64,000 nucleotides of DNA, taken from contig CP017245.1 in NCBI GenBank assembly GCA_001765415.1, forward strand, positions 1,488,001 through 1,552,000, in the 5' to 3' direction. Each line of letters starts with the position of its first letter. The stretch's first letter is position 1. Made by a program: the position numbers and the translations under genes. Source of the stretch: Candidatus Melainabacteria bacterium MEL.A1 (GTDB taxonomy: Bacteria; Cyanobacteriota; Vampirovibrionia; Gastranaerophilales; Gastranaerophilaceae). This document shows, in pieces, positions 1 through 64,000 of the stretch. Below the pieces are notes generated by a model, which had not been told where the DNA came from, searched no databases, and worked only from the letters and a program-made list of their open reading frames with translations.

Positions 1-1
1 C

Positions 2-121
2 CAATATACGAGGTATGGAAAGGTATTGTCACAGAGGGCTACGTGCGTAGCACAAAGAAAAGAGCCTGTTGAAACAGGCTCGTTGGAATTAAGAATAGCT
101 GGAAGTATGAAAAAGATTTAA
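2..121 (+). CDS. possible 3' end of an ORF cut by the left edge
   Basis: A stop-free frame enters from the left edge and ends at TAA 119-121 after 39 codons. The last residues read roughly KEPVETGSLELRIAGSMKKI. This is only faintly reminiscent of the tails of IS200/IS605 TnpB-type proteins, and I would not assign a function. A second frame is also open to position 72, so coding status is uncertain. A minus-strand terminator-like hairpin (62-81) lies inside it, which argues somewhat against a normal plus-strand gene. Confidence 0.25.
   Translation, partial: QYTRYGKVLSQRATCVAQRKEPVETGSLELRIAGSMKKI
62..81 (-). terminator. rho-independent terminator-like hairpin
   Basis: Perfect 9-bp stem GAGCCTGTT/AACAGGCTC with a 2-nt spacer. 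On the minus strand it is followed by TCTTTTCTTT, so it would stop leftward transcription such as that of spmAB. Confidence 0.5.
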
Positions 122-205
122 TAATTATATTTAATATAATAAACGTTCCTGTGCCAATTGGCTTGCTAGGTAGTTCTTATATTGGTCAGGTGGGTAAGTT
201 GACTT

Positions 206-616
206 TTGAAAAATAGTAATTATAGAAATAGTATGACGATTTTGGAGTTTTTTAAATTTAATAGAGAATGCGAGCATTCAAGAGTTCGCCCTGATGTTGA
301 TTTCGCTTATTGTCCTGATTGCGGAGAGTTAATTGAAAACCAATGGTATTTGGTGCGATGCGCTTGTTGTGGTGTGAAATTGAAAGGGATTATAAAAAAT
401 AAGGAAATTATTCCGGAAAAGCATTTTTGTCATAATTGTGGTGGGCGAGAATATGTTGTTGAGAGGATAAATAAGATTAATTTTATAGATATCAGTTATG
501 CAGTGTTGGTTAAGGCTGTTGTGCATAATAGTGCGGAAAGTTATACACAAAGTTGGGTTGAAACAGACTTTAAAAAACAAAATTACAGACCGAGATTGCT
601 GCAACAATTCCAATAA
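206..616 (+). CDS. Cys-rich zinc-ribbon-like hypothetical protein
   Basis: 136-residue protein of unknown function with three CxxC or CxC-like pairs (YCPDCG, VRCACCG, FCHNCGG), which suggests a structural zinc site. It resembles the product of 31453-31896: both carry a CxxCG pair followed by an RINK-containing stretch, so the two are probably paralogues. The start is uncertain. TTG at 206 follows a purine-rich AGGTGGGTAAG; an in-frame ATG lies at 233 with no clear Shine-Dalgarno (SD) sequence. Its 3' end overlaps the convergent spmB gene by 47 bp. Possibly a phage-linked accessory protein, judged only from the position of the paralogue beside the phage island. Confidence 0.6.
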   Translation: MKNSNYRNSMTILEFFKFNRECEHSRVRPDVDFAYCPDCGELIENQWYLVRCACCGVKLKGIIKNKEIIPEKHFCHNCGGREYVVERINKINFIDISYAVLVKAVVHNSAESYTQSWVETDFKKQNYRPRLLQQFQ

Positions 617-1103
617 AGTCAGCCAATAAGCCAACTAAAAGAGCATATCTTAGTTTGGAAATTCCGACTGCGCCAAAATAAACTGCCAAAACATAGAATG
701 TTGTTTCGCTAGAGCCGACCATTATTGCGGCAAGTTTTGTAGCATAGGCATCTGGACCTAAATTGTTTGCGATGTCTGAAAATATTCCCAGTGCTGCTGA
801 TCCTGATAGTGAGCGTACCAGCATTATTGGAATTGTGTCGGCTGGTACATTAAATTTAGAAAGTATAGGAGCGAAAGCATGAGATATTAAATCTATTATT
901 CCAGAGGCTCTAAACATTGATATTGCAACTATTATTGCAACCAGGTATGGAATTATATCTATCGCAACTTTAAAACCGTCTTTTGCGCCTGTTGTGAATG
1001 TTTCATATAACGGAACTTTTTTGAATAATCCCATTGTTAAGATTAAAAGGATTATTGCAGGTAATGCCCAGAGGGAAATTATGCTCATTATTGATTGGAA
1101 CAT
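570..1103 (-). CDS. spmB: SpmB-like nucleoside-recognition (Gate) domain membrane protein
   Basis: 177-residue polytopic membrane protein matching spore maturation protein B in size and motifs (SLSGSAALGIFSDI near the middle, GSSETTFYVLAVYFGAVG later). The family carries the nucleoside-recognition/Gate domain. In Bacillus it is needed for spore core dehydration, but homologues are common in non-sporulating bacteria with no known substrate. The start overlaps the end of the SpmA gene by 16 bp, so the two are translationally coupled. Its role here is not sporulation, since nothing else in the window suggests it; a membrane transport-related role is a guess. Confidence 0.85.
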   Translation of the reverse strand: MFQSIMSIISLWALPAIILLILTMGLFKKVPLYETFTTGAKDGFKVAIDIIPYLVAIIVAISMFRASGIIDLISHAFAPILSKFNVPADTIPIMLVRSLSGSAALGIFSDIANNLGPDAYATKLAAIMVGSSETTFYVLAVYFGAVGISKLRYALLVGLLADFIGIVAAISVCNFVF

Positions 1104-1729
1104 TGTGTTCCCTCCTCTTTTTGAAGTGTGTCATCTGCATTTGTTGCAGGTTGTTCAGCCCAAAATCTTTGGAATATTTTTGCTAACAATATTGCGCTTA
1201 TAAAAGCAATACTTGTCACTAGCAATGTTGGAGCTATAATTTCTGTCGGATTTTTATAACCAATTCCTATTAAAATAGCGATTACTGTTGCTGGAATTAA
1301 TTGAAAACCTGCGGTATTCATTGCCAAAAACATACACATTGCGTTTGAAGCAGATGATTTGTCTTTGTTTTGCTTTTGTAATTCTTCCATTGCTTTTATC
1401 CCAATTGGGGTTGCAGCATTGGTTAAGCCAAAAGCATTTGCTGAAAAACTCATTGCTATGTCGCCGATTGCAGGAGAATTTTCAGGAATTTCGTTGAACA
1501 ATCTTTTTGTAATCGGTTTAATTATTTTTGCGATAATGCTTATAAGTCCACACTTCTCGGCAATTTTCATCATACCGAGCCAAAATGCCATTATTCCGAT
1601 TAGAGAAAACGCAACTTTTACGGAAAGTTCAGCCCCCGTGAGTATGGAGTTTACAACATCAGGAAGTTTTCCATTAATTGCGCCTGCGATTATAGATATT
1701 ACTATTAAAAAATAGAAAATATAATTCAT
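1088..1729 (-). CDS. spmA: SpmA-like nucleoside-recognition (Gate) domain membrane protein
   Basis: 213-residue polytopic membrane protein with the SpmA hallmarks: an N-terminal membrane helix, then GELxxKVAFSLIGIMAFWLG-type text, and the conserved block containing FSANAFGLTNAATPIG around residues 95-110. It is the first gene of a two-gene minus-strand operon with spmB. The C-terminal 20 residues are polar and variable (Thr, Asn, Glu rich). Function outside spore formers is unknown; partner interaction with SpmB is inferred from conserved adjacency and the overlap. Confidence 0.85.
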   Translation of the reverse strand: MNYIFYFLIVISIIAGAINGKLPDVVNSILTGAELSVKVAFSLIGIMAFWLGMMKIAEKCGLISIIAKIIKPITKRLFNEIPENSPAIGDIAMSFSANAFGLTNAATPIGIKAMEELQKQNKDKSSASNAMCMFLAMNTAGFQLIPATVIAILIGIGYKNPTEIIAPTLLVTSIAFISAILLAKIFQRFWAEQPATNADDTLQKEEGTQCSNQ

Positions 1730-1770
1730 ATTATGATTAAAGCATTAATAAAAAGCTAGGTCAATTTATA

Positions 1771-1799
1771 AAAAAAGGATTAATTGATAATCCTTTTTG
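1771..1799 (-). terminator. terminator of the 1802-2113 gene
   Basis: AAAAAGGATTA and TAATCCTTTTT form an 11-bp stem with a short loop directly after the stop codon of the minus-strand gene at 1802. T and A tracts on both sides would let it act in either direction. Confidence 0.75.
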
Positions 1800-1801
1800 T
1801 T

Positions 1802-2113
1802 TTAAACTTTTTTAATTGTTTTTGCGATATCTTTTACGATTTGTTTTGTTTTGGCCAAAATTCCTGTTTTTTCAAACGGAGCATTCAAGTCTTCAATCAT
1901 CTTTTGTCTTTTCATATTTTCTAGAAATGCCAACTTCCAACTTTTTGCAATTTTAATCGGATTGTGAACTGATGGACCAGAAGTGGCTCTTTTTTTGTTA
2001 AAACAATCAAATTCGATTTTATCAAGTTTTTTTACGTGTTTGGAGTCTTTTGTAATTTGCGCTCTATCGTATGTTGCGCCAATCGCTGCATTGTAAATTC
2101 TTTGAATAATCAT
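1802..2113 (-). CDS. hypothetical basic protein, 103 aa
   Basis: No family recognised. The protein is Lys-rich (about one residue in five) and ends in an amphipathic Lys/Ile helix (KQIVKDIAKTIKKV). It lacks a signal peptide or membrane helix. It stands alone, with its own terminator downstream at 1771-1799 and an AAGGAAGA-like purine stretch before the ATG. Probably a lineage-specific small protein; nucleic-acid or membrane-surface binding would fit its charge but is a guess. Confidence 0.6.
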   Translation of the reverse strand: MIIQRIYNAAIGATYDRAQITKDSKHVKKLDKIEFDCFNKKRATSGPSVHNPIKIAKSWKLAFLENMKRQKMIEDLNAPFEKTGILAKTKQIVKDIAKTIKKV

Positions 2114-2220
2114 AAAACCTTCTTCCTTATTAGGGTAATTGTATTTCTATTTCTAATAATACTCTGAAAAAAAATAATTGCCAAGAAATAGCTAATATTT
2201 AAGAAATATTAAGAAAGGTC

Positions 2221-3045
2221 TTACCTAAAAGAAACTTCTCCCAGAAAATCATTCCAATAATCTTTTCCTGTTTTGTTTGGATGTGTGTTAGAAAGTGCAT
2301 AGTATGCACAAGATGTATTTTTAGATATATCATCAACATTATTTAAACAATTATGAGAACCTATTTTAAAAAAATTACCGGCTGAACCATTTGCAGCTAC
2401 TGTACCTATACTTGTTTGATTAGTGTCCCCCATTGGTACAACTTTTCCATCTTTAGTAAATGCAAATAAAAAATAATCCATTCCGTACCTATTTGGACCT
2501 TTTTGTCCATTTACGTCAACACAAACTACTGGGCCGGTTTGATCTTCTCCAGTTGCGTTATCATTAAATATGATTACTGCTCCTGACGCAGTTAAATAAA
2601 AAGGAGAATTATCGCAAATAAATGAAGAATTTTTCCCTAGAGTATTTGCTCCACCGGAATAAGCTTTCCCGCTTAGTGTTCTTATGGAATAAAATGCTAA
2701 AAAGTTCCCGTTTCCGTCATCTGTTCCCATCCCGTTGGAAGTTATTTTGGTTGAACCTTTATAGTATTTGGTCATTATTTCATCTGCGAGGTTGCTTTGT
2801 GTCGCAAATGAAGTATCTGTAACAGTTTCGCCCATATCTGCATAATATTTTTGAGCTACTTGATTTAATTCAGAGTACGTTTTTAAAAAAGCAGTGTGCA
2901 ATTCTCTGTTCTTTGTTCTGTTAATTAATGAGGGGAGTGTGAGAGCAGCAACTACTCCGATTATACCAAGTGTTATTAAAACTTCTGCTAAAGTAAACGC
3001 TTGCTCTTGTTTATTTTGAAAACTCATTGATTTTAATTTAACCAT
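2221..3045 (-). CDS. type IV prepilin-like protein (XRE-linked)
   Basis: 274-residue protein with a short polar leader followed by AFTLAEVLITLGIIGVVAA, a class III (prepilin peptidase) signal. Mature Phe1 and Glu5 are present, and position -1 is Ala rather than Gly. The hydrophobic N-terminal helix (about residues 18-42) is followed by a Gly/Asn/Thr-rich globular domain with paired cysteines, typical of major or minor pseudopilins. The ATG is preceded by AAGGAGAG. Divergent from a small XRE regulator (3114-3335), with the shared spacer holding a consensus promoter. Probably an exported surface or fibre subunit; which machine assembles it is not shown here. Confidence 0.85.
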   Translation of the reverse strand: MVKLKSMSFQNKQEQAFTLAEVLITLGIIGVVAALTLPSLINRTKNRELHTAFLKTYSELNQVAQKYYADMGETVTDTSFATQSNLADEIMTKYYKGSTKITSNGMGTDDGNGNFLAFYSIRTLSGKAYSGGANTLGKNSSFICDNSPFYLTASGAVIIFNDNATGEDQTGPVVCVDVNGQKGPNRYGMDYFLFAFTKDGKVVPMGDTNQTSIGTVAANGSAGNFFKIGSHNCLNNVDDISKNTSCAYYALSNTHPNKTGKDYWNDFLGEVSFR

Positions 3046-3065
3046 AATCTCTCCTTGTTTACACT

Positions 3066-3095
3066 ATTATAATAGTATAGAACACACATTGTCAA
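3066..3095 (-). promoter_or_regulatory. consensus sigma-70 promoter of prepilin gene overlapped by 9-bp direct repeats
   Basis: On the minus strand TTGACA (3095-3090) and TATAAT (3071-3066) are separated by 18 nt. The 9-mer TATACTATT occurs twice on this strand (3079-3071 and 3102-3094), 23 bp apart, one copy touching the -10 element and one the -35 element. This placement is that expected for a repressor operator, most simply for the divergent XRE protein. Confidence 0.7.
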
Positions 3096-3113
3096 TAGTA
3101 TAAACTTCTTTAT

Positions 3114-3335
3114 ATGTTGAATTATGTTGATGTTCTAAAAAGGATAGGGCTAAATTTTCGTGTTGCTCGTATAAAAAAGTCTTTGTCTCAAGAAGAATTT
3201 GCAGAATTGGCAAATGTCCACACGAATTATATTGGTAAGGTTGAGCGTGGAGAGCAAAATTTAACAATAAAAAAAGTTGTTTCTCTTGCAAATTCTTTAG
3301 AAATTTCACTTGATAATATATTAAAAATTGATTAG
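3114..3335 (+). CDS. small XRE/Cro-type HTH regulator
   Basis: 73 residues, essentially a single HTH_3 domain (LNFRVARIKKSLSQEEFAEL then NYIGKVERGEQNLT), i.e. a stand-alone DNA-binding repressor-type protein. It aligns closely with the protein at 11636-11875, which is also divergent from a prepilin gene. The ATG has no Shine-Dalgarno and lies about 10 nt after a TATAAA (3099-3104), so the mRNA may be leaderless. Probably represses the adjacent prepilin gene and itself through the repeats in the 68-bp spacer; this is inferred from arrangement. Confidence 0.85.
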   Translation: MLNYVDVLKRIGLNFRVARIKKSLSQEEFAELANVHTNYIGKVERGEQNLTIKKVVSLANSLEISLDNILKID

Positions 3336-3340
3336 AAATA

Positions 3341-3376
3341 AAAAAACGGTATCTTTTTTCGAAGATACCGTTTTTA
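3341..3376. terminator. bidirectional terminator
   Basis: A 14-bp stem AAAAACGGTATCTT/AAGATACCGTTTTT flanked by A and T runs sits between the convergent XRE gene and the acyl-CoA synthetase gene and can serve both. Confidence 0.85.
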
Positions 3377-3396
3377 TTTGTATTTAACAATTTAGA

Positions 3397-5556
3397 TTAG
3401 CAGCAAGAGCAAGCTTCACAATTACAAGATAAAGCTTCTTTAGCTTCTTCCAATCTAACTTTGATACGACCATCAACGGCAATACCTTCTCCAGTTGTTT
3501 CTGAAATTAACAATGGGTTGATATCTAATTCGTCGATGAATTTGTAATCATTAACTAATTGAGATAATCTCAACAATGTTTCTTGAATTTGGTCGATTTG
3601 AGCAGGTTTTGTACCTCTTGCACCTTCAAGAAGTTTGTATGCTTTAACTGATTTAATCATATCCATAGCATCTGTATCTGTCAAAGGAGCAATTCTGAAA
3701 GTTACGTCTTTCATAACTTCAACGAATACACCGCCTAAACCGAACATCATCATAGGACCGTATTGAGGATCTGTTGCGATACCACAAACCATTTCACGAG
3801 AACCCTTAACCATTTCTTGAATGATTACACCTTCAAGACCTTCTAGCAAGCCTTTAGCTTCTAATCTTTCAAGCAAGCCTTTGTATTCTTTTCTCAATTG
3901 TTCTTCTGATTTGATGTTTACAACAACACCACCAACATCTGTTTTGTGAGATGTTGTTTTTGAAGTCATTTTCATAACAACCGGATAGCCGATTGAATTA
4001 CCTAAGCTAACAACTTCTTCTTCGTTTGTTGCCAAACCATATTTACAAGCTCTGATACCATAAGCTTGCAATACATCGATTGATTCAAGAGTTGTTAATT
4101 GAGCTCTGTTTTCTTTCAATGCGTTTTTGATGATGCTATCAACTTTAGCTTTGTCTACGTCTGAATAGCAAGGAACTTTTCCTTCAGGTTTTTCAATCCA
4201 AAGTCTTTGTTCGTTCAATCTGTTCAAACCGTCAGCAGCTTCTTCTGCATACATAAAGAATGGCATATTAACTTTCATATCAGAAAGTTTTGTGAAGAAT
4301 TCGCTCTTAGTCATGAATACACCGATAACAGGTTTTTCAGGGTGTTCAGCTTTAATTTCCATCAAAGCTTTAGCAACATCGATATCTTTCAAACCTAAGA
4401 ATGGAAGATAGATTGTAATAATCATATCAACGTTTTCATCAGCGATTACTGTTTCCAATGTTTGCTTGTAGTGTTCGATTGGAGCAGAAGCAATCATATC
4501 AACAGGGTTTTTAACTGATGCTGCAGAAGGTAAGAAACTTCTTAATTTGTCTTTTGTAGCATCTGTCAATTTAGCCATTTGCATACCGTATTCGCAAACT
4601 GCATCTGTAGCCATAATACCAGGACCGCCTGAGTTTGTAATAATAGCAACTCTGTCACCTTTTGGAATAGGACAAGTTGAGAATACTTTTGCAGTTGCAA
4701 ATAAATTTTTCAAAGAAAATTCTCTGATAATACCTGATTGGTGCAATAATGCAGCAGCAGCTTTATCAGCACCTGCTAATGAACCAGTGTGAGATGATGC
4801 AGCTGAAGCACCAGCAGCAGATCTACCAGATTTTAATGCAAGAATAGGTTTTTTCTTTGTAATTCTTGTAGCTAATTTTCTGAAATTAGCAGGATCTTGA
4901 ATTGATTCCATGTATAACAAAATTTGTTTTACATCTTCATCATTTTCCCAATATTCAAGAGCAGTTTCTGCATTAACATCAGCTTGGTTACCGATTGAAA
5001 TGAATTGTGCAAAACCAAGATTTAAGTCTTTCAAAATATTCAAAATACCGCCACCTAAAGCACCTGATTGAGATACAAAACCGATGTTTCCACGTTCAGG
5101 AAGAGATTCTGCAAAACATCCATCCATTCTAACGTCTGGGTGAGTATTTACAACGCCTAAGCAGTTAGGACCAACACATCTCATACCGTATTCTTTAATT
5201 TTCTCAACTAATTGTTTTTCAACTTCAGCACCTTCTTTACCAGTTTCTTTGAAACCAGCAGTGATGATACAAAGACCTTTGATGCCTTTTTCGTGACATT
5301 GGTCAATAGTTGATAATACGAATTTAGCATTAACGACGATAATAGCTAAATCTACTTCTCCAGGAACTTCCAAAACAGAAGTGTATGCTTGAAGTCCTTC
5401 AATAATTCCACCTTTTGGGTTTACAGGATAAATTTTTCCGTTGAAATTGTATTCCTGTAATCTTTTCATGATATCAGAACCGATAGTATGTTCTTTTGTT
5501 GACGCACCAATAACCGCAATTGATTTTGGTTTCATGATTTTGTCTAAAATGTTCAT
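3397..5556 (-). CDS. acetate/acyl-CoA ligase (ADP-forming), fused alpha-beta
   Basis: 719-residue ADP-forming acyl-CoA synthetase: acyl-CoA + ADP + Pi gives acid + CoA + ATP, a fermentative energy-conserving step in the cytoplasm. Domains in order: CoA-binding Rossmann domain (residues 1-130), succinyl-CoA-ligase-like domains (about 150-450) with the phosphohistidine motif SSHTGSLAG (His256), then an ATP-grasp beta subunit (about 480-705; MKMTSKTTSHKTDVGGV, IDELDINPL). Full length, with alpha and beta in one chain as in several anaerobes. The C-terminus ends in an unusual Cys cluster (SCNCEACSCC). SD GAAAGGA precedes the ATG. Fits a fermentative lifestyle without respiration genes in view. 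Confidence 0.9.
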   Translation of the reverse strand: MNILDKIMKPKSIAVIGASTKEHTIGSDIMKRLQEYNFNGKIYPVNPKGGIIEGLQAYTSVLEVPGEVDLAIIVVNAKFVLSTIDQCHEKGIKGLCIITAGFKETGKEGAEVEKQLVEKIKEYGMRCVGPNCLGVVNTHPDVRMDGCFAESLPERGNIGFVSQSGALGGGILNILKDLNLGFAQFISIGNQADVNAETALEYWENDEDVKQILLYMESIQDPANFRKLATRITKKKPILALKSGRSAAGASAASSHTGSLAGADKAAAALLHQSGIIREFSLKNLFATAKVFSTCPIPKGDRVAIITNSGGPGIMATDAVCEYGMQMAKLTDATKDKLRSFLPSAASVKNPVDMIASAPIEHYKQTLETVIADENVDMIITIYLPFLGLKDIDVAKALMEIKAEHPEKPVIGVFMTKSEFFTKLSDMKVNMPFFMYAEEAADGLNRLNEQRLWIEKPEGKVPCYSDVDKAKVDSIIKNALKENRAQLTTLESIDVLQAYGIRACKYGLATNEEEVVSLGNSIGYPVVMKMTSKTTSHKTDVGGVVVNIKSEEQLRKEYKGLLERLEAKGLLEGLEGVIIQEMVKGSREMVCGIATDPQYGPMMMFGLGGVFVEVMKDVTFRIAPLTDTDAMDMIKSVKAYKLLEGARGTKPAQIDQIQETLLRLSQLVNDYKFIDELDINPLLISETTGEGIAVDGRIKVRLEEAKEALSCNCEACSCC

Positions 5557-5589
5557 GTTTTTTCCTTTCTTTTAGTTTTCAATCATATT

Positions 5590-5922
5590 TTAGATTACTT
5601 TGTTTAAATTTTTTTGTGGTAAAGATTGAGATTTTTCAAAATTACTCATTGCATCTTTTACCGCAGAGTGCAAAATGTCTTTTTTCTGTAAGAACTTATG
5701 CACCAATACTGTATATTTTTCCGCTAAGTTTTCAGGATTAATAGCCTCAATGGATAAAAATCTTTTATCTTTTGTATTTTGTACTTGCAAATTATAAGGT
5801 TTTTTAGCAATACCTGACTTTTCGGAAACTTCTGATAAATAACCGATTAGTTTAGGACTAATGTCTTTTGAAAAAGTAACTGAACCTTGAAAGTTTTGAT
5901 TTGAGATAGCTTGTACTTGCAT
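5590..5922 (-). CDS. hypothetical protein with N-terminal NFQG tag
   Basis: 110 residues, no recognised domain. It starts MQVQAISNQNFQGSV, with an N-x-NFQG motif that recurs near the start of the GH13 enzyme (48919-53091). The rest is predicted mixed alpha/beta with a polar, low-complexity C-terminus. There is no signal peptide or membrane segment. It lies 33 bp downstream of... the start of the acyl-CoA ligase lies 33 bp beyond its stop, so it may be co-transcribed ahead of that gene, with the radical SAM gene upstream. Confidence 0.6.
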   Translation of the reverse strand: MQVQAISNQNFQGSVTFSKDISPKLIGYLSEVSEKSGIAKKPYNLQVQNTKDKRFLSIEAINPENLAEKYTVLVHKFLQKKDILHSAVKDAMSNFEKSQSLPQKNLNKVI

Positions 5923-5940
5923 AATTTTCTCCTTAGCTAT

Positions 5941-6579
5941 TTAGTACCCGTTTTTAATCCACTCTCTCACACGGAATTTAGCCCCTAGATTGTTTGCGAT
6001 TTCTTCGCATTTTTTCAAATCTAAGTGTCTACCTTTGTAACCTTCAACAACGCTTGCGACAACCGAAATTTTTTCGTCAGAACAAGCTTTGATAAAGTTT
6101 TTAACTTCTTCATAAGCCTGAGCAAATTTTGGTTGAGAAAGTTCGTCGTATTCCTCTTTTGTAGCTCCATTCAAACTTACTGAAAACTCGTCGATAAGTC
6201 CTTTGCATTCTGGAGCTATATTTTTTTTGTAAATATAATTGGCATGTCCGTTAGTATTTACTCTAATCTTAGTTTTGGGGTATTTTTCTTTAATGTATTT
6301 AGCGACTTGTTTTAGTTCGTCAAATTTAAGCATAGGTTCACCGTAACCGCAGAAAATAGTTTCTGTGAATGGTAAATTCGTTGACAGTAGTTCGTTTCTC
6401 TTCACTTCAAACTGTTTGATAACATCTTGTGCAGTAGAATTTTCGTCATCTAGCCATAAAGTTTGACCGACAACGTCATCTTTGTCTTTTCTAAGGCAAA
6501 AGATACAGTCATTTGTACATCTGTTGGTTAAATTAATATAAATTTTTCCATCGAGTAAATATACTAAAATATTTGACAT
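5941..6579 (-). CDS. radical SAM protein, TatD-associated type
   Basis: 212-residue radical SAM enzyme. The CxxxCxxC cluster is C21-C25-C28 (NRCTNDCIFCLR), followed by the GxxEP-like CGYGEPML motif about 65 residues on and NTNGHANY later, so the SAM barrel is complete though short. Size and the DGKIYINLTNRC opening match the family often found fused or linked to TatD nucleases; no tatD gene is in the window. Substrate unknown. No SPASM-type extra Cys cluster is present. Transcribed leftward, possibly heading the small operon that continues into the 110-aa gene. Confidence 0.85.
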   Translation of the reverse strand: MSNILVYLLDGKIYINLTNRCTNDCIFCLRKDKDDVVGQTLWLDDENSTAQDVIKQFEVKRNELLSTNLPFTETIFCGYGEPMLKFDELKQVAKYIKEKYPKTKIRVNTNGHANYIYKKNIAPECKGLIDEFSVSLNGATKEEYDELSQPKFAQAYEEVKNFIKACSDEKISVVASVVEGYKGRHLDLKKCEEIANNLGAKFRVREWIKNGY

Positions 6580-6717
6580 GACAAGCCTTTCAATAACTAA
6601 ATTATTGCATGCTCAAACTATATTTACAAGTGATTTTTAACTGCAAAATATTAAAAATATGTTAAAATTAGAAATTTTAGATGCTTAGATGCAAAGTCTG
6701 TATCAAAAGTGTGTGTT

Positions 6718-6911
6718 TTAAGTGAAAAGTTAAACGCGAAAAGTCCGTATCAAGATGAATAAGTGAGTGGTGAATAGTGAATAGACCTTATCAAGGAAAT
6801 TGTTTTCTTTGTGAGATGTTTCTTTTCCTCCCTAATGAGACTCTGCCGAACAAAAGGTGACTAAATGTCACGTTTTGTGAGAGGTAATTTAGGTGGGTGC
6901 TATCCCACTAG
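6718..6911 (+). repeat. long dispersed repeat, copy A
   Basis: Diverged direct copy of 31988-32165. Shared landmarks in the same order are AAGTGAAAAGT, GATGAATAAGTGA, ATCAAGGAAA, TCCTCCCT, then the hairpin core GACTCTGCCGAACAAAAGG and GGTAATTTAGGTGGGTGCT. Non-coding in all frames. Confidence 0.75.
6839..6884 (+). repeat. hairpin repeat core, copy 1
   Basis: About 46 bp whose centre folds as ACAAAAGGTGAC-TAAAT-GTCACGTTTTGT, one unpaired base apart from perfect. Further copies occur at 32097, 48774, 54578, 57433 and 57581. Confidence 0.85.
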
Positions 6912-7231
6912 GGAAACATTTAACCTTCCTTGCAAAGGAAGGGGGACCGCTTGCGGTGGAAGGATTGTTTTTTTTGTCTTGCGCAGACGGCGGGAACTTT
7001 TTGTGTAAAAAGTTCCACAAAACCACCCACACGCTCCATTCACTAATAACTAGTAAGTTCAACTAAAAAACAGTCAAACTCGCTACGCTCAAACAATGCC
7101 TGTTTTTAACCCTCTGTGTAAACATTTGTTCCTACATCATACATTTGTGTAAAGCTTTTTGTTGTTTGTTTCACTAACAAGTTATTGTTCATTTCGCTAT
7201 CGTGGGATTATTTTCTTCTTCTTAAAACCAC

Positions 7232-7260
7232 TTGAAAAACATCAAAAATTTTGTTAAAAT
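7232..7260 (+). promoter_or_regulatory. promoter of phase-variable prepilin gene
   Basis: TTGAAA (7232-7237), 17-nt spacer, TAAAAT (7255-7260). AGAGGA (7282-7287) then precedes ATG 7294 at normal spacing. The layout closely matches that before the other G-tract gene at 54952. Confidence 0.65.
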
Positions 7261-7293
7261 ATAGATGTTGACAGAGAACAGAGAGGAATTTTT

Positions 7294-8084
7294 ATGAAAA
7301 AGAATTTATTTAAGCTCATCGGGGGGGGGGCAATAGCCTAAAAACCTCTCATAATCATGGTCTACACCTGTTTTTAAACCGCCTGGCAGCCTTTACCTTA
7401 GCTGAAGTCCTCATCACTCTCGGCATAATCGGTGTTGTAGCGGCAATGACTTTACCTAGCTTGATTGCAAATTACAAAGAAAAACAAACTATTGTTGCGT
7501 TAAAAAAGTTTTATACAACTTTAGGTCAGGCGGTTGCGAGAAGTCAGGTTGATAATGAAGGTGATTATTCTGCTGAAAATATTATTTCTGCTTTTAAAAC
7601 AGTTAAAATTTGTGCAAAAGGTGACACAAGTGCAAGTTGCGCTCCAGAAACCTATAGAACTCTAAGAGGAGATGCGCATAATAACTGGGGAGCAGTTGAT
7701 GGTTATAGAAATACTATTTATTATGCCGTTTTGCCTGATGGTATGATAATCAGGTATTTCGCAAATAGTGATTGCAATTCTGAACACGGAGATACTGAAA
7801 TACTTAAAAGTATTTGCGGCGAATTTAGCGTTGACATCAATGGTAATAAGTTACCAAATCAAACAGGAAAAGATGTTTTTTATTTTTTCATTGCTAAGCA
7901 AGGAGTTATTCCTGCCGGAACAAAAGATGAAACTCGTCGTTGGTCAAATTTCAGCGATGAATGTGTGGCAACGACTGCCGGAGGTGTTGGCTGTACTGCT
8001 TGGGTTGTTTACAATGAAAACATGGATTATTTACACTGTAGAGATTTAAGCTGGACAGGCAAACACTCTTGTAAGGAAAAATAG
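7294..8084 (+). CDS. type IV prepilin-like protein, frame-shifted by a G10 tract (phase-off)
   Basis: From ATG 7294 the reading frame gives MKKNLFKLIGGGAIA and stops at TAA 7339-7341, because of ten Gs at 7321-7330. With 8 or 11 Gs the frame would continue through NSLKTSHNHGLHLFLNRLA into AFTLAEVLITLGIIGVVAA and then the long ORF to 8084, giving about 264 residues. The downstream part has the prepilin helix, Glu5, paired Cys residues and the common C-terminal theme (NENMDYLHCRD). The promoter and SD are intact. Read as a contingency gene currently off, or a homopolymer error in the assembly. The ATG at 7446 is internal to the hydrophobic helix and not a likely start. Confidence 0.8.
7321..7330 (+). 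repeat. G10 homopolymer (phase-variation tract)
   Basis: Ten consecutive Gs ten codons into a prepilin gene in an AT-rich genome. The length is out of frame for the downstream protein. Confidence 0.9.
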
Positions 8085-8091
8085 TTTCAGA

Positions 8092-9717
8092 TTATTTCTT
8101 TTCGTTAGAATAATCGGCAGTTCCAGGAAAAGCATTTGAGCCGGTAGCTTTTCTTGTAATCCAGTATTGGATTTTTGGAATAAATGTTGATAAGAAAGCT
8201 GCTGAAATTGCAAATCCAATTCCCCAGTTGAATGCGTTTTTGCCAAAATTTTCTTTGCGTGCTTTTTCAAGAAGCTCTTTGGTAATTTCGCCGTTTTTAG
8301 CTTTCTTGATAACTGATTGAATATAGTGTTCAATTTCTTGCTGTTTTTTGATAAATGTTTCTTTATGGATAAATCTCAAATCTTTATCAAATACAGGTTC
8401 AGAAATACTTCCGGTGAATAAGTTTTGATCAGACGTTGAGCATCTGAATACGTTTTTCAAGAAATCAGGAATATTAACTGCGCCGTCTGTAAATATGTCA
8501 GCGATTTGTTTTTCGGTAACAATAGCTTTGCCGGAAAGTTTCGGTTGAAGTTCTGACATTCCTTTGGCAGATTTTTTAAATCTTTCAATGTCAATTTCAG
8601 GGTATTTAGATTTTACGTCATTTAACAATTCGGTGAATTTATCTAATTCAACAGTACCGTTTCCTTCTCGTATAGCTTTTTGCAATTTTGGAGTAATGTA
8701 AGCGGCGTTATCTCTGTTTCCTAACATAGCGGTTCTAAAGTCATCTGTACTCATTTTGCCGTCGTTAGCTTTTAGAACTTCTTGCATCAAGTCTGTAACT
8801 TGTTGTGCTGCGATTGGGTCAAGTCTTGTTCCGCTACCGGTCTGGAGTTTGTTTAGTAAGAATGCAACTACAGGCATGTTAAACATGTAGAAGTAACTTG
8901 ATGAAATATCACGGAATAGAACTTCTGTTCTTTCGTGGTTGTTTCTCGCAGAAACGCCTCTACCAACCCAAACACCGGCATCAGTTGAAATTAAACCATA
9001 TTTAGGATTGTTTTCAAAACTATAAGCAAGTGACATCAATGTTTGCGGAGAAACTGCTCCGAATGAAACATTTTTATCTTGTTTCATAAATTTATCCATT
9101 GTGTATTGCGGTTGAGTATTATTATTTTCTGATTGGTTTGCTTGATTTTGTGAGTTTGTTTTTGGCTTATTAGTTTCTTCGGCTTTTTGTTTTTTCATAA
9201 TATGTTTTGTTATAGCTTGGTTAGCTTTTGGTAAAACAAAACCAACAAGGGCGTTGGCAAGTAAAATACTTGTCATTACTTTCCCGAATTTGTAGCCTGC
9301 GATAACCTTTTCTGCTTTTTTAGGATCAAGTTTAAGTTGGTTTTTGAATTTGTTCATGTAGTTTCTGAACGGATCACGAACAGCATCTTTGCCGGTGTCA
9401 AAGTCAGTTTCCGGCAATTTGAATAATTTTTTGCCGACAAATTTGTCGATAAGGCTATTGAACAATGGAACACCGCTGAACCAGAACAATGCACCTGTCA
9501 TTTCTTCGGTCAAACGTTCTCTTGCTTCTGTAAAACCTCCTCTTTGGTAGGCCTGATAAGTTCTTCCGGCTTCAACAAAAGCTTCCAATAAAATAACAGG
9601 AGCGATAGAACGGCTCGCCAGACCTTTGACAAACTTTTGTCCGTAACTAAAGTCTTTCAGAGTTTGATTGGGTTTTATATGTATATTTAAGTTTGGTTTT
9701 ATATTAGAAACTGCCAT
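8092..9717 (-). CDS. lineage-specific membrane-associated protein
   Basis: 541 residues, no family recognised. Hydrophobic segments occur near residues 30-50 (SRSIAPVILLEAFVEA), 70-90 (GALFWFSGVPLFNSLI), about 160-180 (TSILLANALVGFVLP), about 280 (FYMFNMPVVAFLL) and near the C-terminus (GIGFAISAAFLSTFIP). A Gln/Asn-rich linker at about 190-212 precedes an internal NVSFGAVSP motif. No signal peptide. It ends 8 bp from the convergent prepilin gene and is divergent from the 9909 gene, which is also membrane-rich; the two share the 191-bp spacer and perhaps a regulator. Function unknown. Confidence 0.7.
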   Translation of the reverse strand: MAVSNIKPNLNIHIKPNQTLKDFSYGQKFVKGLASRSIAPVILLEAFVEAGRTYQAYQRGGFTEARERLTEEMTGALFWFSGVPLFNSLIDKFVGKKLFKLPETDFDTGKDAVRDPFRNYMNKFKNQLKLDPKKAEKVIAGYKFGKVMTSILLANALVGFVLPKANQAITKHIMKKQKAEETNKPKTNSQNQANQSENNNTQPQYTMDKFMKQDKNVSFGAVSPQTLMSLAYSFENNPKYGLISTDAGVWVGRGVSARNNHERTEVLFRDISSSYFYMFNMPVVAFLLNKLQTGSGTRLDPIAAQQVTDLMQEVLKANDGKMSTDDFRTAMLGNRDNAAYITPKLQKAIREGNGTVELDKFTELLNDVKSKYPEIDIERFKKSAKGMSELQPKLSGKAIVTEKQIADIFTDGAVNIPDFLKNVFRCSTSDQNLFTGSISEPVFDKDLRFIHKETFIKKQQEIEHYIQSVIKKAKNGEITKELLEKARKENFGKNAFNWGIGFAISAAFLSTFIPKIQYWITRKATGSNAFPGTADYSNEKK

Positions 9718-9782
9718 ATTAAAAAATTTTTCCTGAATACATAATGACCCTGAAAAATCATTTTTGCCTTAATTTTAAATGT

Positions 9783-9800
9783 TGTTAACATTTCGTTACA
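9783..9800. promoter_or_regulatory. dyad motif related to TGTNACGAAATGTNA
   Basis: In the spacer between two divergent lineage-specific genes. The minus strand reads TGTAACGAAATGTTAACA; close relatives lie at 26424, 34318 and 43196. Confidence 0.4.
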
Positions 9801-9908
9801 CTGAAAACGCACTCTATGAAGTAGTTAAGTTTTGTTAAAATAATTTCCTAAACTAACAATGTTTTATATTCAGTGTTTTTGTTAAAATGTGTATAGAAGG
9901 TGTGAAAA

Positions 9909-10712
9909 ATGCAAGTAACTCCAGTAAATAGTAATTTAAACCAGACTAATACTAATTACAATAAGAATAAGGAAAGAAAGATTAAAGCGGGTGTTGTGGC
10001 AACTTCCGCATTGGGTGTTGCAACGGCGTTAGCGCATATTTCTAAACGACAAGGTTTTTCTTTAAACCCATCAAGAATTGCCAAAACTCCAATTAAAGAT
10101 TGGGCAATTTTTAGTTTGTATAGCAAAAATCATCCAGATAGAAAATTAGTTCATTTGGAGGGTGCTGAAGTAATTGAATTGGCTTCAGCATCTGTAGCTG
10201 GTGGTTTGATTGGTGGGCTTGTCTTTGATGATAAAAAACACAGAAAAGCAAAATATAAAGAGGCTATTAACCAGTTGCTTGGTAATGTTTTGGCTCCAAT
10301 TGGATGTGTTTCTTTGGCTGGAATACTATACCAAAAACAAGAAAAAAATATTTTAAACCTTGTTCCTCAAATAAAAGAAACAGGCAAAGCTTCAAGATTT
10401 TTTAATGCTGCACTAAAAGCTGTTCCTGGTTCGATTGCTACAATTGCTGCTTTAGGAACAGGTATATTTGTTGGAAACAAAGTTTCTAATTTTATAAACG
10501 AAAAAATTTATCATAAAAAAGTTGAAAGAAATATTAAACCATCTGATTTTGCTCCTCACGTTGATGATTTAGGGGTTGCTATTACTTTAATGGCCAAAGA
10601 ATCTCCATTCTCTTCATTTATTCAAAGAGTCGTTCCGGCATTCCTTTGTGTTCCTGGTTATGAAACAGGCATGCACAGAGAAGAACCGGAAATCCCTGAA
10701 TTAAAGAAATAA
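9909..10712 (+). CDS. lineage-specific membrane protein
   Basis: 267 residues, unknown family. The N-terminal 20 residues are Asn/Thr-rich (MQVTPVNSNLNQ). They are followed by Gly/Ala-rich hydrophobic segments at about 30-45, 90-105 (ASASVAGGLIGGLVF), 130-145 and 175-195 (GSIATIAALGTGIFVG), so probably four short membrane or membrane-associated helices. SD GAAGGTG lies 8 nt before ATG. Divergent from the 541-aa gene and convergent, with zero spacing, to the next prepilin gene. Function unknown. Confidence 0.7.
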   Translation: MQVTPVNSNLNQTNTNYNKNKERKIKAGVVATSALGVATALAHISKRQGFSLNPSRIAKTPIKDWAIFSLYSKNHPDRKLVHLEGAEVIELASASVAGGLIGGLVFDDKKHRKAKYKEAINQLLGNVLAPIGCVSLAGILYQKQEKNILNLVPQIKETGKASRFFNAALKAVPGSIATIAALGTGIFVGNKVSNFINEKIYHKKVERNIKPSDFAPHVDDLGVAITLMAKESPFSSFIQRVVPAFLCVPGYETGMHREEPEIPELKK

Positions 10713-11555
10713 TTATTGCCAATCTTTTTTGTGCAAATAGTCCATATTGCCATTGTATAAAGCATGTGCAGTACAACCTCTACCGTTGATATCTGCTCTT
10801 CCAACTGCTTCAAATGCGTTGCAATAGTTTGTTGTTGAATTTGGTTTAAAACCTTCTGTGGTAAAGAGGAAATTGAAAACATCAACTCCAATTTTCATTT
10901 TAGATTTTTTAGGAAATGCTATCCAAAAGTCAGAGCATGCAATTTTTTTACCTTGATAATCTCCATTGCAATCTAAACTACTAATCCAACCCATTGTGAC
11001 CATAGTTCCATCTTTTAAATAAAAATATTTATCAGCAGATACTTCCCAAGGCCAAAAAGCTTGTCTACCATCAATAGATTCTACATAACCAATGTATGAA
11101 TTTTGAGGAATTTTGCTTTTTTCAACATATTTCATAAGGATGTTCATTACGTTTTCAGTTCCACTATTATCAAGAATGTCGTTTCCATCATCATCTTTTT
11201 CACCTGTATTTGTGATGGTTAAGCCCCAGTCTGTAACATCTCCATATTCTTCTTGCGCCATCAAAAAAGCGTTTTGCATCACAGAATAAGCTTTTTTGAG
11301 TTGGGTAACTCGTTGCTTTTCGTGGTAATTTTGGATTAAAGATGGGAGAGTTAGTGCTGCAACTACTCCGATTATTCCGAGTGTGATAAGAACCTCTGCC
11401 AATGTAAAAGCGGCTTTTTTTAGGAAAAGAGTACAGTTCACCATGCGATACTTCGGACTGTTGTCCTCAGTATGACGTTTTTTATTTTCGTAACAGATTT
11501 TGCCTCTATGCGTCTTTGCATCTGATTTATTTCTCAATCTAACATCCTCTTTCAT
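10713..11555 (-). CDS. type IV prepilin-like protein with unusually long leader (XRE-linked)
   Basis: 280 residues. The prepilin signal AFTLAEVLITLGIIGVVAA begins only at about residue 49, after a basic, non-hydrophobic leader whose DNA resembles intergenic repeat sequence. Ala is at -1 and Glu at +5. The C-terminal domain has two Cys pairs and the family ending NGNMDYLHKKDW, seen also in the G-tract prepilin at 7294. The start at 11555 is supported by AAAAGGAGA and a near-consensus promoter; an internal ATG just before MVNCTLFLKKAAF would give a more normal leader but has a poorer SD. Divergent from the XRE gene at 11636. Confidence 0.82.
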   Translation of the reverse strand: MKEDVRLRNKSDAKTHRGKICYENKKRHTEDNSPKYRMVNCTLFLKKAAFTLAEVLITLGIIGVVAALTLPSLIQNYHEKQRVTQLKKAYSVMQNAFLMAQEEYGDVTDWGLTITNTGEKDDDGNDILDNSGTENVMNILMKYVEKSKIPQNSYIGYVESIDGRQAFWPWEVSADKYFYLKDGTMVTMGWISSLDCNGDYQGKKIACSDFWIAFPKKSKMKIGVDVFNFLFTTEGFKPNSTTNYCNAFEAVGRADINGRGCTAHALYNGNMDYLHKKDWQ

Positions 11556-11593
11556 ATAATCTCCTTTTATACATATATATCTAATAATTTACA

Positions 11594-11626
11594 ATAATAT
11601 AGCTATATACTTAATATGTCAAGTAT
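11594..11626 (-). promoter_or_regulatory. near-consensus promoter with inverted repeat over the -35
   Basis: Minus strand TTGACA (11622-11617), 17-nt spacer, TATTAT (11599-11594) upstream of the prepilin gene. The dyad ATACTT-N8-AAGTAT (11607-11626) covers the -35 element. It is the same arrangement as at 3066-3095, with a different repeat sequence. Confidence 0.7.
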
Positions 11627-11635
11627 TATACATAT

Positions 11636-11875
11636 ATGTATATGAAAAAGAGTTTGAGTAAAGCTGAACTATTAAAAAAATTTGGGCTAAACGTAAAAAT
11701 CGCAAGGCTTAAAAAAGGGTTGACACAAGAGCAATTAGCGGAATTGATGAATATTCATTTAACTTATATTGCACGTATAGAAACAGGTAAAATAAATATG
11801 TCATTGGGTAAAATTTTAGAACTTGCAAATACTCTAAACATCGACATAAATAAATTGCTATTTATTGAGTATTAA
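11636..11875 (+). CDS. small XRE/Cro-type HTH regulator
   Basis: 79 residues, single HTH_3 domain (LNVKIARLKKGLTQEQLAEL, TYIARIETGKINMS), clearly a paralogue of the 3114-3335 product. It starts at ATG 11636 or 11642. Neither has an SD, and TATTAT at 11624-11629 lies only 6 nt upstream, so a leaderless transcript is likely. Divergent from a prepilin gene and convergent with the glucanotransferase gene. Proposed local repressor of the prepilin promoter; no inducer-binding domain is present. Confidence 0.85.
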   Translation: MYMKKSLSKAELLKKFGLNVKIARLKKGLTQEQLAELMNIHLTYIARIETGKINMSLGKILELANTLNIDINKLLFIEY

Positions 11876-11883
11876 TTCAGTTT

Positions 11884-13872
11884 TTATTCTTTTAAAATAT
11901 CAGCGTATTTTTGTAAATCATTTAAAAGTAAAGAGTATTTTTCATTCAGTTCGGCTCTGGTTTGATCTTTGTTTTCGCTTTGGCTTACTTTCTCATCAAT
12001 TTTTGCTTGTAAGGCTTGTTTTAATAATTCAGGTATGTTCAAAGCTGTCGGGTTTTCGCTTGCTAAATTTGCATAATATTTATCAAGAAAATCAGGAGAA
12101 ATTCGTTCTTTCCAGTTTTCTTTTCTATCAATTCCACCCATATTGTATGTGACATCAGTAATTCCTAAAATATCTGCAAAAGATATTTGGAATTTTGGAG
12201 TAGTCATAAGTTCGGCAAATTTCGCTCTCACTAAATCTCTGTCATTAGAATTAAGTTTGTTTTTAAGTTCGTTTCTTATATCAGAGATATTTTGTCTGCC
12301 GTCATCAATATTCAAATAGCCTGCCAAATAATTTACATCCCATGCAGGGGAGCTTTTTGTGTATTTGAAACCATTTAAGCCTTCCCTATCAGGATAATTC
12401 ATTGCTGGAATATTGTCGTGTGAGCCGATTAGATACCAATCGCCTTTTCGGGTCGTTTTTAAAGCTTCTTGCGCACGTGTCCAGTCAAGGTTTATGATTT
12501 TTGGTAAATTTAATTGGTTTTCGTAGATTTCTCTAAATCTTGGCGGATATGTACATAAATCTTCCCATACAGGCATATCTGATTTTATGTTGTGTTCTTT
12601 TAGCGCTGGTAATATTAATTTAGTCAACAATTTTGGGTAATCCCAGTATTTGTCATATTCTTTGCCATTTTTGTCTGTAAGCTCAGAAATATATTTTTCT
12701 ATATTGTTGTTTTTATTGCAGTTATTTGAAAAATCTTCATTTGAGGCATTTTTTAATAAAAGATAAGGTTCTATTAAACCCATTGCGTGATCAATTCGGA
12801 TGTTTTCGTTAAATTCAAGTGCAAAATTTATTTTTTCTTTTAAAAACTTCCCGCCGATATTCAATTCATATTTGTCATTTTTAAATATTTTTTTAGGGTC
12901 AATTACCGGAATATGCCACCTTTGAGATCTTCCATTGTATTCTTTTGCTCCCATTTCCCAATCTTTTAAAAACGCATCTTTGTAACGCCACATGTCCATT
13001 TGAGAGCAACCTACTAGTAGGTCGTTAAAATATTTAAAACCTAGTTTTTCACGCCATTCTTTATTTTCTTTAATTTGTTTTGTTGCTATAAATTGTTCAA
13101 ATTTATGTTGCTCAATTTCGTTTTTGTTGGCCTTTTTAATGCTATTATATCGTTCAATAGCTTCAATATCGCCGTTATTCAAGTCTGAAATCAAGTTTTC
13201 ATCTCGTTCGTTATGCCAATCGTCGATTTTGTCTGTATTGTAATGTCTTGCTAATACTTTAAAAATTCCTTCATCTGTCAATCTTTTGTTGTTGCGAGAA
13301 AGAAAACTGTTGTATTCATTTTGTAACGCAAGAGCTTGAGGTTGACCTTTTGCAACATTTGTTTTGAAGTTTTTGAAACTTTCTGAAAGAGCTTCGTCAT
13401 AAGTTTTTATAGCTTCTTCAAAATTGCTCATTTCATAATTTTCATCAGTATTTTTTATAGGTTCTGTGACAGAATTGAATGTTTCTTTTGACAAAATTTT
13501 TCCATACTTATCAGTTGTCAAATCTTCCAAATCAATAAACAATCTGTTTTTGGCAAACGCAGAAGAATTATATGGAGAAGGTTTTATTTCTCCATCTTTA
13601 AATTCCAACTCTCCTCCAGGTCCTAATTGATTACCATTAAAGCCATACAAGGATAAAAATTTGACATATTCTCTAGCGGCCTTTCCATAAGGACTTCCGA
13701 TATAGGTGTTTCGGTCAATTGCTGGAAAGCAGGAACCATGTGTAATCGCAACTCTGTCTGTAACCCCGATTACATCATAAGCTTTGTCACAAGTATCTTT
13801 TAATCCTCTTTCTTCTTCCGGTAGAGGTCGTCTTGTAAATGGTATTTGATTGTTTATCCCTAACACGCGCAT
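11884..13872 (-). CDS. malQ: 4-alpha-glucanotransferase-like GH77 enzyme
   Basis: 662-residue GH77 (amylomaltase/disproportionating) enzyme that transfers alpha-1,4-glucan segments in maltodextrin or glycogen metabolism. The substrate-site block LGPGGEL...SPYNSSAFAKN is near residues 80-110. Catalytic positions are visible: nucleophile Asp361 in RIDHAMG, acid/base Glu437 in VWEDLC (family usually EDLG), and Asp486 in GSHDN. A large insertion (about residues 140-300) is rich in charged residues. No signal peptide, so cytoplasmic. It begins MRVLGINNQIPFTRRP. Works plausibly with the GH13 enzyme at 48919. Confidence 0.85.
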   Translation of the reverse strand: MRVLGINNQIPFTRRPLPEEERGLKDTCDKAYDVIGVTDRVAITHGSCFPAIDRNTYIGSPYGKAAREYVKFLSLYGFNGNQLGPGGELEFKDGEIKPSPYNSSAFAKNRLFIDLEDLTTDKYGKILSKETFNSVTEPIKNTDENYEMSNFEEAIKTYDEALSESFKNFKTNVAKGQPQALALQNEYNSFLSRNNKRLTDEGIFKVLARHYNTDKIDDWHNERDENLISDLNNGDIEAIERYNSIKKANKNEIEQHKFEQFIATKQIKENKEWREKLGFKYFNDLLVGCSQMDMWRYKDAFLKDWEMGAKEYNGRSQRWHIPVIDPKKIFKNDKYELNIGGKFLKEKINFALEFNENIRIDHAMGLIEPYLLLKNASNEDFSNNCNKNNNIEKYISELTDKNGKEYDKYWDYPKLLTKLILPALKEHNIKSDMPVWEDLCTYPPRFREIYENQLNLPKIINLDWTRAQEALKTTRKGDWYLIGSHDNIPAMNYPDREGLNGFKYTKSSPAWDVNYLAGYLNIDDGRQNISDIRNELKNKLNSNDRDLVRAKFAELMTTPKFQISFADILGITDVTYNMGGIDRKENWKERISPDFLDKYYANLASENPTALNIPELLKQALQAKIDEKVSQSENKDQTRAELNEKYSLLLNDLQKYADILKE

Positions 13873-13919
13873 GATGTTTTTTCTAAAACTTGTAAAAATA
13901 TTTTTTTGCTAATGAAATT

Positions 13920-15398
13920 TTAAATTTCTGCAATAATATCAACTTGCGCATTGCAACCAATTTCTTCTCTTGCCAAAACAACGATATTATTAATATAATT
14001 GCTCAAAAGTGTGAATATCAAATGTCTTAATTCTAATGGTACGAAAAGTTTTGGTACATCAATCTCGAATTGTTTTGATTGTTTAATGATTTTTTCTGCC
14101 AATTTTTCGGCAAAACCTGCATCAATTCTAATTATAGCATCTTCGCCTTCATCAAAACTCGGAGTTAGTTTATCAAGAGTTTTTTCTGAAATTTCAAATG
14201 CTGAAATAACTCCGTCTTCGTTTTTGTATTTGTCACAGATTTGACGAGATAATGTCAATCTAATTTTTTTAATTAAATCAGATTTTGTGCTATCTTCTGC
14301 AAAATCATTAATTTTTTCAAAGATGTATGTGATATCTTTAATTGAAATTTCTTCTCTAATCAAACTTGTTAAAATAAATCTCAAGTCAGAAAGCGAGATG
14401 AAATCAGGAATTACGTTTGTAACTAAAAATTCGTTTGTTTTGCTCACTACATCAATATACTTATCTAATTCTGCATAATCAAGTAAATCTTCAACATATT
14501 TGATAGCGCAATATTCTAAAGCTTTTGCGATATATTCAGAACCGGAAATCCCGTTTTGCCAAAAATCTTTTGTTTTGCTCTTTTCAATCCAAATAACTTT
14601 TCGACCTGTAATTTTGTCAGTAGTCGAAATTGAATCTTTTATTTTCTTATCTAAATGTAATTCGTCAGTGTAGAACATTAAAAAATTCGGGTAAACCATA
14701 GATTTAAAGACGTCTATTCCCCTGATTTTTATTGAAAATTCATAAGGGTTTAAATTTTCGTCATCTTGGAAAACTATTTTGGGAATAACATAACCAAGAC
14801 TTTCAGTTAATTTTAATCTTGTTTTAACAGTTTCTGCAACGAGTTCTTCTTCATCAATTTCACTGTCAGGATCAATGTAGCCCAAAATCTCTTCACTCAA
14901 GCGAATAGATAATTTTTCTTCTTTCAACTTTGAATACATCGCATCTGGAGATGTTGCTTTTGCCAGTTGGATTTTCAAATCTTCCAACTCTTTTAAGCCG
15001 GCAGAAATTTTATCATTAAGTTTTTTCCTGCTTACAGATGCCGGAGCTTCACCATCAAGTTCTTTTTTTACTTTTGCAATTTTAGCTTTTTGATCCTTAA
15101 TTTTGCTTTGAATATCAAGGCAAATTTCATACGGAGATTGTTCTGTAGAAAGCATTTTCTCCATTTGACTTTTAAAGGTTGAAATGTTTATTGTATCTGC
15201 GTTAATCTCATTTGTGGAGGTATCTGATTCTCGCATAAAAATGCAGTTGCACAATATTTGACCATCTTCGCCTTCAACTTCTTGCATGCTATACAGTTCC
15301 CAATTGTTCATAGACATTTCGTTCAAAAGGTTTTGAAGTTCTTGAGTATTGTCGCTTGCACAAGTTTTTATAACATACTGCATTTTTTTGTTAAACAT
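13920..15398 (-). CDS. soluble FlhA cytoplasmic-domain-like protein with DUF4177-like N-terminus
   Basis: 492 residues without any membrane helix. Residues about 165-492 follow the whole cytoplasmic domain of the flagellar export gate FlhA: ESLGYVIPKIVFQDDENLNP with YEFSIKIRGIDV (FlhA: EMGYLPPVVHIRDNMDLQP), then VIWIE, then IPDFISLSDLRFILTSLIRE with ISIKDITYIFEKI (FlhA: VLQNLLDEKVPIRDMRTILE), and a last LRHLIFTLLSNYINNIVVLA block. The eight-helix membrane gate is absent. It is replaced by a DUF4177-like segment (6-56) and a Lys/Glu coiled coil (about 95-150). SD AAGGAG. No flagellar genes adjoin it. Family homology is strong; a role as soluble docking platform is inference. Confidence 0.8.
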   Translation of the reverse strand: MFNKKMQYVIKTCASDNTQELQNLLNEMSMNNWELYSMQEVEGEDGQILCNCIFMRESDTSTNEINADTINISTFKSQMEKMLSTEQSPYEICLDIQSKIKDQKAKIAKVKKELDGEAPASVSRKKLNDKISAGLKELEDLKIQLAKATSPDAMYSKLKEEKLSIRLSEEILGYIDPDSEIDEEELVAETVKTRLKLTESLGYVIPKIVFQDDENLNPYEFSIKIRGIDVFKSMVYPNFLMFYTDELHLDKKIKDSISTTDKITGRKVIWIEKSKTKDFWQNGISGSEYIAKALEYCAIKYVEDLLDYAELDKYIDVVSKTNEFLVTNVIPDFISLSDLRFILTSLIREEISIKDITYIFEKINDFAEDSTKSDLIKKIRLTLSRQICDKYKNEDGVISAFEISEKTLDKLTPSFDEGEDAIIRIDAGFAEKLAEKIIKQSKQFEIDVPKLFVPLELRHLIFTLLSNYINNIVVLAREEIGCNAQVDIIAEI

Positions 15399-15409
15399 TT
15401 AATTGCTCC

Positions 15410-16180
15410 TTATTTTTTGTCGTTTTCAATAAGAATTTTTAAAGCTTCAATAGCGGTCTTGATAGCCATATCAGTATCATGAACGACAGGATTTTCCAAG
15501 CCAGACTTTTCTCTTTCCTGATTGGCTACTGTTAAAAATACAGAACCTACTCTAACTCTTAAAAAGCTACCAACTATAAATAAAGCTGCAGATTCCATCT
15601 CGGATGCCAAACATCCCATCTTCTTCCAAGCTTCCCATTTATTGAGTAGTTCATAGTTTACAGGCATTTTTTCAGGACTGTGTTGCCCGTAAAAAGAGTC
15701 TTTGCATTGAACAACTCCAGTATGGTATTCGTGTCCTAAGTTTTTTGCAGCCTGAACAAGAGAATTTATTATGTCTAAATTTGCAACTGCTGGAAATTCT
15801 ATTGGTGCATATTCTTTCGTTGTTCCTTCCATACGGATTGCACCAGTTGCAATAACAATATCGCCACCTTTTACGTTAATATCCATTCCTCCGCAAGTTC
15901 CAACTCTTATAAAGGTTTTAGCTCCTACGTTGACAAGCTCTTCTAATGCAATAGATGCTGAAGGACCGCCGATACCGGTAGAAGTTACACTAACTTTGGT
16001 TCCGTTTAGGTATCCTGTGTAAGTTGTGTATTCCCGTCTATCTGCAACTAATTTTGCATCATCAAAATACGCTGCAATTTTAGCACAACGCTTAGGATCT
16101 CCCGGAAGAATTACGTATTCACCCACATCTCCAACATTTAAACCGATGTGGTATTGTTCTCCATGTTCAGAATATTTCAT
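15410..16180 (-). CDS. udp: uridine phosphorylase
   Basis: 256-residue nucleoside phosphorylase of the PNP/UDP family, closest in motif spelling to uridine phosphorylase: [14 protein letters not shown] (phosphate site), [26 protein letters not shown], and EMESAALF (ribose and base site). It converts uridine + Pi to uracil + ribose-1-phosphate in pyrimidine salvage, in the cytoplasm. Length matches the family (about 253). SD AAGGAGAAATC before ATG. The preceding skp stop and the following FlhA-like start are within 20 bp, so it probably belongs to a long minus-strand operon bamA-skp-udp-flhA-like. Confidence 0.88.
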
Positions 16181-16196
16181 GATTTCTCCTTAAATA

Positions 16197-16655
16197 CTAA
16201 AACTGGCTACTTTTCAATTTTTGGATAACCAAATCAGAAATATCAACACCACCAACAAAAATTACTCTGTAATCAACAATTGCATCAAGTTTTTGCTCTA
16301 CAAGAACTTGTTTTGTTGCAGCTTGAATTTTGTTATAAACTTGTTCTTCTTTATCAGATTTTAAACGCATATAAGCATCTTGTTTTAGTTTAAATTCTCT
16401 TGCAGTTTGATCTTCAAAGTTTTGCTTTTTCAATGGAGTATCAAGAGCTTTGTATTGTTTTTCTTTGTCAACCATGTATTGTTGCATTTCCAATGCTTTT
16501 GCATCAATTTCTTTTACTGCTTGTTGAGCAAAAGGAAAGCTATCTTGTACTTTTTGGTAATCAATATATCCAACGCCTGCTGCATTTGCTTGATTGCCTA
16601 ATGTAATAAATAAACCGGCAGTCATTAATAAAGCTGCTAATTTTAAATTTTTCAT
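16197..16655 (-). CDS. skp: OmpH/Skp-family periplasmic chaperone
   Basis: 152 residues. The signal peptide (KNLKLAALLMTAGLFITLGNQANA) is followed by the OmpH-like domain: a short beta segment GVGYIDYQKVQDSF, a long charged coiled coil (about 45-120), and the closing YRVIFVGGVDISDLVI. Skp-type trimers carry outer-membrane proteins across the periplasm to BamA, whose gene lies 17 bp upstream in the same operon. Length is typical. Supports a diderm envelope. Confidence 0.88.
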   Translation of the reverse strand: MKNLKLAALLMTAGLFITLGNQANAAGVGYIDYQKVQDSFPFAQQAVKEIDAKALEMQQYMVDKEKQYKALDTPLKKQNFEDQTAREFKLKQDAYMRLKSDKEEQVYNKIQAATKQVLVEQKLDAIVDYRVIFVGGVDISDLVIQKLKSSQF

Positions 16656-16672
16656 TTTATACCTCCATTAGA

Positions 16673-18628
16673 TTAATACATTATATCGCCTACACCAAAA
16701 GTGAAGTAACCGTTTTTGTTGCCGTTACTACCCGGATTTGTAAGAGGAATACCATAATCGATAGATAATGGACCCATTCCCGGTACATACAGTTTTAAAC
16801 CAACACCGGCAGATACTGCATAAAGCGGTCTGTCGTAAATTTTATCCGTAATTGATGGGTTGAAGATTTTACCGGCATCAGCCCATACAGTAAATCTTAG
16901 GTTGTTTAAGAAATTAATTCTTGTTCTATCAAGGAACGGAATTGGGGTTGCAAATTCTGCACTACCCATAATGAATGCGTCGCCTGTACCAACCCCACTC
17001 ATTTTGAAACCTCTGATAGTGTAAGGACCGCCTAAACGATATGCCATAACTTCCGGCATGTTATCTCCGTGAATTTTTCCTCCACCTTTAGCAGTGAATG
17101 ATAAAGATGATTTCTTCCCAATAGGAACATATTGTTTAACCATACCGGTTAACTTTCCGTGAGTTTTATCAAAATCAAGAACACCAAATTCTTCATCAAA
17201 TCTCAAACTTGCCATTGTCCCTTTTCTGGTAACTGTTGCGCTATCTCTTGTGTCATACAAAAGAGCCGGACTTAAAGATAAGAATAATCCACCATCAAGT
17301 TGTCTTGCACGTTCCGAAATTGGGATATTGTATCTTGAGTACAAACTTGCAATTTTACCAGCATCGCCTTCAGATACGTCAATATTTTCAAGTCCTAAAG
17401 AGAAAGTCCCTGTTACGTGTTTATTGAATTTCATTCTGTGAGCAACAGTTGCTTCTGCACCAATTCTTCTTTCAATAGCAAGTGGAACTTGATAAGAACC
17501 AAAATCTCTATAGAAAATCTTACTCATCAAAGATGTATCGGCGTTATAAAAATATGGTTTGAAATAACTCAACTCAGCCTGCAAATTCATACGGCGTTTA
17601 ATGGATGAGTCGTTTAAGATTACACCGGTACCGGCAATACCGTTAAGGGAAATTCTTTCGTTTCTTCCCATAAAGTTGTTATCTGCAATTCCAACAGAAC
17701 CAAACACACCGGTTACAGAGTCAATACCACCGCCTACTGAAATACTAGCAGTCCTTTGTTCTTCAATATTAATAGTAATATCGTATTTATCAGGATCATC
17801 AGTAGGTTCGATTTCTCTGGTTACGTCTTTGAATGCTTGAGTTGCATAAAGTCTTACCAAATCTTCTTTTAACAAGTTTTCATTATAAACTTGTCCCGGT
17901 TCTGTCAAAACATTTCTTTCAATAACGTAATCTTTTGTTTTTTCATTACCGGAAATTAAAATTCTGTTGATTGTTCCTTCTTTGATATCAATGTTTACAG
18001 TTCCATCCGGATCGTCAGAAACTGAATCAATTCTTGCTAAAATATACCCTTTTGAGCTATAGCAATCTTGGATTTTAGCAATTGCATTGTTAAGTTCTGA
18101 AATATTTTGAGGTTTCCCTTTCATAGGAAGAAGGTAGGATAAAATTTCGTCGGTAGAAATTACAGTGTTTCCTTCAATAGTAAAATCTGTTACGGGAGCG
18201 TTTTCAGTTACAACAATTTTTAAAGTGATAGAACCGTCAGAATTGTTTACAGGAATTGCACGCATGTTTTCTGTAAAATATCCCATTTCGTAGATAGCTT
18301 TAAGATCACGTTGCACAAGTTCTCTGTTGTATGTATCTCCGGCTTGAAGTTTCATTTGTTGCAAAATTAGAGATTTGTCAATAACGTTGTTCCCGACAAA
18401 TTCAATATTTTTAATTTTTCTTTTTTCTGAAGTATTTGCAGTTGTGCTTACTGATGCAGAAGTTGTATGAGTTTCGTCAAAAGAAGTCTGTGTTGCAGTA
18501 GGTGTTTGAAGGTCATGCACATCTGTATCGTTTGCACCGCCCCAGAAATTCCCTCGAGCAGCACATTGAAGCGGGCATGTCATAACCAACAACAGGGCTA
18601 TTAAAGATATATACTTTTTATTTCTCAA
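16673..18628 (-). CDS. bamA: BamA/Omp85 outer-membrane assembly factor (three POTRA)
   Basis: 651 residues. Signal peptide (TTG start, KKYISLIALLLVMTCPLQC), a Ser/Thr-rich linker, then three POTRA domains (about 70-145, 148-220, 222-295; IKNIEFVGNNVI, VTDFTIEGNTVI, INRILISGNEKT), then a 16-strand barrel (about 300-651) including the VRGF-type signature as IRGFKMSGVG. It inserts beta-barrel proteins into the outer membrane. Three POTRAs is the cyanobacterial and plastid number (proteobacteria have five). GGTAGAGA lies before TTG 18628. Heads the operon with skp. Confidence 0.9.
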   Translation of the reverse strand: MRNKKYISLIALLLVMTCPLQCAARGNFWGGANDTDVHDLQTPTATQTSFDETHTTSASVSTTANTSEKRKIKNIEFVGNNVIDKSLILQQMKLQAGDTYNRELVQRDLKAIYEMGYFTENMRAIPVNNSDGSITLKIVVTENAPVTDFTIEGNTVISTDEILSYLLPMKGKPQNISELNNAIAKIQDCYSSKGYILARIDSVSDDPDGTVNIDIKEGTINRILISGNEKTKDYVIERNVLTEPGQVYNENLLKEDLVRLYATQAFKDVTREIEPTDDPDKYDITINIEEQRTASISVGGGIDSVTGVFGSVGIADNNFMGRNERISLNGIAGTGVILNDSSIKRRMNLQAELSYFKPYFYNADTSLMSKIFYRDFGSYQVPLAIERRIGAEATVAHRMKFNKHVTGTFSLGLENIDVSEGDAGKIASLYSRYNIPISERARQLDGGLFLSLSPALLYDTRDSATVTRKGTMASLRFDEEFGVLDFDKTHGKLTGMVKQYVPIGKKSSLSFTAKGGGKIHGDNMPEVMAYRLGGPYTIRGFKMSGVGTGDAFIMGSAEFATPIPFLDRTRINFLNNLRFTVWADAGKIFNPSITDKIYDRPLYAVSAGVGLKLYVPGMGPLSIDYGIPLTNPGSNGNKNGYFTFGVGDIMY

Positions 18629-18706
18629 AAAATCTCTACCTTAAAAACTTCAATTAACTATCCTAAAAATATTATATCATAAATTAAAAAAAGTGGAAGA
18701 TGTAAA

Positions 18707-19516
18707 TTATAATAAACATCTTTTATAAATATCGTTTTTATTTAGTTTATACAATTCTGCCAATATCACTGATATATCCTTGTCTTTAAAGCCTTTGCGT
18801 TTTAAAACAGAAATTTTTTCGTCAATGTCAATATCGTTACAATTAAAATTTTCCCTAAAGATAAGCCCGACAATTTCGCCTTTTAAAATGTTGTTTTTAA
18901 AATGTTCAATAATATTTTCTGCGCTATCAATAACAATTTCTTCAAAAACTTTTGTAAGTTCTCGCCCGATTGCAACTTTAGAATTTGGTCGAATTTCTTT
19001 GATAATATCTAAGGTGTTTAAAATTCTGTTTGGAGAATCATAAAACACTATATCAGTCGATTTGTATGTTTTTAAAAGATTTTCGATTTGAGTTTTTGTT
19101 TTTGGTAAAAATCCGATAAATGTGAAATCTTCTCCCTCTCTTGGAACTTGAGATAAAAAAGTTGCAACTGCATTTGCTCCGGCAAGAGATGTTACAGAAA
19201 AATTATGTTTTCTCAATTCTTCTACGATAACCGCTCCCGGATCGCAAAAAAGAGGAGTTCCTGCATCAGAAACAAGTGCAATTTTTTTCCCTTCATTTAA
19301 CAGTTCAAGGAAGTAATCCACACGTTCTTTTTCATTAAATTTGTGATAAGAAACGCATTTTGTCCTTATATCATAGTGGTTTAATAACTTTTGAGTTACT
19401 CTCATGTCTTCGCAAGCAATAATATCAACACTTTTTAGTGTTTCTATTGCTCGCAAAGTAATATCGCTTAAATTACCGATAGGTGTCGGAACTATATAAA
19501 AATCATATTCTTTCAT
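18707..19516 (-). CDS. rsmI: 16S rRNA (cytidine-1402 2'-O)-methyltransferase RsmI
   Basis: 269-residue tetrapyrrole-methylase-fold protein with the RsmI signatures: N-terminal YIVPTPIGNLSDITLRAIE, CEDMRVTQKLL, LVSDAGTPLFCDPG and FIGFLP. It methylates the ribose of C1402 in the ribosomal decoding centre using S-adenosylmethionine. Length is near the family's 280. It sits between bamA (78 bp downstream) and the MGLAASQARF gene on the same strand, and may be separately transcribed. Confidence 0.92.
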   Translation of the reverse strand: MKEYDFYIVPTPIGNLSDITLRAIETLKSVDIIACEDMRVTQKLLNHYDIRTKCVSYHKFNEKERVDYFLELLNEGKKIALVSDAGTPLFCDPGAVIVEELRKHNFSVTSLAGANAVATFLSQVPREGEDFTFIGFLPKTKTQIENLLKTYKSTDIVFYDSPNRILNTLDIIKEIRPNSKVAIGRELTKVFEEIVIDSAENIIEHFKNNILKGEIVGLIFRENFNCNDIDIDEKISVLKRKGFKDKDISVILAELYKLNKNDIYKRCLL

Positions 19517-19558
19517 GATTTAATTATATGTTAAACATGAAATTTTAATAACTTAAAC

Positions 19559-21283
19559 CTACGAGCTGAACATTGTAAATACTTTTTCAACATTCTTGCT
19601 AATTAGGTTTTTAACAGTATCGTATTCGGTTGTTAATGATGACAATTCTGTATCAATATTTTTCATTTTTAGTTCAAGAGTTTCTTCTTTATAGTTTAAT
19701 TTTGTCTTTTTAACGTTATATTCGGCTTCTGCTTGAGCTATAGCATCATCATCAGTTACTTCTGCAATGTGACCGCTTGCGGTGTAATGTCCTTGATAAA
19801 AATATCCGTCAGTATTTAGGGTAGAAACAAATAATTGACCGTTTTTCAAAGCGTGGGTTAGGTATTCTTGGTCATTTATTTTTTGCATAATGTTTTTGTC
19901 AGTACAAGCTCCGTTCATACAAATTTGGTTATACAACATGTTATAAAAATCTGCGTTTAAACTAGATTGCTCTGTTGTTGCGTTATCATTTTTAAGTACA
20001 AAGTAATATGTTAAATCATCTGTTACATAATCACTTTTCTTTGTAGAAGTCTTATCTACACCATAACCTGCATCATAGCCTTCCAATGCTATGGCAAAGT
20101 TAGTTAAAAATGATTTCAACATATTTGTTAAACTTATTGATGAAATATTTTTGTTTGATTTGGCAATAGTATTAGAACCTTGAGCAGCGGAAATTGCGTT
20201 AGAAATAGCTGCATAAGTTGTTTTGCCGCTTGAACTTACTGCATAATTTGCGTTAAGTTGAAGTTTTGAAAATTCGTAAGCTTGTTTTAATGCACTTTCA
20301 GAAGTTGCATCAACATTCAAACCTTTAACATTTGCACTTTCACCCAATCCGAATTTAGCAGCCATACCCGCTAAAACTTTTTCGGCAATTGATGATAACG
20401 CTTCAGCTCCCATTGTTCCGCTCATTTCGTATTTGCCACTCAACAAGTCGCCTAGAGTTAATTTTTCAATATCTTGTCTTGAAAGAGCGTTACCTGATTT
20501 TGTGATAATGATTTTTCCATCATCTTTATTAGAAGGTGATGTCGTTGTACAGAAAGTTTTGTTAAATTCATCATCTGTTACTTCTTTATTTCCATCAGCA
20601 TCTGCAAGAAGTGAAATTACATCAAGGGCATAGATAGAATTTCCTTTTTCATCCACTGCGTTTTGCATATATGTGATGAAGGTATTAGTTGTCATGGCGT
20701 TGGTCAAAGTTTTGTCAATTATAGCTCCACCAATACCAGATTTTGTATAACCCGCATCTCCCAGATCGTATATTGATTTAATTGTAGAAGGATCTGCAAG
20801 TCCTTGAACTCCTAATTGGTATAAGAATGCGTTACGAGAACCTCCTGTTGTTGCATCTGTTGTTCCAACTGTAAATAAGCCGTTTGGAGTTGTTGTATTT
20901 CCATCTTTGGAGGTGATTTTCGCAATTGGGTTACCGTCTTTATCAATAATACCCGCATTCTGTGCTGCAGTAAACATGCTTTCGGTCAAAACAATTCTAC
21001 CCTGAGAATCTGTAATTAAATAAGGATCATACTCATTCAATGCGGAAGGTGTCATCATTAATCCATAAGACAAATTGTAAACATTTCCGGTCCCGTCGCA
21101 ATTGTTGTCAGCATCCCATACAAGTTTAGTCGCATTCAAAGAATCTTGATATTCCTGAGCTGCGGCTTGCTGGTCACGAGTAACAGAAAGCTTTTGTTGC
21201 GCAATTTGCATTGATTCAAATTCGCAATTCATCTTTCTTGCTGTTATCGCCAGAAATCTTGCTTGTGAAGCTGCCAATCCCAT
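19559..21283 (-). CDS. large lineage-specific protein with GLAASQARF N-terminus and EF-hand loop
   Basis: 574 residues, no named family. It begins MGLAASQARFLAITARKMNC, then a Gln-rich helical stretch (SMQIAQQKLSVTRDQQAAAQ), a pattern reminiscent of N-termini of flagellar axial proteins. There is no cleavable signal peptide. The middle is Thr/Asn/Gly rich and carries a canonical EF-hand-like loop DADGNKEVTDDE (228-239). The C-terminal 60 residues form a coiled coil (KTKLNYKEETLELKMKNIDT). A candidate non-Sec exported protein, perhaps a client of the FlhA-like/FliI-like pair in this window; that link is speculative. TGTTACGAATTTGTAA lies about 100 bp upstream. Confidence 0.6.
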   Translation of the reverse strand: MGLAASQARFLAITARKMNCEFESMQIAQQKLSVTRDQQAAAQEYQDSLNATKLVWDADNNCDGTGNVYNLSYGLMMTPSALNEYDPYLITDSQGRIVLTESMFTAAQNAGIIDKDGNPIAKITSKDGNTTTPNGLFTVGTTDATTGGSRNAFLYQLGVQGLADPSTIKSIYDLGDAGYTKSGIGGAIIDKTLTNAMTTNTFITYMQNAVDEKGNSIYALDVISLLADADGNKEVTDDEFNKTFCTTTSPSNKDDGKIIITKSGNALSRQDIEKLTLGDLLSGKYEMSGTMGAEALSSIAEKVLAGMAAKFGLGESANVKGLNVDATSESALKQAYEFSKLQLNANYAVSSSGKTTYAAISNAISAAQGSNTIAKSNKNISSISLTNMLKSFLTNFAIALEGYDAGYGVDKTSTKKSDYVTDDLTYYFVLKNDNATTEQSSLNADFYNMLYNQICMNGACTDKNIMQKINDQEYLTHALKNGQLFVSTLNTDGYFYQGHYTASGHIAEVTDDDAIAQAEAEYNVKKTKLNYKEETLELKMKNIDTELSSLTTEYDTVKNLISKNVEKVFTMFSS

Positions 21284-21422
21284 TGTATTAACGCTTTCCT
21301 TTCGATTTTACTTAGTAACTTACATGTCTATTACTCGTATTAACGGTATTTTGGCAATCAAACTTTAATATATAGAGAATAATGTTACGAATTTGTAATA
21401 ATTTCTCCATGATACAGATTTT

Positions 21423-21653
21423 TCATTTCAAATCAATCAATAAGTCATAAATTTTATCAATTTTATCCTTTATTTCCGAAAACTGTTCTTTTAAATCAAT
21501 AAAACTATTCATTGTCACGAATTTTTCTTCAATTTCGTCAATAATTTCTCTATGTTTTTTCTCTAATTGTTCCGGAGTGACAAAAATTTTTTGTTGAATA
21601 AAAAACATTAAAACAACAATTATAATAGGTGAATATTCAATAAATTTATCCAT
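21423..21653 (-). CDS. small phage membrane protein with coiled coil
   Basis: 76 residues. One N-terminal membrane helix (YSPIIIVVLMFFIQQKIF, about 8-25) is followed by a charged coiled coil (EQLEKKHREIIDEIEEKF, then KEQFSEIKDKIDKIYDLL). Last gene of the phage cluster, 13 bp after terminase. The layout suits a spanin- or holin-like accessory, but no family is recognised. Confidence 0.55.
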   Translation of the reverse strand: MDKFIEYSPIIIVVLMFFIQQKIFVTPEQLEKKHREIIDEIEEKFVTMNSFIDLKEQFSEIKDKIDKIYDLLIDLK

Positions 21654-21666
21654 TAAAACTCCTCCC

Positions 21667-22956
21667 TTACAGTGTTATTGGCCAATAAAAATCAACTAAA
21701 TATGAGGCGGCATCCATCGGATGAGATAAGAATTTGAGTTCTTTTGACTGCTTGATTTGTTGATATGTTGGAATATCTATTTTTGACGAACCCTCTTTGT
21801 ATTTGAGATTATAGATGTTGTATAAAAGTTTTTCACATTTTTTATCAACAAAAAGACAGACTTCTCCATTTGCGGAGCGGACTTTTGAATTGAATGCCAT
21901 AATCCTATTTTTTATTGGCGGATTAAAAGCTTTTATCTGAATTTCTACATCATAGCCGAATTGTAAAAGTTTTTTGTTTATAATTACGTAGTTTGTGTAT
22001 TCACTGGTACAACTTCTGTTGTCGCCTGATGCGTCACCGTTTACGATGATTTTCCCTTTGTGGTTTGGGTACCTGCGATAAAATTCGTCGCAAGCTTTTG
22101 CGGTTGTCGTATTTTCCATTGCGATTTCATCAAAGTAAAAGACCTTATCGTCTGTTTTATGTGCAAAAACCCAACACATTGGATCAACGTTAAAGTCGCA
22201 AGATATATGCAAATCCATTTCTGGTTGATAAGTTATTTCTTTTATGTTTTCGTCGGAAAAATCCTTTATGACAAGTCCGTTGTTGTACTCTCCGTTTTGT
22301 GCAAGTACAAAAATATTGTAGTATTGTTCGTCATAAACCTTTTTTAGTTCATCGCAAAAACCTTTTGGTAAATAAATATTTTGGGTTGTTGGAGCGCTAA
22401 TTAACCTATAATTTGGCGATTTGTTTTCTTTAAATGTTTTATAAACCCATCCCCTACAAGTTTCGGGATTTGTGTGTCCAAAAATTCTATATGTAAAATC
22501 TTTCCAAGATTTTTTGACTTTCTGTCGCATACGCCCCAAGAGCATTTTGAATGTATCGTAAGGAATATCGGACATTTCTTCAATTTCGACAAATCCTAAG
22601 TTTAGAGATTTTAATTTATTTGGTTCGTCAAAATGCCTGAATAGAATTTCTGAGCCGTTTTTAAAAGTTAATTTTTGGAGAGATGATGACCAATCGTAGT
22701 CTTTGCCTTCCGTAAATCCAAAATTGTCAAGATGTTCAAAATATGTTTGTAAAGTAGTGTCTCGTACAAGGGTGTAGGTTTGCGCTCCAACAAGACCTCT
22801 TATTCCTGGAAATTTTAAAGCCAATAAAATCCCTAATAAAGACCCTGCAAAAGTTTTGCCCGAACCGTAACCCCCTTGATAAACAGCGACATCTAATGAG
22901 TAATCATGCGGGATTTCTAAAAACTCCCGTTGTGCTTTTAATAATTTATACAACAA
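21667..22956 (-). CDS. phage terminase large subunit (PBSX/Terminase_3 type)
   Basis: 429-residue packaging motor that cuts and translocates DNA into phage proheads. ATPase domain: Walker A GGYGSGKT (28-35), Walker B with catalytic Glu in GFVEIEEMSD, coupling motif GHTNPET. The RNase H-like nuclease domain has acidic residues in SCDFNVDP, NGDASGDN and HPMDAASY. All active-site motifs are intact and length is normal. Located at the 3' end of the cluster, after portal, which is the reverse of the usual order. Confidence 0.9.
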   Translation of the reverse strand: MLYKLLKAQREFLEIPHDYSLDVAVYQGGYGSGKTFAGSLLGILLALKFPGIRGLVGAQTYTLVRDTTLQTYFEHLDNFGFTEGKDYDWSSSLQKLTFKNGSEILFRHFDEPNKLKSLNLGFVEIEEMSDIPYDTFKMLLGRMRQKVKKSWKDFTYRIFGHTNPETCRGWVYKTFKENKSPNYRLISAPTTQNIYLPKGFCDELKKVYDEQYYNIFVLAQNGEYNNGLVIKDFSDENIKEITYQPEMDLHISCDFNVDPMCWVFAHKTDDKVFYFDEIAMENTTTAKACDEFYRRYPNHKGKIIVNGDASGDNRSCTSEYTNYVIINKKLLQFGYDVEIQIKAFNPPIKNRIMAFNSKVRSANGEVCLFVDKKCEKLLYNIYNLKYKEGSSKIDIPTYQQIKQSKELKFLSHPMDAASYLVDFYWPITL

Positions 22957-23031
22957 TTCCCCCTTTATTCAAAACTGTTATTTCTTAATTATATTTTTTT
23001 ATATTTTAGAGTTTCATAAAAATCGTGTTGT

Positions 23032-23037
23032 TATAAT
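23032..23037 (+). promoter_or_regulatory. TATAAT -10 element of moron-like gene
   Basis: TATAAT ends 10 nt before ATG 23048 on the strand opposite the phage operon. No convincing -35 and no SD, so the transcript may be leaderless. Confidence 0.4.
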
Positions 23038-23047
23038 TTCTCCTTTT

Positions 23048-23431
23048 ATGTATTATTGGTGTATGAGAATATATAAATATCTTTTTTCAAATCTGTCTGC
23101 ATTATGTTTTTATTTTTTAGTTTTTTTAACTATTCATGTATTTGTTCTTCAAAATTTGCATATAAAATTATATACAAATGTATATATTACTTTAGCGCAG
23201 TATAGTGCTATATATTTGTTATTAACTATATTGGCTTTTATTTTTTTAATTCTTTTTGTTATTGAAATATTTCTTTCAAAAAAGTTTCTAAATTTTTTGC
23301 CTCAAATAGATTTCAAGAATAAACATTTTGCTTTATTGCACAAAATATTATTTTTTATAGCTTTTATAGGTAATTTTTTGAATTTTTTATTTTTATTTTG
23401 TATGTATTATTTGCTAATCGGAAAGATTTGA
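23048..23431 (+). CDS. small multi-helix membrane protein inserted between terL and portal (moron-like)
   Basis: 127 residues, very hydrophobic, with three or four predicted membrane helices (about 10-35, 48-70, 95-125) rich in Phe and Ile. It is encoded on the strand opposite to all structural genes, with its own -10 and no SD. Its last 18 bp overlap the portal 3' end. The strand, private promoter and extreme AT content suggest a moron: a gene added to the phage that may act in the host, for example in superinfection exclusion. No family recognised. Confidence 0.55.
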   Translation: MYYWCMRIYKYLFSNLSALCFYFLVFLTIHVFVLQNLHIKLYTNVYITLAQYSAIYLLLTILAFIFLILFVIEIFLSKKFLNFLPQIDFKNKHFALLHKILFFIAFIGNFLNFLFLFCMYYLLIGKI

Positions 23432-25090
23432 ATTAGTTTTTTCTTCCAATAAAAAATTATTTGCGTTTTCTATTCCGTACTGTTCCAGTGCGAATTTGAA
23501 ACATTCTAGCCAATCAATTTTTTCTTCAACTTCCGGAACTTGGGCAAAGGCTTGTACGACTTCAAATAGCTCTTTTAATCTTAATTTTCTTTCAAAAGTT
23601 GCTTTTCTATCGCCATAGCGGTAAATATAATTGGAATTTCTAATATCATCATCAATTTCAATAAAACTTGTTTTGCCCCTATCATTTACACCGATTAATT
23701 CTTTGCCAAGTTTGAAATATGAAATTATTTCTGCAGTTTTTTCAACCATAGGAACAATGATTTTTCTGTTTATGGAATCCAAAATCATATTTAAGCGTGC
23801 TTCTTGTCCGTTCACTGAATAATTTAATTCGGTTGCGGTTCTTTGTGCTGATTGAATATTCCCAGCCATGTTTTTGAAAATTCCTGTTGCGCTTTCAATC
23901 GTTGATTTAAAATAGTTTAAGAAATCCCAACCAACCATTGCTTTGTCAAAAGACAGTGGAGTTGGAGATTGCGGCATAAGTGCTGCATCATATTCAATAA
24001 TTTTGCCCGGTTTAACTTCTTGTTGCCCTTTGAAACATCCTTTTGGTGCAAGATATGGAGGGTTCATCATAAGAGCAAGAGCATCAATTTGTTTGTTTAA
24101 AATTGTTGATGCTATATTGTTCAAAATCAGTGCAACTCTTAGCGGAGAAATTCCTCTGCAAGTTTGCGGAGATTCAATTATGTTTGCGTGAATAAATGGG
24201 TTGATTACGAACGGATTACTCTCAAAACGAATAATCATTTGTCTTGCAGCAACGACGACTAACCAATTTTTTAGTAAAGTTCCGTCATTGAGTTCAATAT
24301 CACCCCAAAATTCCAAAATTTCAACTTTGTTACCTTCTACAGCCTTTTCTTCTTTGTTGTTGGGTCGTTTGTTATTTGCCACCACTCCTTTCAAAATTTC
24401 CAGTTTTTCTTTAGTTAATTGGTTGTTAGCTTTGTCTGAAAAGATTTCATCAACTGTTAGATATGTGCGGTATATTTTGGCGCATTTATCCCAGTTGTCA
24501 ATATTGAATTTATCGAAAACAAAATCTTCTGACTTAATATGTTTGATTTTGGCGTTGTCATAAATAATTTTTTCATCAAGTACAAAACCTGTTTTATCAT
24601 CTGATAGCAGTTGTTCTTCAAGAGTTTGCGCTCGTCTTGTCGATTTAATTTTTGTTTCCCAACCGACAAATAGTGTACTTTCTCCGGTTTCAATAATTCC
24701 GTCAATAATTTTTTCCATTTCATTTTCAAGGTTCATTTGTTCAAAAGTATTAACAAGCATTGCTTTTTGGCTATTTGCAAAACTTTGTGTTTGTGGAGTT
24801 GTACCGGAAACGTCAAACATTGCATCCGGATGGGAATATAGGTTTTCGCTAATATGAGATTTTAAAGTTTGAGCGAGTTCGTAAATATCAGGTAATTCAA
24901 CCTTGTTATCCCACCCGTTAAGTCGTGGAATTTCCGAATTATAAATTGCATCTCTAACGAGTTTTATATCTGTTAATTGAGAATTCCTTTCTCCGTCGTA
25001 TTTATCAAATTTTTTTGTAATATTTCCGATTAAGTATTTTTCATTTAGATTATCTAATTTCTGAATTAAATCTTCTTGTTCTATTTTCAT
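23414..25090 (-). CDS. phage portal protein (podovirus type)
   Basis: 558 residues. The portal ring forms the DNA gate of the capsid. Supporting features are the size, the position between packaging genes, the opening region (ERNSQLTDIKLVRDAIYN), the central stem-like ATSILN-type helix region (NNIASTILNKQIDALALM) followed by GKIIEYD, and the helical segment after SATGIF with AQRTATELNY, resembling portals of P22-like and related podoviruses. Full length without frame breaks. 4 bp separate it from the upstream acetyltransferase gene. Family assignment rests on pattern and context. Confidence 0.8.
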   Translation of the reverse strand: MKIEQEDLIQKLDNLNEKYLIGNITKKFDKYDGERNSQLTDIKLVRDAIYNSEIPRLNGWDNKVELPDIYELAQTLKSHISENLYSHPDAMFDVSGTTPQTQSFANSQKAMLVNTFEQMNLENEMEKIIDGIIETGESTLFVGWETKIKSTRRAQTLEEQLLSDDKTGFVLDEKIIYDNAKIKHIKSEDFVFDKFNIDNWDKCAKIYRTYLTVDEIFSDKANNQLTKEKLEILKGVVANNKRPNNKEEKAVEGNKVEILEFWGDIELNDGTLLKNWLVVVAARQMIIRFESNPFVINPFIHANIIESPQTCRGISPLRVALILNNIASTILNKQIDALALMMNPPYLAPKGCFKGQQEVKPGKIIEYDAALMPQSPTPLSFDKAMVGWDFLNYFKSTIESATGIFKNMAGNIQSAQRTATELNYSVNGQEARLNMILDSINRKIIVPMVEKTAEIISYFKLGKELIGVNDRGKTSFIEIDDDIRNSNYIYRYGDRKATFERKLRLKELFEVVQAFAQVPEVEEKIDWLECFKFALEQYGIENANNFLLEEKTNSNLSD

Positions 25091-25094
25091 TGTT

Positions 25095-25595
25095 TTATAA
25101 CCTTTCTTTTAATATTGAATAAATCTCAATATCTTGCAGTTTTCCGTTTCTTTTTGTTTCATTTTTCAATAAAGCTTCTTTGGAAAATCCTGAATGTAAA
25201 AGCAGATTTTTTACACGAAAATTTTCAGGATATATAAGGGCTTTGATTTTTTCAAAACCATATTTTTGAAAAATTAGGCGCAAGAAACAATAAGCGCAAA
25301 TTTTTGTATAAATTCCCCAATAATTCTTGTCAAAGCAGGTAACTAGTTCAGCACTATGGTATTTTTTATTATTCCCTATAATGTTATCCAGATATACAAA
25401 TCCGCTAACTTTTTCTCCTTCTGTAATTACCCAAAAATATGGATAAGTTCTATTTATGAGGTCAAAAAAGTATTGTACTTTGTCGTTTTTGGCATCAGCG
25501 TAGTCGTCATCAAGGAATTTTGAATATTTTAAATATAAAAGTATTGCTTGTTTTACGTATGCTGGGGTTTCATAAGGGTTTGAAAATTTTGTCAT
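25095..25595 (-). CDS. GNAT-type acetyltransferase-like protein of the phage cluster
   Basis: 166 residues with a GNAT-like progression: FWVITEGEKVSGFVYLDNI (strands 2-4), LVTCFDKNYWGIYTKICAY (helix 3), then KIKALIYPENFRVKNLLLHS with GFSKEAL (helix 4 and beta 6, as in NxxSxxlleklGF). The usual acyl-CoA loop QxxGxG is poorly kept (NYWGIYTK). Such genes often accompany podovirus head genes between terS and portal; the target is unknown. Stop and start overlap with the 116-aa gene by 1 bp. Confidence 0.7.
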   Translation of the reverse strand: MTKFSNPYETPAYVKQAILLYLKYSKFLDDDYADAKNDKVQYFFDLINRTYPYFWVITEGEKVSGFVYLDNIIGNNKKYHSAELVTCFDKNYWGIYTKICAYCFLRLIFQKYGFEKIKALIYPENFRVKNLLLHSGFSKEALLKNETKRNGKLQDIEIYSILKERL

Positions 25596-25945
25596 TAATA
25601 TTCAGCTTTCTCAAATTTTATGTACGCATCATCTGTTGTGAAGGCGTTGAGTTCTCCTTTTAACATTTTGGATCTGACATTAGTTTGCAATCCTATTAGT
25701 GCATCTGCTTGAATTCCGTTTATAAATGTTTCGCATCCCGTTTTTCTGTTGAAAAATTTGTATATAGAATATTTCGAAAATATTTTGTCTTTAGGCAAAT
25801 CTTTTATATTGGTGTAAGTTTTGGGGATAGGTTTTTCTTTTGATTTTTTTAAATCGTTCATAAATTCTTTTTCAATCTTCATTTTTATAAGATCTTCTAA
25901 AGAAGCATTGCTCAAGAGTAATGCTTCTGCGTCACTGTTTTTCAT
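25595..25945 (-). CDS. hypothetical phage protein, 116 aa
   Basis: Unrecognised. The N-terminal half is helical and charged (LEDLIKMKIEKEFMNDLKKSK); the C-terminal half contains an FFNRKTGCETFINGIQADAL segment. It lies between terminase small subunit (22 bp upstream) and the acetyltransferase (1-bp overlap), so it is co-transcribed with the packaging genes. No signal peptide or membrane helix. Confidence 0.6.
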   Translation of the reverse strand: MKNSDAEALLLSNASLEDLIKMKIEKEFMNDLKKSKEKPIPKTYTNIKDLPKDKIFSKYSIYKFFNRKTGCETFINGIQADALIGLQTNVRSKMLKGELNAFTTDDAYIKFEKAEY

Positions 25946-25967
25946 TCGTTTTTCTCCTTATTAATAA

Positions 25968-26402
25968 TTAGATTTTTTTATCGTCAAGATTTGAAATTGT
26001 TATTATTTTGGCTTGTTTGTATTCTTCGTCTTCTTGTTTAGAGTTAAATCCAAGATATTTGCATAAATTTTCAAGGGCTTTTAAACCGGCAGATGTATCA
26101 CGAAGTTTCTTTTTGCCGGTGTAATCACCTTCTTTATCCAAAATATCTTCCTCTTCAAGTGAAAATTCTGCGATTTGGAGTAATTTTTGTATTACATAAC
26201 CTTTATTTACTCTTAATGATGAAATTTGTTGTTTTAGTTGTGTTTTAATTTCTCTTATAATGGTTTCATCAGACAAAAGTTCTGTTGCGGTGGTTGTTAA
26301 ATTCTTTGATTTGTAACCGGCGCATTTCGCAGAACGCTCTCCATCGAGAGTTTTGATGTATTCAGATACAAATATTTTTTGTTGTTTAGTTAATCGTTTC
26401 AT
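25968..26402 (-). CDS. phage terminase small subunit
   Basis: 144 residues of the Terminase_2 type: LTKQQKIFVSEYIKTLDGER (first HTH helix), AGYKSKN with TATELLSDETI (recognition region), then helical oligomerisation segments and an acidic/basic tail. It binds the packaging site and loads the large subunit. The N-terminal DNA-binding helix is complete. Usually first in the packaging operon, here it follows the head genes in transcription order. Confidence 0.85.
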   Translation of the reverse strand: MKRLTKQQKIFVSEYIKTLDGERSAKCAGYKSKNLTTTATELLSDETIIREIKTQLKQQISSLRVNKGYVIQKLLQIAEFSLEEEDILDKEGDYTGKKKLRDTSAGLKALENLCKYLGFNSKQEDEEYKQAKIITISNLDDKKI

Positions 26403-26423
26403 AAGTTTATAGGTTTTAAATTA

Positions 26424-26439
26424 TGTACATTTCGTTACA
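26424..26439. promoter_or_regulatory. TGTAACGAAATGTACA dyad
   Basis: Minus strand TGTAACGAAATGTACA just upstream of terS (start 26402) and about 15 bp before the plus-strand promoter at 26454. Related copies occur at 9783, 34318 and 43196. Confidence 0.4.
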
Positions 26440-26453
26440 TTTGCAGGTATTAT

Positions 26454-26482
26454 TTGAAATTTTTCGAAAAAAATTGTATAAT
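26454..26482 (+). promoter_or_regulatory. plus-strand promoter inside the phage cluster
   Basis: TTGAAA (26454-26459), 17-nt spacer, TATAAT (26477-26482), pointing against the structural genes toward the small ORF at 26533. Confidence 0.6.
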
Positions 26483-26532
26483 AGTCATGCTATTTATATT
26501 TCGGCTAGTGTAAATCTTAACAGGAGGGGAAA

Positions 26533-26616
26533 ATGAATTTTAAACTTCCTGTTTTTTTTATGCGCAAAAATGATTTTACTTTTTGGGAGAAACTCTTTAT
26601 CTACGGGATATTTTAA
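26533..26616 (+). CDS. candidate 27-aa micropeptide with strong SD
   Basis: ATG 26533 follows AGGAGGGG (26522-26529) at near-ideal spacing, downstream of a good promoter. The peptide is hydrophobic and aromatic with a few basic residues (starts MNFKLPVFFMRKND, ends LFIYGIF). It stops at 26616 and overlaps the end of the convergent adaptor gene by 20 bp. Nothing matches a known family. The signals suggest genuine translation; a role in lysis, exclusion or regulation is guesswork. Confidence 0.5.
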   Translation: MNFKLPVFFMRKNDFTFWEKLFIYGIF

Positions 26617-27235
26617 TAGTTGGATGTTCCTCAATTGTTTTAGAAACTTTTGATTTTAAGTTCGCAAAAGCATCTTTGTACATGCTTAGCCAATAGCTAA
26701 ATCGGGCATGTTTTGGATTGCCTTTTAATCTCATACAAGCTCCATATACAACAATCGGTTCGACAAATGGGTTTGGAATAAGAGATATGTCATCAGCTTC
26801 TTCAAAAGTTAATTTTTCTTCGCCGTATTGATTTTTTACGCAGTTTTTGGTGTAGTAAATAATTTCAACAGTTTTGTCTTTGTTAAAAGTTGGAAAAAGA
26901 ATTTTGTCATTGAATAAGCTATAAGTGCTTGAAGGTTGAGAGTTTGTAAAAAAGTGTTCAAAATTTGCAAAATACTCATACTTTTTGCCATCAACAATGA
27001 TATCTTTAATCCTTCCGTCTATTGTATTTTCTATTTCTCCTGAATTTTTGGAAAGGGTTAATTTTTTGTTTCTTATTAAAAAATTCCATTTGTCAGATGT
27101 GCAAATTTCGGAATTTATTATGTTAATAATATTTTTCAATTTGTTATGCTCATTTTTGGTCAGTTCGGAAAAAGTATTAACTTGTTTGTAATTTAATTCT
27201 ACAAGGCATTTGTTAATAAGTTCTAGGTAGTTCAT
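26597..27235 (-). CDS. phage head-tail adaptor-like protein
   Basis: About 212 residues when started at ATG 27235, which has AAGGAG 5 nt upstream; the longer frame to 27256 has no such support. The N-terminus (MNYLELINKCLVELNY with later FSELT and KLKNIINIINSEIC) and all-helical plus small beta domain (DDISLIPNPFVEPIVVYGACMRL) resemble podovirus adaptors such as P22 gp4 or T7 gp11, which form the ring below the portal. Position next to scaffold and coat genes fits. Confidence 0.65.
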   Translation of the reverse strand: MNYLELINKCLVELNYKQVNTFSELTKNEHNKLKNIINIINSEICTSDKWNFLIRNKKLTLSKNSGEIENTIDGRIKDIIVDGKKYEYFANFEHFFTNSQPSSTYSLFNDKILFPTFNKDKTVEIIYYTKNCVKNQYGEEKLTFEEADDISLIPNPFVEPIVVYGACMRLKGNPKHARFSYWLSMYKDAFANLKSKVSKTIEEHPTIKISRR

Positions 27236-27311
27236 TTTTCTCCTTTCTTCTTTCAAGAAAGAGTAGCCTAAAAATAGACTACTCTCTCACAAAAGATTTA
27301 ATAGTTATATG

Positions 27312-27935
27312 CTATTTAATCAACCCTTTACGGAGTTGAGCCATTATGGCTTGTTCGTTTTTTGCGAACTCAGCACCACTCATTTTGCCGATTTGTTCAC
27401 GAGTAAAGACCAAGTTTTTCATGCCGTCAGAATTATTGTTTTGTGCATTTGCACGCAACCTTTGTTTGGCGGTTTCGTTTTCATTGATTAATGCCTTTTC
27501 GTGTTTTTGTTTTTCTAAATATCTTTGGATTGCAGAATTTTCAATTTTTTCTACAAGCGCAGAGATTTTAGAAATTTCATCTCTATCAAAATTGGTATTT
27601 GAATTTTTTAAATAATCATAGACATCACTTCTGCCGATTTGGTTGAAAAAGTCCGGCATGGGTTCGGCTTGAGTTGGAATGTCTATTGACTGTTGTAACT
27701 GTTTTTGAGGTAGATTTTCTGTGTATTTCTCAAACGCCTTTTGAGATACGAAATTCATCAAATTTTGTCCTTGTTCTTGTGTCATTACACCATTCCCAAC
27801 TAGTTGCTTAATCGTGTTGATGTCGTTAATTGCCATTTGTTTGTATTTCTCGGCAATGTTTGGCTGATTGTTTTCAGATGCCGGATTTTGATTGTCGGCA
27901 AGAGATGAAACATTTTCTATATTTTGTTCATTCAT
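27312..27935 (-). CDS. probable scaffolding protein
   Basis: 207 residues, strongly polar and helical, rich in Gln, Asn, Glu and Lys. It has an N-terminal low-complexity segment, a central helical region (QLQQSIDIPTQ) and a C-terminal helix-rich end (EFAKNEQAIMAQLRKGLIK). Such composition and its position just downstream of the coat gene are typical of capsid scaffolds, although these have little sequence conservation. No other function is indicated. Confidence 0.55.
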   Translation of the reverse strand: MNEQNIENVSSLADNQNPASENNQPNIAEKYKQMAINDINTIKQLVGNGVMTQEQGQNLMNFVSQKAFEKYTENLPQKQLQQSIDIPTQAEPMPDFFNQIGRSDVYDYLKNSNTNFDRDEISKISALVEKIENSAIQRYLEKQKHEKALINENETAKQRLRANAQNNNSDGMKNLVFTREQIGKMSGAEFAKNEQAIMAQLRKGLIK

Positions 27936-27945
27936 AACTTTTTCC

Positions 27946-28179
27946 TTATGCTTGTCTTTTCATGTATGTGACCGCAAATTCAATTGCTTCATCAATAAAT
28001 GATGAAAACATAATCGAAATTATTGGTTTTAAAACAATAGGAACAGGAAGTTTTTCAATGACAAATTTTATAGCCATTTCTTTTTTCTGCTTTCCTTTGT
28101 TGCTTCCAAGAATTTCTTCTGCGTTATTTACTGCAGATTTTGCGAGTTCTTTAATTTTTATTTTGAAATTGTTAAACAT
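27946..28179 (-). CDS. small holin-like phage protein
   Basis: 77 residues: basic amphipathic N-terminus (KIKIKELAKSAVNNAEEI), then a hydrophobic stretch (LPVPIVLKPIISIMFSSFI) and a short C-terminal tail. The KKEMAIKFVIEKLP segment before a single hydrophobic region resembles LL-H-type small holins, but similarity is weak. It lies between coat (18 bp) and scaffold (11 bp) genes. Confidence 0.5.
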   Translation of the reverse strand: MFNNFKIKIKELAKSAVNNAEEILGSNKGKQKKEMAIKFVIEKLPVPIVLKPIISIMFSSFIDEAIEFAVTYMKRQA

Positions 28180-28196
28180 TATTTACATGCTCCGAT

Positions 28197-29051
28197 TTAT
28201 TTTGCACTAACAACCATTTTTGCAAGAGCTTTTGGCTGAACGGTTTTAGCACCGTATAGGTATAAGCCTCTAACAAGGTCTGAGAAACTGTCTTTATCTC
28301 TCAAACTTTCGATTTTGGCTAATTGAGAGGCGAATGTAATACCCTCATTTGTACCGGCTAATACATAATATTTGTCAGATATTGCGGTTAAGTTTGTGCT
28401 TACTAAAACATCCATTCCGGCAATTCTTCCGATTGCTCCTTCTCTTAATGTTTCATCAGCAACATTGTGCGCACCAATAAATTCAGAGCTTTGTAATAAA
28501 TAAGATTCAATTGTCGGGTTAATTACGACCCAAGGTCTGGTGCCTGTAGAAACAGCATCAGAATTTTTTAAACAAAGTGCAAGTTTTACAAAATATGAGT
28601 AGATAGTTGTTTTATCAAGAGTAATCGGAGCTTCGTCGCTGCCAACAATGTTAGTTGCTGCAACATTTGCATGTTGTGATAAAAGATAGGCATCTTGAAC
28701 TTCTTCTATTGCTTTTCTTGCATTTTTAAGATGTGCTTCCATAATATCTGTGTTTGCTTGTACTTGTGCGATATCATTGATTTTGAAAGCAAAGAATTTC
28801 TTTTGATCAATTACAAGTTCTTGAGATGTTGGTTCAAGTTCACTATATGTAATATTTTCTGAACCTAATGTTGAAATTGTAACTTCTGAAGGAGTTATGA
28901 TTTTAACTTTATCACCTTGATTTTTAATTTCTCCTTCCCAATTTCTGTTTACACATTGTAGCATAACGCAATCTTTTTCCAGCATATTGTTTAATTTTTT
29001 GCTCCAAATTTCAGGAATGAATGCTGAGTAAGAGTTAGTTGTTTCTGACAT
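28197..29051 (-). CDS. major capsid protein (P22 coat-like HK97 fold)
   Basis: 284 residues. The N-terminus SYSAFIPEIWSKKLNNMLEK followed by NQGDKVKIITPSEVTIS, a central ELVIDQKKFFAFKINDIAQ (coat beta-hinge style) and a C-terminal domain with RPWVVINPTIESYLL and GRIAGMDVLVSTNL match the spelling of podovirus and related coat proteins that use the HK97 fold. Shorter than P22 gp5 (430), lacking room for the I-domain. SD in GAAAGGAAAAATT. Intact frame. Confidence 0.8.
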   Translation of the reverse strand: MSETTNSYSAFIPEIWSKKLNNMLEKDCVMLQCVNRNWEGEIKNQGDKVKIITPSEVTISTLGSENITYSELEPTSQELVIDQKKFFAFKINDIAQVQANTDIMEAHLKNARKAIEEVQDAYLLSQHANVAATNIVGSDEAPITLDKTTIYSYFVKLALCLKNSDAVSTGTRPWVVINPTIESYLLQSSEFIGAHNVADETLREGAIGRIAGMDVLVSTNLTAISDKYYVLAGTNEGITFASQLAKIESLRDKDSFSDLVRGLYLYGAKTVQPKALAKMVVSAK

Positions 29052-29101
29052 AATTTTTCCTTTCTTTTTTTAGTGTGTAATTTGTATAAAATGAGTGGTG
29101 A

Positions 29102-30610
29102 TTAGTCATCAATATAGACTTCTCTAAATTGAAGTCCGATTATTGCACAAGAATTTGTGATATCGTTTCCTTCGACACATAATTGTACGGAGTAATTTGC
29201 TTCAGAAATTTCGGCTTTTTCTAAAGTATCTTTGTTTACTGCCCAAACAGGAATTGAACTTTCTTCATCTCCCCAATGACACGGTTGGTGGTCTGGCATA
29301 TCGTTGTCAGCCCAAATCAAATGATCTTTGTAAACAGAATAAATATGTTCCTCATCGTCTGATAGTTCGCTGTCGTAATCTTTGAATACTGAAAATTTAA
29401 AATTATTGTCATATTCTGTATCTAACAGAAAATAAAATTCGTCAATCATTTTTCTATGATGAGGATTTGTAATTGCAAGAAATGGAGATTTCCACATAAA
29501 ATCAATTGGAATTCCGTTGAAGGTTGTTCCATAGTCATCTTTGTAAATTTTTCCGTTTTTATCTGCTATATAAATCTGTTCATTATGTACGCAAGCAGTT
29601 ACTATATCTTGTGGAACTTTTCTTTTATACCAAGCTTTGTTTACATAATCGTTAATCCAAATGGTATGAAAATATTTGTCTGATGCGTATGGAAAGAAAT
29701 ACCAGATTTGATTTTTCTTTTCGTAATGCAAAGCAATTGTGTTTGATAAATTCTCAAAAGACGAAAATTCATCTTTTATATTTAAAGATATTTCATTCCC
29801 GAGTTGAATTTGGTTGAGTTCTCCAACTTGTTCAAGTGCAAAAATTCCATTGCTCAAAAAATATTGTTTATTTGATACGTTGAGGATTGATGAAGAATTT
29901 ATAGCACCTATATCTGCAAATAAAGTGATTGCAAAATCGCTTGGATTTGTTCCGGAAAGAAGGTAAACGCTATTTCTTTTGTAAATTGCAAGATAATCTT
30001 TATATTGGTGTAATGCTGTTATTGAACCGGTATCTGTATGAAATTCGTTGATGTAACCAGCATCGTCAGATGTCGTAAAATCATTGTAATTGCCAAGTGC
30101 AGAATAGTAAATGGTTGCATTCTTTGCGACCCAAACTCTACCCTTGTATGCCGAAATAATTCCTCCTGTTAAAATATCTCCATTTAAGTCTTTTAATCCA
30201 CACTCGACAACGTCATAAGTTGAATTGTTTTTGATGTAAAACAATCCATCACTTTCTGTCATTATTAATATTCCATTTAAAAAGTTTAAAAATTTAGGTT
30301 TTCTGCCGGTTAAAGTTTTGTTGATTAAATTCGTTTTGGAATGTAATTCGTCATAAATAAATATTTTACCTGAAACTGTCGTGATAACTAATTTGGGGAT
30401 ATCATAAGATAACATTTCTGTTATTCCCGTGATTTCTTCTCCTATATCTAAAAATAAGGAATTTCCTTTTTGTTTTACAATTCCTCGATTTTGGAGGATT
30501 TCAATATTTGTAGCATCTGCCCAATAAATCTTTTTTGTATTAAGCCCCAATTCTGTTTTTGTTAAAGCTTGATTTATTCCGCCTGCTAAATTGTAATATG
30601 ATACTTCCAT
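29102..30610 (-). CDS. P22 gp10-like beta-propeller packaged-DNA stabilisation protein
   Basis: 502 residues beginning with the characteristic YYNLAGGINQALT; the chain then shows repeated beta blades (GITEMLSYDIPKLVITTVSG, ISAYKGRVWVAKNATIYYSA, ALHQYKDYLAIYKRNSVYLL, IWYFFPYASDK) as in P22 gp10 and related hub proteins that plug the portal after packaging. The C-terminal part is a beta-rich domain. It follows the amidase gene by 15 bp. No tail spike or needle gene is present downstream. Confidence 0.7.
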   Translation of the reverse strand: MEVSYYNLAGGINQALTKTELGLNTKKIYWADATNIEILQNRGIVKQKGNSLFLDIGEEITGITEMLSYDIPKLVITTVSGKIFIYDELHSKTNLINKTLTGRKPKFLNFLNGILIMTESDGLFYIKNNSTYDVVECGLKDLNGDILTGGIISAYKGRVWVAKNATIYYSALGNYNDFTTSDDAGYINEFHTDTGSITALHQYKDYLAIYKRNSVYLLSGTNPSDFAITLFADIGAINSSSILNVSNKQYFLSNGIFALEQVGELNQIQLGNEISLNIKDEFSSFENLSNTIALHYEKKNQIWYFFPYASDKYFHTIWINDYVNKAWYKRKVPQDIVTACVHNEQIYIADKNGKIYKDDYGTTFNGIPIDFMWKSPFLAITNPHHRKMIDEFYFLLDTEYDNNFKFSVFKDYDSELSDDEEHIYSVYKDHLIWADNDMPDHQPCHWGDEESSIPVWAVNKDTLEKAEISEANYSVQLCVEGNDITNSCAIIGLQFREVYIDD

Positions 30611-30625
30611 TTTTGTAGCTCCTTT

Positions 30626-31126
30626 TTAATTAATTTTGTTGATTTTGTTTAAGTACCATTTGATTTTTGTTCTTATAAAACTTCCGACTTCTTCTTTTGT
30701 AATCCATTGATATGGAGGAAGATAGTTGATATCAATTTTGCCCGCTGACGTTGTTTTTGGATTTTGTTTCCCAAACTCGTAATGAGTGAGAACAGTTTGT
30801 GGTGTTATTTGAATGTTATATTTTTTGCAAAGTTGTGCGCAAAAATTCATTGTACTTTCAAATTGTTTTTTGGTAATCGGATATTTCCCAACAGATTTTG
30901 CCGACTTGTAATTCAACATTGCGCAGATAGCAACTCCGATTGAACCGGTGTTTCCTCCGCCGGTGTGAGCTGCATATTTGCCGGCTTTGCATATTTCATT
31001 TGCTTCTGGCTTGAATACTCCGTAATGGATTTCTCCTTTGGCATCAACTAAAAAATGATAATGTTCTTTTTCATAATTAGTTGGAAAGTACGTTCCTGCT
31101 GTCCAATGTATGATTATTCGCTTCAT
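30626..31126 (-). CDS. N-acetylmuramoyl-L-alanine amidase (endolysin, Amidase_2)
   Basis: 166 residues. Amidase_2/PGRP fold with zinc ligands recognisable as His7 (IIIHWTAG), and the later THYEFG with downstream Lys/Asp; other conserved text is YHFLVDAKGEIHYG, AAHTGGGNTGSIGVAICAM and LTHYEFGKQNPKT. It cleaves the stem-peptide amide of peptidoglycan at lysis. No signal peptide, so it needs a holin or spanin. Its start overlaps the HTH gene by 50 bp in another frame, implying coupled translation. Confidence 0.85.
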   Translation of the reverse strand: MKRIIIHWTAGTYFPTNYEKEHYHFLVDAKGEIHYGVFKPEANEICKAGKYAAHTGGGNTGSIGVAICAMLNYKSAKSVGKYPITKKQFESTMNFCAQLCKKYNIQITPQTVLTHYEFGKQNPKTTSAGKIDINYLPPYQWITKEEVGSFIRTKIKWYLNKINKIN

Positions 31127-31331
31127 AAAATTCCTCTAACCATTCTTTATTCATAAACTTGTAAATCATGGCCGCATGGGTTCTGTTTTGTGCGTGTAAC
31201 TTTAAAATTGCTCTATCTATATGATTTCTTACTGTGCCGTAAGCTATTTTGAGTGCCGAACAAATTTCTTTATCTGAATAACCCAATGCAACCAAAGTTA
31301 TTACTTCAACTTCTTTGGGGGAAAGTGCCAT
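31077..31331 (-). CDS. LuxR/GerE-type HTH regulator of the phage cluster
   Basis: 84 residues from ATG 31331 (AAAGGA 9 nt upstream); the alternative TTG at 31337 is only 3 nt from the SD. It holds a LuxR-type HTH: LSPKEVEVITLVALGYSDKE, then ICSALKIAYGTVRNHIDRAI. It has no receiver or ligand domain, like small phage late activators or GerE. It is the first gene in transcription order and overlaps the amidase gene by 50 bp. Candidate activator of the head operon, by position. Confidence 0.8.
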   Translation of the reverse strand: MALSPKEVEVITLVALGYSDKEICSALKIAYGTVRNHIDRAILKLHAQNRTHAAMIYKFMNKEWLEEFYEANNHTLDSRNVLSN

Positions 31332-31419
31332 GTTCAAAATTCCTTTACTAGTCTTTATACATTCAGCATATTAAAAAACGACTGAATATAATTCATAATA
31401 TTTCCGTTCAAAAAAACAA

Positions 31420-31437
31420 GGGCGGAATTATCCGCCC
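31420..31437 (-). terminator. terminator upstream of the phage operon
   Basis: GGGCGGA-ATTA-TCCGCCC stem followed on the minus strand by CTTGTTTTTTT. It ends the 31896 transcript and separates it from the phage operon. Confidence 0.85.
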
Positions 31438-31452
31438 AGAGAGTAAGATAAT

Positions 31453-31896
31453 TTAAGGATTGTTTTTTAGGTATTTGTTTTCTGTAAGTCCTATTTTCAA
31501 AGCTCTAAGATTTGAATAACATCTCTTTTTTACTCCAAATTCGTTATAATTTAAGTAGAATTTGCTCGTGTATAACGGTTTGTAATTAGCAGGTCGAATT
31601 TCGTATAAGATGGAATTTTTTAATTTTGAGAAAAATCCCCGAGCTTTTTGATTAATTTTTCTTATAACTGAAATATTATTTTCTTTGTTAATTCTTGTGA
31701 GTTGGCAAACCGAATGACCGCAAACAGGACATTTGCTCAAGTAATCTAGTTCGCACAACAAAAAGTTTTCCTGCGGAACAAGACGAAAAGTTTTGGTCTT
31801 ATGTAAAGCTCCACAGCAATGAATATAACCCATACTGCTATCCCCTAACTTTAGTGGTAAACGATTTTGCCATCTTTGGGCGTGAACCTTAACCAC
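31453..31896 (-). CDS. Cys-rich hypothetical protein (paralogue of 206-616)
   Basis: 147 residues, basic, with a GYIHCCGAL and a KCPVCGHSVCQLTRINK zinc-ribbon-like motif. The CxxCG-RINK pattern is shared with the 206-616 product. The start is GTG 31896; TATACT lies about 7 nt upstream and there is no SD, so a leaderless mRNA is likely. Followed by its own strong terminator at 31420-31437 and therefore not in the phage operon. Function unknown. Confidence 0.65.
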   Translation of the reverse strand: MVKVHAQRWQNRLPLKLGDSSMGYIHCCGALHKTKTFRLVPQENFLLCELDYLSKCPVCGHSVCQLTRINKENNISVIRKINQKARGFFSKLKNSILYEIRPANYKPLYTSKFYLNYNEFGVKKRCYSNLRALKIGLTENKYLKNNP

Positions 31897-31987
31897 ATTT
31901 TTAGTATAACTTATATTCCCAATTTGAAAAGTCCACGATTATACAGGCATGTTGCTATCTCCATGAATACATGGGGCGCTAAGCAGC

Positions 31988-32165
31988 TTTAAGTGAAAAG
32001 TGAGAAGTGAAAAGACCATATCGGGATGAATAAGTGAATGGTGAGTGATGAATAGTGGGTAGAACGTATCAAGGAAAATGTGTTCCTCCCTGATGAGACT
32101 CTGCCGAACAAAAGGTGACTAAATGTCACGTTTTGTGAGAGGTAATTTAGGTGGGTGCTATCTCG
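31988..32165 (+). repeat. long dispersed repeat, copy B
   Basis: Diverged direct copy of 6718-6911 with the same order of landmarks, ending in the hairpin core and the AGGTGGGTGCTATC stretch. Confidence 0.75.
32097..32142 (+). repeat. hairpin repeat core, copy 2
   Basis: Identical over the core to the 6839-6884 copy. Confidence 0.85.
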
Positions 32166-32371
32166 TAAAGAAATTTATAATTATAAACTTTCACCCATCT
32201 GCCATTCTTTATAAGGCAATAAGGCGATAGGACTATAGGGGGGAAAGAGAGAAGTGAAACGTGAAAAGTCCGTATCGTTGAAGATATTTTGGTTCATATC
32301 GCCAACACATTCTTCTTTCCCCTCGCCCCTTGTGCTGAGGGAGCAGTTGTTCGTGAGCATTTAGATTGTAA

Positions 32372-33439
32372 TTATTTTACGCACAATTCGCAGCACATTT
32401 GGCAAGCACCGAAAACTTTTGCGGCGTGAAGATTTTTTCTAAAACATCTGTAATGCGGAAGGTTGAAAACTTTTTTAATCGGCATATCTTTGATGTTGCC
32501 GATTTTTTGTGACAAACAAGGGTAAACATCTCCCTGCGGATTAATCATCATGTTTGAATAAGGGTACATGCAAGGTTTATAAATCTCTGAAACAGGTTTT
32601 TCTGCCGGAGTGTTGAAAAATTCTTCAATTTTTTCAAGTGGATTTTTAGAATATTCAAACTTCGGTGAAAATCTTAATTTTACATTCGATTTCTTACTTA
32701 AACTTTCAAGTTCCTTGTAAACTTCTTTGAAATGCTCCATATCAAAATATTTTTGAATAGGGTAATTCGCATTAAATTCCGGTACAAAACTATCAAATAA
32801 TACAGAATTTTGTTTTAAATTGTTGTTGCGTAAAAAAGAAATTGAAAGAAAATTAAATCTCTTTTCGTCGCACATTTTGTAAAGTTTTACCAAATCATCA
32901 AGATTATTTTCAAGTACAATTGTCTTGATATCAACCATCGGGCGTTTTTTTCGAGAATTCATGTTGTCAAAATTGTTCATGATTTTGTCCCAAATTCCGT
33001 CTTTGTTTCGGTTAATATTATGGTTTTCTCCATAACCGTCGAGAGAAACCGACAAAAGCATCATTTTACTTTTTATAAAAGCATCTATGATTTCGTCATT
33101 AATCAAAATTCCATTTGATACTACATTCAATTTGCCAAATGTTTTTTTAGCAGTTCTCATCAAAATGTCGACAAAATCTTTTCTGATAAGCGGTTCGCCA
33201 CCGACAAGAGTTACAAAAGAATAAAACGGAATTTGGTCTATTATTTTGAACCATTCTTCAGTGGTTAGTTCGTCTTTTTTTCTGTCGTCGCCAACGTAGC
33301 AATATGGACAATTCAAGTTGCAACGATATGTTAATTCAAAAAAATATCTTAACGGCATAGGTGCTAACCCGCTTCTGTCGTTGTAAGCAGGTAGTGCATA
33401 TAAGTTTCTTCCAATATCAAACAGGTTTGACAAATTCAT
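32372..33439 (-). CDS. radical SAM/SPASM domain protein
   Basis: 355 residues. The radical SAM cluster is C40-C44-C47 (TYRCNLNCPYCYVG), followed by VTLVGGEPLIRKDF and SVSLDGYGENHN. The C-terminal SPASM-type Cys set appears as CMYPY, VYPCLSQKIGN and GACQMCCELC, so auxiliary Fe-S clusters are expected. Such enzymes modify ribosomal peptides or proteins, or act in cofactor synthesis; no obvious peptide precursor is seen nearby, so the substrate is unknown. The zupT-like gene lies just upstream (8-bp gap), suggesting co-transcription. Confidence 0.85.
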   Translation of the reverse strand: MNLSNLFDIGRNLYALPAYNDRSGLAPMPLRYFFELTYRCNLNCPYCYVGDDRKKDELTTEEWFKIIDQIPFYSFVTLVGGEPLIRKDFVDILMRTAKKTFGKLNVVSNGILINDEIIDAFIKSKMMLLSVSLDGYGENHNINRNKDGIWDKIMNNFDNMNSRKKRPMVDIKTIVLENNLDDLVKLYKMCDEKRFNFLSISFLRNNNLKQNSVLFDSFVPEFNANYPIQKYFDMEHFKEVYKELESLSKKSNVKLRFSPKFEYSKNPLEKIEEFFNTPAEKPVSEIYKPCMYPYSNMMINPQGDVYPCLSQKIGNIKDMPIKKVFNLPHYRCFRKNLHAAKVFGACQMCCELCVK

Positions 33440-33446
33440 TTTGAGA

Positions 33447-34253
33447 TTAACCGCCTATCAAAATTAAACTAATCCAAATAACAAGAATCCCGGAAATAAT
33501 ACCAACAATTGATTGGTGCCAATCGCCGTATTCTTTTGCCAGTGGTAGCAAGGTATCGAATGAAATATAAATCATAATCCCTGCAACGGCAGCCATCAAA
33601 GCTCCTATTAGGACTTGTGGTAGGAATAATCCGAAAATAAACATTCCAACTAAAGCTCCGATTGGTTCTGTAATTCCTGAAAGTGCTGCATATAACATTG
33701 CATATCGTTTTTTGCCTGTTACGTGATACATTGGTAAAGCTACTGCAATACCTTCAGGAATGTTGTGAATAGCAATAGCTAAGCCGACAGACAATCCAAG
33801 TGTAATATTTTGGGTTGTTGTAAAAAATGTTGCCATTCCTTCTGGAAAGTTGTGTACACAAATTGCGATTGCGGTAAAAATTCCGGCTCTTTTAATTCTA
33901 TAATTTCTATGAGCAGGACCGTCTGGGTGTAAAACGTCTTCCGTATCAATGTGGTCTGGTAAAAAGTAATCGATTAAGATTGCGACAATCAAACCTGCCA
34001 CAAAGCCTGCAAGTGTAAGCCATTCATGTGTATTTGGAAAATGTTGCGCCAAAAGTTTTCCGGCTTCCGGCAACATATCCATAAATGATACGAAAACCAT
34101 TACGCCGGCAGAAAATCCCAAACCGACAGATAGTGCTTTTAAATTATCTTTTTTTACAATAAATGCTATACCACCACCAATTGCAGTTGATAAACCTGCA
34201 AAAAGAGTTATAAGCATAGCTGGGGCAAAATTATTAGGTATAATCATCTTCAT
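33447..34253 (-). CDS. zupT: ZIP-family zinc transporter (ZupT-like)
   Basis: 268 residues, eight predicted membrane helices. It carries the ZIP metal-site motifs HNFPEG (helix 4) and HNIPEG (helix 5), and the GxxxSAGVMVFVSFMDMLPEA region in helix 2. Imports zinc and perhaps other divalent metals across the inner membrane. The His-containing loop HPDGPAHRN is between helices 3 and 4. Length matches ZupT (about 257). SD AAAGGA. Confidence 0.9.
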   Translation of the reverse strand: MKMIIPNNFAPAMLITLFAGLSTAIGGGIAFIVKKDNLKALSVGLGFSAGVMVFVSFMDMLPEAGKLLAQHFPNTHEWLTLAGFVAGLIVAILIDYFLPDHIDTEDVLHPDGPAHRNYRIKRAGIFTAIAICVHNFPEGMATFFTTTQNITLGLSVGLAIAIHNIPEGIAVALPMYHVTGKKRYAMLYAALSGITEPIGALVGMFIFGLFLPQVLIGALMAAVAGIMIYISFDTLLPLAKEYGDWHQSIVGIISGILVIWISLILIGG

Positions 34254-34317
34254 TAATTCCTTTCAAAATAATGATAACATAAAGGAAAAATATGTAAAAA
34301 ACAAATAAAAATTGAAT

Positions 34318-34334
34318 TGTTACGAAATGTAAAT
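34318..34334 (+). promoter_or_regulatory. TGTTACGAAATGTAA motif
   Basis: 157 bp before the 34475 start; nearly identical to the motif 164 bp before the 43360 start. Confidence 0.45.
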
Positions 34335-34372
34335 ATAAGTTTAAAATAGGCTTAAACCCTGTCATAATGCCT

Positions 34373-34397
34373 CTATGCTATGCTATGCTATGCTATG
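34373..34397 (+). repeat. CTATG pentanucleotide tandem repeat, five copies
   Basis: Five perfect units between the upstream motif and the probable promoter or leader of the 34475 gene. Changes in copy number would alter spacing but not a reading frame. Confidence 0.9.
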
Positions 34398-34474
34398 TGG
34401 CGCACTGTGTCAAACTTTTCCACGTTAATGTTTTTATAAAAGAGTAAGGGAAACGAAAAGAAAGGTTGGATTAA

Positions 34475-34831
34475 ATGGCACTAAGTAAAATTTTAAGTAA
34501 TGGTTTGAAAGCTCTCTCATCAACAGAAAGATTTGGCAAAACAGTTGTAACTAAAACAAATGTTTTAAACAAAGAAGGGAAAGCAGTTATTTCAAGAGTA
34601 AAATGGACTTTCCCAGGACAAGCTGAATTTAGAAGTCAAGAGACATATTATCATCTTGGTGGAGATTTAAAAACAGGTGTAAAGAAAGAATTTGCTGCTT
34701 TGGAAAAAGATATTTTTGGTAAACCAAAATATATACAAGAAGCTACATACGTAAAATCTCCTTCCGCAAAAGACTGGCAAGATGTAGGAGCTAATAAGCA
34801 TTATGACTGGGGGCAAGGTTATTACGCATAA
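34475..34831 (+). CDS. hypothetical protein, 118 aa
   Basis: No family recognised. Basic N-terminus (MALSKILSNGLKAL) without a signal peptide, then an aromatic-rich domain ending in WDxGQGYY-like text (YDWGQGYYA). AGAAAGG precedes ATG. Upstream it shares two elements with the 43360 gene: TGTTACGAAATGTAA about 160 bp away, and AATGTTTTTATA-AAGAGTAAG close to the start. A monocistronic transcript with its own terminator at 34851-34890. Probably a lineage-specific protein of the same regulon as 43360. Confidence 0.65.
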   Translation: MALSKILSNGLKALSSTERFGKTVVTKTNVLNKEGKAVISRVKWTFPGQAEFRSQETYYHLGGDLKTGVKKEFAALEKDIFGKPKYIQEATYVKSPSAKDWQDVGANKHYDWGQGYYA

Positions 34832-34850
34832 ATTTTAAGCAGTAAGAAAG

Positions 34851-34890
34851 ATGAAAGGCTTGGGAAACTATATTTCTCAAGCCTTTCATT
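34851..34890 (+). terminator. terminator of the 34475 gene
   Basis: TGAAAGGCTTG and CAAGCCTTTCA arms with an inner loop, soon after the stop codon. The 3' T tract is short. Confidence 0.65.
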
Positions 34891-34919
34891 ATGTGCTTGC
34901 ATCTTATTGTTGTGACTAT

Positions 34920-34986
34920 CTCGCCCCTTGTGGGAGAGAAGAAATTTCTTAGCGAATAATATGAGCTTAGAAATTTCAGAGAGGGG
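34920..34986. repeat. inverted repeat with CTCGCCCCTTGTG module
   Basis: GAAATTTCTTAGC (34941-34953) and GCTTAGAAATTTC (34965-34977) are inverted copies with one mismatch. They are flanked by TCTCGCCCCTTGTGGGAGAG and AGAGAGGGG. The CTCGCCCCTTGTG part recurs at 32322. Confidence 0.6.
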
Positions 34987-35081
34987 TAAAATTAATTACT
35001 GAAGTTTTTCTCAAATAAGTTATTATTCTTTTATAAGTGATAGTATGATTTTGGCAACGGAATAATTTGCCATCTGTTATA

Positions 35082-36428
35082 CTATATCTCCACTCCTCTC
35101 ATCATATCGACGAGAGTTTGAATGGTTGTATCCATACTAACAATATCGGAAGTTCTTTGTTGCAAGAACGCATTAATTTTTGGCATCATCTCAATTGCTG
35201 TATCAAGTCTAGGGTTAGTTCCGGGTTGATACATTCCAACGTCAATCAAATCTTTGTTTTCTCTATACAACGCCATAATTGTACGCATTTTACCGGCGGC
35301 TTCTTTGTGTTCAGGTGTAACAATAGATGACATCAACCTTGAAATACTTCCGAGAACGTCAATTGCCGGATAATGGTTCATTTCGGCAACTTTTCTTGAC
35401 AAGAAAATGTGACCGTCAACAATACCACGCACAATATCTACAATCGGATCCGAAATGTCATCACCTTCCATTAATACTGTATAAAGAGCTGTTACAGAAC
35501 CTTTTGGGCTATTCCCTGCTCGCTCAAGAACTTTTTGTAGCCAAGAGAAAATTGATGGCGGATAACCTTTCATTGTTGGAGGTTCGCCTAGTGATAACCC
35601 AACTTCACGCCCTGCCATTGCACAACGTGTTACGGTATCAGTCATCAAGAAAACTTTTTTACCCTGATCTCTAAAGTATTCACAAACTGCGGTTGCAGTT
35701 AACAAAGCTTTTTGCCTAATCAATGGTGGTTGGTCGCCTGTTGAGCAAACAAGAACAGATTTTGCCATACCTTTTTCGCCAAGTGCATCTTCAACAAACT
35801 CTTTAACCTCACGCCCACGTTCTCCGATTAACGCAACTACGTTTACATCTGCATCAGAGTTTCTGGCAATCATACCGAGTAATGTACTTTTCCCAACTCC
35901 AGAGCCTGCAAATAATCCTAAACGTTGTCCGCAACCCATTGTCATGCAGCTATCAATTGCCCGAACTCCTGTTGAAAACACTTCTGTAATAATTGGTCTT
36001 TCAAAAGGTCCGGGTGGGGGTCCTTCTACCGGTCGCCATGTCGCTCCGGTTGTGTCAAGCGGTTTGCCGTCAATCGGTTCTCCCATCGGGTTAATCAATC
36101 TTCCTAAAAGGAAATCTCCAACTGGAATTGTGATAGGTCTACCGGTAGATGTAACAAGACTACCTTGCCCGATACCTTCGCCATCATAGAGCAAAAGTAA
36201 TTGAGCAACTTCACCTTTAAAAGCTTGAACTTCTGCCGGTTTTCGTCTGCCGTCTTTTGTTTCGATGTAGCATAAATCTCCAACTTTCAAGCCTGGAAGT
36301 TTTACTTCTACGGTCAAGCCCAACAATTTAGAAACCGTTCCTTTGAAACGATATAATTCGGTTTCTTCTAACTTGTTTATGATTTTATCTTTTAAGTCAG
36401 TCAGTTTGCTTGTATCTAATCCATCCAT
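35082..36428 (-). CDS. fliI: FliI/YscN-type (flagellar/type III secretion) ATPase
   Basis: 448-residue F1-like ATPase of the FliI/YscN branch: N-terminal beta-barrel (about 25-95), LGRLINPMGEPIDG, Walker A GSGVGKST (175-182), IGERGREVKEF (201-211), LMTDTVTRCAMAGREVGLSLGEPP-type stretch near 250-275, MEGDDISDPI, and a C-terminal helical domain. It energises or primes export of flagellar or T3S substrates. Full length with all catalytic motifs. No fliH, fliJ, fliF or hook genes adjoin it. Its only possible partner in the window is the FlhA-C-like protein at 13920. Confidence 0.9.
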   Translation of the reverse strand: MDGLDTSKLTDLKDKIINKLEETELYRFKGTVSKLLGLTVEVKLPGLKVGDLCYIETKDGRRKPAEVQAFKGEVAQLLLLYDGEGIGQGSLVTSTGRPITIPVGDFLLGRLINPMGEPIDGKPLDTTGATWRPVEGPPPGPFERPIITEVFSTGVRAIDSCMTMGCGQRLGLFAGSGVGKSTLLGMIARNSDADVNVVALIGERGREVKEFVEDALGEKGMAKSVLVCSTGDQPPLIRQKALLTATAVCEYFRDQGKKVFLMTDTVTRCAMAGREVGLSLGEPPTMKGYPPSIFSWLQKVLERAGNSPKGSVTALYTVLMEGDDISDPIVDIVRGIVDGHIFLSRKVAEMNHYPAIDVLGSISRLMSSIVTPEHKEAAGKMRTIMALYRENKDLIDVGMYQPGTNPRLDTAIEMMPKINAFLQQRTSDIVSMDTTIQTLVDMMRGVEI

Positions 36429-36475
36429 AAAATTATTATAATTGCGAATTATATTTTTTTCAATTTATTTACATA

Positions 36476-37603
36476 TTAATTGAATTTTGTTTCCATTGAT
36501 TTTTTTAATTTGTCTGTAACTTCCCTGTAGTCAATAGTTACAGGTGTTGGTTTTGATGTTTTTATTATTTTTAAAAATATTTTAGAATTTTTGGGTTTTT
36601 CACCATCAAGAAAATATTTTGAATTTGCAACATCATACCTTGCAGGAACTATTAAACCGCTTGTAGTAAATTTTTCACTACTTTCTTTCGAGGATAAATA
36701 TTCAATAAGTTTTTGTGCTTCTTGCTTGTGTTGAGAAGATTTTGCAATTGCCCAACCTGATGCATCAAGTTGAACAATACTCCCTTTTTCTCCGTTTGGA
36801 AATTGAACAATGTCCCAATCAAATTTAGCTTCTTCTCTCAATTTGGGAACCATCCATCTGCCGGAGATATACATTCCGATTTTTTGTTGTAAAAACATTT
36901 GAGCCATTGTAGCACTCGCACTTTCAGATTTTAAAGGAGCTACATGGTACTTTTTTCTTAAATCTGCATAAAAATTCAAACCGTCTTGAGAGCCTTTTTG
37001 TTTGATTTCAGAAGGCAAAATTCCGCCATCGTTGCTCATCAGATATGGAAGATAAAACAGCGGATCTTCTTCAAAGCTTATCCCAAAAACACCATTCCCA
37101 GTCAAATTTTGTGCAGTTTTTAAAAATTCTGAATAAGTCCAATTTGAATTTGGGTATTTTATGTGCTTTTTGTCAAACAAATCTTTGTTGTAAAAAACGA
37201 CTAAATTTGAAACATCTCTTGGGATTGCGTATAATTTCCCGTTCCAAGATAATGCTTGCAAAGCTTGCTGGTAGTACTCATCTTGAGGAACTTGTAATTC
37301 TTCCAAAAGATTGGCGTTTGCGTATATTGGGAGATATAAGTTATTTATAAAAATCACATCCGGTGCGGTGTTTGAAGCAAATAAAAGGTGAATTTTTTGA
37401 AAATAATTTTGAGGGATGTGCATAAAATTTACTTTTATATCCGGATTTGCTTTTTCAAAATCATTTAAAATCGGTTTTAGTATATCAATTTCAGATTTTG
37501 ATCCCCAGCTTGCAAACTCAATTGTTGTATGATTATCTTTTTGTGAACACCCGCAAAGCAATGTTGATAATAATAAAATCGGAATAACTTTTTTTATAAA
37601 CAT
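36476..37603 (-). CDS. extracellular solute-binding lipoprotein (sugar ABC transporter type)
   Basis: 375 residues from ATG 37603, which gives a clean lipoprotein signal (MFIKKVIPILLLSTLLCGC, lipid Cys19). An upstream TTG at 37642 would add 13 charged residues that spoil the signal, so the shorter start is preferred though its SD is weak. Family 1 binding protein: IEFASWGSKSEIDILKPILN, FEKANPDIKVNFMHIP, APDVIFINN, YAIPRDVSNLVVFYNKDLFD, GRWMVPKL. It delivers a sugar or oligosaccharide to an ABC permease; no permease gene is adjacent. Confidence 0.85.
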   Translation of the reverse strand: MFIKKVIPILLLSTLLCGCSQKDNHTTIEFASWGSKSEIDILKPILNDFEKANPDIKVNFMHIPQNYFQKIHLLFASNTAPDVIFINNLYLPIYANANLLEELQVPQDEYYQQALQALSWNGKLYAIPRDVSNLVVFYNKDLFDKKHIKYPNSNWTYSEFLKTAQNLTGNGVFGISFEEDPLFYLPYLMSNDGGILPSEIKQKGSQDGLNFYADLRKKYHVAPLKSESASATMAQMFLQQKIGMYISGRWMVPKLREEAKFDWDIVQFPNGEKGSIVQLDASGWAIAKSSQHKQEAQKLIEYLSSKESSEKFTTSGLIVPARYDVANSKYFLDGEKPKNSKIFLKIIKTSKPTPVTIDYREVTDKLKKSMETKFN

Positions 37604-37665
37604 CTCAAAATATTTTTCAAGACGACAAAACTCAATCTTCAACTTTTAGCCCTTTATATGTATTG

Positions 37666-39642
37666 TTATAATTCGATTAGCACACCCATTTTGTTGTTAT
37701 TAACTTCTACAAGAGATTTAAAATCGCCCGCCTTTACCATATAAACGTTAGCGTTATCGTGTCTTACTTGTATTGGGTTTGTAACATTTGAATTAAATCT
37801 TTTTAATACGAACACTTCGTCGTTAACTTTTCCGATTAATGCAGATTTCCCATCAAGGTTTACGATGTAGAAACCTTTATTGTTATCAATGTTGTAACCA
37901 GATTTTACTATTAATCCGTTCAAGTATGAAGTTTTTGAATCATTACGCAATTTTGTAATCGGGTTTGTTAAAGGTTTTGTAACTGTTTGTTTTTGTTGTT
38001 TTGGAGTGTTTGTAGGTTTGATTTTTTTTGCAACCGGTTGAGGTGCAGTTTGAACTTGAGGTTGTTGTTTTGGTCTTTTAGCCTCTTGTTCTTTGTCAAT
38101 AATTGAGAAAAACTCATCAACTGAAGACATAATATAGTCAGAGTTGTCATATTTAATTCTGTTTCTGTCAACATCTGCAACATCAAGGTTTGCATCTTTT
38201 AATCTTCTTGGGTTGGTGTGAAGAATAGAACTACCCAACTCTACGTTTTTCTGTTCGTGCAGAGGTAGAGCATTCTCATATTTTTTAAATCTGCTCTTAA
38301 TTTTATCTCTGCTTGTTGTGTCAAGAGAAGCTCTTTGAGTGTCAAAAGCTTTGAATTTAATAGATTTTTGGATTGCATCATCTTCACTTTCAACAATTTC
38401 AGGTTCAATTTCCACAGGGCGAACTTTTGAAACTTGAGAAACCATTTTTTCAAGTTCTTGGCGTTTTTTGTTCAATTTTCTAACAGGTTCAGCCGGAGTT
38501 TTGATGAATGTGTATGTTCCTTTGTTATTAGCACGAGGAACAGGTTTTGCTGACGCATCTAAGTATCTTTGGTATTTTTCTTGCCAAGACAACTCGTCAT
38601 TATCTGTTATATTATTATATTTAAAGTTTTCTGTTTCAGCGTGATTTTGCGCAAGTTGCTCAACAAATGAAGCTTGAGTCTCTTTTGTTGCCGCTGCAAT
38701 TGCGCCAAGTATTTTCAAAACAAACATTAAACCAAATAGTGATGCAATTGTTATTCCGATAGGTTTAATTGCTTTTTTTGCTTTGTGTTTAAGTGTTGCC
38801 AAAATTGAAGATTTTTCAACTTTAGGCATTTCGTTTATATCTTTTACTTCTAAGTCAGGAGTGTTGTTTGAGATATCAACCTGAGCGTTTTGAGTTGTTG
38901 TAAGCGTTTTTTCAGGAACTTGTTCAACAATTTTTTCTTGTTTAACTTCTTGAATTAATTCCGCTAATTGCGCACGTCTTGTTTGGCGGTCTTTATTTTC
39001 TTTTACAGATTGTGGATTAACTTCTGTTAAAGTAATTTTTGGCGCAGTTGATTGTTTTTTCACTCCTTTATTAGAATTACTTAGTTCTTTGTTAGGTGCT
39101 ATAGTTGATTTTTTCGCAACAGGGGCAGAAGCCTTGTTAACAGTAACCTCTGTCTTTTGAATTTGTTTTGGTTCTGTTCTGCCTATACTATTTTTAACTG
39201 CATTTGCTTGCGCAATCAAAGTTTTGTATTCTTTTTGCTCTTCTGTTATAGGAGTAGTTTTTTGTGCGCTTGTTTTAATATCAAGTGGTTTGGTTGTAAT
39301 TAATGTAACTTTTGTGTAACCGCCATTTGTGTCATTAACGGTTTTTACATCAACATTTGATACCAAATCTCTAACGCCACTTAAATTAGATGCGCTATAG
39401 CCTGAACTTTGAACTTTTGGAATAAGAATTACATATTTGTTGTCAGATTTTTTTCTAACCATAACGTTGTCATTATAGCCATTTGACGTAAATAATGTAA
39501 CATTAACGGAATTTGGAGATGATTTCTTCAAATCAAGTTGCACAAGATTGTTGTTGCTATTGGCAAATGTTCCTGTTACAGGTGCATTCGCAAGAGCAAG
39601 CAATAATGCTATACCTATTATTCTAGATTTTTTCACTGCCAT
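37666..39642 (-). CDS. envelope protein with AMIN-like N-terminal domain
   Basis: 658 residues. Signal peptide (KKSRIIGIALLLALANAPVTGTFA), then an AMIN-like beta domain (about 32-125; LVQLDLKKSSPNSVNVTLFT, SGYSASNLSGVRDLVS), a long Lys/Thr/Gln-rich disordered region, one central membrane helix (about 293-318, IGITIASLFGLMFVLKILGA), more disorder with Gln-rich repeats (PKQQPQVQTAPQP), and a C-terminal beta domain (SYLNGLIVKSGYNIDNNKG). It probably spans the inner membrane and links envelope layers. AMIN domains occur in amidases and secretins; the specific role is unknown. Confidence 0.6.
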   Translation of the reverse strand: MAVKKSRIIGIALLLALANAPVTGTFANSNNNLVQLDLKKSSPNSVNVTLFTSNGYNDNVMVRKKSDNKYVILIPKVQSSGYSASNLSGVRDLVSNVDVKTVNDTNGGYTKVTLITTKPLDIKTSAQKTTPITEEQKEYKTLIAQANAVKNSIGRTEPKQIQKTEVTVNKASAPVAKKSTIAPNKELSNSNKGVKKQSTAPKITLTEVNPQSVKENKDRQTRRAQLAELIQEVKQEKIVEQVPEKTLTTTQNAQVDISNNTPDLEVKDINEMPKVEKSSILATLKHKAKKAIKPIGITIASLFGLMFVLKILGAIAAATKETQASFVEQLAQNHAETENFKYNNITDNDELSWQEKYQRYLDASAKPVPRANNKGTYTFIKTPAEPVRKLNKKRQELEKMVSQVSKVRPVEIEPEIVESEDDAIQKSIKFKAFDTQRASLDTTSRDKIKSRFKKYENALPLHEQKNVELGSSILHTNPRRLKDANLDVADVDRNRIKYDNSDYIMSSVDEFFSIIDKEQEAKRPKQQPQVQTAPQPVAKKIKPTNTPKQQKQTVTKPLTNPITKLRNDSKTSYLNGLIVKSGYNIDNNKGFYIVNLDGKSALIGKVNDEVFVLKRFNSNVTNPIQVRHDNANVYMVKAGDFKSLVEVNNNKMGVLIEL

Positions 39643-39777
39643 TTTCTACCGTTAAAATTTTTCCCTTATATTATATAATACTTTGAGTGTTAAAAAATTG
39701 CCAATTTGTTAAAATTTTGTGCTTTTATGTTACAATTTATGAAGAAATTATAGCATAAATTATAGGAAATGTATCGT

Positions 39778-40668
39778 ATGAAAAGCGGATTTACTGCAAT
39801 TATTGGAAGACCAAATGTTGGAAAATCAACATTATTAAACCAAATATTAGGACAAAAGATAGTTATAGCAACAGACAAAGCACAAACTACAAGAAAAAGA
39901 ATTAAAGGAATTTACACAACAGAAAAAGGTCAAATTGTTTTTATAGACACTCCGGGAGTGCATAAGCCATTGAATAAGTTGGGTGAATTTTTGTTAGAAG
40001 AATCCAAAATGGCAGTTCCAGATGCTGATTTAATCTTATTTTTAGTAGATGGTTCAGAGCCTGCAGGAAAAGGTGATAAATGGATTGCGCAAAATATTTT
40101 GCAAACGCAAATTCCGGTTGTTATTGTAATGAACAAAGTTGATAAACTAAAAAAAATAGAAAAAGTTGAAGAAAATTTATTAACTTATAAACTTTTGTTT
40201 GAAAAGAATTATCCTGTTGTAAAAATTTCCGCTAAAACTGGGCGAAATATTGATACGTTGATTAAGAATATATACAAATATCTTCCAGATGGCGATTTAT
40301 TGTATCCGGAAGATGTTGTAACAGAAGAAACGATGCGAGATGTTACAGAAGAAGTAATCCGAGAAAAAATCTTGTTAAACACGTCAGATGAAATTCCACA
40401 TTCTGTGGCAGTAAAAATCGAAAGTTATACTGAAAGTGACGACATTGATAGAATTTATGCCTCAATTTATTGTGAAACCAAAAGCCAAAAAGGTATTTTG
40501 ATAGGTAAAGGTGGAAATCTTCTCAAAAAAATTGGAACAGAAGCTCGTATAGAGTTAGAAAAAATCGTTGAAAAGAAAATCTTTTTGGGTTTGGAAGTCA
40601 AAATAGATAAAGATTGGCGTAAAAAACAAAAATCTTTGAAAAACTTTGGCTACGAAAACGAAAAATAA
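39778..40668 (+). CDS. era: GTPase Era
   Basis: 296 residues when started at ATG 39778, for which AGGAA is well spaced (9 nt); ATG 39769 is too close to it. GTPase motifs: GRPNVGKS (10-17), DTPG (VFIDTPGVH), NKVD. The C-terminal KH domain holds GILIGKGGNLLKKIG and binds the 3' end of 16S rRNA during 30S maturation. Preceded by an extended -10 element (TGTTACAAT, 39729-39736). Convergent with the response regulator gene, with no gap. Confidence 0.93.
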   Translation: MKSGFTAIIGRPNVGKSTLLNQILGQKIVIATDKAQTTRKRIKGIYTTEKGQIVFIDTPGVHKPLNKLGEFLLEESKMAVPDADLILFLVDGSEPAGKGDKWIAQNILQTQIPVVIVMNKVDKLKKIEKVEENLLTYKLLFEKNYPVVKISAKTGRNIDTLIKNIYKYLPDGDLLYPEDVVTEETMRDVTEEVIREKILLNTSDEIPHSVAVKIESYTESDDIDRIYASIYCETKSQKGILIGKGGNLLKKIGTEARIELEKIVEKKIFLGLEVKIDKDWRKKQKSLKNFGYENEK

Positions 40669-41364
40669 TTATATATTTAATTTATAACCGCCACCATAGA
40701 TTGTTTCAATGTATTTTTTGCCATCAGAAATTTTATCAATTTTACTTCTCAAATGTCTGATATGAACTCGGATTGTTTCAATATCGTCATCCGGAGAATA
40801 TCCCCAAATGTCTTTCAATAACTGAGCAGAAGATACCATATTACCATGATTTTGGAATAAAAGGTTGAAAATTTCAAATTCAATCGGAGTTAATTTTGTT
40901 TGTTTTTCTCCGATTTTTACACTATAAAGTTCCGGTAATAATGTGACGTTTTCAAGGGTTAACAGCTCTCTTGTAGATGCACTTGCCGGAATTTGGTGAG
41001 ATCTTTTTAATAATGCCCTAACTCTAACTTGCAATTCTTCCATTTCAAATGGTTTTACCAAATAATCGTCTACTCCGATGTCAAAACCTTTTACTTTGTC
41101 ATTGATTTGCGATAATGCAGTCAACATTAAAATTGGGATATACTGTGTTTCATCATTTTTTCTAATTCTTTGGGCGACAGTGTAACCGTCAACGTCTGGC
41201 ATCATTACATCAAGAATTACAAGAGAAGGTCTTTCTTGTTTGCATAATGCAAAACCTTTCACTCCGTCATATGCCTGAACTACTTTGTATCCGCACAATT
41301 CAAGGTTAACTTTTATAAGTTCATTTATTGCTAAATCGTCATCAATTACCAAAATTTTATTCAT
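40669..41364 (-). CDS. OmpR/PhoB-family response regulator (orphan)
   Basis: 231 residues. Receiver domain (1-120) with the acidic pair D8-D9, phospho-acceptor Asp52 (VILDVMMPD), Thr82 (MLTAL) and Lys104 (LVKPF), then a winged-helix DNA-binding domain (about 135-230; LTPIEFEIFNLLFQNHG, DIETIRVHIRHLRSKI, IYGGGYKL). No sensor kinase gene lies next to it. It may be comparable to the cyanobacterial RpaA/RpaB/NblR-type regulators, but I cannot tell which. ATG start with no strong SD. Confidence 0.9.
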   Translation of the reverse strand: MNKILVIDDDLAINELIKVNLELCGYKVVQAYDGVKGFALCKQERPSLVILDVMMPDVDGYTVAQRIRKNDETQYIPILMLTALSQINDKVKGFDIGVDDYLVKPFEMEELQVRVRALLKRSHQIPASASTRELLTLENVTLLPELYSVKIGEKQTKLTPIEFEIFNLLFQNHGNMVSSAQLLKDIWGYSPDDDIETIRVHIRHLRSKIDKISDGKKYIETIYGGGYKLNI

Positions 41365-41588
41365 ATTTGAATTTTATATATAAAACAAAAAAAATACAAC
41401 ACTTTTTGTTAAAAAATATTAATAAAAATAGTCTGTTCGAATAATACAATATAAGGTCTTTTCAGGTATATTTATATGAAAAGATTTGTAAATAAATGCA
41501 GAAAAAGTGTAAAATTTACATATTTTCGGATTTTTATTGTATTATGTTAATTGCGTAAGCAAATTTGTTAAAAATAATATACATTTAT

Positions 41589-41612
41589 AGGAGGCACATG
41601 AATTGGCAGTAA
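41589..41612 (+). promoter_or_regulatory. speD SD with overlapping mini-ORF MNWQ
   Basis: AGGAGG (41589-41594) serves TTG 41603 at 8 nt. An out-of-frame ATG at 41598 opens a four-codon ORF (MNWQ, stop 41610-41612) across the true start, which may lower or regulate initiation. Confidence 0.4.
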
Positions 41613-42055
41613 CATCACCATTTACAGCATTTAAGAACGGTAAAAAAGAAATCCACTTAGGACAACATGTTTTAGCAGAATTTTTTGAATGTGATCCGAA
41701 CACATTGAATAGTTTAGATAAAGTAGAAAAATATATGGTGGATGCCGCCCTTGAATGTGGTGCTACTGTTGTTCAAAAATGTTTCCATATGTTTAATCCG
41801 TATGGGGTTTCAGGAGTTGTAATTATTTCTGAAAGCCATCTTGCAATTCATACTTGGCCGGAATTGGGTTATGCTGCGGTTGATTTGTTTACTTGTGGTG
41901 ACAAGTGTGATCCAAAAGTTTCATATGAGTTTTTGAAGAAAAAATTCAATTCTAAAAAAGCAACTTTCTCAGAATTAAAAAGAGGTATTATTGATGAAGA
42001 AACTCTTAAAGTTGCTGAAAAACCTTTTGAAATTATGCAACAATTCGCAGACTAG
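41603..42055 (+). CDS. speD: S-adenosylmethionine decarboxylase proenzyme (SpeD/SpeH)
   Basis: 150 residues. Makes decarboxylated S-adenosylmethionine, the aminopropyl donor for spermidine. The chain self-cleaves at Glu77-Ser78 (ISESHLAIHTWPE) to create the pyruvoyl group. Other family text: LGQHVLAEFFECDP, KCFHMFNPYGVSGVV, YAAVDLFTCGD. The TTG start at 41603 is chosen because AGGAGG is 8 nt upstream. About 16 extra N-terminal residues compared with the usual start near LGxH. Followed by a terminator, so monocistronic; no speE is adjacent. Confidence 0.92.
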   Translation: MAVTSPFTAFKNGKKEIHLGQHVLAEFFECDPNTLNSLDKVEKYMVDAALECGATVVQKCFHMFNPYGVSGVVIISESHLAIHTWPELGYAAVDLFTCGDKCDPKVSYEFLKKKFNSKKATFSELKRGIIDEETLKVAEKPFEIMQQFAD

Positions 42056-42099
42056 GAATGTGTCGTTCCATCCGACCATCAGATTATAAAAACAGTTTA

Positions 42100-42133
42100 A
42101 AAATACCATCTATTATTATAGGTGGTATTTTTA
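42100..42133 (+). terminator. terminator of speD
   Basis: AAAATACCA...TGGTATTTTT stem with an inner loop, 45 bp after the stop codon. Confidence 0.75.
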
Positions 42134-42284
42134 GTTATAAGTTTTCCCCGAAATGCGCTTATCGCCTTATCGCCTTTTTGCCTTATCAACTTATTCTCTT
42201 ATTGTTAATTCATGTAAAAAATTTGACAAAACCACATGACAATAAAGTTCTCTTTTAATAGAATTGTTTTATTAGGGGGTAGAA

Positions 42285-42764
42285 ATGCCGGAAGATTTAA
42301 TAGAAAAAAAATCAAATTTTGACTTAACTTCAAGAAGTGCTTTTTCAAATAATGAAGAAGTTTTTACATCTCGCTCTTATGCAGCGTTGTTGGCAAAAAA
42401 TACAATTCCATACTTTCATAAAAAAGTTGCTGATAATTATATAATTATTAAAAAAGTTTTTAAGTTTCAAGCGGTTATGCCAAGAATTTCTAATGTAGAA
42501 AAAGCTCTTTTGGCTAAATACGATTTTAATACCCTTGAATACACAACAGTGAAACAAATGTATGAAGAATTAGCATTGTTGCAAAAATGGTCAATGTCGC
42601 AGGATGAAGAATTGAAAAAAGATTCTGATGCGATATTAGAAATTAGAACAAAAGAATTGAAATTCATTGTTGCGACAAGCTACGCAAATATTTCAAATGA
42701 AATTTATAAAGGCTATTTGGCCTTAGAAAACTACTTTATAGAAATCAGCAAATATAATGACTAA
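42285..42764 (+). CDS. hypothetical protein, 159 aa
   Basis: Unrecognised, mostly helical and charged, with no signal peptide or membrane helix. The middle holds ISNVEKALLAKYDFNTLEYT and a KQMYEELALLQKWSMSQDEE helix. AGGGGGTAGAA before ATG is a strong SD. Its stop overlaps the convergent XRE gene by 4 bp. No context hint to function. Confidence 0.6.
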   Translation: MPEDLIEKKSNFDLTSRSAFSNNEEVFTSRSYAALLAKNTIPYFHKKVADNYIIIKKVFKFQAVMPRISNVEKALLAKYDFNTLEYTTVKQMYEELALLQKWSMSQDEELKKDSDAILEIRTKELKFIVATSYANISNEIYKGYLALENYFIEISKYND

Positions 42765-43084
42765 TCGCTAATTGTTGCTTTTATAAGTTTGTAGATAGTT
42801 TCGATTTTTTCTCTATCTTTGAGATTTTGGATATCAGAGATTATTTCACAAACCAATTCTTCTTGAGGTTTGATATGGTCAAATGCGAACAAATCTGCAC
42901 AAGAAACATCCAACACTTCGACAATTTTTTCTAAAGTGTCAGCAGTCAAAAAGTTTTCCCCATTTTCAATTCCACAAAGAGTTCTAGTTGCGATATCTAT
43001 CTTTTCAGCGAGTTGCTCTTGTGTATAACCATGTTTTTGTCTAACTCTTTTTATTTTTGCGCCTAATTGCTTTTTTATGTTCAC
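42761..43084 (-). CDS. XRE-family HTH regulator
   Basis: 107 residues: N-terminal HTH_3 domain (LGAKIKRVRQKHGYTQEQLA, then EKIDIATRTLCGIENGENFL) plus a C-terminal helical tail of about 40 residues (EELVCEIISDIQNLKDREKI) for dimerisation. It differs from the two prepilin-linked XRE proteins by having this tail. Convergent with the 159-aa gene and divergent from the 43360 gene by 275 bp. Target unknown. Confidence 0.85.
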   Translation of the reverse strand: MNIKKQLGAKIKRVRQKHGYTQEQLAEKIDIATRTLCGIENGENFLTADTLEKIVEVLDVSCADLFAFDHIKPQEELVCEIISDIQNLKDREKIETIYKLIKATISD

Positions 43085-43195
43085 GATATTTAACCTCTAG
43101 TTTATTCTAAAAGATAATATTGAATTTCTAAACGGTACATTGCTGCGTTAATAAGTGAACAAAACGAAATGAAATATCGTAATAAACCCGAAATA

Positions 43196-43210
43196 TGTTG
43201 CGAAATGTAA
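43196..43210 (+). promoter_or_regulatory. TGTTGCGAAATGTAA motif
   Basis: 164 bp before the 43360 start; a one-base variant of the motif at 34318. Confidence 0.45.
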
Positions 43211-43290
43211 AGTGTTGAAATCCTTGATATAACTGATATATAAAAAATATATGAAATTTAACCTCATATTTATGCAATTTTAAGATATAA

Positions 43291-43312
43291 AATGTTTTTA
43301 TATAAGAGTAAG
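43291..43312 (+). promoter_or_regulatory. AATGTTTTTATA-TAAGAGTAAG promoter/leader element
   Basis: Matches 34427-34448 in all but one position. Likely -10 region or early leader of the 43360 gene; the same element lies 48 bp before the 34475 start. Confidence 0.5.
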
Positions 43313-43359
43313 ATGTGCAATTGCCAATAGGTACTACAAGATATTAAGGAGATTGAATT

Positions 43360-43884
43360 ATGACAGAACCAGTAGACATGAAAAAATTAGGCGGATTGAG
43401 CTATAACGCCAATTTGGTAAGTTCGGCTAAAAAACTTAAAAATGGAAAATTTGAAATTGTATTCAAATCAGGTGAAAAAATCACTTATCCATATCAAAAA
43501 GATTTTGTTCGAGCCGATGGTTCACACGGTAAAGCAAAAACAGGTGAAGATATTGATGGTGACGGGCATAGAAATGCTGCTATTCATCAAAGAACGGATG
43601 GTAGTTTGATTTATGATGATACATATTTTAATATCACAAATGTTATGGGAGCAACATTTACTTCGTCAAAAGATACAGTTTCGCATGTAAATTTAAGCAA
43701 TAGCTCAAATACAACTATCAATTTAGCCGCAAATGATAGTAAATGGTATGGAGATACTGCAACTGTTGAGGGGGGCGCAAATAATAAAGTAATCCTTGAT
43801 AAAGAAGATACTGCTCAAATAAATGGATATGATGTCGAAGGACAAGGCACTGCTGCTCAAAAAGATTATAAAAAGAAAGAATAA
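43360..43884 (+). CDS. hypothetical protein with DxDGDG calcium-loop-like motif
   Basis: 174 residues, unrecognised. It contains GEDIDGDGHRNAAIHQ, a DxDxDG motif typical of EF-hand or dockerin-type calcium loops, and a Ser/Asn/Thr-rich C-terminal half (HVNLSNSSNTTINLAAND) suggesting an extracellular beta structure, though there is no N-terminal signal peptide. AAGGAGATTGAATT before ATG is a strong SD. Shares its upstream control elements with the 34475 gene. Own terminator at 43917. Confidence 0.65.
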   Translation: MTEPVDMKKLGGLSYNANLVSSAKKLKNGKFEIVFKSGEKITYPYQKDFVRADGSHGKAKTGEDIDGDGHRNAAIHQRTDGSLIYDDTYFNITNVMGATFTSSKDTVSHVNLSNSSNTTINLAANDSKWYGDTATVEGGANNKVILDKEDTAQINGYDVEGQGTAAQKDYKKKE

Positions 43885-43916
43885 GTTCTATTTAATAATT
43901 AAATTGATTATAACAA

Positions 43917-43939
43917 GGCGAGGATTAAATCCTCGCCTT
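43917..43939 (+). terminator. terminator of the 43360 gene
   Basis: GGCGAGGAT-TAA-ATCCTCGCC stem followed by TTTAAAG. Confidence 0.8.
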
Positions 43940-43971
43940 TAAAGTTTAAAAATTATCAATATTTTAATTGA

Positions 43972-43999
43972 TTGACAGTTAATAAAAGAACTGTATAAT
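43972..43999 (+). promoter_or_regulatory. consensus sigma-70 promoter
   Basis: TTGACA (43972-43977), 16-nt spacer, TATAAT (43994-43999), with no annotated gene downstream before the terminator at 44142. Confidence 0.75.
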
Positions 44000-44005
44000 T
44001 GTGTT

Positions 44006-44173
44006 ATTAATATTTGGAAGAATCAAATAAAATCTGATAAGTCTTAGAACCAGCCTAATTGCAGTTGTTGCATTGTTAACTGGTGGATTGGTTGGGTTGA
44101 TATTAACAAATGATTTTTCTTCTGGAAGATTATTTATAACAAAAAAGACTGAGAGTTTTCTCAGTCTTTTTTA
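44006..44173 (+). ncRNA. candidate small RNA (about 165 nt) or degenerate short gene
   Basis: Bounded by a consensus promoter and a strong hairpin terminator. There is no ATG-initiated ORF. One frame (from about 44036) without a proper start encodes a hydrophobic glycine-rich stretch (SLIAVVALLTGGLVGLIL) and runs through the terminator, so an alternative reading is a remnant of a small membrane-protein gene. No match to 4.5S, 6S or RNase P RNA motifs that I can see. Confidence 0.45.
44142..44173. terminator. bidirectional terminator
   Basis: AAAAAAGACTGAGA-GTTT-TCTCAGTCTTTTTT. Serves rpsP on the minus strand and the candidate small RNA on the plus strand. Confidence 0.88.
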
Positions 44174-44193
44174 TAAAATGTTTATTGTATAAA

Positions 44194-44565
44194 CTATGCT
44201 TCAGCAGGAGCTTCTTCTGTAGCTTGTGCTGCTTCAGCTTCAGCAGCAGCTTTTGCCTCTGCTTCTGCTTGAGCCTTAGCTTGAGCTTTTTTAGAAAGTT
44301 TAACTGTTTCTTTTTTTACATAGTTCAAAGTACCGTCTTCGTTGCAGTTTTTGATTAAGTATGCAACTGTTTCAGTAGGTTGTGCGCCTTTTTTTACCCA
44401 ATCCAAAGCTGCAGCTTTGTCTAATTTCATTTCTTTTGTTTTTGGGTTGTAGTGACCAAGTTCTTGAACAGGTCTGCCTTCACGTTTAGTAGTTGAATTG
44501 ATAACAATTACTCTGTATGTAGGAGCTTTTTTTGCGCCCAATCTTTTCAATCTGATTTTTAACAT
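44194..44565 (-). CDS. rpsP: 30S ribosomal protein S16
   Basis: 123 residues. The first about 85 follow bS16 (MLKIRLKRLGAKKAPTYRVI, REGRPVQELGHYNP, WVKKGAQPTETVAYL), a 30S assembly protein. The remaining about 38 residues form a low-complexity Ala/Glu/Lys tail (SKKAQAKAQAEAEAKAAAEA), longer than usual. SD is weak (GGGAAAAACAAA). Its usual partners rimM, trmD and rplS do not follow; the gene is alone with a terminator downstream and a hairpin in the leader. Confidence 0.93.
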   Translation of the reverse strand: MLKIRLKRLGAKKAPTYRVIVINSTTKREGRPVQELGHYNPKTKEMKLDKAAALDWVKKGAQPTETVAYLIKNCNEDGTLNYVKKETVKLSKKAQAKAQAEAEAKAAAEAEAAQATEEAPAEA

Positions 44566-44607
44566 TTTGTTTTTCCCTTATTTTTTTGTTATAACTTTCG
44601 GATTGTT

Positions 44608-44633
44608 CAAACACCGCAGCCGCGCCGTATTTG
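44608..44633 (-). promoter_or_regulatory. hairpin in the rpsP leader
   Basis: CAAATAC and GTGTTTG arms (minus strand) pair over 7 bp around a GC-rich loop, 43 nt before the start. The local GC content is higher than the surroundings. A leader control site is possible. Confidence 0.35.
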
Positions 44634-44848
44634 TCAAATCCTTGAACAGGGTTAAGAGGAATTACCCCATTCCATAATTGATTAAAGCACAAATTCGTTT
44701 TGTAATCAAGAGAGGGTTAACAAATTTTACGAAAATCTCACTTAGTATTTTTATGAAATATAAATATTTCGTTAAGGCAATGTAATATTTTTTTTGTCCA
44801 TGCTATTATAAAAACATTGAATTACCAGACGGAGAGGAATTTTTTATA

Positions 44849-47491
44849 ATGCTAAGTTTTTTATTAAAGTTGTTGGGCGATCCAAACGAAAAAAAAGTTA
44901 AAAGTATAATGGGGATTATTGACCATATTAATGCTTTAGAACCACAGTTTGAAAAATTAACTGATGAAGAATTACGAGCTAAAACAGATGAATTTAAAGA
45001 AATTTTGGCAAAACGCCCTACTTCAAAAGACTTTAAAACTGATAGAAAACTTGAAAAAGAAGCTCTTGATAAAATTTTGCCGGAAGCATTTGCTACGGTT
45101 AGAGAAGCCGGTAAACGAGTGCTAAATATGCGCCATTTTGATGTTCAGCTAATTGGGGGTTACTTTTTACATAATGGTCATATCGCAGAAATGAGAACAG
45201 GTGAAGGTAAAACTCTTGTGGCGACACTTCCAGCATATTTGAATGCTTTGACTGGTAAAGGAGTTCACGTAATCACTGTAAACGATTATTTGGCAAAACG
45301 TGATAGCGACTGGATGGGCAAGATTTACAAATTCTTAGGGCTTTCTGTAGGTGTAATTCTTTCCGGTGGCAGATCTGCAGAGGATTTTGCCGCAAAAAAA
45401 GCAGCTTATGCTTGCGATATTACTTACGGAACAAATAACGAATTTGGTTTTGACTATTTGCGTGACAATATGGCATCTAATATTGAAATGTTAGTTCAAA
45501 GACCTTATAACTATGCAATTATAGATGAAGTTGACAGTATTTTGATTGATGAGGCAAGAACACCGTTAATCATAAGTGGTCGTCTTGAAAAATCAGCTGA
45601 AACTTACCAGTTAATGGCAAAAGTTGCTCCTCAATTAGAAAAAATTAAAGACTATGAAGTTGATGAAAAAAATAAAAATATTATTTTGACAGAAGACGGT
45701 ATTGATCACGCACAAGAGATTATTGGCGTAAAGGATTTGTTTGATATCAATACTCAATACGCTCATCACTTGTTACAAGCATTGAAAGCTAAAGAATTGT
45801 TTGTAAAAGATACAGATTATGTTGTTAAAAACGGCGAAGTAATGATTGTTGATGAGTTTACGGGGCGTTTGATGGAAGGCAGACGTTGGTCAGATGGGTT
45901 GCACCAAGCTATTGAGGCAAAAGAAGGAGTTCAAATTCAGGATGAAACACAAACTCTTGCGAGTATCACATTCCAGAATTTATTCAGGTTGTATCCGAAA
46001 TTATCCGGTATGACTGGTACTGCAATGACGGAAGAAGCTGAATTTGGTAAAATCTATAACCTTGAAGTTACTACAATTCCGACGAACAAGCCTGATATTA
46101 GAATAAATTATCCTGACGTTATTTATAAAACAGAACGAGCTAAATTTGATGCTGTTGTTCAAGATATTATCAGAATGCACGAAATTGGCAGACCGGTTTT
46201 GGTTGGGACTATTAGTATTGAAAAATCAGAATATGTTTCATATTTGTTAAAACAAAAAGGTATTCCACACCACGTATTGAATGCAAAACACCACGAAAAA
46301 GAAGCTTATATTATCGCTCAGGCAGGGCGTGTTGGTGCAGTAACAATTGCAACGAACATGGCTGGTCGTGGTACAGATATTCTTTTAGGTGGTAATGCTG
46401 AATTTTTGGCAAAAGAAATGCTTGATGAAAAAGGAATTACTCCTGAAAGTGAAAATTATGCGGCAGAAAAAGAGGCTGCATTAGCTCAAGCTCGTGCAAT
46501 AACAGAAAAAGAACACGCAAAAGTTGTTGAAGTTGGCGGACTTCACGTAATTGGGACTGAACGTCATGAATCTCGTCGTATTGATAATCAGTTGAGAGGG
46601 CGTGCTGCTCGTCAGGGAGATCCTGGATCTACAAGATTTTTCTTGTCATTACAAGATAATTTGATGAGAATTTTCGGTGGTGAAAAGATTACTGCATTGA
46701 TGAATGCGCTTAATGTTGAAGATGATATTGCAATTGAAAATGTTCTTATTACAAGACAAATTCAATCAGCGCAGAAAAAAGTTGAAACATACCACTTTGA
46801 CATAAGAAAATCTGTTCTTGAATATGATGATGTAATGAATATTCAGCGTGAAAAATTCTATGCACAAAGACGCAAAGTTCTCGCAGGAAAGAATTTGTCA
46901 GAAGATATTTATTATATGATTGAAAAAGAAATTGATAGACTTTTGCGGAGTTATATTGCCCCAGATCTTCATCCTGAAGAATATGTTTATGAAGACTTAC
47001 AAACTATGATTAAAGAATTACATTCAATTATTCCGCAATTGTCAGGTGTACAAGTTTCTGATATCCAGAATTTGAGGTTTGAACCTATTTTTGATAAGTT
47101 GAAAACTTTGGCAATTGGAGCTTATCGTCAACATGAGGAAGAAGTTGTTAATTTCTATAATCAGGTTGTAACTCAATATGACCAGGAAGCTCCGTTGCAA
47201 GAAGCGTTTAGCGATAATAATGTTATTAGAAGTCTTGAAAAAGACATTTTACTAAGAGTTGTTGATAATAAATGGATTGACCACTTACACAATATTGATA
47301 TGTTGAGAGAAGGTATTGGCTTGCGAGCTTATGGTCAAAAAGATCCATTGATTGAATATAAGCGTGAAGCTTACGACTTGTTTAATAAAATGATGTATGA
47401 AATTCAAGGCGATACTGTAAAACACTTGTTTAGAACCAAATTCGGAATTCAAGTAATTGGACCGGAACCTGACGGTGGAGAAGTCGCATAG
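44849..47491 (+). CDS. secA: preprotein translocase ATPase SecA
   Basis: 880 residues. Motor of Sec export across the inner membrane. NBD1 with Walker A GEGKT (118-122) in [24 protein letters not shown] box ([15 protein letters not shown]), preprotein-binding region, NBD2 ([42 protein letters not shown]), then the helical scaffold and wing domain. It ends [11 protein letters not shown] without the Cys/His zinc-binding SEC-C tail found in many SecA proteins. GGAGAGGAA lies upstream of ATG. Extended -10 TGCTATTAT at 44798-44806. Confidence 0.96.
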
Positions 47492-47554
47492 AAAATTGAT
47501 ATTTATGCTAAAATTAAAACAGAGTAAAAAGATTTAAGAAAAAGGAATATAAAT

Positions 47555-48652
47555 ATGCTAAGAACTGGTATTGTAGGATTACCTAATGTTGGAAAATCAA
47601 CTTTATTTAACGCATTGACTAGTGCGAAAAACGCTCAGAGTGCGAATTATCCATTTTGTACAATTGAACCGAATGTTGGGGTTGTAAATGTTCCTGATGA
47701 AAGACTTCAAAAACTTGCGGAACTTTGTAAAACTGAGGTAATTATTCCTACGGCTATTGAGTTTGTTGATATTGCAGGGCTTGTAAAAGGTGCAAGTAAG
47801 GGTGAAGGTTTAGGAAATCAGTTTTTGCATAATATAAGAGAAGTAGATGCTATTATTCAGGTTGTGAGATGTTTTGATGATCCAAATACTATTCATGTAT
47901 CAGGCAAAGTTGATCCGTTGGATGATATTGAAATTATTAATACAGAACTTGCGCTTGCCGATATGGCATCTGTAGAAAAACAAATTGCGAAGGTGTCAAA
48001 AGTTGCAAAATCTGGCGATAAAGATGCGGTTTTGCTATTGTCAGTGTTAGAAAAAATGCAAAAATTACTAGAAGGAGCTTCATTTATCAATCTTAATGAT
48101 CACTTTAATGAAGATGAAATTCCGGTTGCAAAGAGCTTGAATTTAATGTCTACAAAACCTGTTATTTACGCAGCGAATGTTTCTGAATTTGATTTAAAAG
48201 AAGGTAATGATTACACTAAGAAAGTCGGAGAATATGCCGCTGCTCATGGTGCTGAAATGGTAATTATTTCGGCAAGAATAGAAGAAGAATTGGCAGAACT
48301 TTCACCTGATGAGGCAACAGAATACTTGCATGATTTGGGAGTTGAAGATAGCGGAATTAATAGGATGATTAAGTCTGTTTATAAATTATTGAATTTGCGG
48401 ACATTTATTACTGCTGGCGAAAAGGAAGTTCACGCTTGGACTATTCCTGCAGGTGCAAAAGCTCCACAAGCAGCTGGTGTAATCCATACAGATTTTGAAA
48501 AAGGCTTTATCAGAGCAGAAATTACCCCGTATGATGAATTTGTGAAGAATGGTTCTTATGTTGCTTGTAAAGATAAGGGTGTAACTCGTCTTGAAGGCAA
48601 AGATTATGTTGTGCAAGACGGAGATTTGGTACACTTTAGATTTTCAGTATAA
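47555..48652 (+). CDS. ychF: ribosome-associated ATPase/GTPase YchF (OLA1-like)
   Basis: 365 residues, Obg-family. G1 GLPNVGKST (8-16), IEPNVGVV, DIAGLVKGASKGEGLGNQFL, and the C-terminal TGS domain (FITAGEKEVHAWTIPAGAKA, DYVVQDGDLVHFRF). The family prefers ATP through an altered G4 motif (here NVSEFD-like). It binds ribosomes and is linked to stress responses. 63 bp after secA on the same strand, possibly co-transcribed; SD AAAGGAAT. Confidence 0.94.
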   Translation: MLRTGIVGLPNVGKSTLFNALTSAKNAQSANYPFCTIEPNVGVVNVPDERLQKLAELCKTEVIIPTAIEFVDIAGLVKGASKGEGLGNQFLHNIREVDAIIQVVRCFDDPNTIHVSGKVDPLDDIEIINTELALADMASVEKQIAKVSKVAKSGDKDAVLLLSVLEKMQKLLEGASFINLNDHFNEDEIPVAKSLNLMSTKPVIYAANVSEFDLKEGNDYTKKVGEYAAAHGAEMVIISARIEEELAELSPDEATEYLHDLGVEDSGINRMIKSVYKLLNLRTFITAGEKEVHAWTIPAGAKAPQAAGVIHTDFEKGFIRAEITPYDEFVKNGSYVACKDKGVTRLEGKDYVVQDGDLVHFRFSV

Positions 48653-48918
48653 GTGATACGTACGTAGTCCACTGTAAAAACATTGGCTTTAGATGCAAAA
48701 TCGGTTACAAGAAATATTATGTTCTCCATTCAGTGGAGGACATGATAATTTCGTCAGCACCAACCTTGTATCACTTCTCACAAAACGAGATATTTAGTCC
48801 CCTTTTGTTCGGCACAGTTTCACTGAGAGGGAAATTTACTCCTTCCCTTGAGGGGAGGTTGGGATGGGTGCTAACCCGTTAGGGCTAAAAACTCAATTTG
48901 CCTTTATACATCTAAATT
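48653..48918. other. intergenic region with diverged repeat
   Basis: 266 bp, no gene. It holds a diverged minus-strand copy of the hairpin core (48774-48821) plus GGGATGGGTGCTAACCCGTT, part of the composite repeat. An inverted pair TCCACTG/CAGTGGA (48671 and 48732) is also seen. Confidence 0.6.
48774..48821 (-). repeat. hairpin repeat core, copy 3 (diverged)
   Basis: Minus-strand copy with several substitutions in both arms (GAGATATTTAGTCCCC in place of GTGACATTTAGTCACC), so the stem is weaker. Confidence 0.7.
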
Positions 48919-51900
48919 CTATCTACTTACCAATTCTAATTTCTTTCCAACACTGCATTCTTGTTTATTAACTTGTACATAAGGTTTTGAAACGAAGTTG
49001 TATTGAGGATTATACATTGTTCGTCTGCCTGTAAATGTCGGTTGGTTTGAAGGAACATTATATAAAATTAATGTTGTATCTTTTATATGAATTGGGTTTC
49101 CACCTGCGGCAGTAATTTGGTTTTTGTCATTAACATAATACTCTGTGTGGTCGTTTGGATCGGCACTTTTAAACATCATACCGGATTTTAAACCGCATCT
49201 TAAACCGGCATTGCCACCGTAACCTTGATTAAGATCGATACAATTCATTGTTAATTCTGCAGGAGTATAGTATTTGTCGTACTCGTGGTTAAGTCCGGCT
49301 GTATTGAATACTGAAATTGTCATTCTTCCGTCAGGACATTGTCTTAGTAAGGCTGAAACTTGGGTTTCGCCGTGTTCTTCACTAGAAATTCCTTTTGAAT
49401 GATCCAATTCGTCATTATAGTTAATTTTCGTATATTTTGCGTTTTGTTCTTTTAATGCGAATGGAGTTCCTGAATTTAGAGGTTCAAGTTCTGCCCTTTT
49501 TCTCAATGCAAATTGATAATCAATATTATCTTTGAATGTTTTTACAAATTCTTTATAATCACTGCTTGATGGGTCAACCCATTCGTTATGGATTACGTTA
49601 CGGTTTTGCAAGTAAATATTTTTGGTAGTTGTTTCATAGCCCGTAGAGCCTAATTCATCGCCTGCAAATAGTGTCGGGTTCCCTGTTAACGCAACTAAGA
49701 ATTTGGTTTGACCTAACAATTTTGACATTGCAGGGTCAATAATTCTGCGCATTGTTTCGTTTTTAAGTTTTAGTTTTTCATCCGCATTTAAGCGCATATT
49801 TTGGTTTGGTTCAAGGTAATCCATTTCATCCAAAACTATGTCTAGTGCGATGTTGTAATCCTTTGTGCCAAATCCGTCTGCTTCAATAATCTTGTCTTTA
49901 TAGTTGCCTTGAGCTAAGTTTTTAATCGCTTGTAACATTTTGCCATAGACATAATCTTTTCGTTCTTGGCTCAAACCAATTCTTTCTTTGGCTTTTCCCA
50001 TTCCACTGATTATAGATTCACCTTTGGCAATAGCAAGAGGGCTTACTCTGTCATAGTTGTAAGCTTCAATCGCCCTATTTGAAGGAATGTCACCGTATCC
50101 CATTCCGTGCAAAACTTTATACGCTCTGCGACGGTAATCAAAATTAGCGGGATCTGTCAGGTCAGAATAAACAATTCCCATATCCATTGCAAAACCTTCT
50201 AAAGCACGGCATTTATCGTGGTTGCCGGCAAATGTATATGTGTATAACAAGGATTCAAGCGGTTCTGAGTTTAAGAAATTTCCATCTCCAACAAGTTGTT
50301 TTAGAACTGCCAAACCTTGTTCAGTACCTCTTTCTACACCATTTTCGTCTGCAAATAATTTTCCAAAAATTCCAGTTAAATTTGATGAAAAATAAGTGTA
50401 GTTTGCGGTTGTTGTAAATCCGGCTTCATTAATCAATTTTTTTACAGCTTCTTTAGTGTCACCAAATCTTGCACCTGATTTTGCTCCATAGCCTCTTGTG
50501 TAGATTGAACCTTCATCAGTTACTTCTGCGGCAATATAAGCATCTGGGTGATATTCTTTTACGGCATCCGTAAATTTAGACCAAAAATTAATAACTTGGT
50601 TCCATGTATATTCAAAATCTGTTTTTCCATTTCTTACAGATTCAATATCGCCGATATCTTTTGTAGCATCAATTCTCCAGTCCAAACCGGCTTGCGATCT
50701 GTCAACAATCATTTCTGCAAGTTTAAAACTGTTTGTATCAGTGCCTTTAATTGATTTGAATAAGGCTTTTGCTAGTTTGTCTTTGTCTGAATTTTCGATT
50801 TTGCCGATATTATTTCTTAATTTTTTAATAACAGAAATCGCCTCGTCTTCAGGGCTATCTGCAATAATTTTCATTTCTGTAAGGGAAGTTTTTTTCAAAT
50901 TCTTGTAATCATAAGAAATTTCGCCTGTTTCGTTGTCATAATTAAATTCAGCTTTTGGACTAACTCCTTTTATAATCGCAAAACGAGCGATTTCAGCAGT
51001 CAAAAGTGGCAATACATATTTACCATATTCAGTTGTGTTGCCAGATTTGTCAAAAAGTTTGCTATTTTCAGGAAGTTTGTCATTTACATTCGCCAAAACT
51101 CCTGTTGCAAGAGTAGCCATTTCTTGTGTGTACATTCTGTTAGTTTGGCGGTAAGCTTTTTCATATTCCGGTTTGATTTGCGGGTTGCCATCTTTGTATA
51201 AATCAAATCTTGAAACTCCGATTTGATCTTCTTTTGTAGCTCTTTTTGAGATGTATGGAGAACTCAAAACACCTGCAATATCGTCACCAACTTCAATTGC
51301 ATCAAGTGGTAAATCCATAAGCCCTTGAACTATGGCATCTTTGTATAAATTTTCTGTGTCAGGTTCTTTTAGGTCATAAGAATTGTTAATCACGTTTTTG
51401 ACAATTTTTTCTGAAACATCTAAATCTTTAGGGAAAACTTTTCCGTCTTTTTGTTTATTTATTGTTTCAAAGATTGCGTGTGCATTTTTGTTATCAATAT
51501 TTTTCAAGTGTTGAGCAGCATTAAGGTTCAAAATTTGATTTGTTTTTTTAGTCCAATATTGTGCGGAAGATATTGCATAGTCTTGAACTTCCATGTTCTT
51601 TTGTTTTAAAAGAGCAGCTTTTTCTTTTCTTTCAGTTGGATCAACAATGTTTCTAAGTGACTGAGTTTCAGCATGCGAAGGAACAAAACTTAATTTTGCG
51701 ATATCTGGGTTTGCATCCCAAGTATAGAAACCGCTTTCGTGTTTTCCATCAAGTCCGAAGTATTCAAATTGTGCAACTGCTCTGGTTGCCTCGCCACTTT
51801 TTAAATCTAATTTGTTTGCAGATTTTTTGTTATATTCGCTTAAAAGTTTTACGTTTTTCTTGTAAGTTTCTGGGTTAATTTGGAAACTGTATGGAACAAC

Positions 51901-53091
51901 AGTATCATTGTGGTTGTTTATATCAAGATAATTTTTGTCAAATTTGTCGTAAGCTTCAATTAATTCCTTGTCAGAAAGTTTTTCGGCATTAACCAATCTG
52001 TCGTCATAAATTTGAATATAAGTTGGTTTGTTTTTGTCATATTTCACAGATTTAATGCTGATTGTACCATCAGGTTTTTGTGTAAATTCATACGGAGAAT
52101 TGACAAGCCTATGAGTTACGTGTTCAAGTTTTTTCCCAAAAACTCCAAGACTTAAAGGACTGTCTTGAAGTCCGGAAATATTAAACCAGTTGAAATATGG
52201 TGATTTGTCGCCCCATTTCAAAACATTTTGGAAGTGAATACCTTCCAAACCTTCATTTACGTATGCGCCATCTGATACAAGGTTAATACCTTTGGCAAAC
52301 ATTTTTCTTTGAACTGAGGCGTAATTGTTGATATTGCCTAAAGAATTTGCCATTTGGAAACAGTTTTTGTTCCAATAAGCATGGGCAGAAACGCTATCGT
52401 CAGTAAATAATGGAGTTGTAACAATTCTTGTAAAGTTATCCAATTTGCCATCATCGAGGTCTTTTTCAATACCGGCTAAAGAACCTCCGATTTTGTTTGC
52501 AAAGTTTTTAGAAGAAGTTAGTAAGGATTTAATTTCTTCATCAGATTTTTTTACGATTTTGTTGGTGTTGTCATATTTCCAAACAACATTGTAGTTGTCA
52601 GGAATTATAAGTTTCATTGATCCACCTTTTGATGATGTTGAAGCTTTATCCGAAACTATGTTGTAAATGTCGTATGGAGTGTGTTTTTGACCTCTTTCAT
52701 CAATTTTGTTTCCTGGATCTGTTGCATAAATCGGATCTCTGTGAGTTCCTTTCGGATAAAGTTTGTAGTGGTATGCAAAAGCTTCATCCGGCGCAACATC
52801 ATAATCTGCGGAAAGGTTTACTTTTGTTGCTTTCCCGCTTTGTAGTTTAACTCCAAGCTCATTATTGTAAGGATTGTCATCATATCTTTTTAGGATATCT
52901 GTTACGTAATAATTATTGTTAACGTCTTTAGCTACTGAATAAAGTTCAAGATAGCAGTCGTATTTGCTATCGTCGTAAACGAAGTTAAATTCATGCTCTT
53001 TATCTCCATATTGAGATTTAGTGGGCTTATAACCCTGAAAATTTATATTATTTCTAACTTTCGGTTGGTTTAAATTCAAACTGACTTTCAC
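48919..53091 (-). CDS. very large GH13 alpha-amylase-family enzyme
   Basis: 1390 residues, more than twice the usual GH13 length. Catalytic set: nucleophile Asp808 in WRIDATKD, acid/base Glu856 in IAAEVTDEG, transition-state His958-Asp959 in AGNHDKC. The N-terminal 250 residues look like a carbohydrate-binding/CBM48-type beta region (KEHEFNFVYDDSKYDCYLEL) followed by the start of the barrel; a long helical insertion (about 430-760) is unusual. The C-terminal beta domain ends in a threonine-rich stretch with YVNDKNQI. GTG start with AAGGAG 7 nt upstream. Begins MKVSLNLNQPKVRNNINFQG with no signal peptide. Probably intracellular glycogen or maltodextrin processing. Confidence 0.85.
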   Translation of the reverse strand: MKVSLNLNQPKVRNNINFQGYKPTKSQYGDKEHEFNFVYDDSKYDCYLELYSVAKDVNNNYYVTDILKRYDDNPYNNELGVKLQSGKATKVNLSADYDVAPDEAFAYHYKLYPKGTHRDPIYATDPGNKIDERGQKHTPYDIYNIVSDKASTSSKGGSMKLIIPDNYNVVWKYDNTNKIVKKSDEEIKSLLTSSKNFANKIGGSLAGIEKDLDDGKLDNFTRIVTTPLFTDDSVSAHAYWNKNCFQMANSLGNINNYASVQRKMFAKGINLVSDGAYVNEGLEGIHFQNVLKWGDKSPYFNWFNISGLQDSPLSLGVFGKKLEHVTHRLVNSPYEFTQKPDGTISIKSVKYDKNKPTYIQIYDDRLVNAEKLSDKELIEAYDKFDKNYLDINNHNDTVVPYSFQINPETYKKNVKLLSEYNKKSANKLDLKSGEATRAVAQFEYFGLDGKHESGFYTWDANPDIAKLSFVPSHAETQSLRNIVDPTERKEKAALLKQKNMEVQDYAISSAQYWTKKTNQILNLNAAQHLKNIDNKNAHAIFETINKQKDGKVFPKDLDVSEKIVKNVINNSYDLKEPDTENLYKDAIVQGLMDLPLDAIEVGDDIAGVLSSPYISKRATKEDQIGVSRFDLYKDGNPQIKPEYEKAYRQTNRMYTQEMATLATGVLANVNDKLPENSKLFDKSGNTTEYGKYVLPLLTAEIARFAIIKGVSPKAEFNYDNETGEISYDYKNLKKTSLTEMKIIADSPEDEAISVIKKLRNNIGKIENSDKDKLAKALFKSIKGTDTNSFKLAEMIVDRSQAGLDWRIDATKDIGDIESVRNGKTDFEYTWNQVINFWSKFTDAVKEYHPDAYIAAEVTDEGSIYTRGYGAKSGARFGDTKEAVKKLINEAGFTTTANYTYFSSNLTGIFGKLFADENGVERGTEQGLAVLKQLVGDGNFLNSEPLESLLYTYTFAGNHDKCRALEGFAMDMGIVYSDLTDPANFDYRRRAYKVLHGMGYGDIPSNRAIEAYNYDRVSPLAIAKGESIISGMGKAKERIGLSQERKDYVYGKMLQAIKNLAQGNYKDKIIEADGFGTKDYNIALDIVLDEMDYLEPNQNMRLNADEKLKLKNETMRRIIDPAMSKLLGQTKFLVALTGNPTLFAGDELGSTGYETTTKNIYLQNRNVIHNEWVDPSSSDYKEFVKTFKDNIDYQFALRKRAELEPLNSGTPFALKEQNAKYTKINYNDELDHSKGISSEEHGETQVSALLRQCPDGRMTISVFNTAGLNHEYDKYYTPAELTMNCIDLNQGYGGNAGLRCGLKSGMMFKSADPNDHTEYYVNDKNQITAAGGNPIHIKDTTLILYNVPSNQPTFTGRRTMYNPQYNFVSKPYVQVNKQECSVGKKLELVSR

Positions 53092-53200
53092 GTGAAAACT
53101 CCTTACTACTTCATTTATAACTCAACTCAAGAAAAATTTTTGTTATAATGTATTATATTATTAAGAAATTTTTACAAAAAAAGTTATAATCTTATGTTCT

Positions 53201-54498
<1,298 letters not shown>

Positions 54499-54530
54499 TT
54501 AAAAAATAAAAAAAATATAATAATCTAAAA

Positions 54531-54565
54531 AACAGTGCATTCAAAATTAGAATGTGCTGTTTTTG
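54531..54565 (+). terminator. terminator of ahcY
   Basis: AACAGTGCATTC and GAATGTGCTGTT arms (two G-T pairs) followed by TTTTGT. Confidence 0.7.
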
Positions 54566-54577
54566 TACCCATTTGAG

Positions 54578-54623
54578 GACTCTGCCGAACAAAAGGTGAC
54601 TAAATGTCACGTTTTGTGAGAAG
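54578..54623 (+). repeat. hairpin repeat core, copy 4
   Basis: Near identical to the 6839 copy (ends GAGAAG instead of GAGAGG). Confidence 0.85.
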
Positions 54624-54891
54624 TAAAGGGATGGGTGACATCCCGTAGGGGCAACTTGAAAATTAAAATCAGCACCCACCTTTAATCCTCCCTCGCAGGG
54701 AGGAAAAATTACTCCTTCCCTAAGAGAGGGAAGGTTGGGATGGGTGCTACCCCGTGGGGAAAACTTGATAATCACAATTAGCACCCACCTTTAATCCTCC
54801 CTCATAAGGGAGGAAAGATTGCTCCTTCCCTTTTTAGGGTACAGTTCAAAACAATATTCGTAATAAAATTTAATTTCCTATTTTCAAAGGG

Positions 54892-54920
54892 TTGTCAAAA
54901 CACTAAAAATAGTTTAAAAT
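54892..54920 (+). promoter_or_regulatory. promoter of the adhesin-like gene
   Basis: TTGTCA (54892-54897), 17-nt spacer, TAAAAT (54915-54920); AGAGGA at 54939-54944 is the SD, 7 nt before ATG 54952. Confidence 0.65.
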
Positions 54921-54951
54921 AAAAAAGTAAAACAGAAAAGAGGATAATCTG

Positions 54952-57207
54952 ATGGAAGTATTAAGAAAAGTTAAGTTTAACGGGGGGGGGGCAACTCACC
55001 GCTTAAATAAAGGTTTTTCAGCATTCACCCTAGCAGAAATGATGGTTGTAATGCTTATAATGAGTATTGTGTTGGCGGCAATGGCGCCGGTAATGACAAC
55101 CAAAAACAAGGTAGATAACTCGTCACCTTGGAGATATTCACCAAACAATTCATCAGATGCTTATTTTGGTCAAGGTGCATCAATGCGTGCAATGATTGGT
55201 CAACTTAATGGTGAAGATACAGATAATGGTAAGTTAATAATCAATAATTTAGGATCGTCTTTCAGCCATATTTTATTTAAAAATGGTAATACAATTCTTG
55301 GCGATTTGTATATGAGTGGAAATAACCTAATTTTAGGTCACAGAAATGGTTCATCAACCTCTTTAGGTCAAAATAATATTAATATCGGTCCAAACAACTG
55401 GCCATCAACTGATATAACAGGGCAAAGCAACATTATTATTGGTGATAATGCAATGACCCATTTGTCAACAGGAAGCAATAACATTGGTTTAGGTACAACA
55501 TTGACGGCTTTAACAACCGGTACAGGTAACGTTACAATCGGTGATAATTCACTAACCAGTGTAACAACCGGTGATGGTAATATCGGTTTAGGGAACGAAG
55601 CAAACCCAGCAATAACAACCGCATCAAAAACAATTGCAATCGGAACAAATTCAGTTGCCAGTTCTAATGGTGCAATCGCTATTGGTAGCAGTATGACCCA
55701 AAGTGAAGGACATGGTGCAGCTTTAGATGCTGCACAAGCAAGAGTAATAAACTCAATTGCAATTGGAAACAATGCAACAAGTGGAGCAAATAACGGAGCT
55801 GGTCAAAATTCGATAGCCATAGGCAATCAGGCGAAAGCAAATTCTACCAGTGATAGCGGAGCCAGTGGTATTGCAATAGGTGCTTATTCAAATGCTGGAG
55901 ATCACTCCGTAGCGCTAGGAACTTCTGCACTAAAAAGTAATACAACAGGTTCTGATAATATCGCAGTAGGAACTTCTGCACTAAAAAGTAATACAACAGG
56001 TTCTGTTAATACTGCATTAGGAGATAGCGCACTACTAAGTAATACAACAGGTGGGCATAATATATCAATAGGATATGCTGCAATGCAACATAATGATACA
56101 GGTTCTTACAATATAGCAATCGGCGATTATGCGTTAAGTGCTAGTAATACAGGGTCTAACAATATTGCAATTGGTAGAGAGGCAATGTATTTCCAAACTA
56201 ATATAAATACCGGTAATACCGCAGTAGGAGCTCAAGCGATGGCAGGTACTTCTAAAGCTTCAAATTATTATAATACTGCAATCGGTTACCAAGCTCTACA
56301 TAGTGCAGGAAATACTTCACATAATGCGGGACATAATACCGCGGTAGGTGCAGAGGCTTTGTATAACAATATAACAGGTAATTATAACACATCAATAGGT
56401 TCCGGTGCTTGCCAATATGTAACCGGTTCTAACAAAACTTGTATAGGTGCATTTTCGGGCCCGACAAGTGGTAGTGATTGGGCAAGCGACGACAAAGAAC
56501 ATATTTTTATAGGCAGTAGGTCAAAATTTAACAATGGTCCTGCTGTATTAGAGGTTCATAATGACTATGCTTCTGTCCGAAATGTTCGTGCTACTGGTAG
56601 AGGGAAGGGTGATCAAACATATGAAATCAAAAAAACAGGTGTTGTTGTTAATGGCAATTTATTTGTAAAAGGAATGATATTTTTCAACGATGGTACCGAT
56701 GATTGGGCAAATCCAGGAACAATTAAGTATAATGGGAAAAATGATGGTTATGGCGCACAAGCGTATGGTCGTGAAATTACGCAAAATGCAGATTTGATAT
56801 ACTATTCCGACTATGCAGGTAAAGTTGTACACCAAAGACAAGATAGTGACCGAAGATTGAAATACGTCGGGAAAGACAACAATGACGGATTAGCTAAAAT
56901 TAAACAATTGAAAGTATTCAATTATGTTTATAAAAAAGACACAACCAAAACTCCACATGTTGGTGTAATCGCACAAGATTTGCAAAAAGTATTTCCTAAT
57001 GCCGTAAAGAAAGGCACCGACGGATTTTTGACAATCCGTATGGAAGATATGTTCTATGCAGTAATCAATGCGATTAAAGAATTAGATGCAAAAATTACTG
57101 CTCTTCAAAAAGAAAATCAAGAGTTGAAACAACTTGTAAAACAAGTTCAAGAAGACAATAAACGTTTAGACCAAAGATTACAAAAATTAGAGGCAAAACA
57201 AAAATAA
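54952..57207 (+). CDS. phase-variable prepilin-headed adhesin with YadA-like repeats and S74 chaperone domain
   Basis: 751 residues. N-terminal leader containing a G10 tract in frame (GGG at 11-13), then a prepilin-type signal and helix (AFTLAEMMVVMLIMSIVLAA, about 24-44; Ala at -1, Glu5). Residues about 100-520 are short repeats (IGxNAxT/GxxNIAIGxxAL) of YadA-head/left-handed beta-roll style. Residues 630-715 form a peptidase S74/intramolecular chaperone domain starting SDRRLKYVGKDN (Ser632) with HVGVIAQDLQKVFPNAV, ending in a trimeric coiled coil (KITALQKENQELKQLV). S74 domains trimerise a fibre and cut themselves off. Probably a long trimeric surface fibre; using a prepilin signal for it is unusual. 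Confidence 0.85.
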   Translation: MEVLRKVKFNGGGATHRLNKGFSAFTLAEMMVVMLIMSIVLAAMAPVMTTKNKVDNSSPWRYSPNNSSDAYFGQGASMRAMIGQLNGEDTDNGKLIINNLGSSFSHILFKNGNTILGDLYMSGNNLILGHRNGSSTSLGQNNINIGPNNWPSTDITGQSNIIIGDNAMTHLSTGSNNIGLGTTLTALTTGTGNVTIGDNSLTSVTTGDGNIGLGNEANPAITTASKTIAIGTNSVASSNGAIAIGSSMTQSEGHGAALDAAQARVINSIAIGNNATSGANNGAGQNSIAIGNQAKANSTSDSGASGIAIGAYSNAGDHSVALGTSALKSNTTGSDNIAVGTSALKSNTTGSVNTALGDSALLSNTTGGHNISIGYAAMQHNDTGSYNIAIGDYALSASNTGSNNIAIGREAMYFQTNINTGNTAVGAQAMAGTSKASNYYNTAIGYQALHSAGNTSHNAGHNTAVGAEALYNNITGNYNTSIGSGACQYVTGSNKTCIGAFSGPTSGSDWASDDKEHIFIGSRSKFNNGPAVLEVHNDYASVRNVRATGRGKGDQTYEIKKTGVVVNGNLFVKGMIFFNDGTDDWANPGTIKYNGKNDGYGAQAYGREITQNADLIYYSDYAGKVVHQRQDSDRRLKYVGKDNNDGLAKIKQLKVFNYVYKKDTTKTPHVGVIAQDLQKVFPNAVKKGTDGFLTIRMEDMFYAVINAIKELDAKITALQKENQELKQLVKQVQEDNKRLDQRLQKLEAKQK
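54982..54991 (+). repeat. G10 homopolymer (phase-variation tract)
   Basis: Ten Gs after codon 10 of the adhesin gene, length in frame (on state). Same length and position as the tract at 7321. Confidence 0.9.
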
Positions 57208-57257
57208 AAATTTTTTAACATAAACCATGTCGCGAAAGCGACATACTTCCATTCTAT

Positions 57258-57286
57258 CTCCTGAGAGCAATCTCAGGAGTTTTATT
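57258..57286 (+). terminator. terminator of the adhesin gene
   Basis: CTCCTGAGA-GCAA-TCTCAGGAG stem followed by TTTTATTA. A tight hairpin ATGTCGC-GAAA-GCGACAT sits just before it. Confidence 0.85.
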
Positions 57287-57432
57287 ATACTCCCTTCCCT
57301 AAACTCAGCACCCACCTTTAATCCTCCCTCGCAAGGGAGGAAAAATTGCTCCTTCCCTAAGAGAGGGAAGGTTGGGATGGGTGATATCCCGAAGGGGCAA
57401 CTTGAAAATTAAAATCAGCACCCACCTAAACA

Positions 57433-57478
57433 CCTCTCACAAAACGTGACATTTAGTCACCTTTTGTTCGGCAGAGTC
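57433..57478 (-). repeat. hairpin repeat core, copy 5
   Basis: Minus-strand copy of the 6839 core. Confidence 0.85.
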
Positions 57479-57580
57479 TCGTAGGGAGGAAAAATTACTC
57501 CTTCCCTAAGAGAGGGAAGGCTGGGATGGGTGCTATCCCGTAGGGAAACATGAAAATTAAAATCAGCACCCACCTAAACA

Positions 57581-57626
57581 CCTCTCACAAAACGTGACAT
57601 TTAGTCACCTTTTGTTCGGCAGAGTC
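57581..57626 (-). repeat. hairpin repeat core, copy 6
   Basis: Minus-strand copy, 148 bp from copy 5. Confidence 0.85.
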
Positions 57627-57699
57627 TCGTAGGGAGGAAAAATAACTCCTTCCATTTTGAGGAAGGGTAAAGGGATGGGTGCTACCCCGTAAGGGAAAA

Positions 57700-58563
57700 T
57701 TAAAATACTCTTAAAATTAATCCAATTGTATTTCTTAATCCTAATTTCTTTCTTTCTTGCCACAAAAATCTTATTGTTTCAGGGCGGATTTTTAAATTAT
57801 TTTGAATGTTGATTTTGGTAATATAGTCGCTATGCAATTTTTTATTTCCGGTAACAAGTGTGCAATTCCCTGCGTTATTTTTGTGTCGTCTATAGCAGAT
57901 CAGTGGCTTGTAGATTATAGCAGAACCTCCGATTAAGTGTGCAAAATTAAACAAAAATTTATCCGGACAAATTTTCCATTCATGAATATTTTTGTAATCT
58001 AAAAGAATTTCTATTGCGGATTTTCTAAACATTGCCGAACTGTTTGGTGACCAGTACCAACCGCCAAAACGTTTATGCTTAAGTAGTTTATATTCGGGCG
58101 CACAATTTTCAAACAGTTTATCTAATTCTTTTATATGTGGAGAAGATATTGAATTGTATGTGTGAACTTCGTCATCTTCTCCGATTTCTGCAATTTGACA
58201 AGAAGTAAACGCAACAGAGGTTTCTAAATGCACTCTAATATGTTCTTTGGCAAAATCTTCCATCAACATATCATCACTGTCAACAAAAGTTATAAACTGT
58301 CCTTGCGCCTTTTTTAACCCTTTCAACATCGCTCCGAGCTGCCCCTGATTGGTTTCTTGTTTTATTAGCGTAATTTTCAAATCTTGGTTGTCAGCAATAA
58401 AGTCTTCCACGATTTTGCAAGAATTGTCTTTTGAACAGTCGTCAACAACTATGATTTCAAAGTTTTCGTAACTTTGATTTTTTATGCTTAAAAGTGTTCG
58501 CAAAATATATTTTTCGTAATTGTAAGAAGTAACAATAAAGGTTACCATTGGAAGTTTAAGCAT
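57700..58563 (-). CDS. family 2 glycosyltransferase
   Basis: 287 residues from ATG 58563, overlapping the DUF475 gene stop by 8 bp with GAGGAAGAA as SD; a longer frame to 58641 lies entirely within that gene and is not preferred. GT-A fold: MVTFIVTSYNYEKYILRTLL, IIVVDDCSKDNS (nucleotide site), ITFVDSDDMLMEDF (DXD metal site), then ICPDKFLFNFAHLIGGSA. No membrane helices. Transfers a sugar from a nucleotide donor to surface glycan or another acceptor; the acceptor is unknown. Confidence 0.87.
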   Translation of the reverse strand: MLKLPMVTFIVTSYNYEKYILRTLLSIKNQSYENFEIIVVDDCSKDNSCKIVEDFIADNQDLKITLIKQETNQGQLGAMLKGLKKAQGQFITFVDSDDMLMEDFAKEHIRVHLETSVAFTSCQIAEIGEDDEVHTYNSISSPHIKELDKLFENCAPEYKLLKHKRFGGWYWSPNSSAMFRKSAIEILLDYKNIHEWKICPDKFLFNFAHLIGGSAIIYKPLICYRRHKNNAGNCTLVTGNKKLHSDYITKINIQNNLKIRPETIRFLWQERKKLGLRNTIGLILRVF

Positions 58564-59632
58564 TTTCTTCCTCTGTTTTGCCTTCTGCCAAAAGTCTTTC
58601 CATTTTTTTGTTGTGCATAATTGATGAAAAGAGTGCTGCAAGAATAAATGCTAAACCAATGCCGCCGGTAACGGCTTCTGGAATTTCTTTTACAGTTGAA
58701 ACAAGCATCAAACAAGCCAATGCTCCGATTGCCCAATGTGCGCCGTGTTCAAGGTATAAGAATTGCTTTAAGGTTTTCTTTTCAACTAGCATAATTGTAA
58801 GAGATCTTACAAACATTGCACCAATTGCTAAGCCGATTGAAATTATTATGATATCTTTACTTAGTGCAAAAGCTCCCAAAACTCCATCGAGCGAGAATGA
58901 CGCATCAATCAGTTCTAAGTACAAAAAGCTTACTAATCCAGTGCAACCGGCTGCACCTGTTGCGCATTTTGCAAGTCGCATTTCTTCATGTTTTTCAAGG
59001 TAATGCGTAAATCCATCAATAAACAGATATGTGATTATACCTGAAATTCCGGCTATCATAACATGTAACTTTTGTTCTATCGGTACAAAATTTTGGGTTA
59101 CAAGTAGCATAAATAGTGAGATTACAATTTCAATTCCTTTTATATGGTCGAGATGAGAAAGCGGAGCTTCAATATATTTTATCCAATGAGTTTCTTTTTT
59201 GTGATCAAAGAAGTAGTTAAGGAACAACATAATCAAGAACATTCCACCAAAAGTTACTATTGGTGCGTGAGTTTGGTGAAGGTAATATGCGTATTTGTCA
59301 GCGTTTGTAAGTGCAATATTTGCGACTTCAAGCATACTTAATTTTGCAAAAATAGAAACAACTAAAATTGGAAATAAAAATCTCATCCCAAAAACGGCAA
59401 TAATTATGCCCCAAGTTAAAAATCGTGTTCTCCATTTGTGGGACATTTTTTCAAGTTTCATTGCGTTAACGACAGCGTTATCAAATGATAAGCTGATTTC
59501 TAAAATTCCTAAAACAATTGCAATAAAAACGCAAGCCAACCCTGAACCGCTATGAACATGTTCACCCCATAAGTATGCGCCGATTAAGCCTACGATTGTA
59601 ATTATATATGATCCTAAAAAATATTCTAACAT
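58556..59632 (-). CDS. TerC/DUF475-family integral membrane protein
   Basis: 358 residues, about nine membrane helices. DUF475 (TerC superfamily) text: FIAIVLGILEISLSFDNAVV, NAMKLEKMSHKWRTRFLTWG, IIAVFGMRFLFPILVVSI and LYLELIDASFSLDGVLGAFA, where the acidic residues in membrane (EISLSFD, ELIDASFSLD) suit metal ions. TerC-like proteins are associated with tellurite resistance or metal (Mn) loading of exported enzymes. SD AAAGGAGAG before ATG. Translationally coupled to the downstream glycosyltransferase. Confidence 0.87.
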   Translation of the reverse strand: MLEYFLGSYIITIVGLIGAYLWGEHVHSGSGLACVFIAIVLGILEISLSFDNAVVNAMKLEKMSHKWRTRFLTWGIIIAVFGMRFLFPILVVSIFAKLSMLEVANIALTNADKYAYYLHQTHAPIVTFGGMFLIMLFLNYFFDHKKETHWIKYIEAPLSHLDHIKGIEIVISLFMLLVTQNFVPIEQKLHVMIAGISGIITYLFIDGFTHYLEKHEEMRLAKCATGAAGCTGLVSFLYLELIDASFSLDGVLGAFALSKDIIIISIGLAIGAMFVRSLTIMLVEKKTLKQFLYLEHGAHWAIGALACLMLVSTVKEIPEAVTGGIGLAFILAALFSSIMHNKKMERLLAEGKTEEENA

Positions 59633-59944
59633 TATTCTCTCCTTTTTATTAGCAATTATAATTTAAACATTCTAAAAAATCATCATTCAAGTTTTGTAGA
59701 AATAGTGTAGATGAGCAATCTTTTAATTAGTTCCATTCCCTAAGAGGGAAGGGAGAGGGATGGGTGCTATCCCGTAGGGAAAACATGATAATTAAAAATT
59801 AGCACCCACCTAAATCCTCCCTCTTTAGGGAGGACTAAATTTCATTAATTTTAAAATAGTAGCTCTGATTTACTAATCCGACACCAAAACTTATTTACTC
59901 TCCAACACATTTGAAAATTTTTTTGTTCTTGCTATACTTTAATT
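59633..59944. other. spacer with repeat fragment and prfA promoter
   Basis: 312 bp without a gene. A truncated composite repeat without the hairpin core (59731-59835, TCCCTAAGAGGGAAGG to TCCCTCTTTAGGGAGG) is followed by the prfA promoter. Confidence 0.6.
59911..59938 (+). promoter_or_regulatory. prfA promoter, probably leaderless
   Basis: TTGAAA (59911-59916), 16-nt spacer, extended -10 TGCTATACT (59930-59938). The ATG is only 7 nt downstream, leaving no room for an SD. Confidence 0.65.
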
Positions 59945-61027
59945 ATGAAAGATATGTTAGATAAAATTCTTCAAATTGAGAAGAAATATAATGAATTAGG
60001 CATTACCCTATCAGATCCTGCAGTAATTCAGGATTATAACAAATTTAGAGATTTATCAAAACAACGTAAATCAATGGAAGAAACTGTAAATCTATATTAT
60101 GATTGGAAAAATGCTGTAGATGCTATTGAAGAAGCCAAAGAAATGATTCGTAACGAACACGACGAAGAAATGAAGTCATTTTTGAAAGCTGAAATGGCTG
60201 AAAATGAGGCTAAACTTCCGGGATATGAAGAAAGAATGAAAGTTCTTTTACTCCCTCGTGACCCTATGGATGATAAAGATATTATGCTTGAAATTCGTGG
60301 TGGCGCAGGTGGCGATGAGGCAAATATATTCGCTGGAGATTTGGCTCGTATGTATATGAGATATGCTGATAAAAAAGGTTGGCAAACACAAGTTTTGAGT
60401 AAAACTGAATGTGAAGCCGGTGGTGTATCAGAAATTATCATTTCAATTAAAGGCGATGCAGTTTATTCGCAATTGAAATACGAATCAGGTGTACATAGAG
60501 TTCAAAGAGTTCCTGCTACAGAATCTCAAGGACGTGTTCATACTTCAACCGCAACTGTTGCAGTTATGCCGGAAGTTGATGATGTTGAAGTTGAATTGAA
60601 TATGAATGATGTTGAAATTTCAACAGCTCGTTCAGGTGGTGCTGGCGGACAAAATGTTAACAAGGTTGAAACTGCTGCCAGAGTGTTCCACAAACCAACA
60701 GGAATTATGATTTTCTGTACTGAAGAACGTTCTCAACTTCAAAACAAAGAACGTGCTTTGCAGATTTTGAAGGCAAAACTTTACGATATGGAAGTTCAAA
60801 AACAAATGCAAGAAATCACTGACCTTCGCCGTTCACAAGTTGGAACAGGTGATAGAAGTGAGCGTATCAGAACATACAACTTCCCACAAGGTCGCTTGAC
60901 AGACCATAGAATTAACCATAACTTGAATGTTAATACAGTTATTGATGGGGATTTAGATGAGCTTATTAACTTGCTTATTGAACATGACCAAAAGTTGAAA
61001 TTAGAAAAATTGGCAGAGGTAAATTAG
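59945..61027 (+). CDS. prfA: peptide chain release factor 1
   Basis: 360 residues, normal RF1 length. Terminates translation at UAA and UAG. PCRF domain (1-200), peptidyl-hydrolase domain with GGQ at 234-236 ([14 protein letters not shown]), and [20 protein letters not shown] in domain 2/4. The codon-recognition PxT-type loop appears as [11 protein letters not shown]. First gene of prfA-ylxR-infB, with an overlapping TAG/GTG junction to ylxR. Confidence 0.95.
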
Positions 61028-61272
61028 TGACAGAACGAAAATGTGTAGGTTGCGGGAAACTTTTTGATAGAGAAAATATGGTAAAGATTACTCGAGAAAA
61101 CTTGCACGGTGAAGTCGTTTTAAAGCCAAATAATAAAATATTTGGCAGATCCGTATATCTTTGCTATAATAATTCGTGTATAGAGGCCGCTTTTAAAAAA
61201 AATAGAATTTCAAAAGTGCTAAAAGCTTCTGTGCCGGAAGATTTGAAAGGAAAATTATTAAATGAGTTTTGA
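61027..61272 (+). CDS. ylxR: YlxR-family (DUF448) RNA-binding protein
   Basis: 81 residues, GTG start overlapping the prfA stop by 1 bp. RTCVGC-type opening seen as RKCVGCGKLFDREN, then GRSVYLCYNNSCIEAA and the terminal KVLKASVPED. YlxR is a small putative RNA-binding protein usually between nusA and infB; here nusA is replaced by prfA. Its stop overlaps infB by 11 bp, so the three genes are coupled. Confidence 0.9.
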   Translation: MTERKCVGCGKLFDRENMVKITRENLHGEVVLKPNNKIFGRSVYLCYNNSCIEAAFKKNRISKVLKASVPEDLKGKLLNEF

Positions 61273-63802
61273 AACTATAAGAATAAATGAATTGGCAAAA
61301 GAACTTGGGCTTACCAGTAAGGAAGTTTTAGATAAGTTCGCAAAAATTTCTGTTACAGGCAAAACTCATTCAAGTACCGTTACAATGGAACAGGTAAAAA
61401 AACTAAAAGATTTTATCGCATCTGGTGGAGTGAAAGAACACAAAAAACCAAAAGCTTTTGTTGTTAAAAAAGCAAAACCGGCAGAAAAACCTGTTGTAAA
61501 TGAAGTTGAAATAAAAAAAGAAGAACCAAAACCGGAACCTGCCAAAAAGGCGAGTGTGCCTAAAGTTGAAATTGTTAAACCTAAACAACCTCAAAGCAGG
61601 TTAGAGATTGTTAGACGTGCGCCAAGAAAACCGGTTGGAGAAAATGCAGCTTCTACAGATAGACCGGAAAGACCATCTAGAAATGGTGAAAGAAAATTCC
61701 CTCCTCGAGGAGAACGTACTTCTCGTGGTGAAAGACCTGAAAAAGGAGAAAGAAATTTCCCTCCTCGTTCTAAAGACGGTGCGGCTAAAAAACCATTTGA
61801 AAAACCATCTGGAGAAAGAAAACCTATTCAAAGAACAATTATTTCTCAAGATATTTATGAAAATAAAGGTAATGGAAGACGTAGAACTGACGGCAAGAAA
61901 AAAGGGAAAGATTTTAATAACAAAAAAGAAGAACAAGAAAGAATTTCTCTAGAAAAAGCGGCAGCTCAAAAACATAAAAAACGTTCTCACAAAGAGGAAG
62001 AAGCAAAGCAAGTAACACAAGTTGTAGTAAATAGAGCTATGACAATTAGCGAATTGTCTGAAAAAATTCAACATACTCCAGCTGAAATTATTAAATTCTT
62101 GATGTTGAACGGTATTATGGCAACAGTAAACCAACTTATTGATGTTGATGTAATTAAAAAGATTTGTGCAGAATATGAGTTGGAAGTTCTTGATGAAGAC
62201 TTAGATGCTTACATGGAAGAAGAACTTGAAAAAGAAGAAAAAGAAAAGAAATTAACAGAAGTTGATAAAAAATTATTGAAAAAACGTGCGCCTGTTGTAA
62301 GTATTATGGGACACGTTGATCACGGTAAAACTACTTTGTTAGACAGTATTCGTGCATCAAAACATAAAATCGTAGCATCAGAAGTTGGCGGCATTACTCA
62401 GTCTATTGGTGCTTATACAGTATATTTGGATAACAACAAAGATAAGAAAATAGTATTTGTTGATACACCGGGTCACGAGGCTTTCACAGAAATGAGAGCT
62501 AGAGGTGCAAAAGCTACAGATATTGCAATTTTGGTTGTAGCTGCAGATGATGGTATTATGCCTCAAACAATTGAAGCTATTAACCACGCAAAAGCAGCAG
62601 ATGTTCCAATTATTGTAGCAGTAAACAAAATAGATAAACCGGGTGCAAACCCTGACAGAGTTTTGCAACAGTTAACAGAACACGGTCTTGTTCCTGAAGA
62701 ATGGGGCGGAGATACAATTACTGTAAAAGTTTCAGCTTTGCAAGGTACAGGTATTGATGAACTGTTGGAATACATTTTGTTGGTAGCTGATGTTCAAGAT
62801 TTGAAAGCTAATCCTAAAGCTGAGGCATCAGGTGTTGTAATTGAAGCAAACCTTGATAAAGGTAAAGGTGCGGTGGCTACATTATTAGTTCAAAATGGAA
62901 CTTTGCGTGTAGGTAATTGTATTGTTGTTGGTACTGCTTGCGGTCGTGTTAGAGCGTTGCTTTCTGACTCAGGCGAAAGAATACAAAAAGCTGAACCTTC
63001 TACACCGGTAGAAATTTTAGGTTTGTCAGAAGTTCCTCAAGCTGGGGACTATTTTGAAGTTGTTAAAAACGAAAAAGAAATGAAAACAATAGTTCAAGAA
63101 CGTAAAGAAAAAGAACGTGATAAACGTCTTGATGCAATGTTGCCGGCTCATGTTCGTCATGAAGCGGTTGCAGGAGAAGAAGATATTCCGCAATTGAACT
63201 TAATTATTAAAGCTAACACAAACGGTTCTGCGGAGGCTGTATCTCAAGCTATTGCTCAATTAGAATCAAATGAAATCAAAACAAAAATTATTCATGTTGG
63301 TGTTGGCGATATTTCTGAAGCTGACGTTATGTTGGCATCAGCCTCAAATGCTTTGATTTTAGGCTTTACAGTAAAAGAAGATGCGAATGCTCTTGCGGCA
63401 GCTGAAAAAGAAGGCGTAACAATCAAGAAATATGATATTATTTATCAAATTCTTGAAGATATTGAAAAGACAATGTTGTCATTGCTGGAACCTGAAGTTA
63501 AAGAAGTTGAACTTGGTAAAGCTGAAGTTCGTCAAGTGTTTACGATTGGTAAAACAACAAGAATTGCCGGTTGTTATGTAACAGAAGGAAAGATTGTCAG
63601 AAGTAAAGATGCAGTACTTTATCGTGATGGAAAAGAAATCTTCCGTGGTGCAATTGATCAGTTGAAACGTTTCAAAGATGATGTAAAAGAAGTTGCTCAA
63701 GGTTTTGAATGTGGTATTTCTTTTGCTAAGTGGAATGACATTGAAGAAGGCGACATCATAGAAGTTTCTACAAAAGAAGAAGTTGAACGTCAGAGTTTGT
63801 AG
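61262..63802 (+). CDS. infB: translation initiation factor IF-2
   Basis: 846 residues. N-terminal IF2_N-type domain (INELAKELGLTSKEVLDKFA), a long basic linker rich in Lys, Glu, Pro and Arg (about 60-240) with RGERPEKGER-like repeats, a second IF2_N segment, then the GTPase core: G1 GHVDHGKT (350-357), DTPGHEAFTEMRARGA, NKIDKPGANP, SALQGTG. C-terminal domains bind fMet-tRNA. Length is typical. Last gene of the operon in view. Confidence 0.95.
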   Translation: MSFETIRINELAKELGLTSKEVLDKFAKISVTGKTHSSTVTMEQVKKLKDFIASGGVKEHKKPKAFVVKKAKPAEKPVVNEVEIKKEEPKPEPAKKASVPKVEIVKPKQPQSRLEIVRRAPRKPVGENAASTDRPERPSRNGERKFPPRGERTSRGERPEKGERNFPPRSKDGAAKKPFEKPSGERKPIQRTIISQDIYENKGNGRRRTDGKKKGKDFNNKKEEQERISLEKAAAQKHKKRSHKEEEAKQVTQVVVNRAMTISELSEKIQHTPAEIIKFLMLNGIMATVNQLIDVDVIKKICAEYELEVLDEDLDAYMEEELEKEEKEKKLTEVDKKLLKKRAPVVSIMGHVDHGKTTLLDSIRASKHKIVASEVGGITQSIGAYTVYLDNNKDKKIVFVDTPGHEAFTEMRARGAKATDIAILVVAADDGIMPQTIEAINHAKAADVPIIVAVNKIDKPGANPDRVLQQLTEHGLVPEEWGGDTITVKVSALQGTGIDELLEYILLVADVQDLKANPKAEASGVVIEANLDKGKGAVATLLVQNGTLRVGNCIVVGTACGRVRALLSDSGERIQKAEPSTPVEILGLSEVPQAGDYFEVVKNEKEMKTIVQERKEKERDKRLDAMLPAHVRHEAVAGEEDIPQLNLIIKANTNGSAEAVSQAIAQLESNEIKTKIIHVGVGDISEADVMLASASNALILGFTVKEDANALAAAEKEGVTIKKYDIIYQILEDIEKTMLSLLEPEVKEVELGKAEVRQVFTIGKTTRIAGCYVTEGKIVRSKDAVLYRDGKEIFRGAIDQLKRFKDDVKEVAQGFECGISFAKWNDIEEGDIIEVSTKEEVERQSL

Positions 63803-63824
63803 TATTTTAAAATAAGCCAATATT

Positions 63825-63846
63825 GTCAGCATGAGTTATAGCTGAC
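63825..63846 (+). terminator. possible weak hairpin after infB
   Basis: GTCAGC...GCTGAC arms, 22 nt after the stop. There is no clear T tract, so the terminator role is doubtful. Confidence 0.3.
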
Positions 63847-63881
63847 GTAAATGTTTCTGTACAAATATCATACATTAATGG

Positions 63882-64000
63882 CTAAAGTTTTTTAAAATAA
63901 TTATTATCAGTTATTGCATAATATGCGCAAGTAAAACCATTCTCATTGTGAGTTGATGTTTTTGAACACCGAGCTTCACGGTTATCTCTGAGCCATGTGC
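63882..64000 (-). CDS. C-terminal end of another prepilin-like protein (cut by right edge)
   Basis: A minus-strand frame enters from the edge and stops at TAG 63884-63882. It reads ...CSKTSTHNENGFTCAYYAI then TDNNYFKKL. The CAYYA motif matches the C-terminus of the prepilin at 2221 (NTSCAYYALSN), so a fifth prepilin gene is likely; the signal end is outside the window. Confidence 0.55.
   Translation of the reverse strand, partial: TWLRDNREARCSKTSTHNENGFTCAYYAITDNNYFKKL

Follow-up and report, generated by a model that had tools for sequence, protein, structure and literature searches.

A membrane-free paralogue of the export-gate protein FlhA in Gastranaerophilales

A protein of 492 amino acids encoded in a 64,000-nucleotide stretch of DNA from Candidatus Melainabacteria bacterium MEL.A1 (the window, contig CP017245.1, positions 1,488,001 to 1,552,000) is, judged from its sequence and structure models, a soluble, cytosolic paralogue of the export-gate protein FlhA without the membrane half. 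It is named SOL here. In flagellar and injectisome export the cytoplasmic domain of FlhA (FlhA-C) is the docking and switching ring. By sequence comparison SOL is old and under strong purifying selection, and it probably adjusts an export machine that many Gastranaerophilales, members of an order of non-photosynthetic gut cyanobacteria, keep without flagellin. The reading to which we lean, with a little less than even confidence, is that of an accessory subunit or regulator of flagellum-type export, with system B, one of two export systems of the order, as its likely partner.

Architecture, distribution and key residues of SOL

All four FlhA-C domains, D1 to D4, are present in SOL, in the sequence profile as well as in the predicted fold (Table 1). 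Positions 1-313 of the FHIPEP profile are unmatched. The membrane domain, with its eight helices and FHIPEP loop, was not found in SOL, and hydrophobic segments are absent (maximum 19-residue mean 1.41); the original prediction of a FlhA cytoplasmic domain without membrane helices is thus borne out. Against the full-length equivalog TIGR01398 SOL scores 157 bits, where the cut-off is 772 bits. The N-terminal domain has an ACT-like layout. Profile searches with residues 4-58 gave no family match, and the DUF4177 profile gave none to the N-terminal segment at E ≤ 10, the models having a beta-alpha-beta-beta layout. Among the segments compared, this domain shows the strongest conservation, with a mean column entropy of 0.78 bits (0.85 for residues 301-391 and 1.16 for residues 162-492, segment borders set by hand). 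The ribosome-binding site in the window was judged good by eye. A promoter scan of 13700-19600 gave 22 sites, no excess over the mean of 22.9 in shuffled sequences.

Table 1. Features of the SOL region in window coordinates
Feature	Position	Strand	Basis or remark
SOL gene (soluble FlhA-C protein, 492 aa)	13920..15398	-	name coined in this analysis
Shine-Dalgarno AAGGAG of SOL	15406..15411	-	by eye; begins with the final two bases of the upstream stop codon
SOL residues 4-58, small beta-alpha-beta-beta domain	15225..15389	-	structure models
SOL residues 86-149, two long helices (helical hairpin / coiled coil)	14952..15143	-	structure models
SOL residues 150-161, FlhA linker, Tyr155 at the Trp354 position	14916..14951	-	alignment
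SOL residues 162-492, FlhA-C domains D1-D4	13923..14915	-	profile and structure comparison
Nucleoside (uridine-type) phosphorylase	15410..16180	-	PF01048 5.1e-42; 11 bp upstream of SOL
Skp/OmpH-like periplasmic chaperone	16197..16655	-	PF03938 4e-10
BamA (Omp85 with POTRA repeats)	16673..18628	-	PF01103 2.2e-42
RsmI-like methylase, head of the SOL block	18707..19516	-	PF00590 8.8e-27
FliI-type export ATPase	35082..36428	-	PF00006 2.6e-82, PF18269 2.8e-28

SOL was found in 60/60 Gastranaerophilales genomes (hand count from the search table), and the window protein gave matches from residue 1-5 onward in all 24 genomes of a hand-picked panel of the order. A class sample of 60 genomes had SOL in the 12 shared with the order sample and in none of the other 48. 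In eight genomes outside the order, picked for having two FlhA and no SOL, only FlhA was matched, from about residue 128; that two full-length FlhA occur there without SOL counts against an accessory role in export. Among the matches listed in a protein search (120 of 1310), lengths were 474-492 aa and identity to the window protein at least 72%, figures that, coming from those matches, say nothing on distant forms. In nine pairs of close relatives (comparisons with dS <1.5), dN/dS was 0.03-0.10. Identity among six genomes was 44-79% for SOL versus 85-97% for the FlhA-C part of system B FlhA, and within each of these genomes the two proteins were 25-30% identical. The evolution of SOL in the six genomes is much faster than that of the gate, which also speaks against an accessory role. 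The high conservation of system B FlhA over the same part argues for a working machine.

Linker and dimple residues of FlhA are best described in Salmonella. According to the accessible parts of three papers (PMC8166844, PMC10965912, PMC8213127), the linker binds the next subunit through Glu351, Trp354 and Asp356, which stabilise the ring, with Trp354 docking onto that subunit (PMC8166844, PMC8213127); the chaperone dimple, by the same three accounts, includes Asp456, Phe459 and Thr490. The corresponding residues were counted in 44 sequences, namely the window protein and those from 43 loci picked for spread among the 80 related ones; 12 deep relatives, among them the near duplicates G019 and G024, were added later. 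Tyr or Phe occupies the Trp354 position in 44/44 sequences and 12/12 deep relatives, which favours a part in export. The Glu351 position is acidic in 42/44, yet in only 4/12 deep relatives, and Asp356 is not retained among the 44. At the hinge, Gly368 is replaced by Ser in 44/44 and 12/12. In the dimple Asp456 is kept (44/44 and 11/12, or 55/56), the Phe459 position is Thr or Ser in 44/44 and never Phe in the 12, and the Thr490 position is Lys or Arg in 40/44, with Thr in 0/44 and 0/12. Replacement of Phe459, Thr490 and Gly368 in 56/56 sequences was counted in favour of the export reading. Dimple positions 440, 461, 487, 490 and 491 are more varied in the deep relatives than in the 44, in which the pocket, as far as residues tell, is rebuilt with conserved residues of its own rather than decayed. 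Positions 459 and 490 also vary in B-type FlhA outside the order, a point on the other side, and these two alone therefore do not define chaperone binding. Because 0/56 copies keep Phe459 or Thr490, a chaperone-docking platform in the classical sense, as first proposed for this gene, is not favoured.

Export systems of the order and the ancestry of SOL

At least one full-length FHIPEP protein was found in each of the 13 relatives' genomes first searched. Across the order, system B has a full-length FHIPEP protein (about 1e-206 to 1e-221) in 59/60 genomes, and a further full-length FlhA (about 1e-261 to 1e-268), that of the flagellum or system A, occurs in 12/60. For the window's organism the coexistence of SOL with full-length FlhA is known by kinship, from these relatives' genomes. 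The phrase "without the membrane export gate" in the original prediction accordingly holds for the SOL protein and fails for its relatives (13/13 and 59/60 with full-length FHIPEP). The genome search that it had suggested, carried out in relatives, recovered FlhB in 12/12 and FliP in 24/24 panel genomes besides FlhA. In the one remaining genome, G044, SOL is present and full-length FlhA was not found, which tells against a role at the gate; since G044 has FliP, FlhB and FliMN, the missing FlhA is possibly an assembly gap.

In system A of G009, flhA adjoins the FlhB and FliP genes (L090). System B is arranged in two operons, each described by Pfam in one genome: FliE, FliF, FliH and FlhA together (L087), and FliMN-FliO-FliP-FliR (L113), with FliQ placed in the latter by position alone. 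Its FlhB gene is located apart from both. In the FliG position there are one or two proteins for which Pfam gave nothing above cut-off, FliG_C appearing only at E 0.09; proteins of 319-340 aa lie at this position in L087:5294-6316, L086:9674-10678 and L118:5871-6830. Rod-family matches turned up in 12/12 genomes, and the seven of these that lack system A have two to four apiece; FliK-like matches were found in 20/20, above cut-off in nine. Flagellin_N was matched in 8/24 panel genomes, seven with system A FlhA and G021. Loci of system B were noted at L086, L087, L088, L093 and L113, and its FlhA is kept in 59/60 genomes of the order, though flagellin was found in 8/24 panel genomes. Outside the flagellar set, a FliJ search of 12 genomes without flagellin match gave four sub-threshold matches and eight blanks; FliJ of system B is at best weakly recognisable, which weakens the case for SOL as an export component. 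One or more secretins were detected in 12/12 panel genomes. As a mark of an injectisome this was rejected, for they are most likely pilus secretins and so decide nothing. The FliI-type ATPase of the window is 77% identical to the ATPase beside system B FlhA in G019 and, on that likeness, is probably orthologous to the system B operon's ATPase.

Two trees place SOL among these proteins; the short partial sequences SX_G093 and SX_G044 were dropped from both. With the long-branched SX_G095c included, support was 41% for SOL with SX_G095c and a second membrane-free form of about 591 aa, 43% for all B-type sequences, and 95% for the node of SOL, the B-type FlhA of the order and the closest other B-type FlhA. 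In a 343-column tree that excludes SX_G095c, the corresponding values were 93% for SOL with the 591-aa form, 97% for the B-type clade and 92% for the last of these nodes. SOL thus nests among the B-type FlhA proteins and is probably an old offshoot of that lineage. Other placements were tried. Derivation of SOL from flagellar FlhA was rejected (AU p=0.0035), as was grouping with E. coli FlhA (AU p=0.0007). A direct sister relation to the order's own system B FlhA alone is rejected by the AU test (p=0.0011) and not by the SH test (p=0.226).

A few other FlhA-C-only genes have been detected. The second membrane-free form, about 591-600 aa, occurs in G007, G041, G051 and G063 (4/60) and in G006, and G044 carries a 302-aa FlhA-C piece. 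In the 591-593 aa form (L092:5374-7149, L114:3042-4823) part of D2 is missing, including the dimple strands, and after it come a histidine kinase/response regulator and a LuxR-type regulator, with domains as checked in L092. Among the 48 class genomes outside the order sample, three (G095, G071 and G093) have FlhA-C-only genes. Those of G095 lie at L096:2296-3957, L097:289-1236 and L098:151-1113; two of them group with their own lineage's FlhA (100% support), and one starts, by eye, with a hydrophobic segment.

Gene neighbourhood

The related loci are the best 80 of 81, taken from genome contig records, of which many carry the name Candidatus Gastranaerophilales (gut Melainabacteria); neighbour counts treat loci cut by contig ends as misses. 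The block reads rsmI-bamA-skp-phosphorylase-SOL. Upstream of SOL on the same strand, skp is found in 79/80 and bamA in 77/80 of these best loci, and rsmI in 43/80. Most loci thus have SOL with bamA, skp and a nucleoside phosphorylase, outside flagellar or export operons, which argues against a function in export. The place between skp and SOL is taken in the window's clade by a uridine-type phosphorylase, in the deeper-clade loci L049, L053, L061, L066 and L067 by another protein. The one at L049:8669-9973 is a pyrimidine nucleoside phosphorylase unrelated to the window's 15410-16180 enzyme.

In 7/80 loci (best 80 of 81) no more than about 0.25 kb separates a window-type fliI from rsmI, which supports an export link. 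In the window the matching rSAM-ZIP-fliI block is about 20 kb from SOL, with a phage-like stretch, recognised by eye, between. That stretch (about 21667-31126, between rsmI and the rSAM-ZIP-fliI block) has terminase- and portal-like genes by eye, and L015 and L016 also carry the terminase-like one. A 574-aa protein (19559-21283, start MGLAASQARFL) has no match in a Pfam scan and may, at a guess, be exported; relatives are found in L015 and L016 and, shorter, in L021.

In G019 and G024, SOL is followed directly by fliJ (1.4e-17), fliK, flgD and flgE, an arrangement that speaks for a part in export. The two SOL proteins are 97% identical and the genomes, closely related, count as a single lineage, so the fliJ link rests on one lineage, which counts on the other side. 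So does the likeness of this fliJ-fliK-flgE group to the flagellar set, since SOL is also present in genomes without a flagellin match. The fliJ-side arrangement was not found in the other ten of the 12 deep-lineage genomes (the G015 contig ends at SOL and that of G016 is 3.4 kb); divergent copies could be missed, because the search used G019 genes only. The window's bamA and skp gave no match near SOL in the deep genomes G015-G019, G021-G024, G026, G027 and G029 (two stretches short), and the bamA-skp neighbourhood therefore looks younger than SOL. In G023 a response-regulator pair, resembling by eye the one beside the 591-aa form, follows SOL at a distance of about 4 kb.

Possible role and comparison with known systems

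The favoured account begins with an old duplication in the FlhA lineage of system B that would have given rise to SOL. The membrane half would then have been lost, with the small alpha/beta domain and helical hairpin in its place. Through the kept linker and D1-D4 fold it probably continues to enter FlhA-type rings, either rings of SOL or that of the gate. Its pocket being rebuilt, SOL would not receive classical chaperone-substrate complexes. At the gate it could set which substrates engage the FlhA ring, or when the FliH-FliI-FliJ complex does so. The complete FlhA-C fold, the near-universal pairing of SOL (60/60) with system B FlhA (59/60), the branching within the B-type clade and the low dN/dS (0.03-0.10) were all counted for such a role.

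Several other explanations have to be weighed. The FlhA-C fold may have been reused outside export, serving envelope biogenesis or metabolism as a ring or scaffold. This is unlikely, for all that bamA (77/80) and skp (79/80) accompany SOL in the best 80 of 81 loci, that two unrelated nucleoside phosphorylase families occupy the same place beside it in two clades, and that its new N-terminal domain is the most conserved segment: the 12 deep-lineage genomes have no bamA or skp match near SOL (two stretches short), and SOL was seen, among the genomes sampled, only in an order where system B FlhA is present in 59/60 genomes, with FliP and FlhB in the 60th. It is also rather doubtful that SOL is an antagonist, a cytosolic FlhA-C that holds FliJ or FliH-FliI off the gate so that its amount throttles export. 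The linker aromatic is kept in 56/56, and in Salmonella, as given in the accessible part of the literature, FliJ interacts with the FlhA linker; fliI adjoins the SOL block in 7/80 loci (best 80 of 81) and fliJ adjoins SOL in one lineage. However, retention of the whole four-domain fold goes beyond the needs of a sequestering peptide, and the non-flagellar FliJ-like candidate is weak, below cut-off in 4/12 genomes without flagellin match and absent from 8/12.

That SOL is a decaying, functionless flhA fragment is scarcely credible. The missing membrane half and the lost pocket residues would suit it, but presence in 60/60 genomes and dN/dS of 0.03-0.10 reject a recent fragment or pseudogene, and the new conserved N-terminal domain and good ribosome-binding site in the window also oppose decay. 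The original prediction would have been undone by a normal flhA elsewhere with this gene as a recent fragment; the normal flhA does exist in relatives, and SOL is old and under purifying selection.

A more specific form of the accessory role, which we hold improbable, is that SOL forms a soluble, chaperone-blind FlhA-type ring exchanging with, or capping, the gate ring of system B, which would itself be a dedicated non-flagellar export machine of nearly all Gastranaerophilales, while the N-terminal domain senses a metabolite, perhaps a nucleoside, and switches export. If so, SOL would be the first regulator made from the gate's own docking ring.

A conserved membrane-free FlhA-C with an altered pocket offers a natural experiment that could separate the ring parts used in assembly from those used in substrate choice. 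The "incomplete flagella genes" of non-motile gut cyanobacteria may, it is suggested, be a separate, highly conserved export system and not leftovers; the conservation of system B makes its substrates and gut role a direct question.

With the FlhA/SctV C-terminal domain (FHIPEP, PF00771; 7amy, 6ch2, 3a5i, 3mix) SOL shares the four-domain fold over residues 159-492 and a linker with the aromatic docking residue. It differs in having no membrane half or FHIPEP loop, in the replacement of Phe459, Thr490 and Gly368, and in its new N-terminal alpha/beta domain and helical hairpin. In the open-access literature no description was found of a stand-alone FlhA-C, in keeping with the original view of SOL as undescribed though here also conserved, or of a type III system in these bacteria. 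One likeness is to FlhX of epsilonproteobacteria, which is related to the C-terminal part of FlhB and stands alone: in both, a gate protein's cytoplasmic domain exists as a separate soluble paralogue, but FlhX derives from FlhB, not FlhA, and the domain is unrelated. Another parallel comes from Lysobacter enzymogenes, which belongs to a different phylum from Gastranaerophilales. This non-flagellated bacterium reuses flagellar export genes, so that, in the accessible part of its account, a flagellar-type export apparatus is kept and functional without a flagellum; that part does not mention a soluble FlhA-C (PMC7277350). For non-motile Gastranaerophilales themselves, "partial" or "subset" flagella gene sets have been described and, in the accessible passages, read as an incomplete or reduced flagellum (PMC3787301, PMC4040986, PMC5877343). 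Di Rienzi et al., in the portion available, built trees on 13 flagellum-related genes that include two flhA; one of these two may be SOL. These sets are probably the same genes, which are resolved here into two separate systems, with SOL as a further, membrane-free FHIPEP gene.
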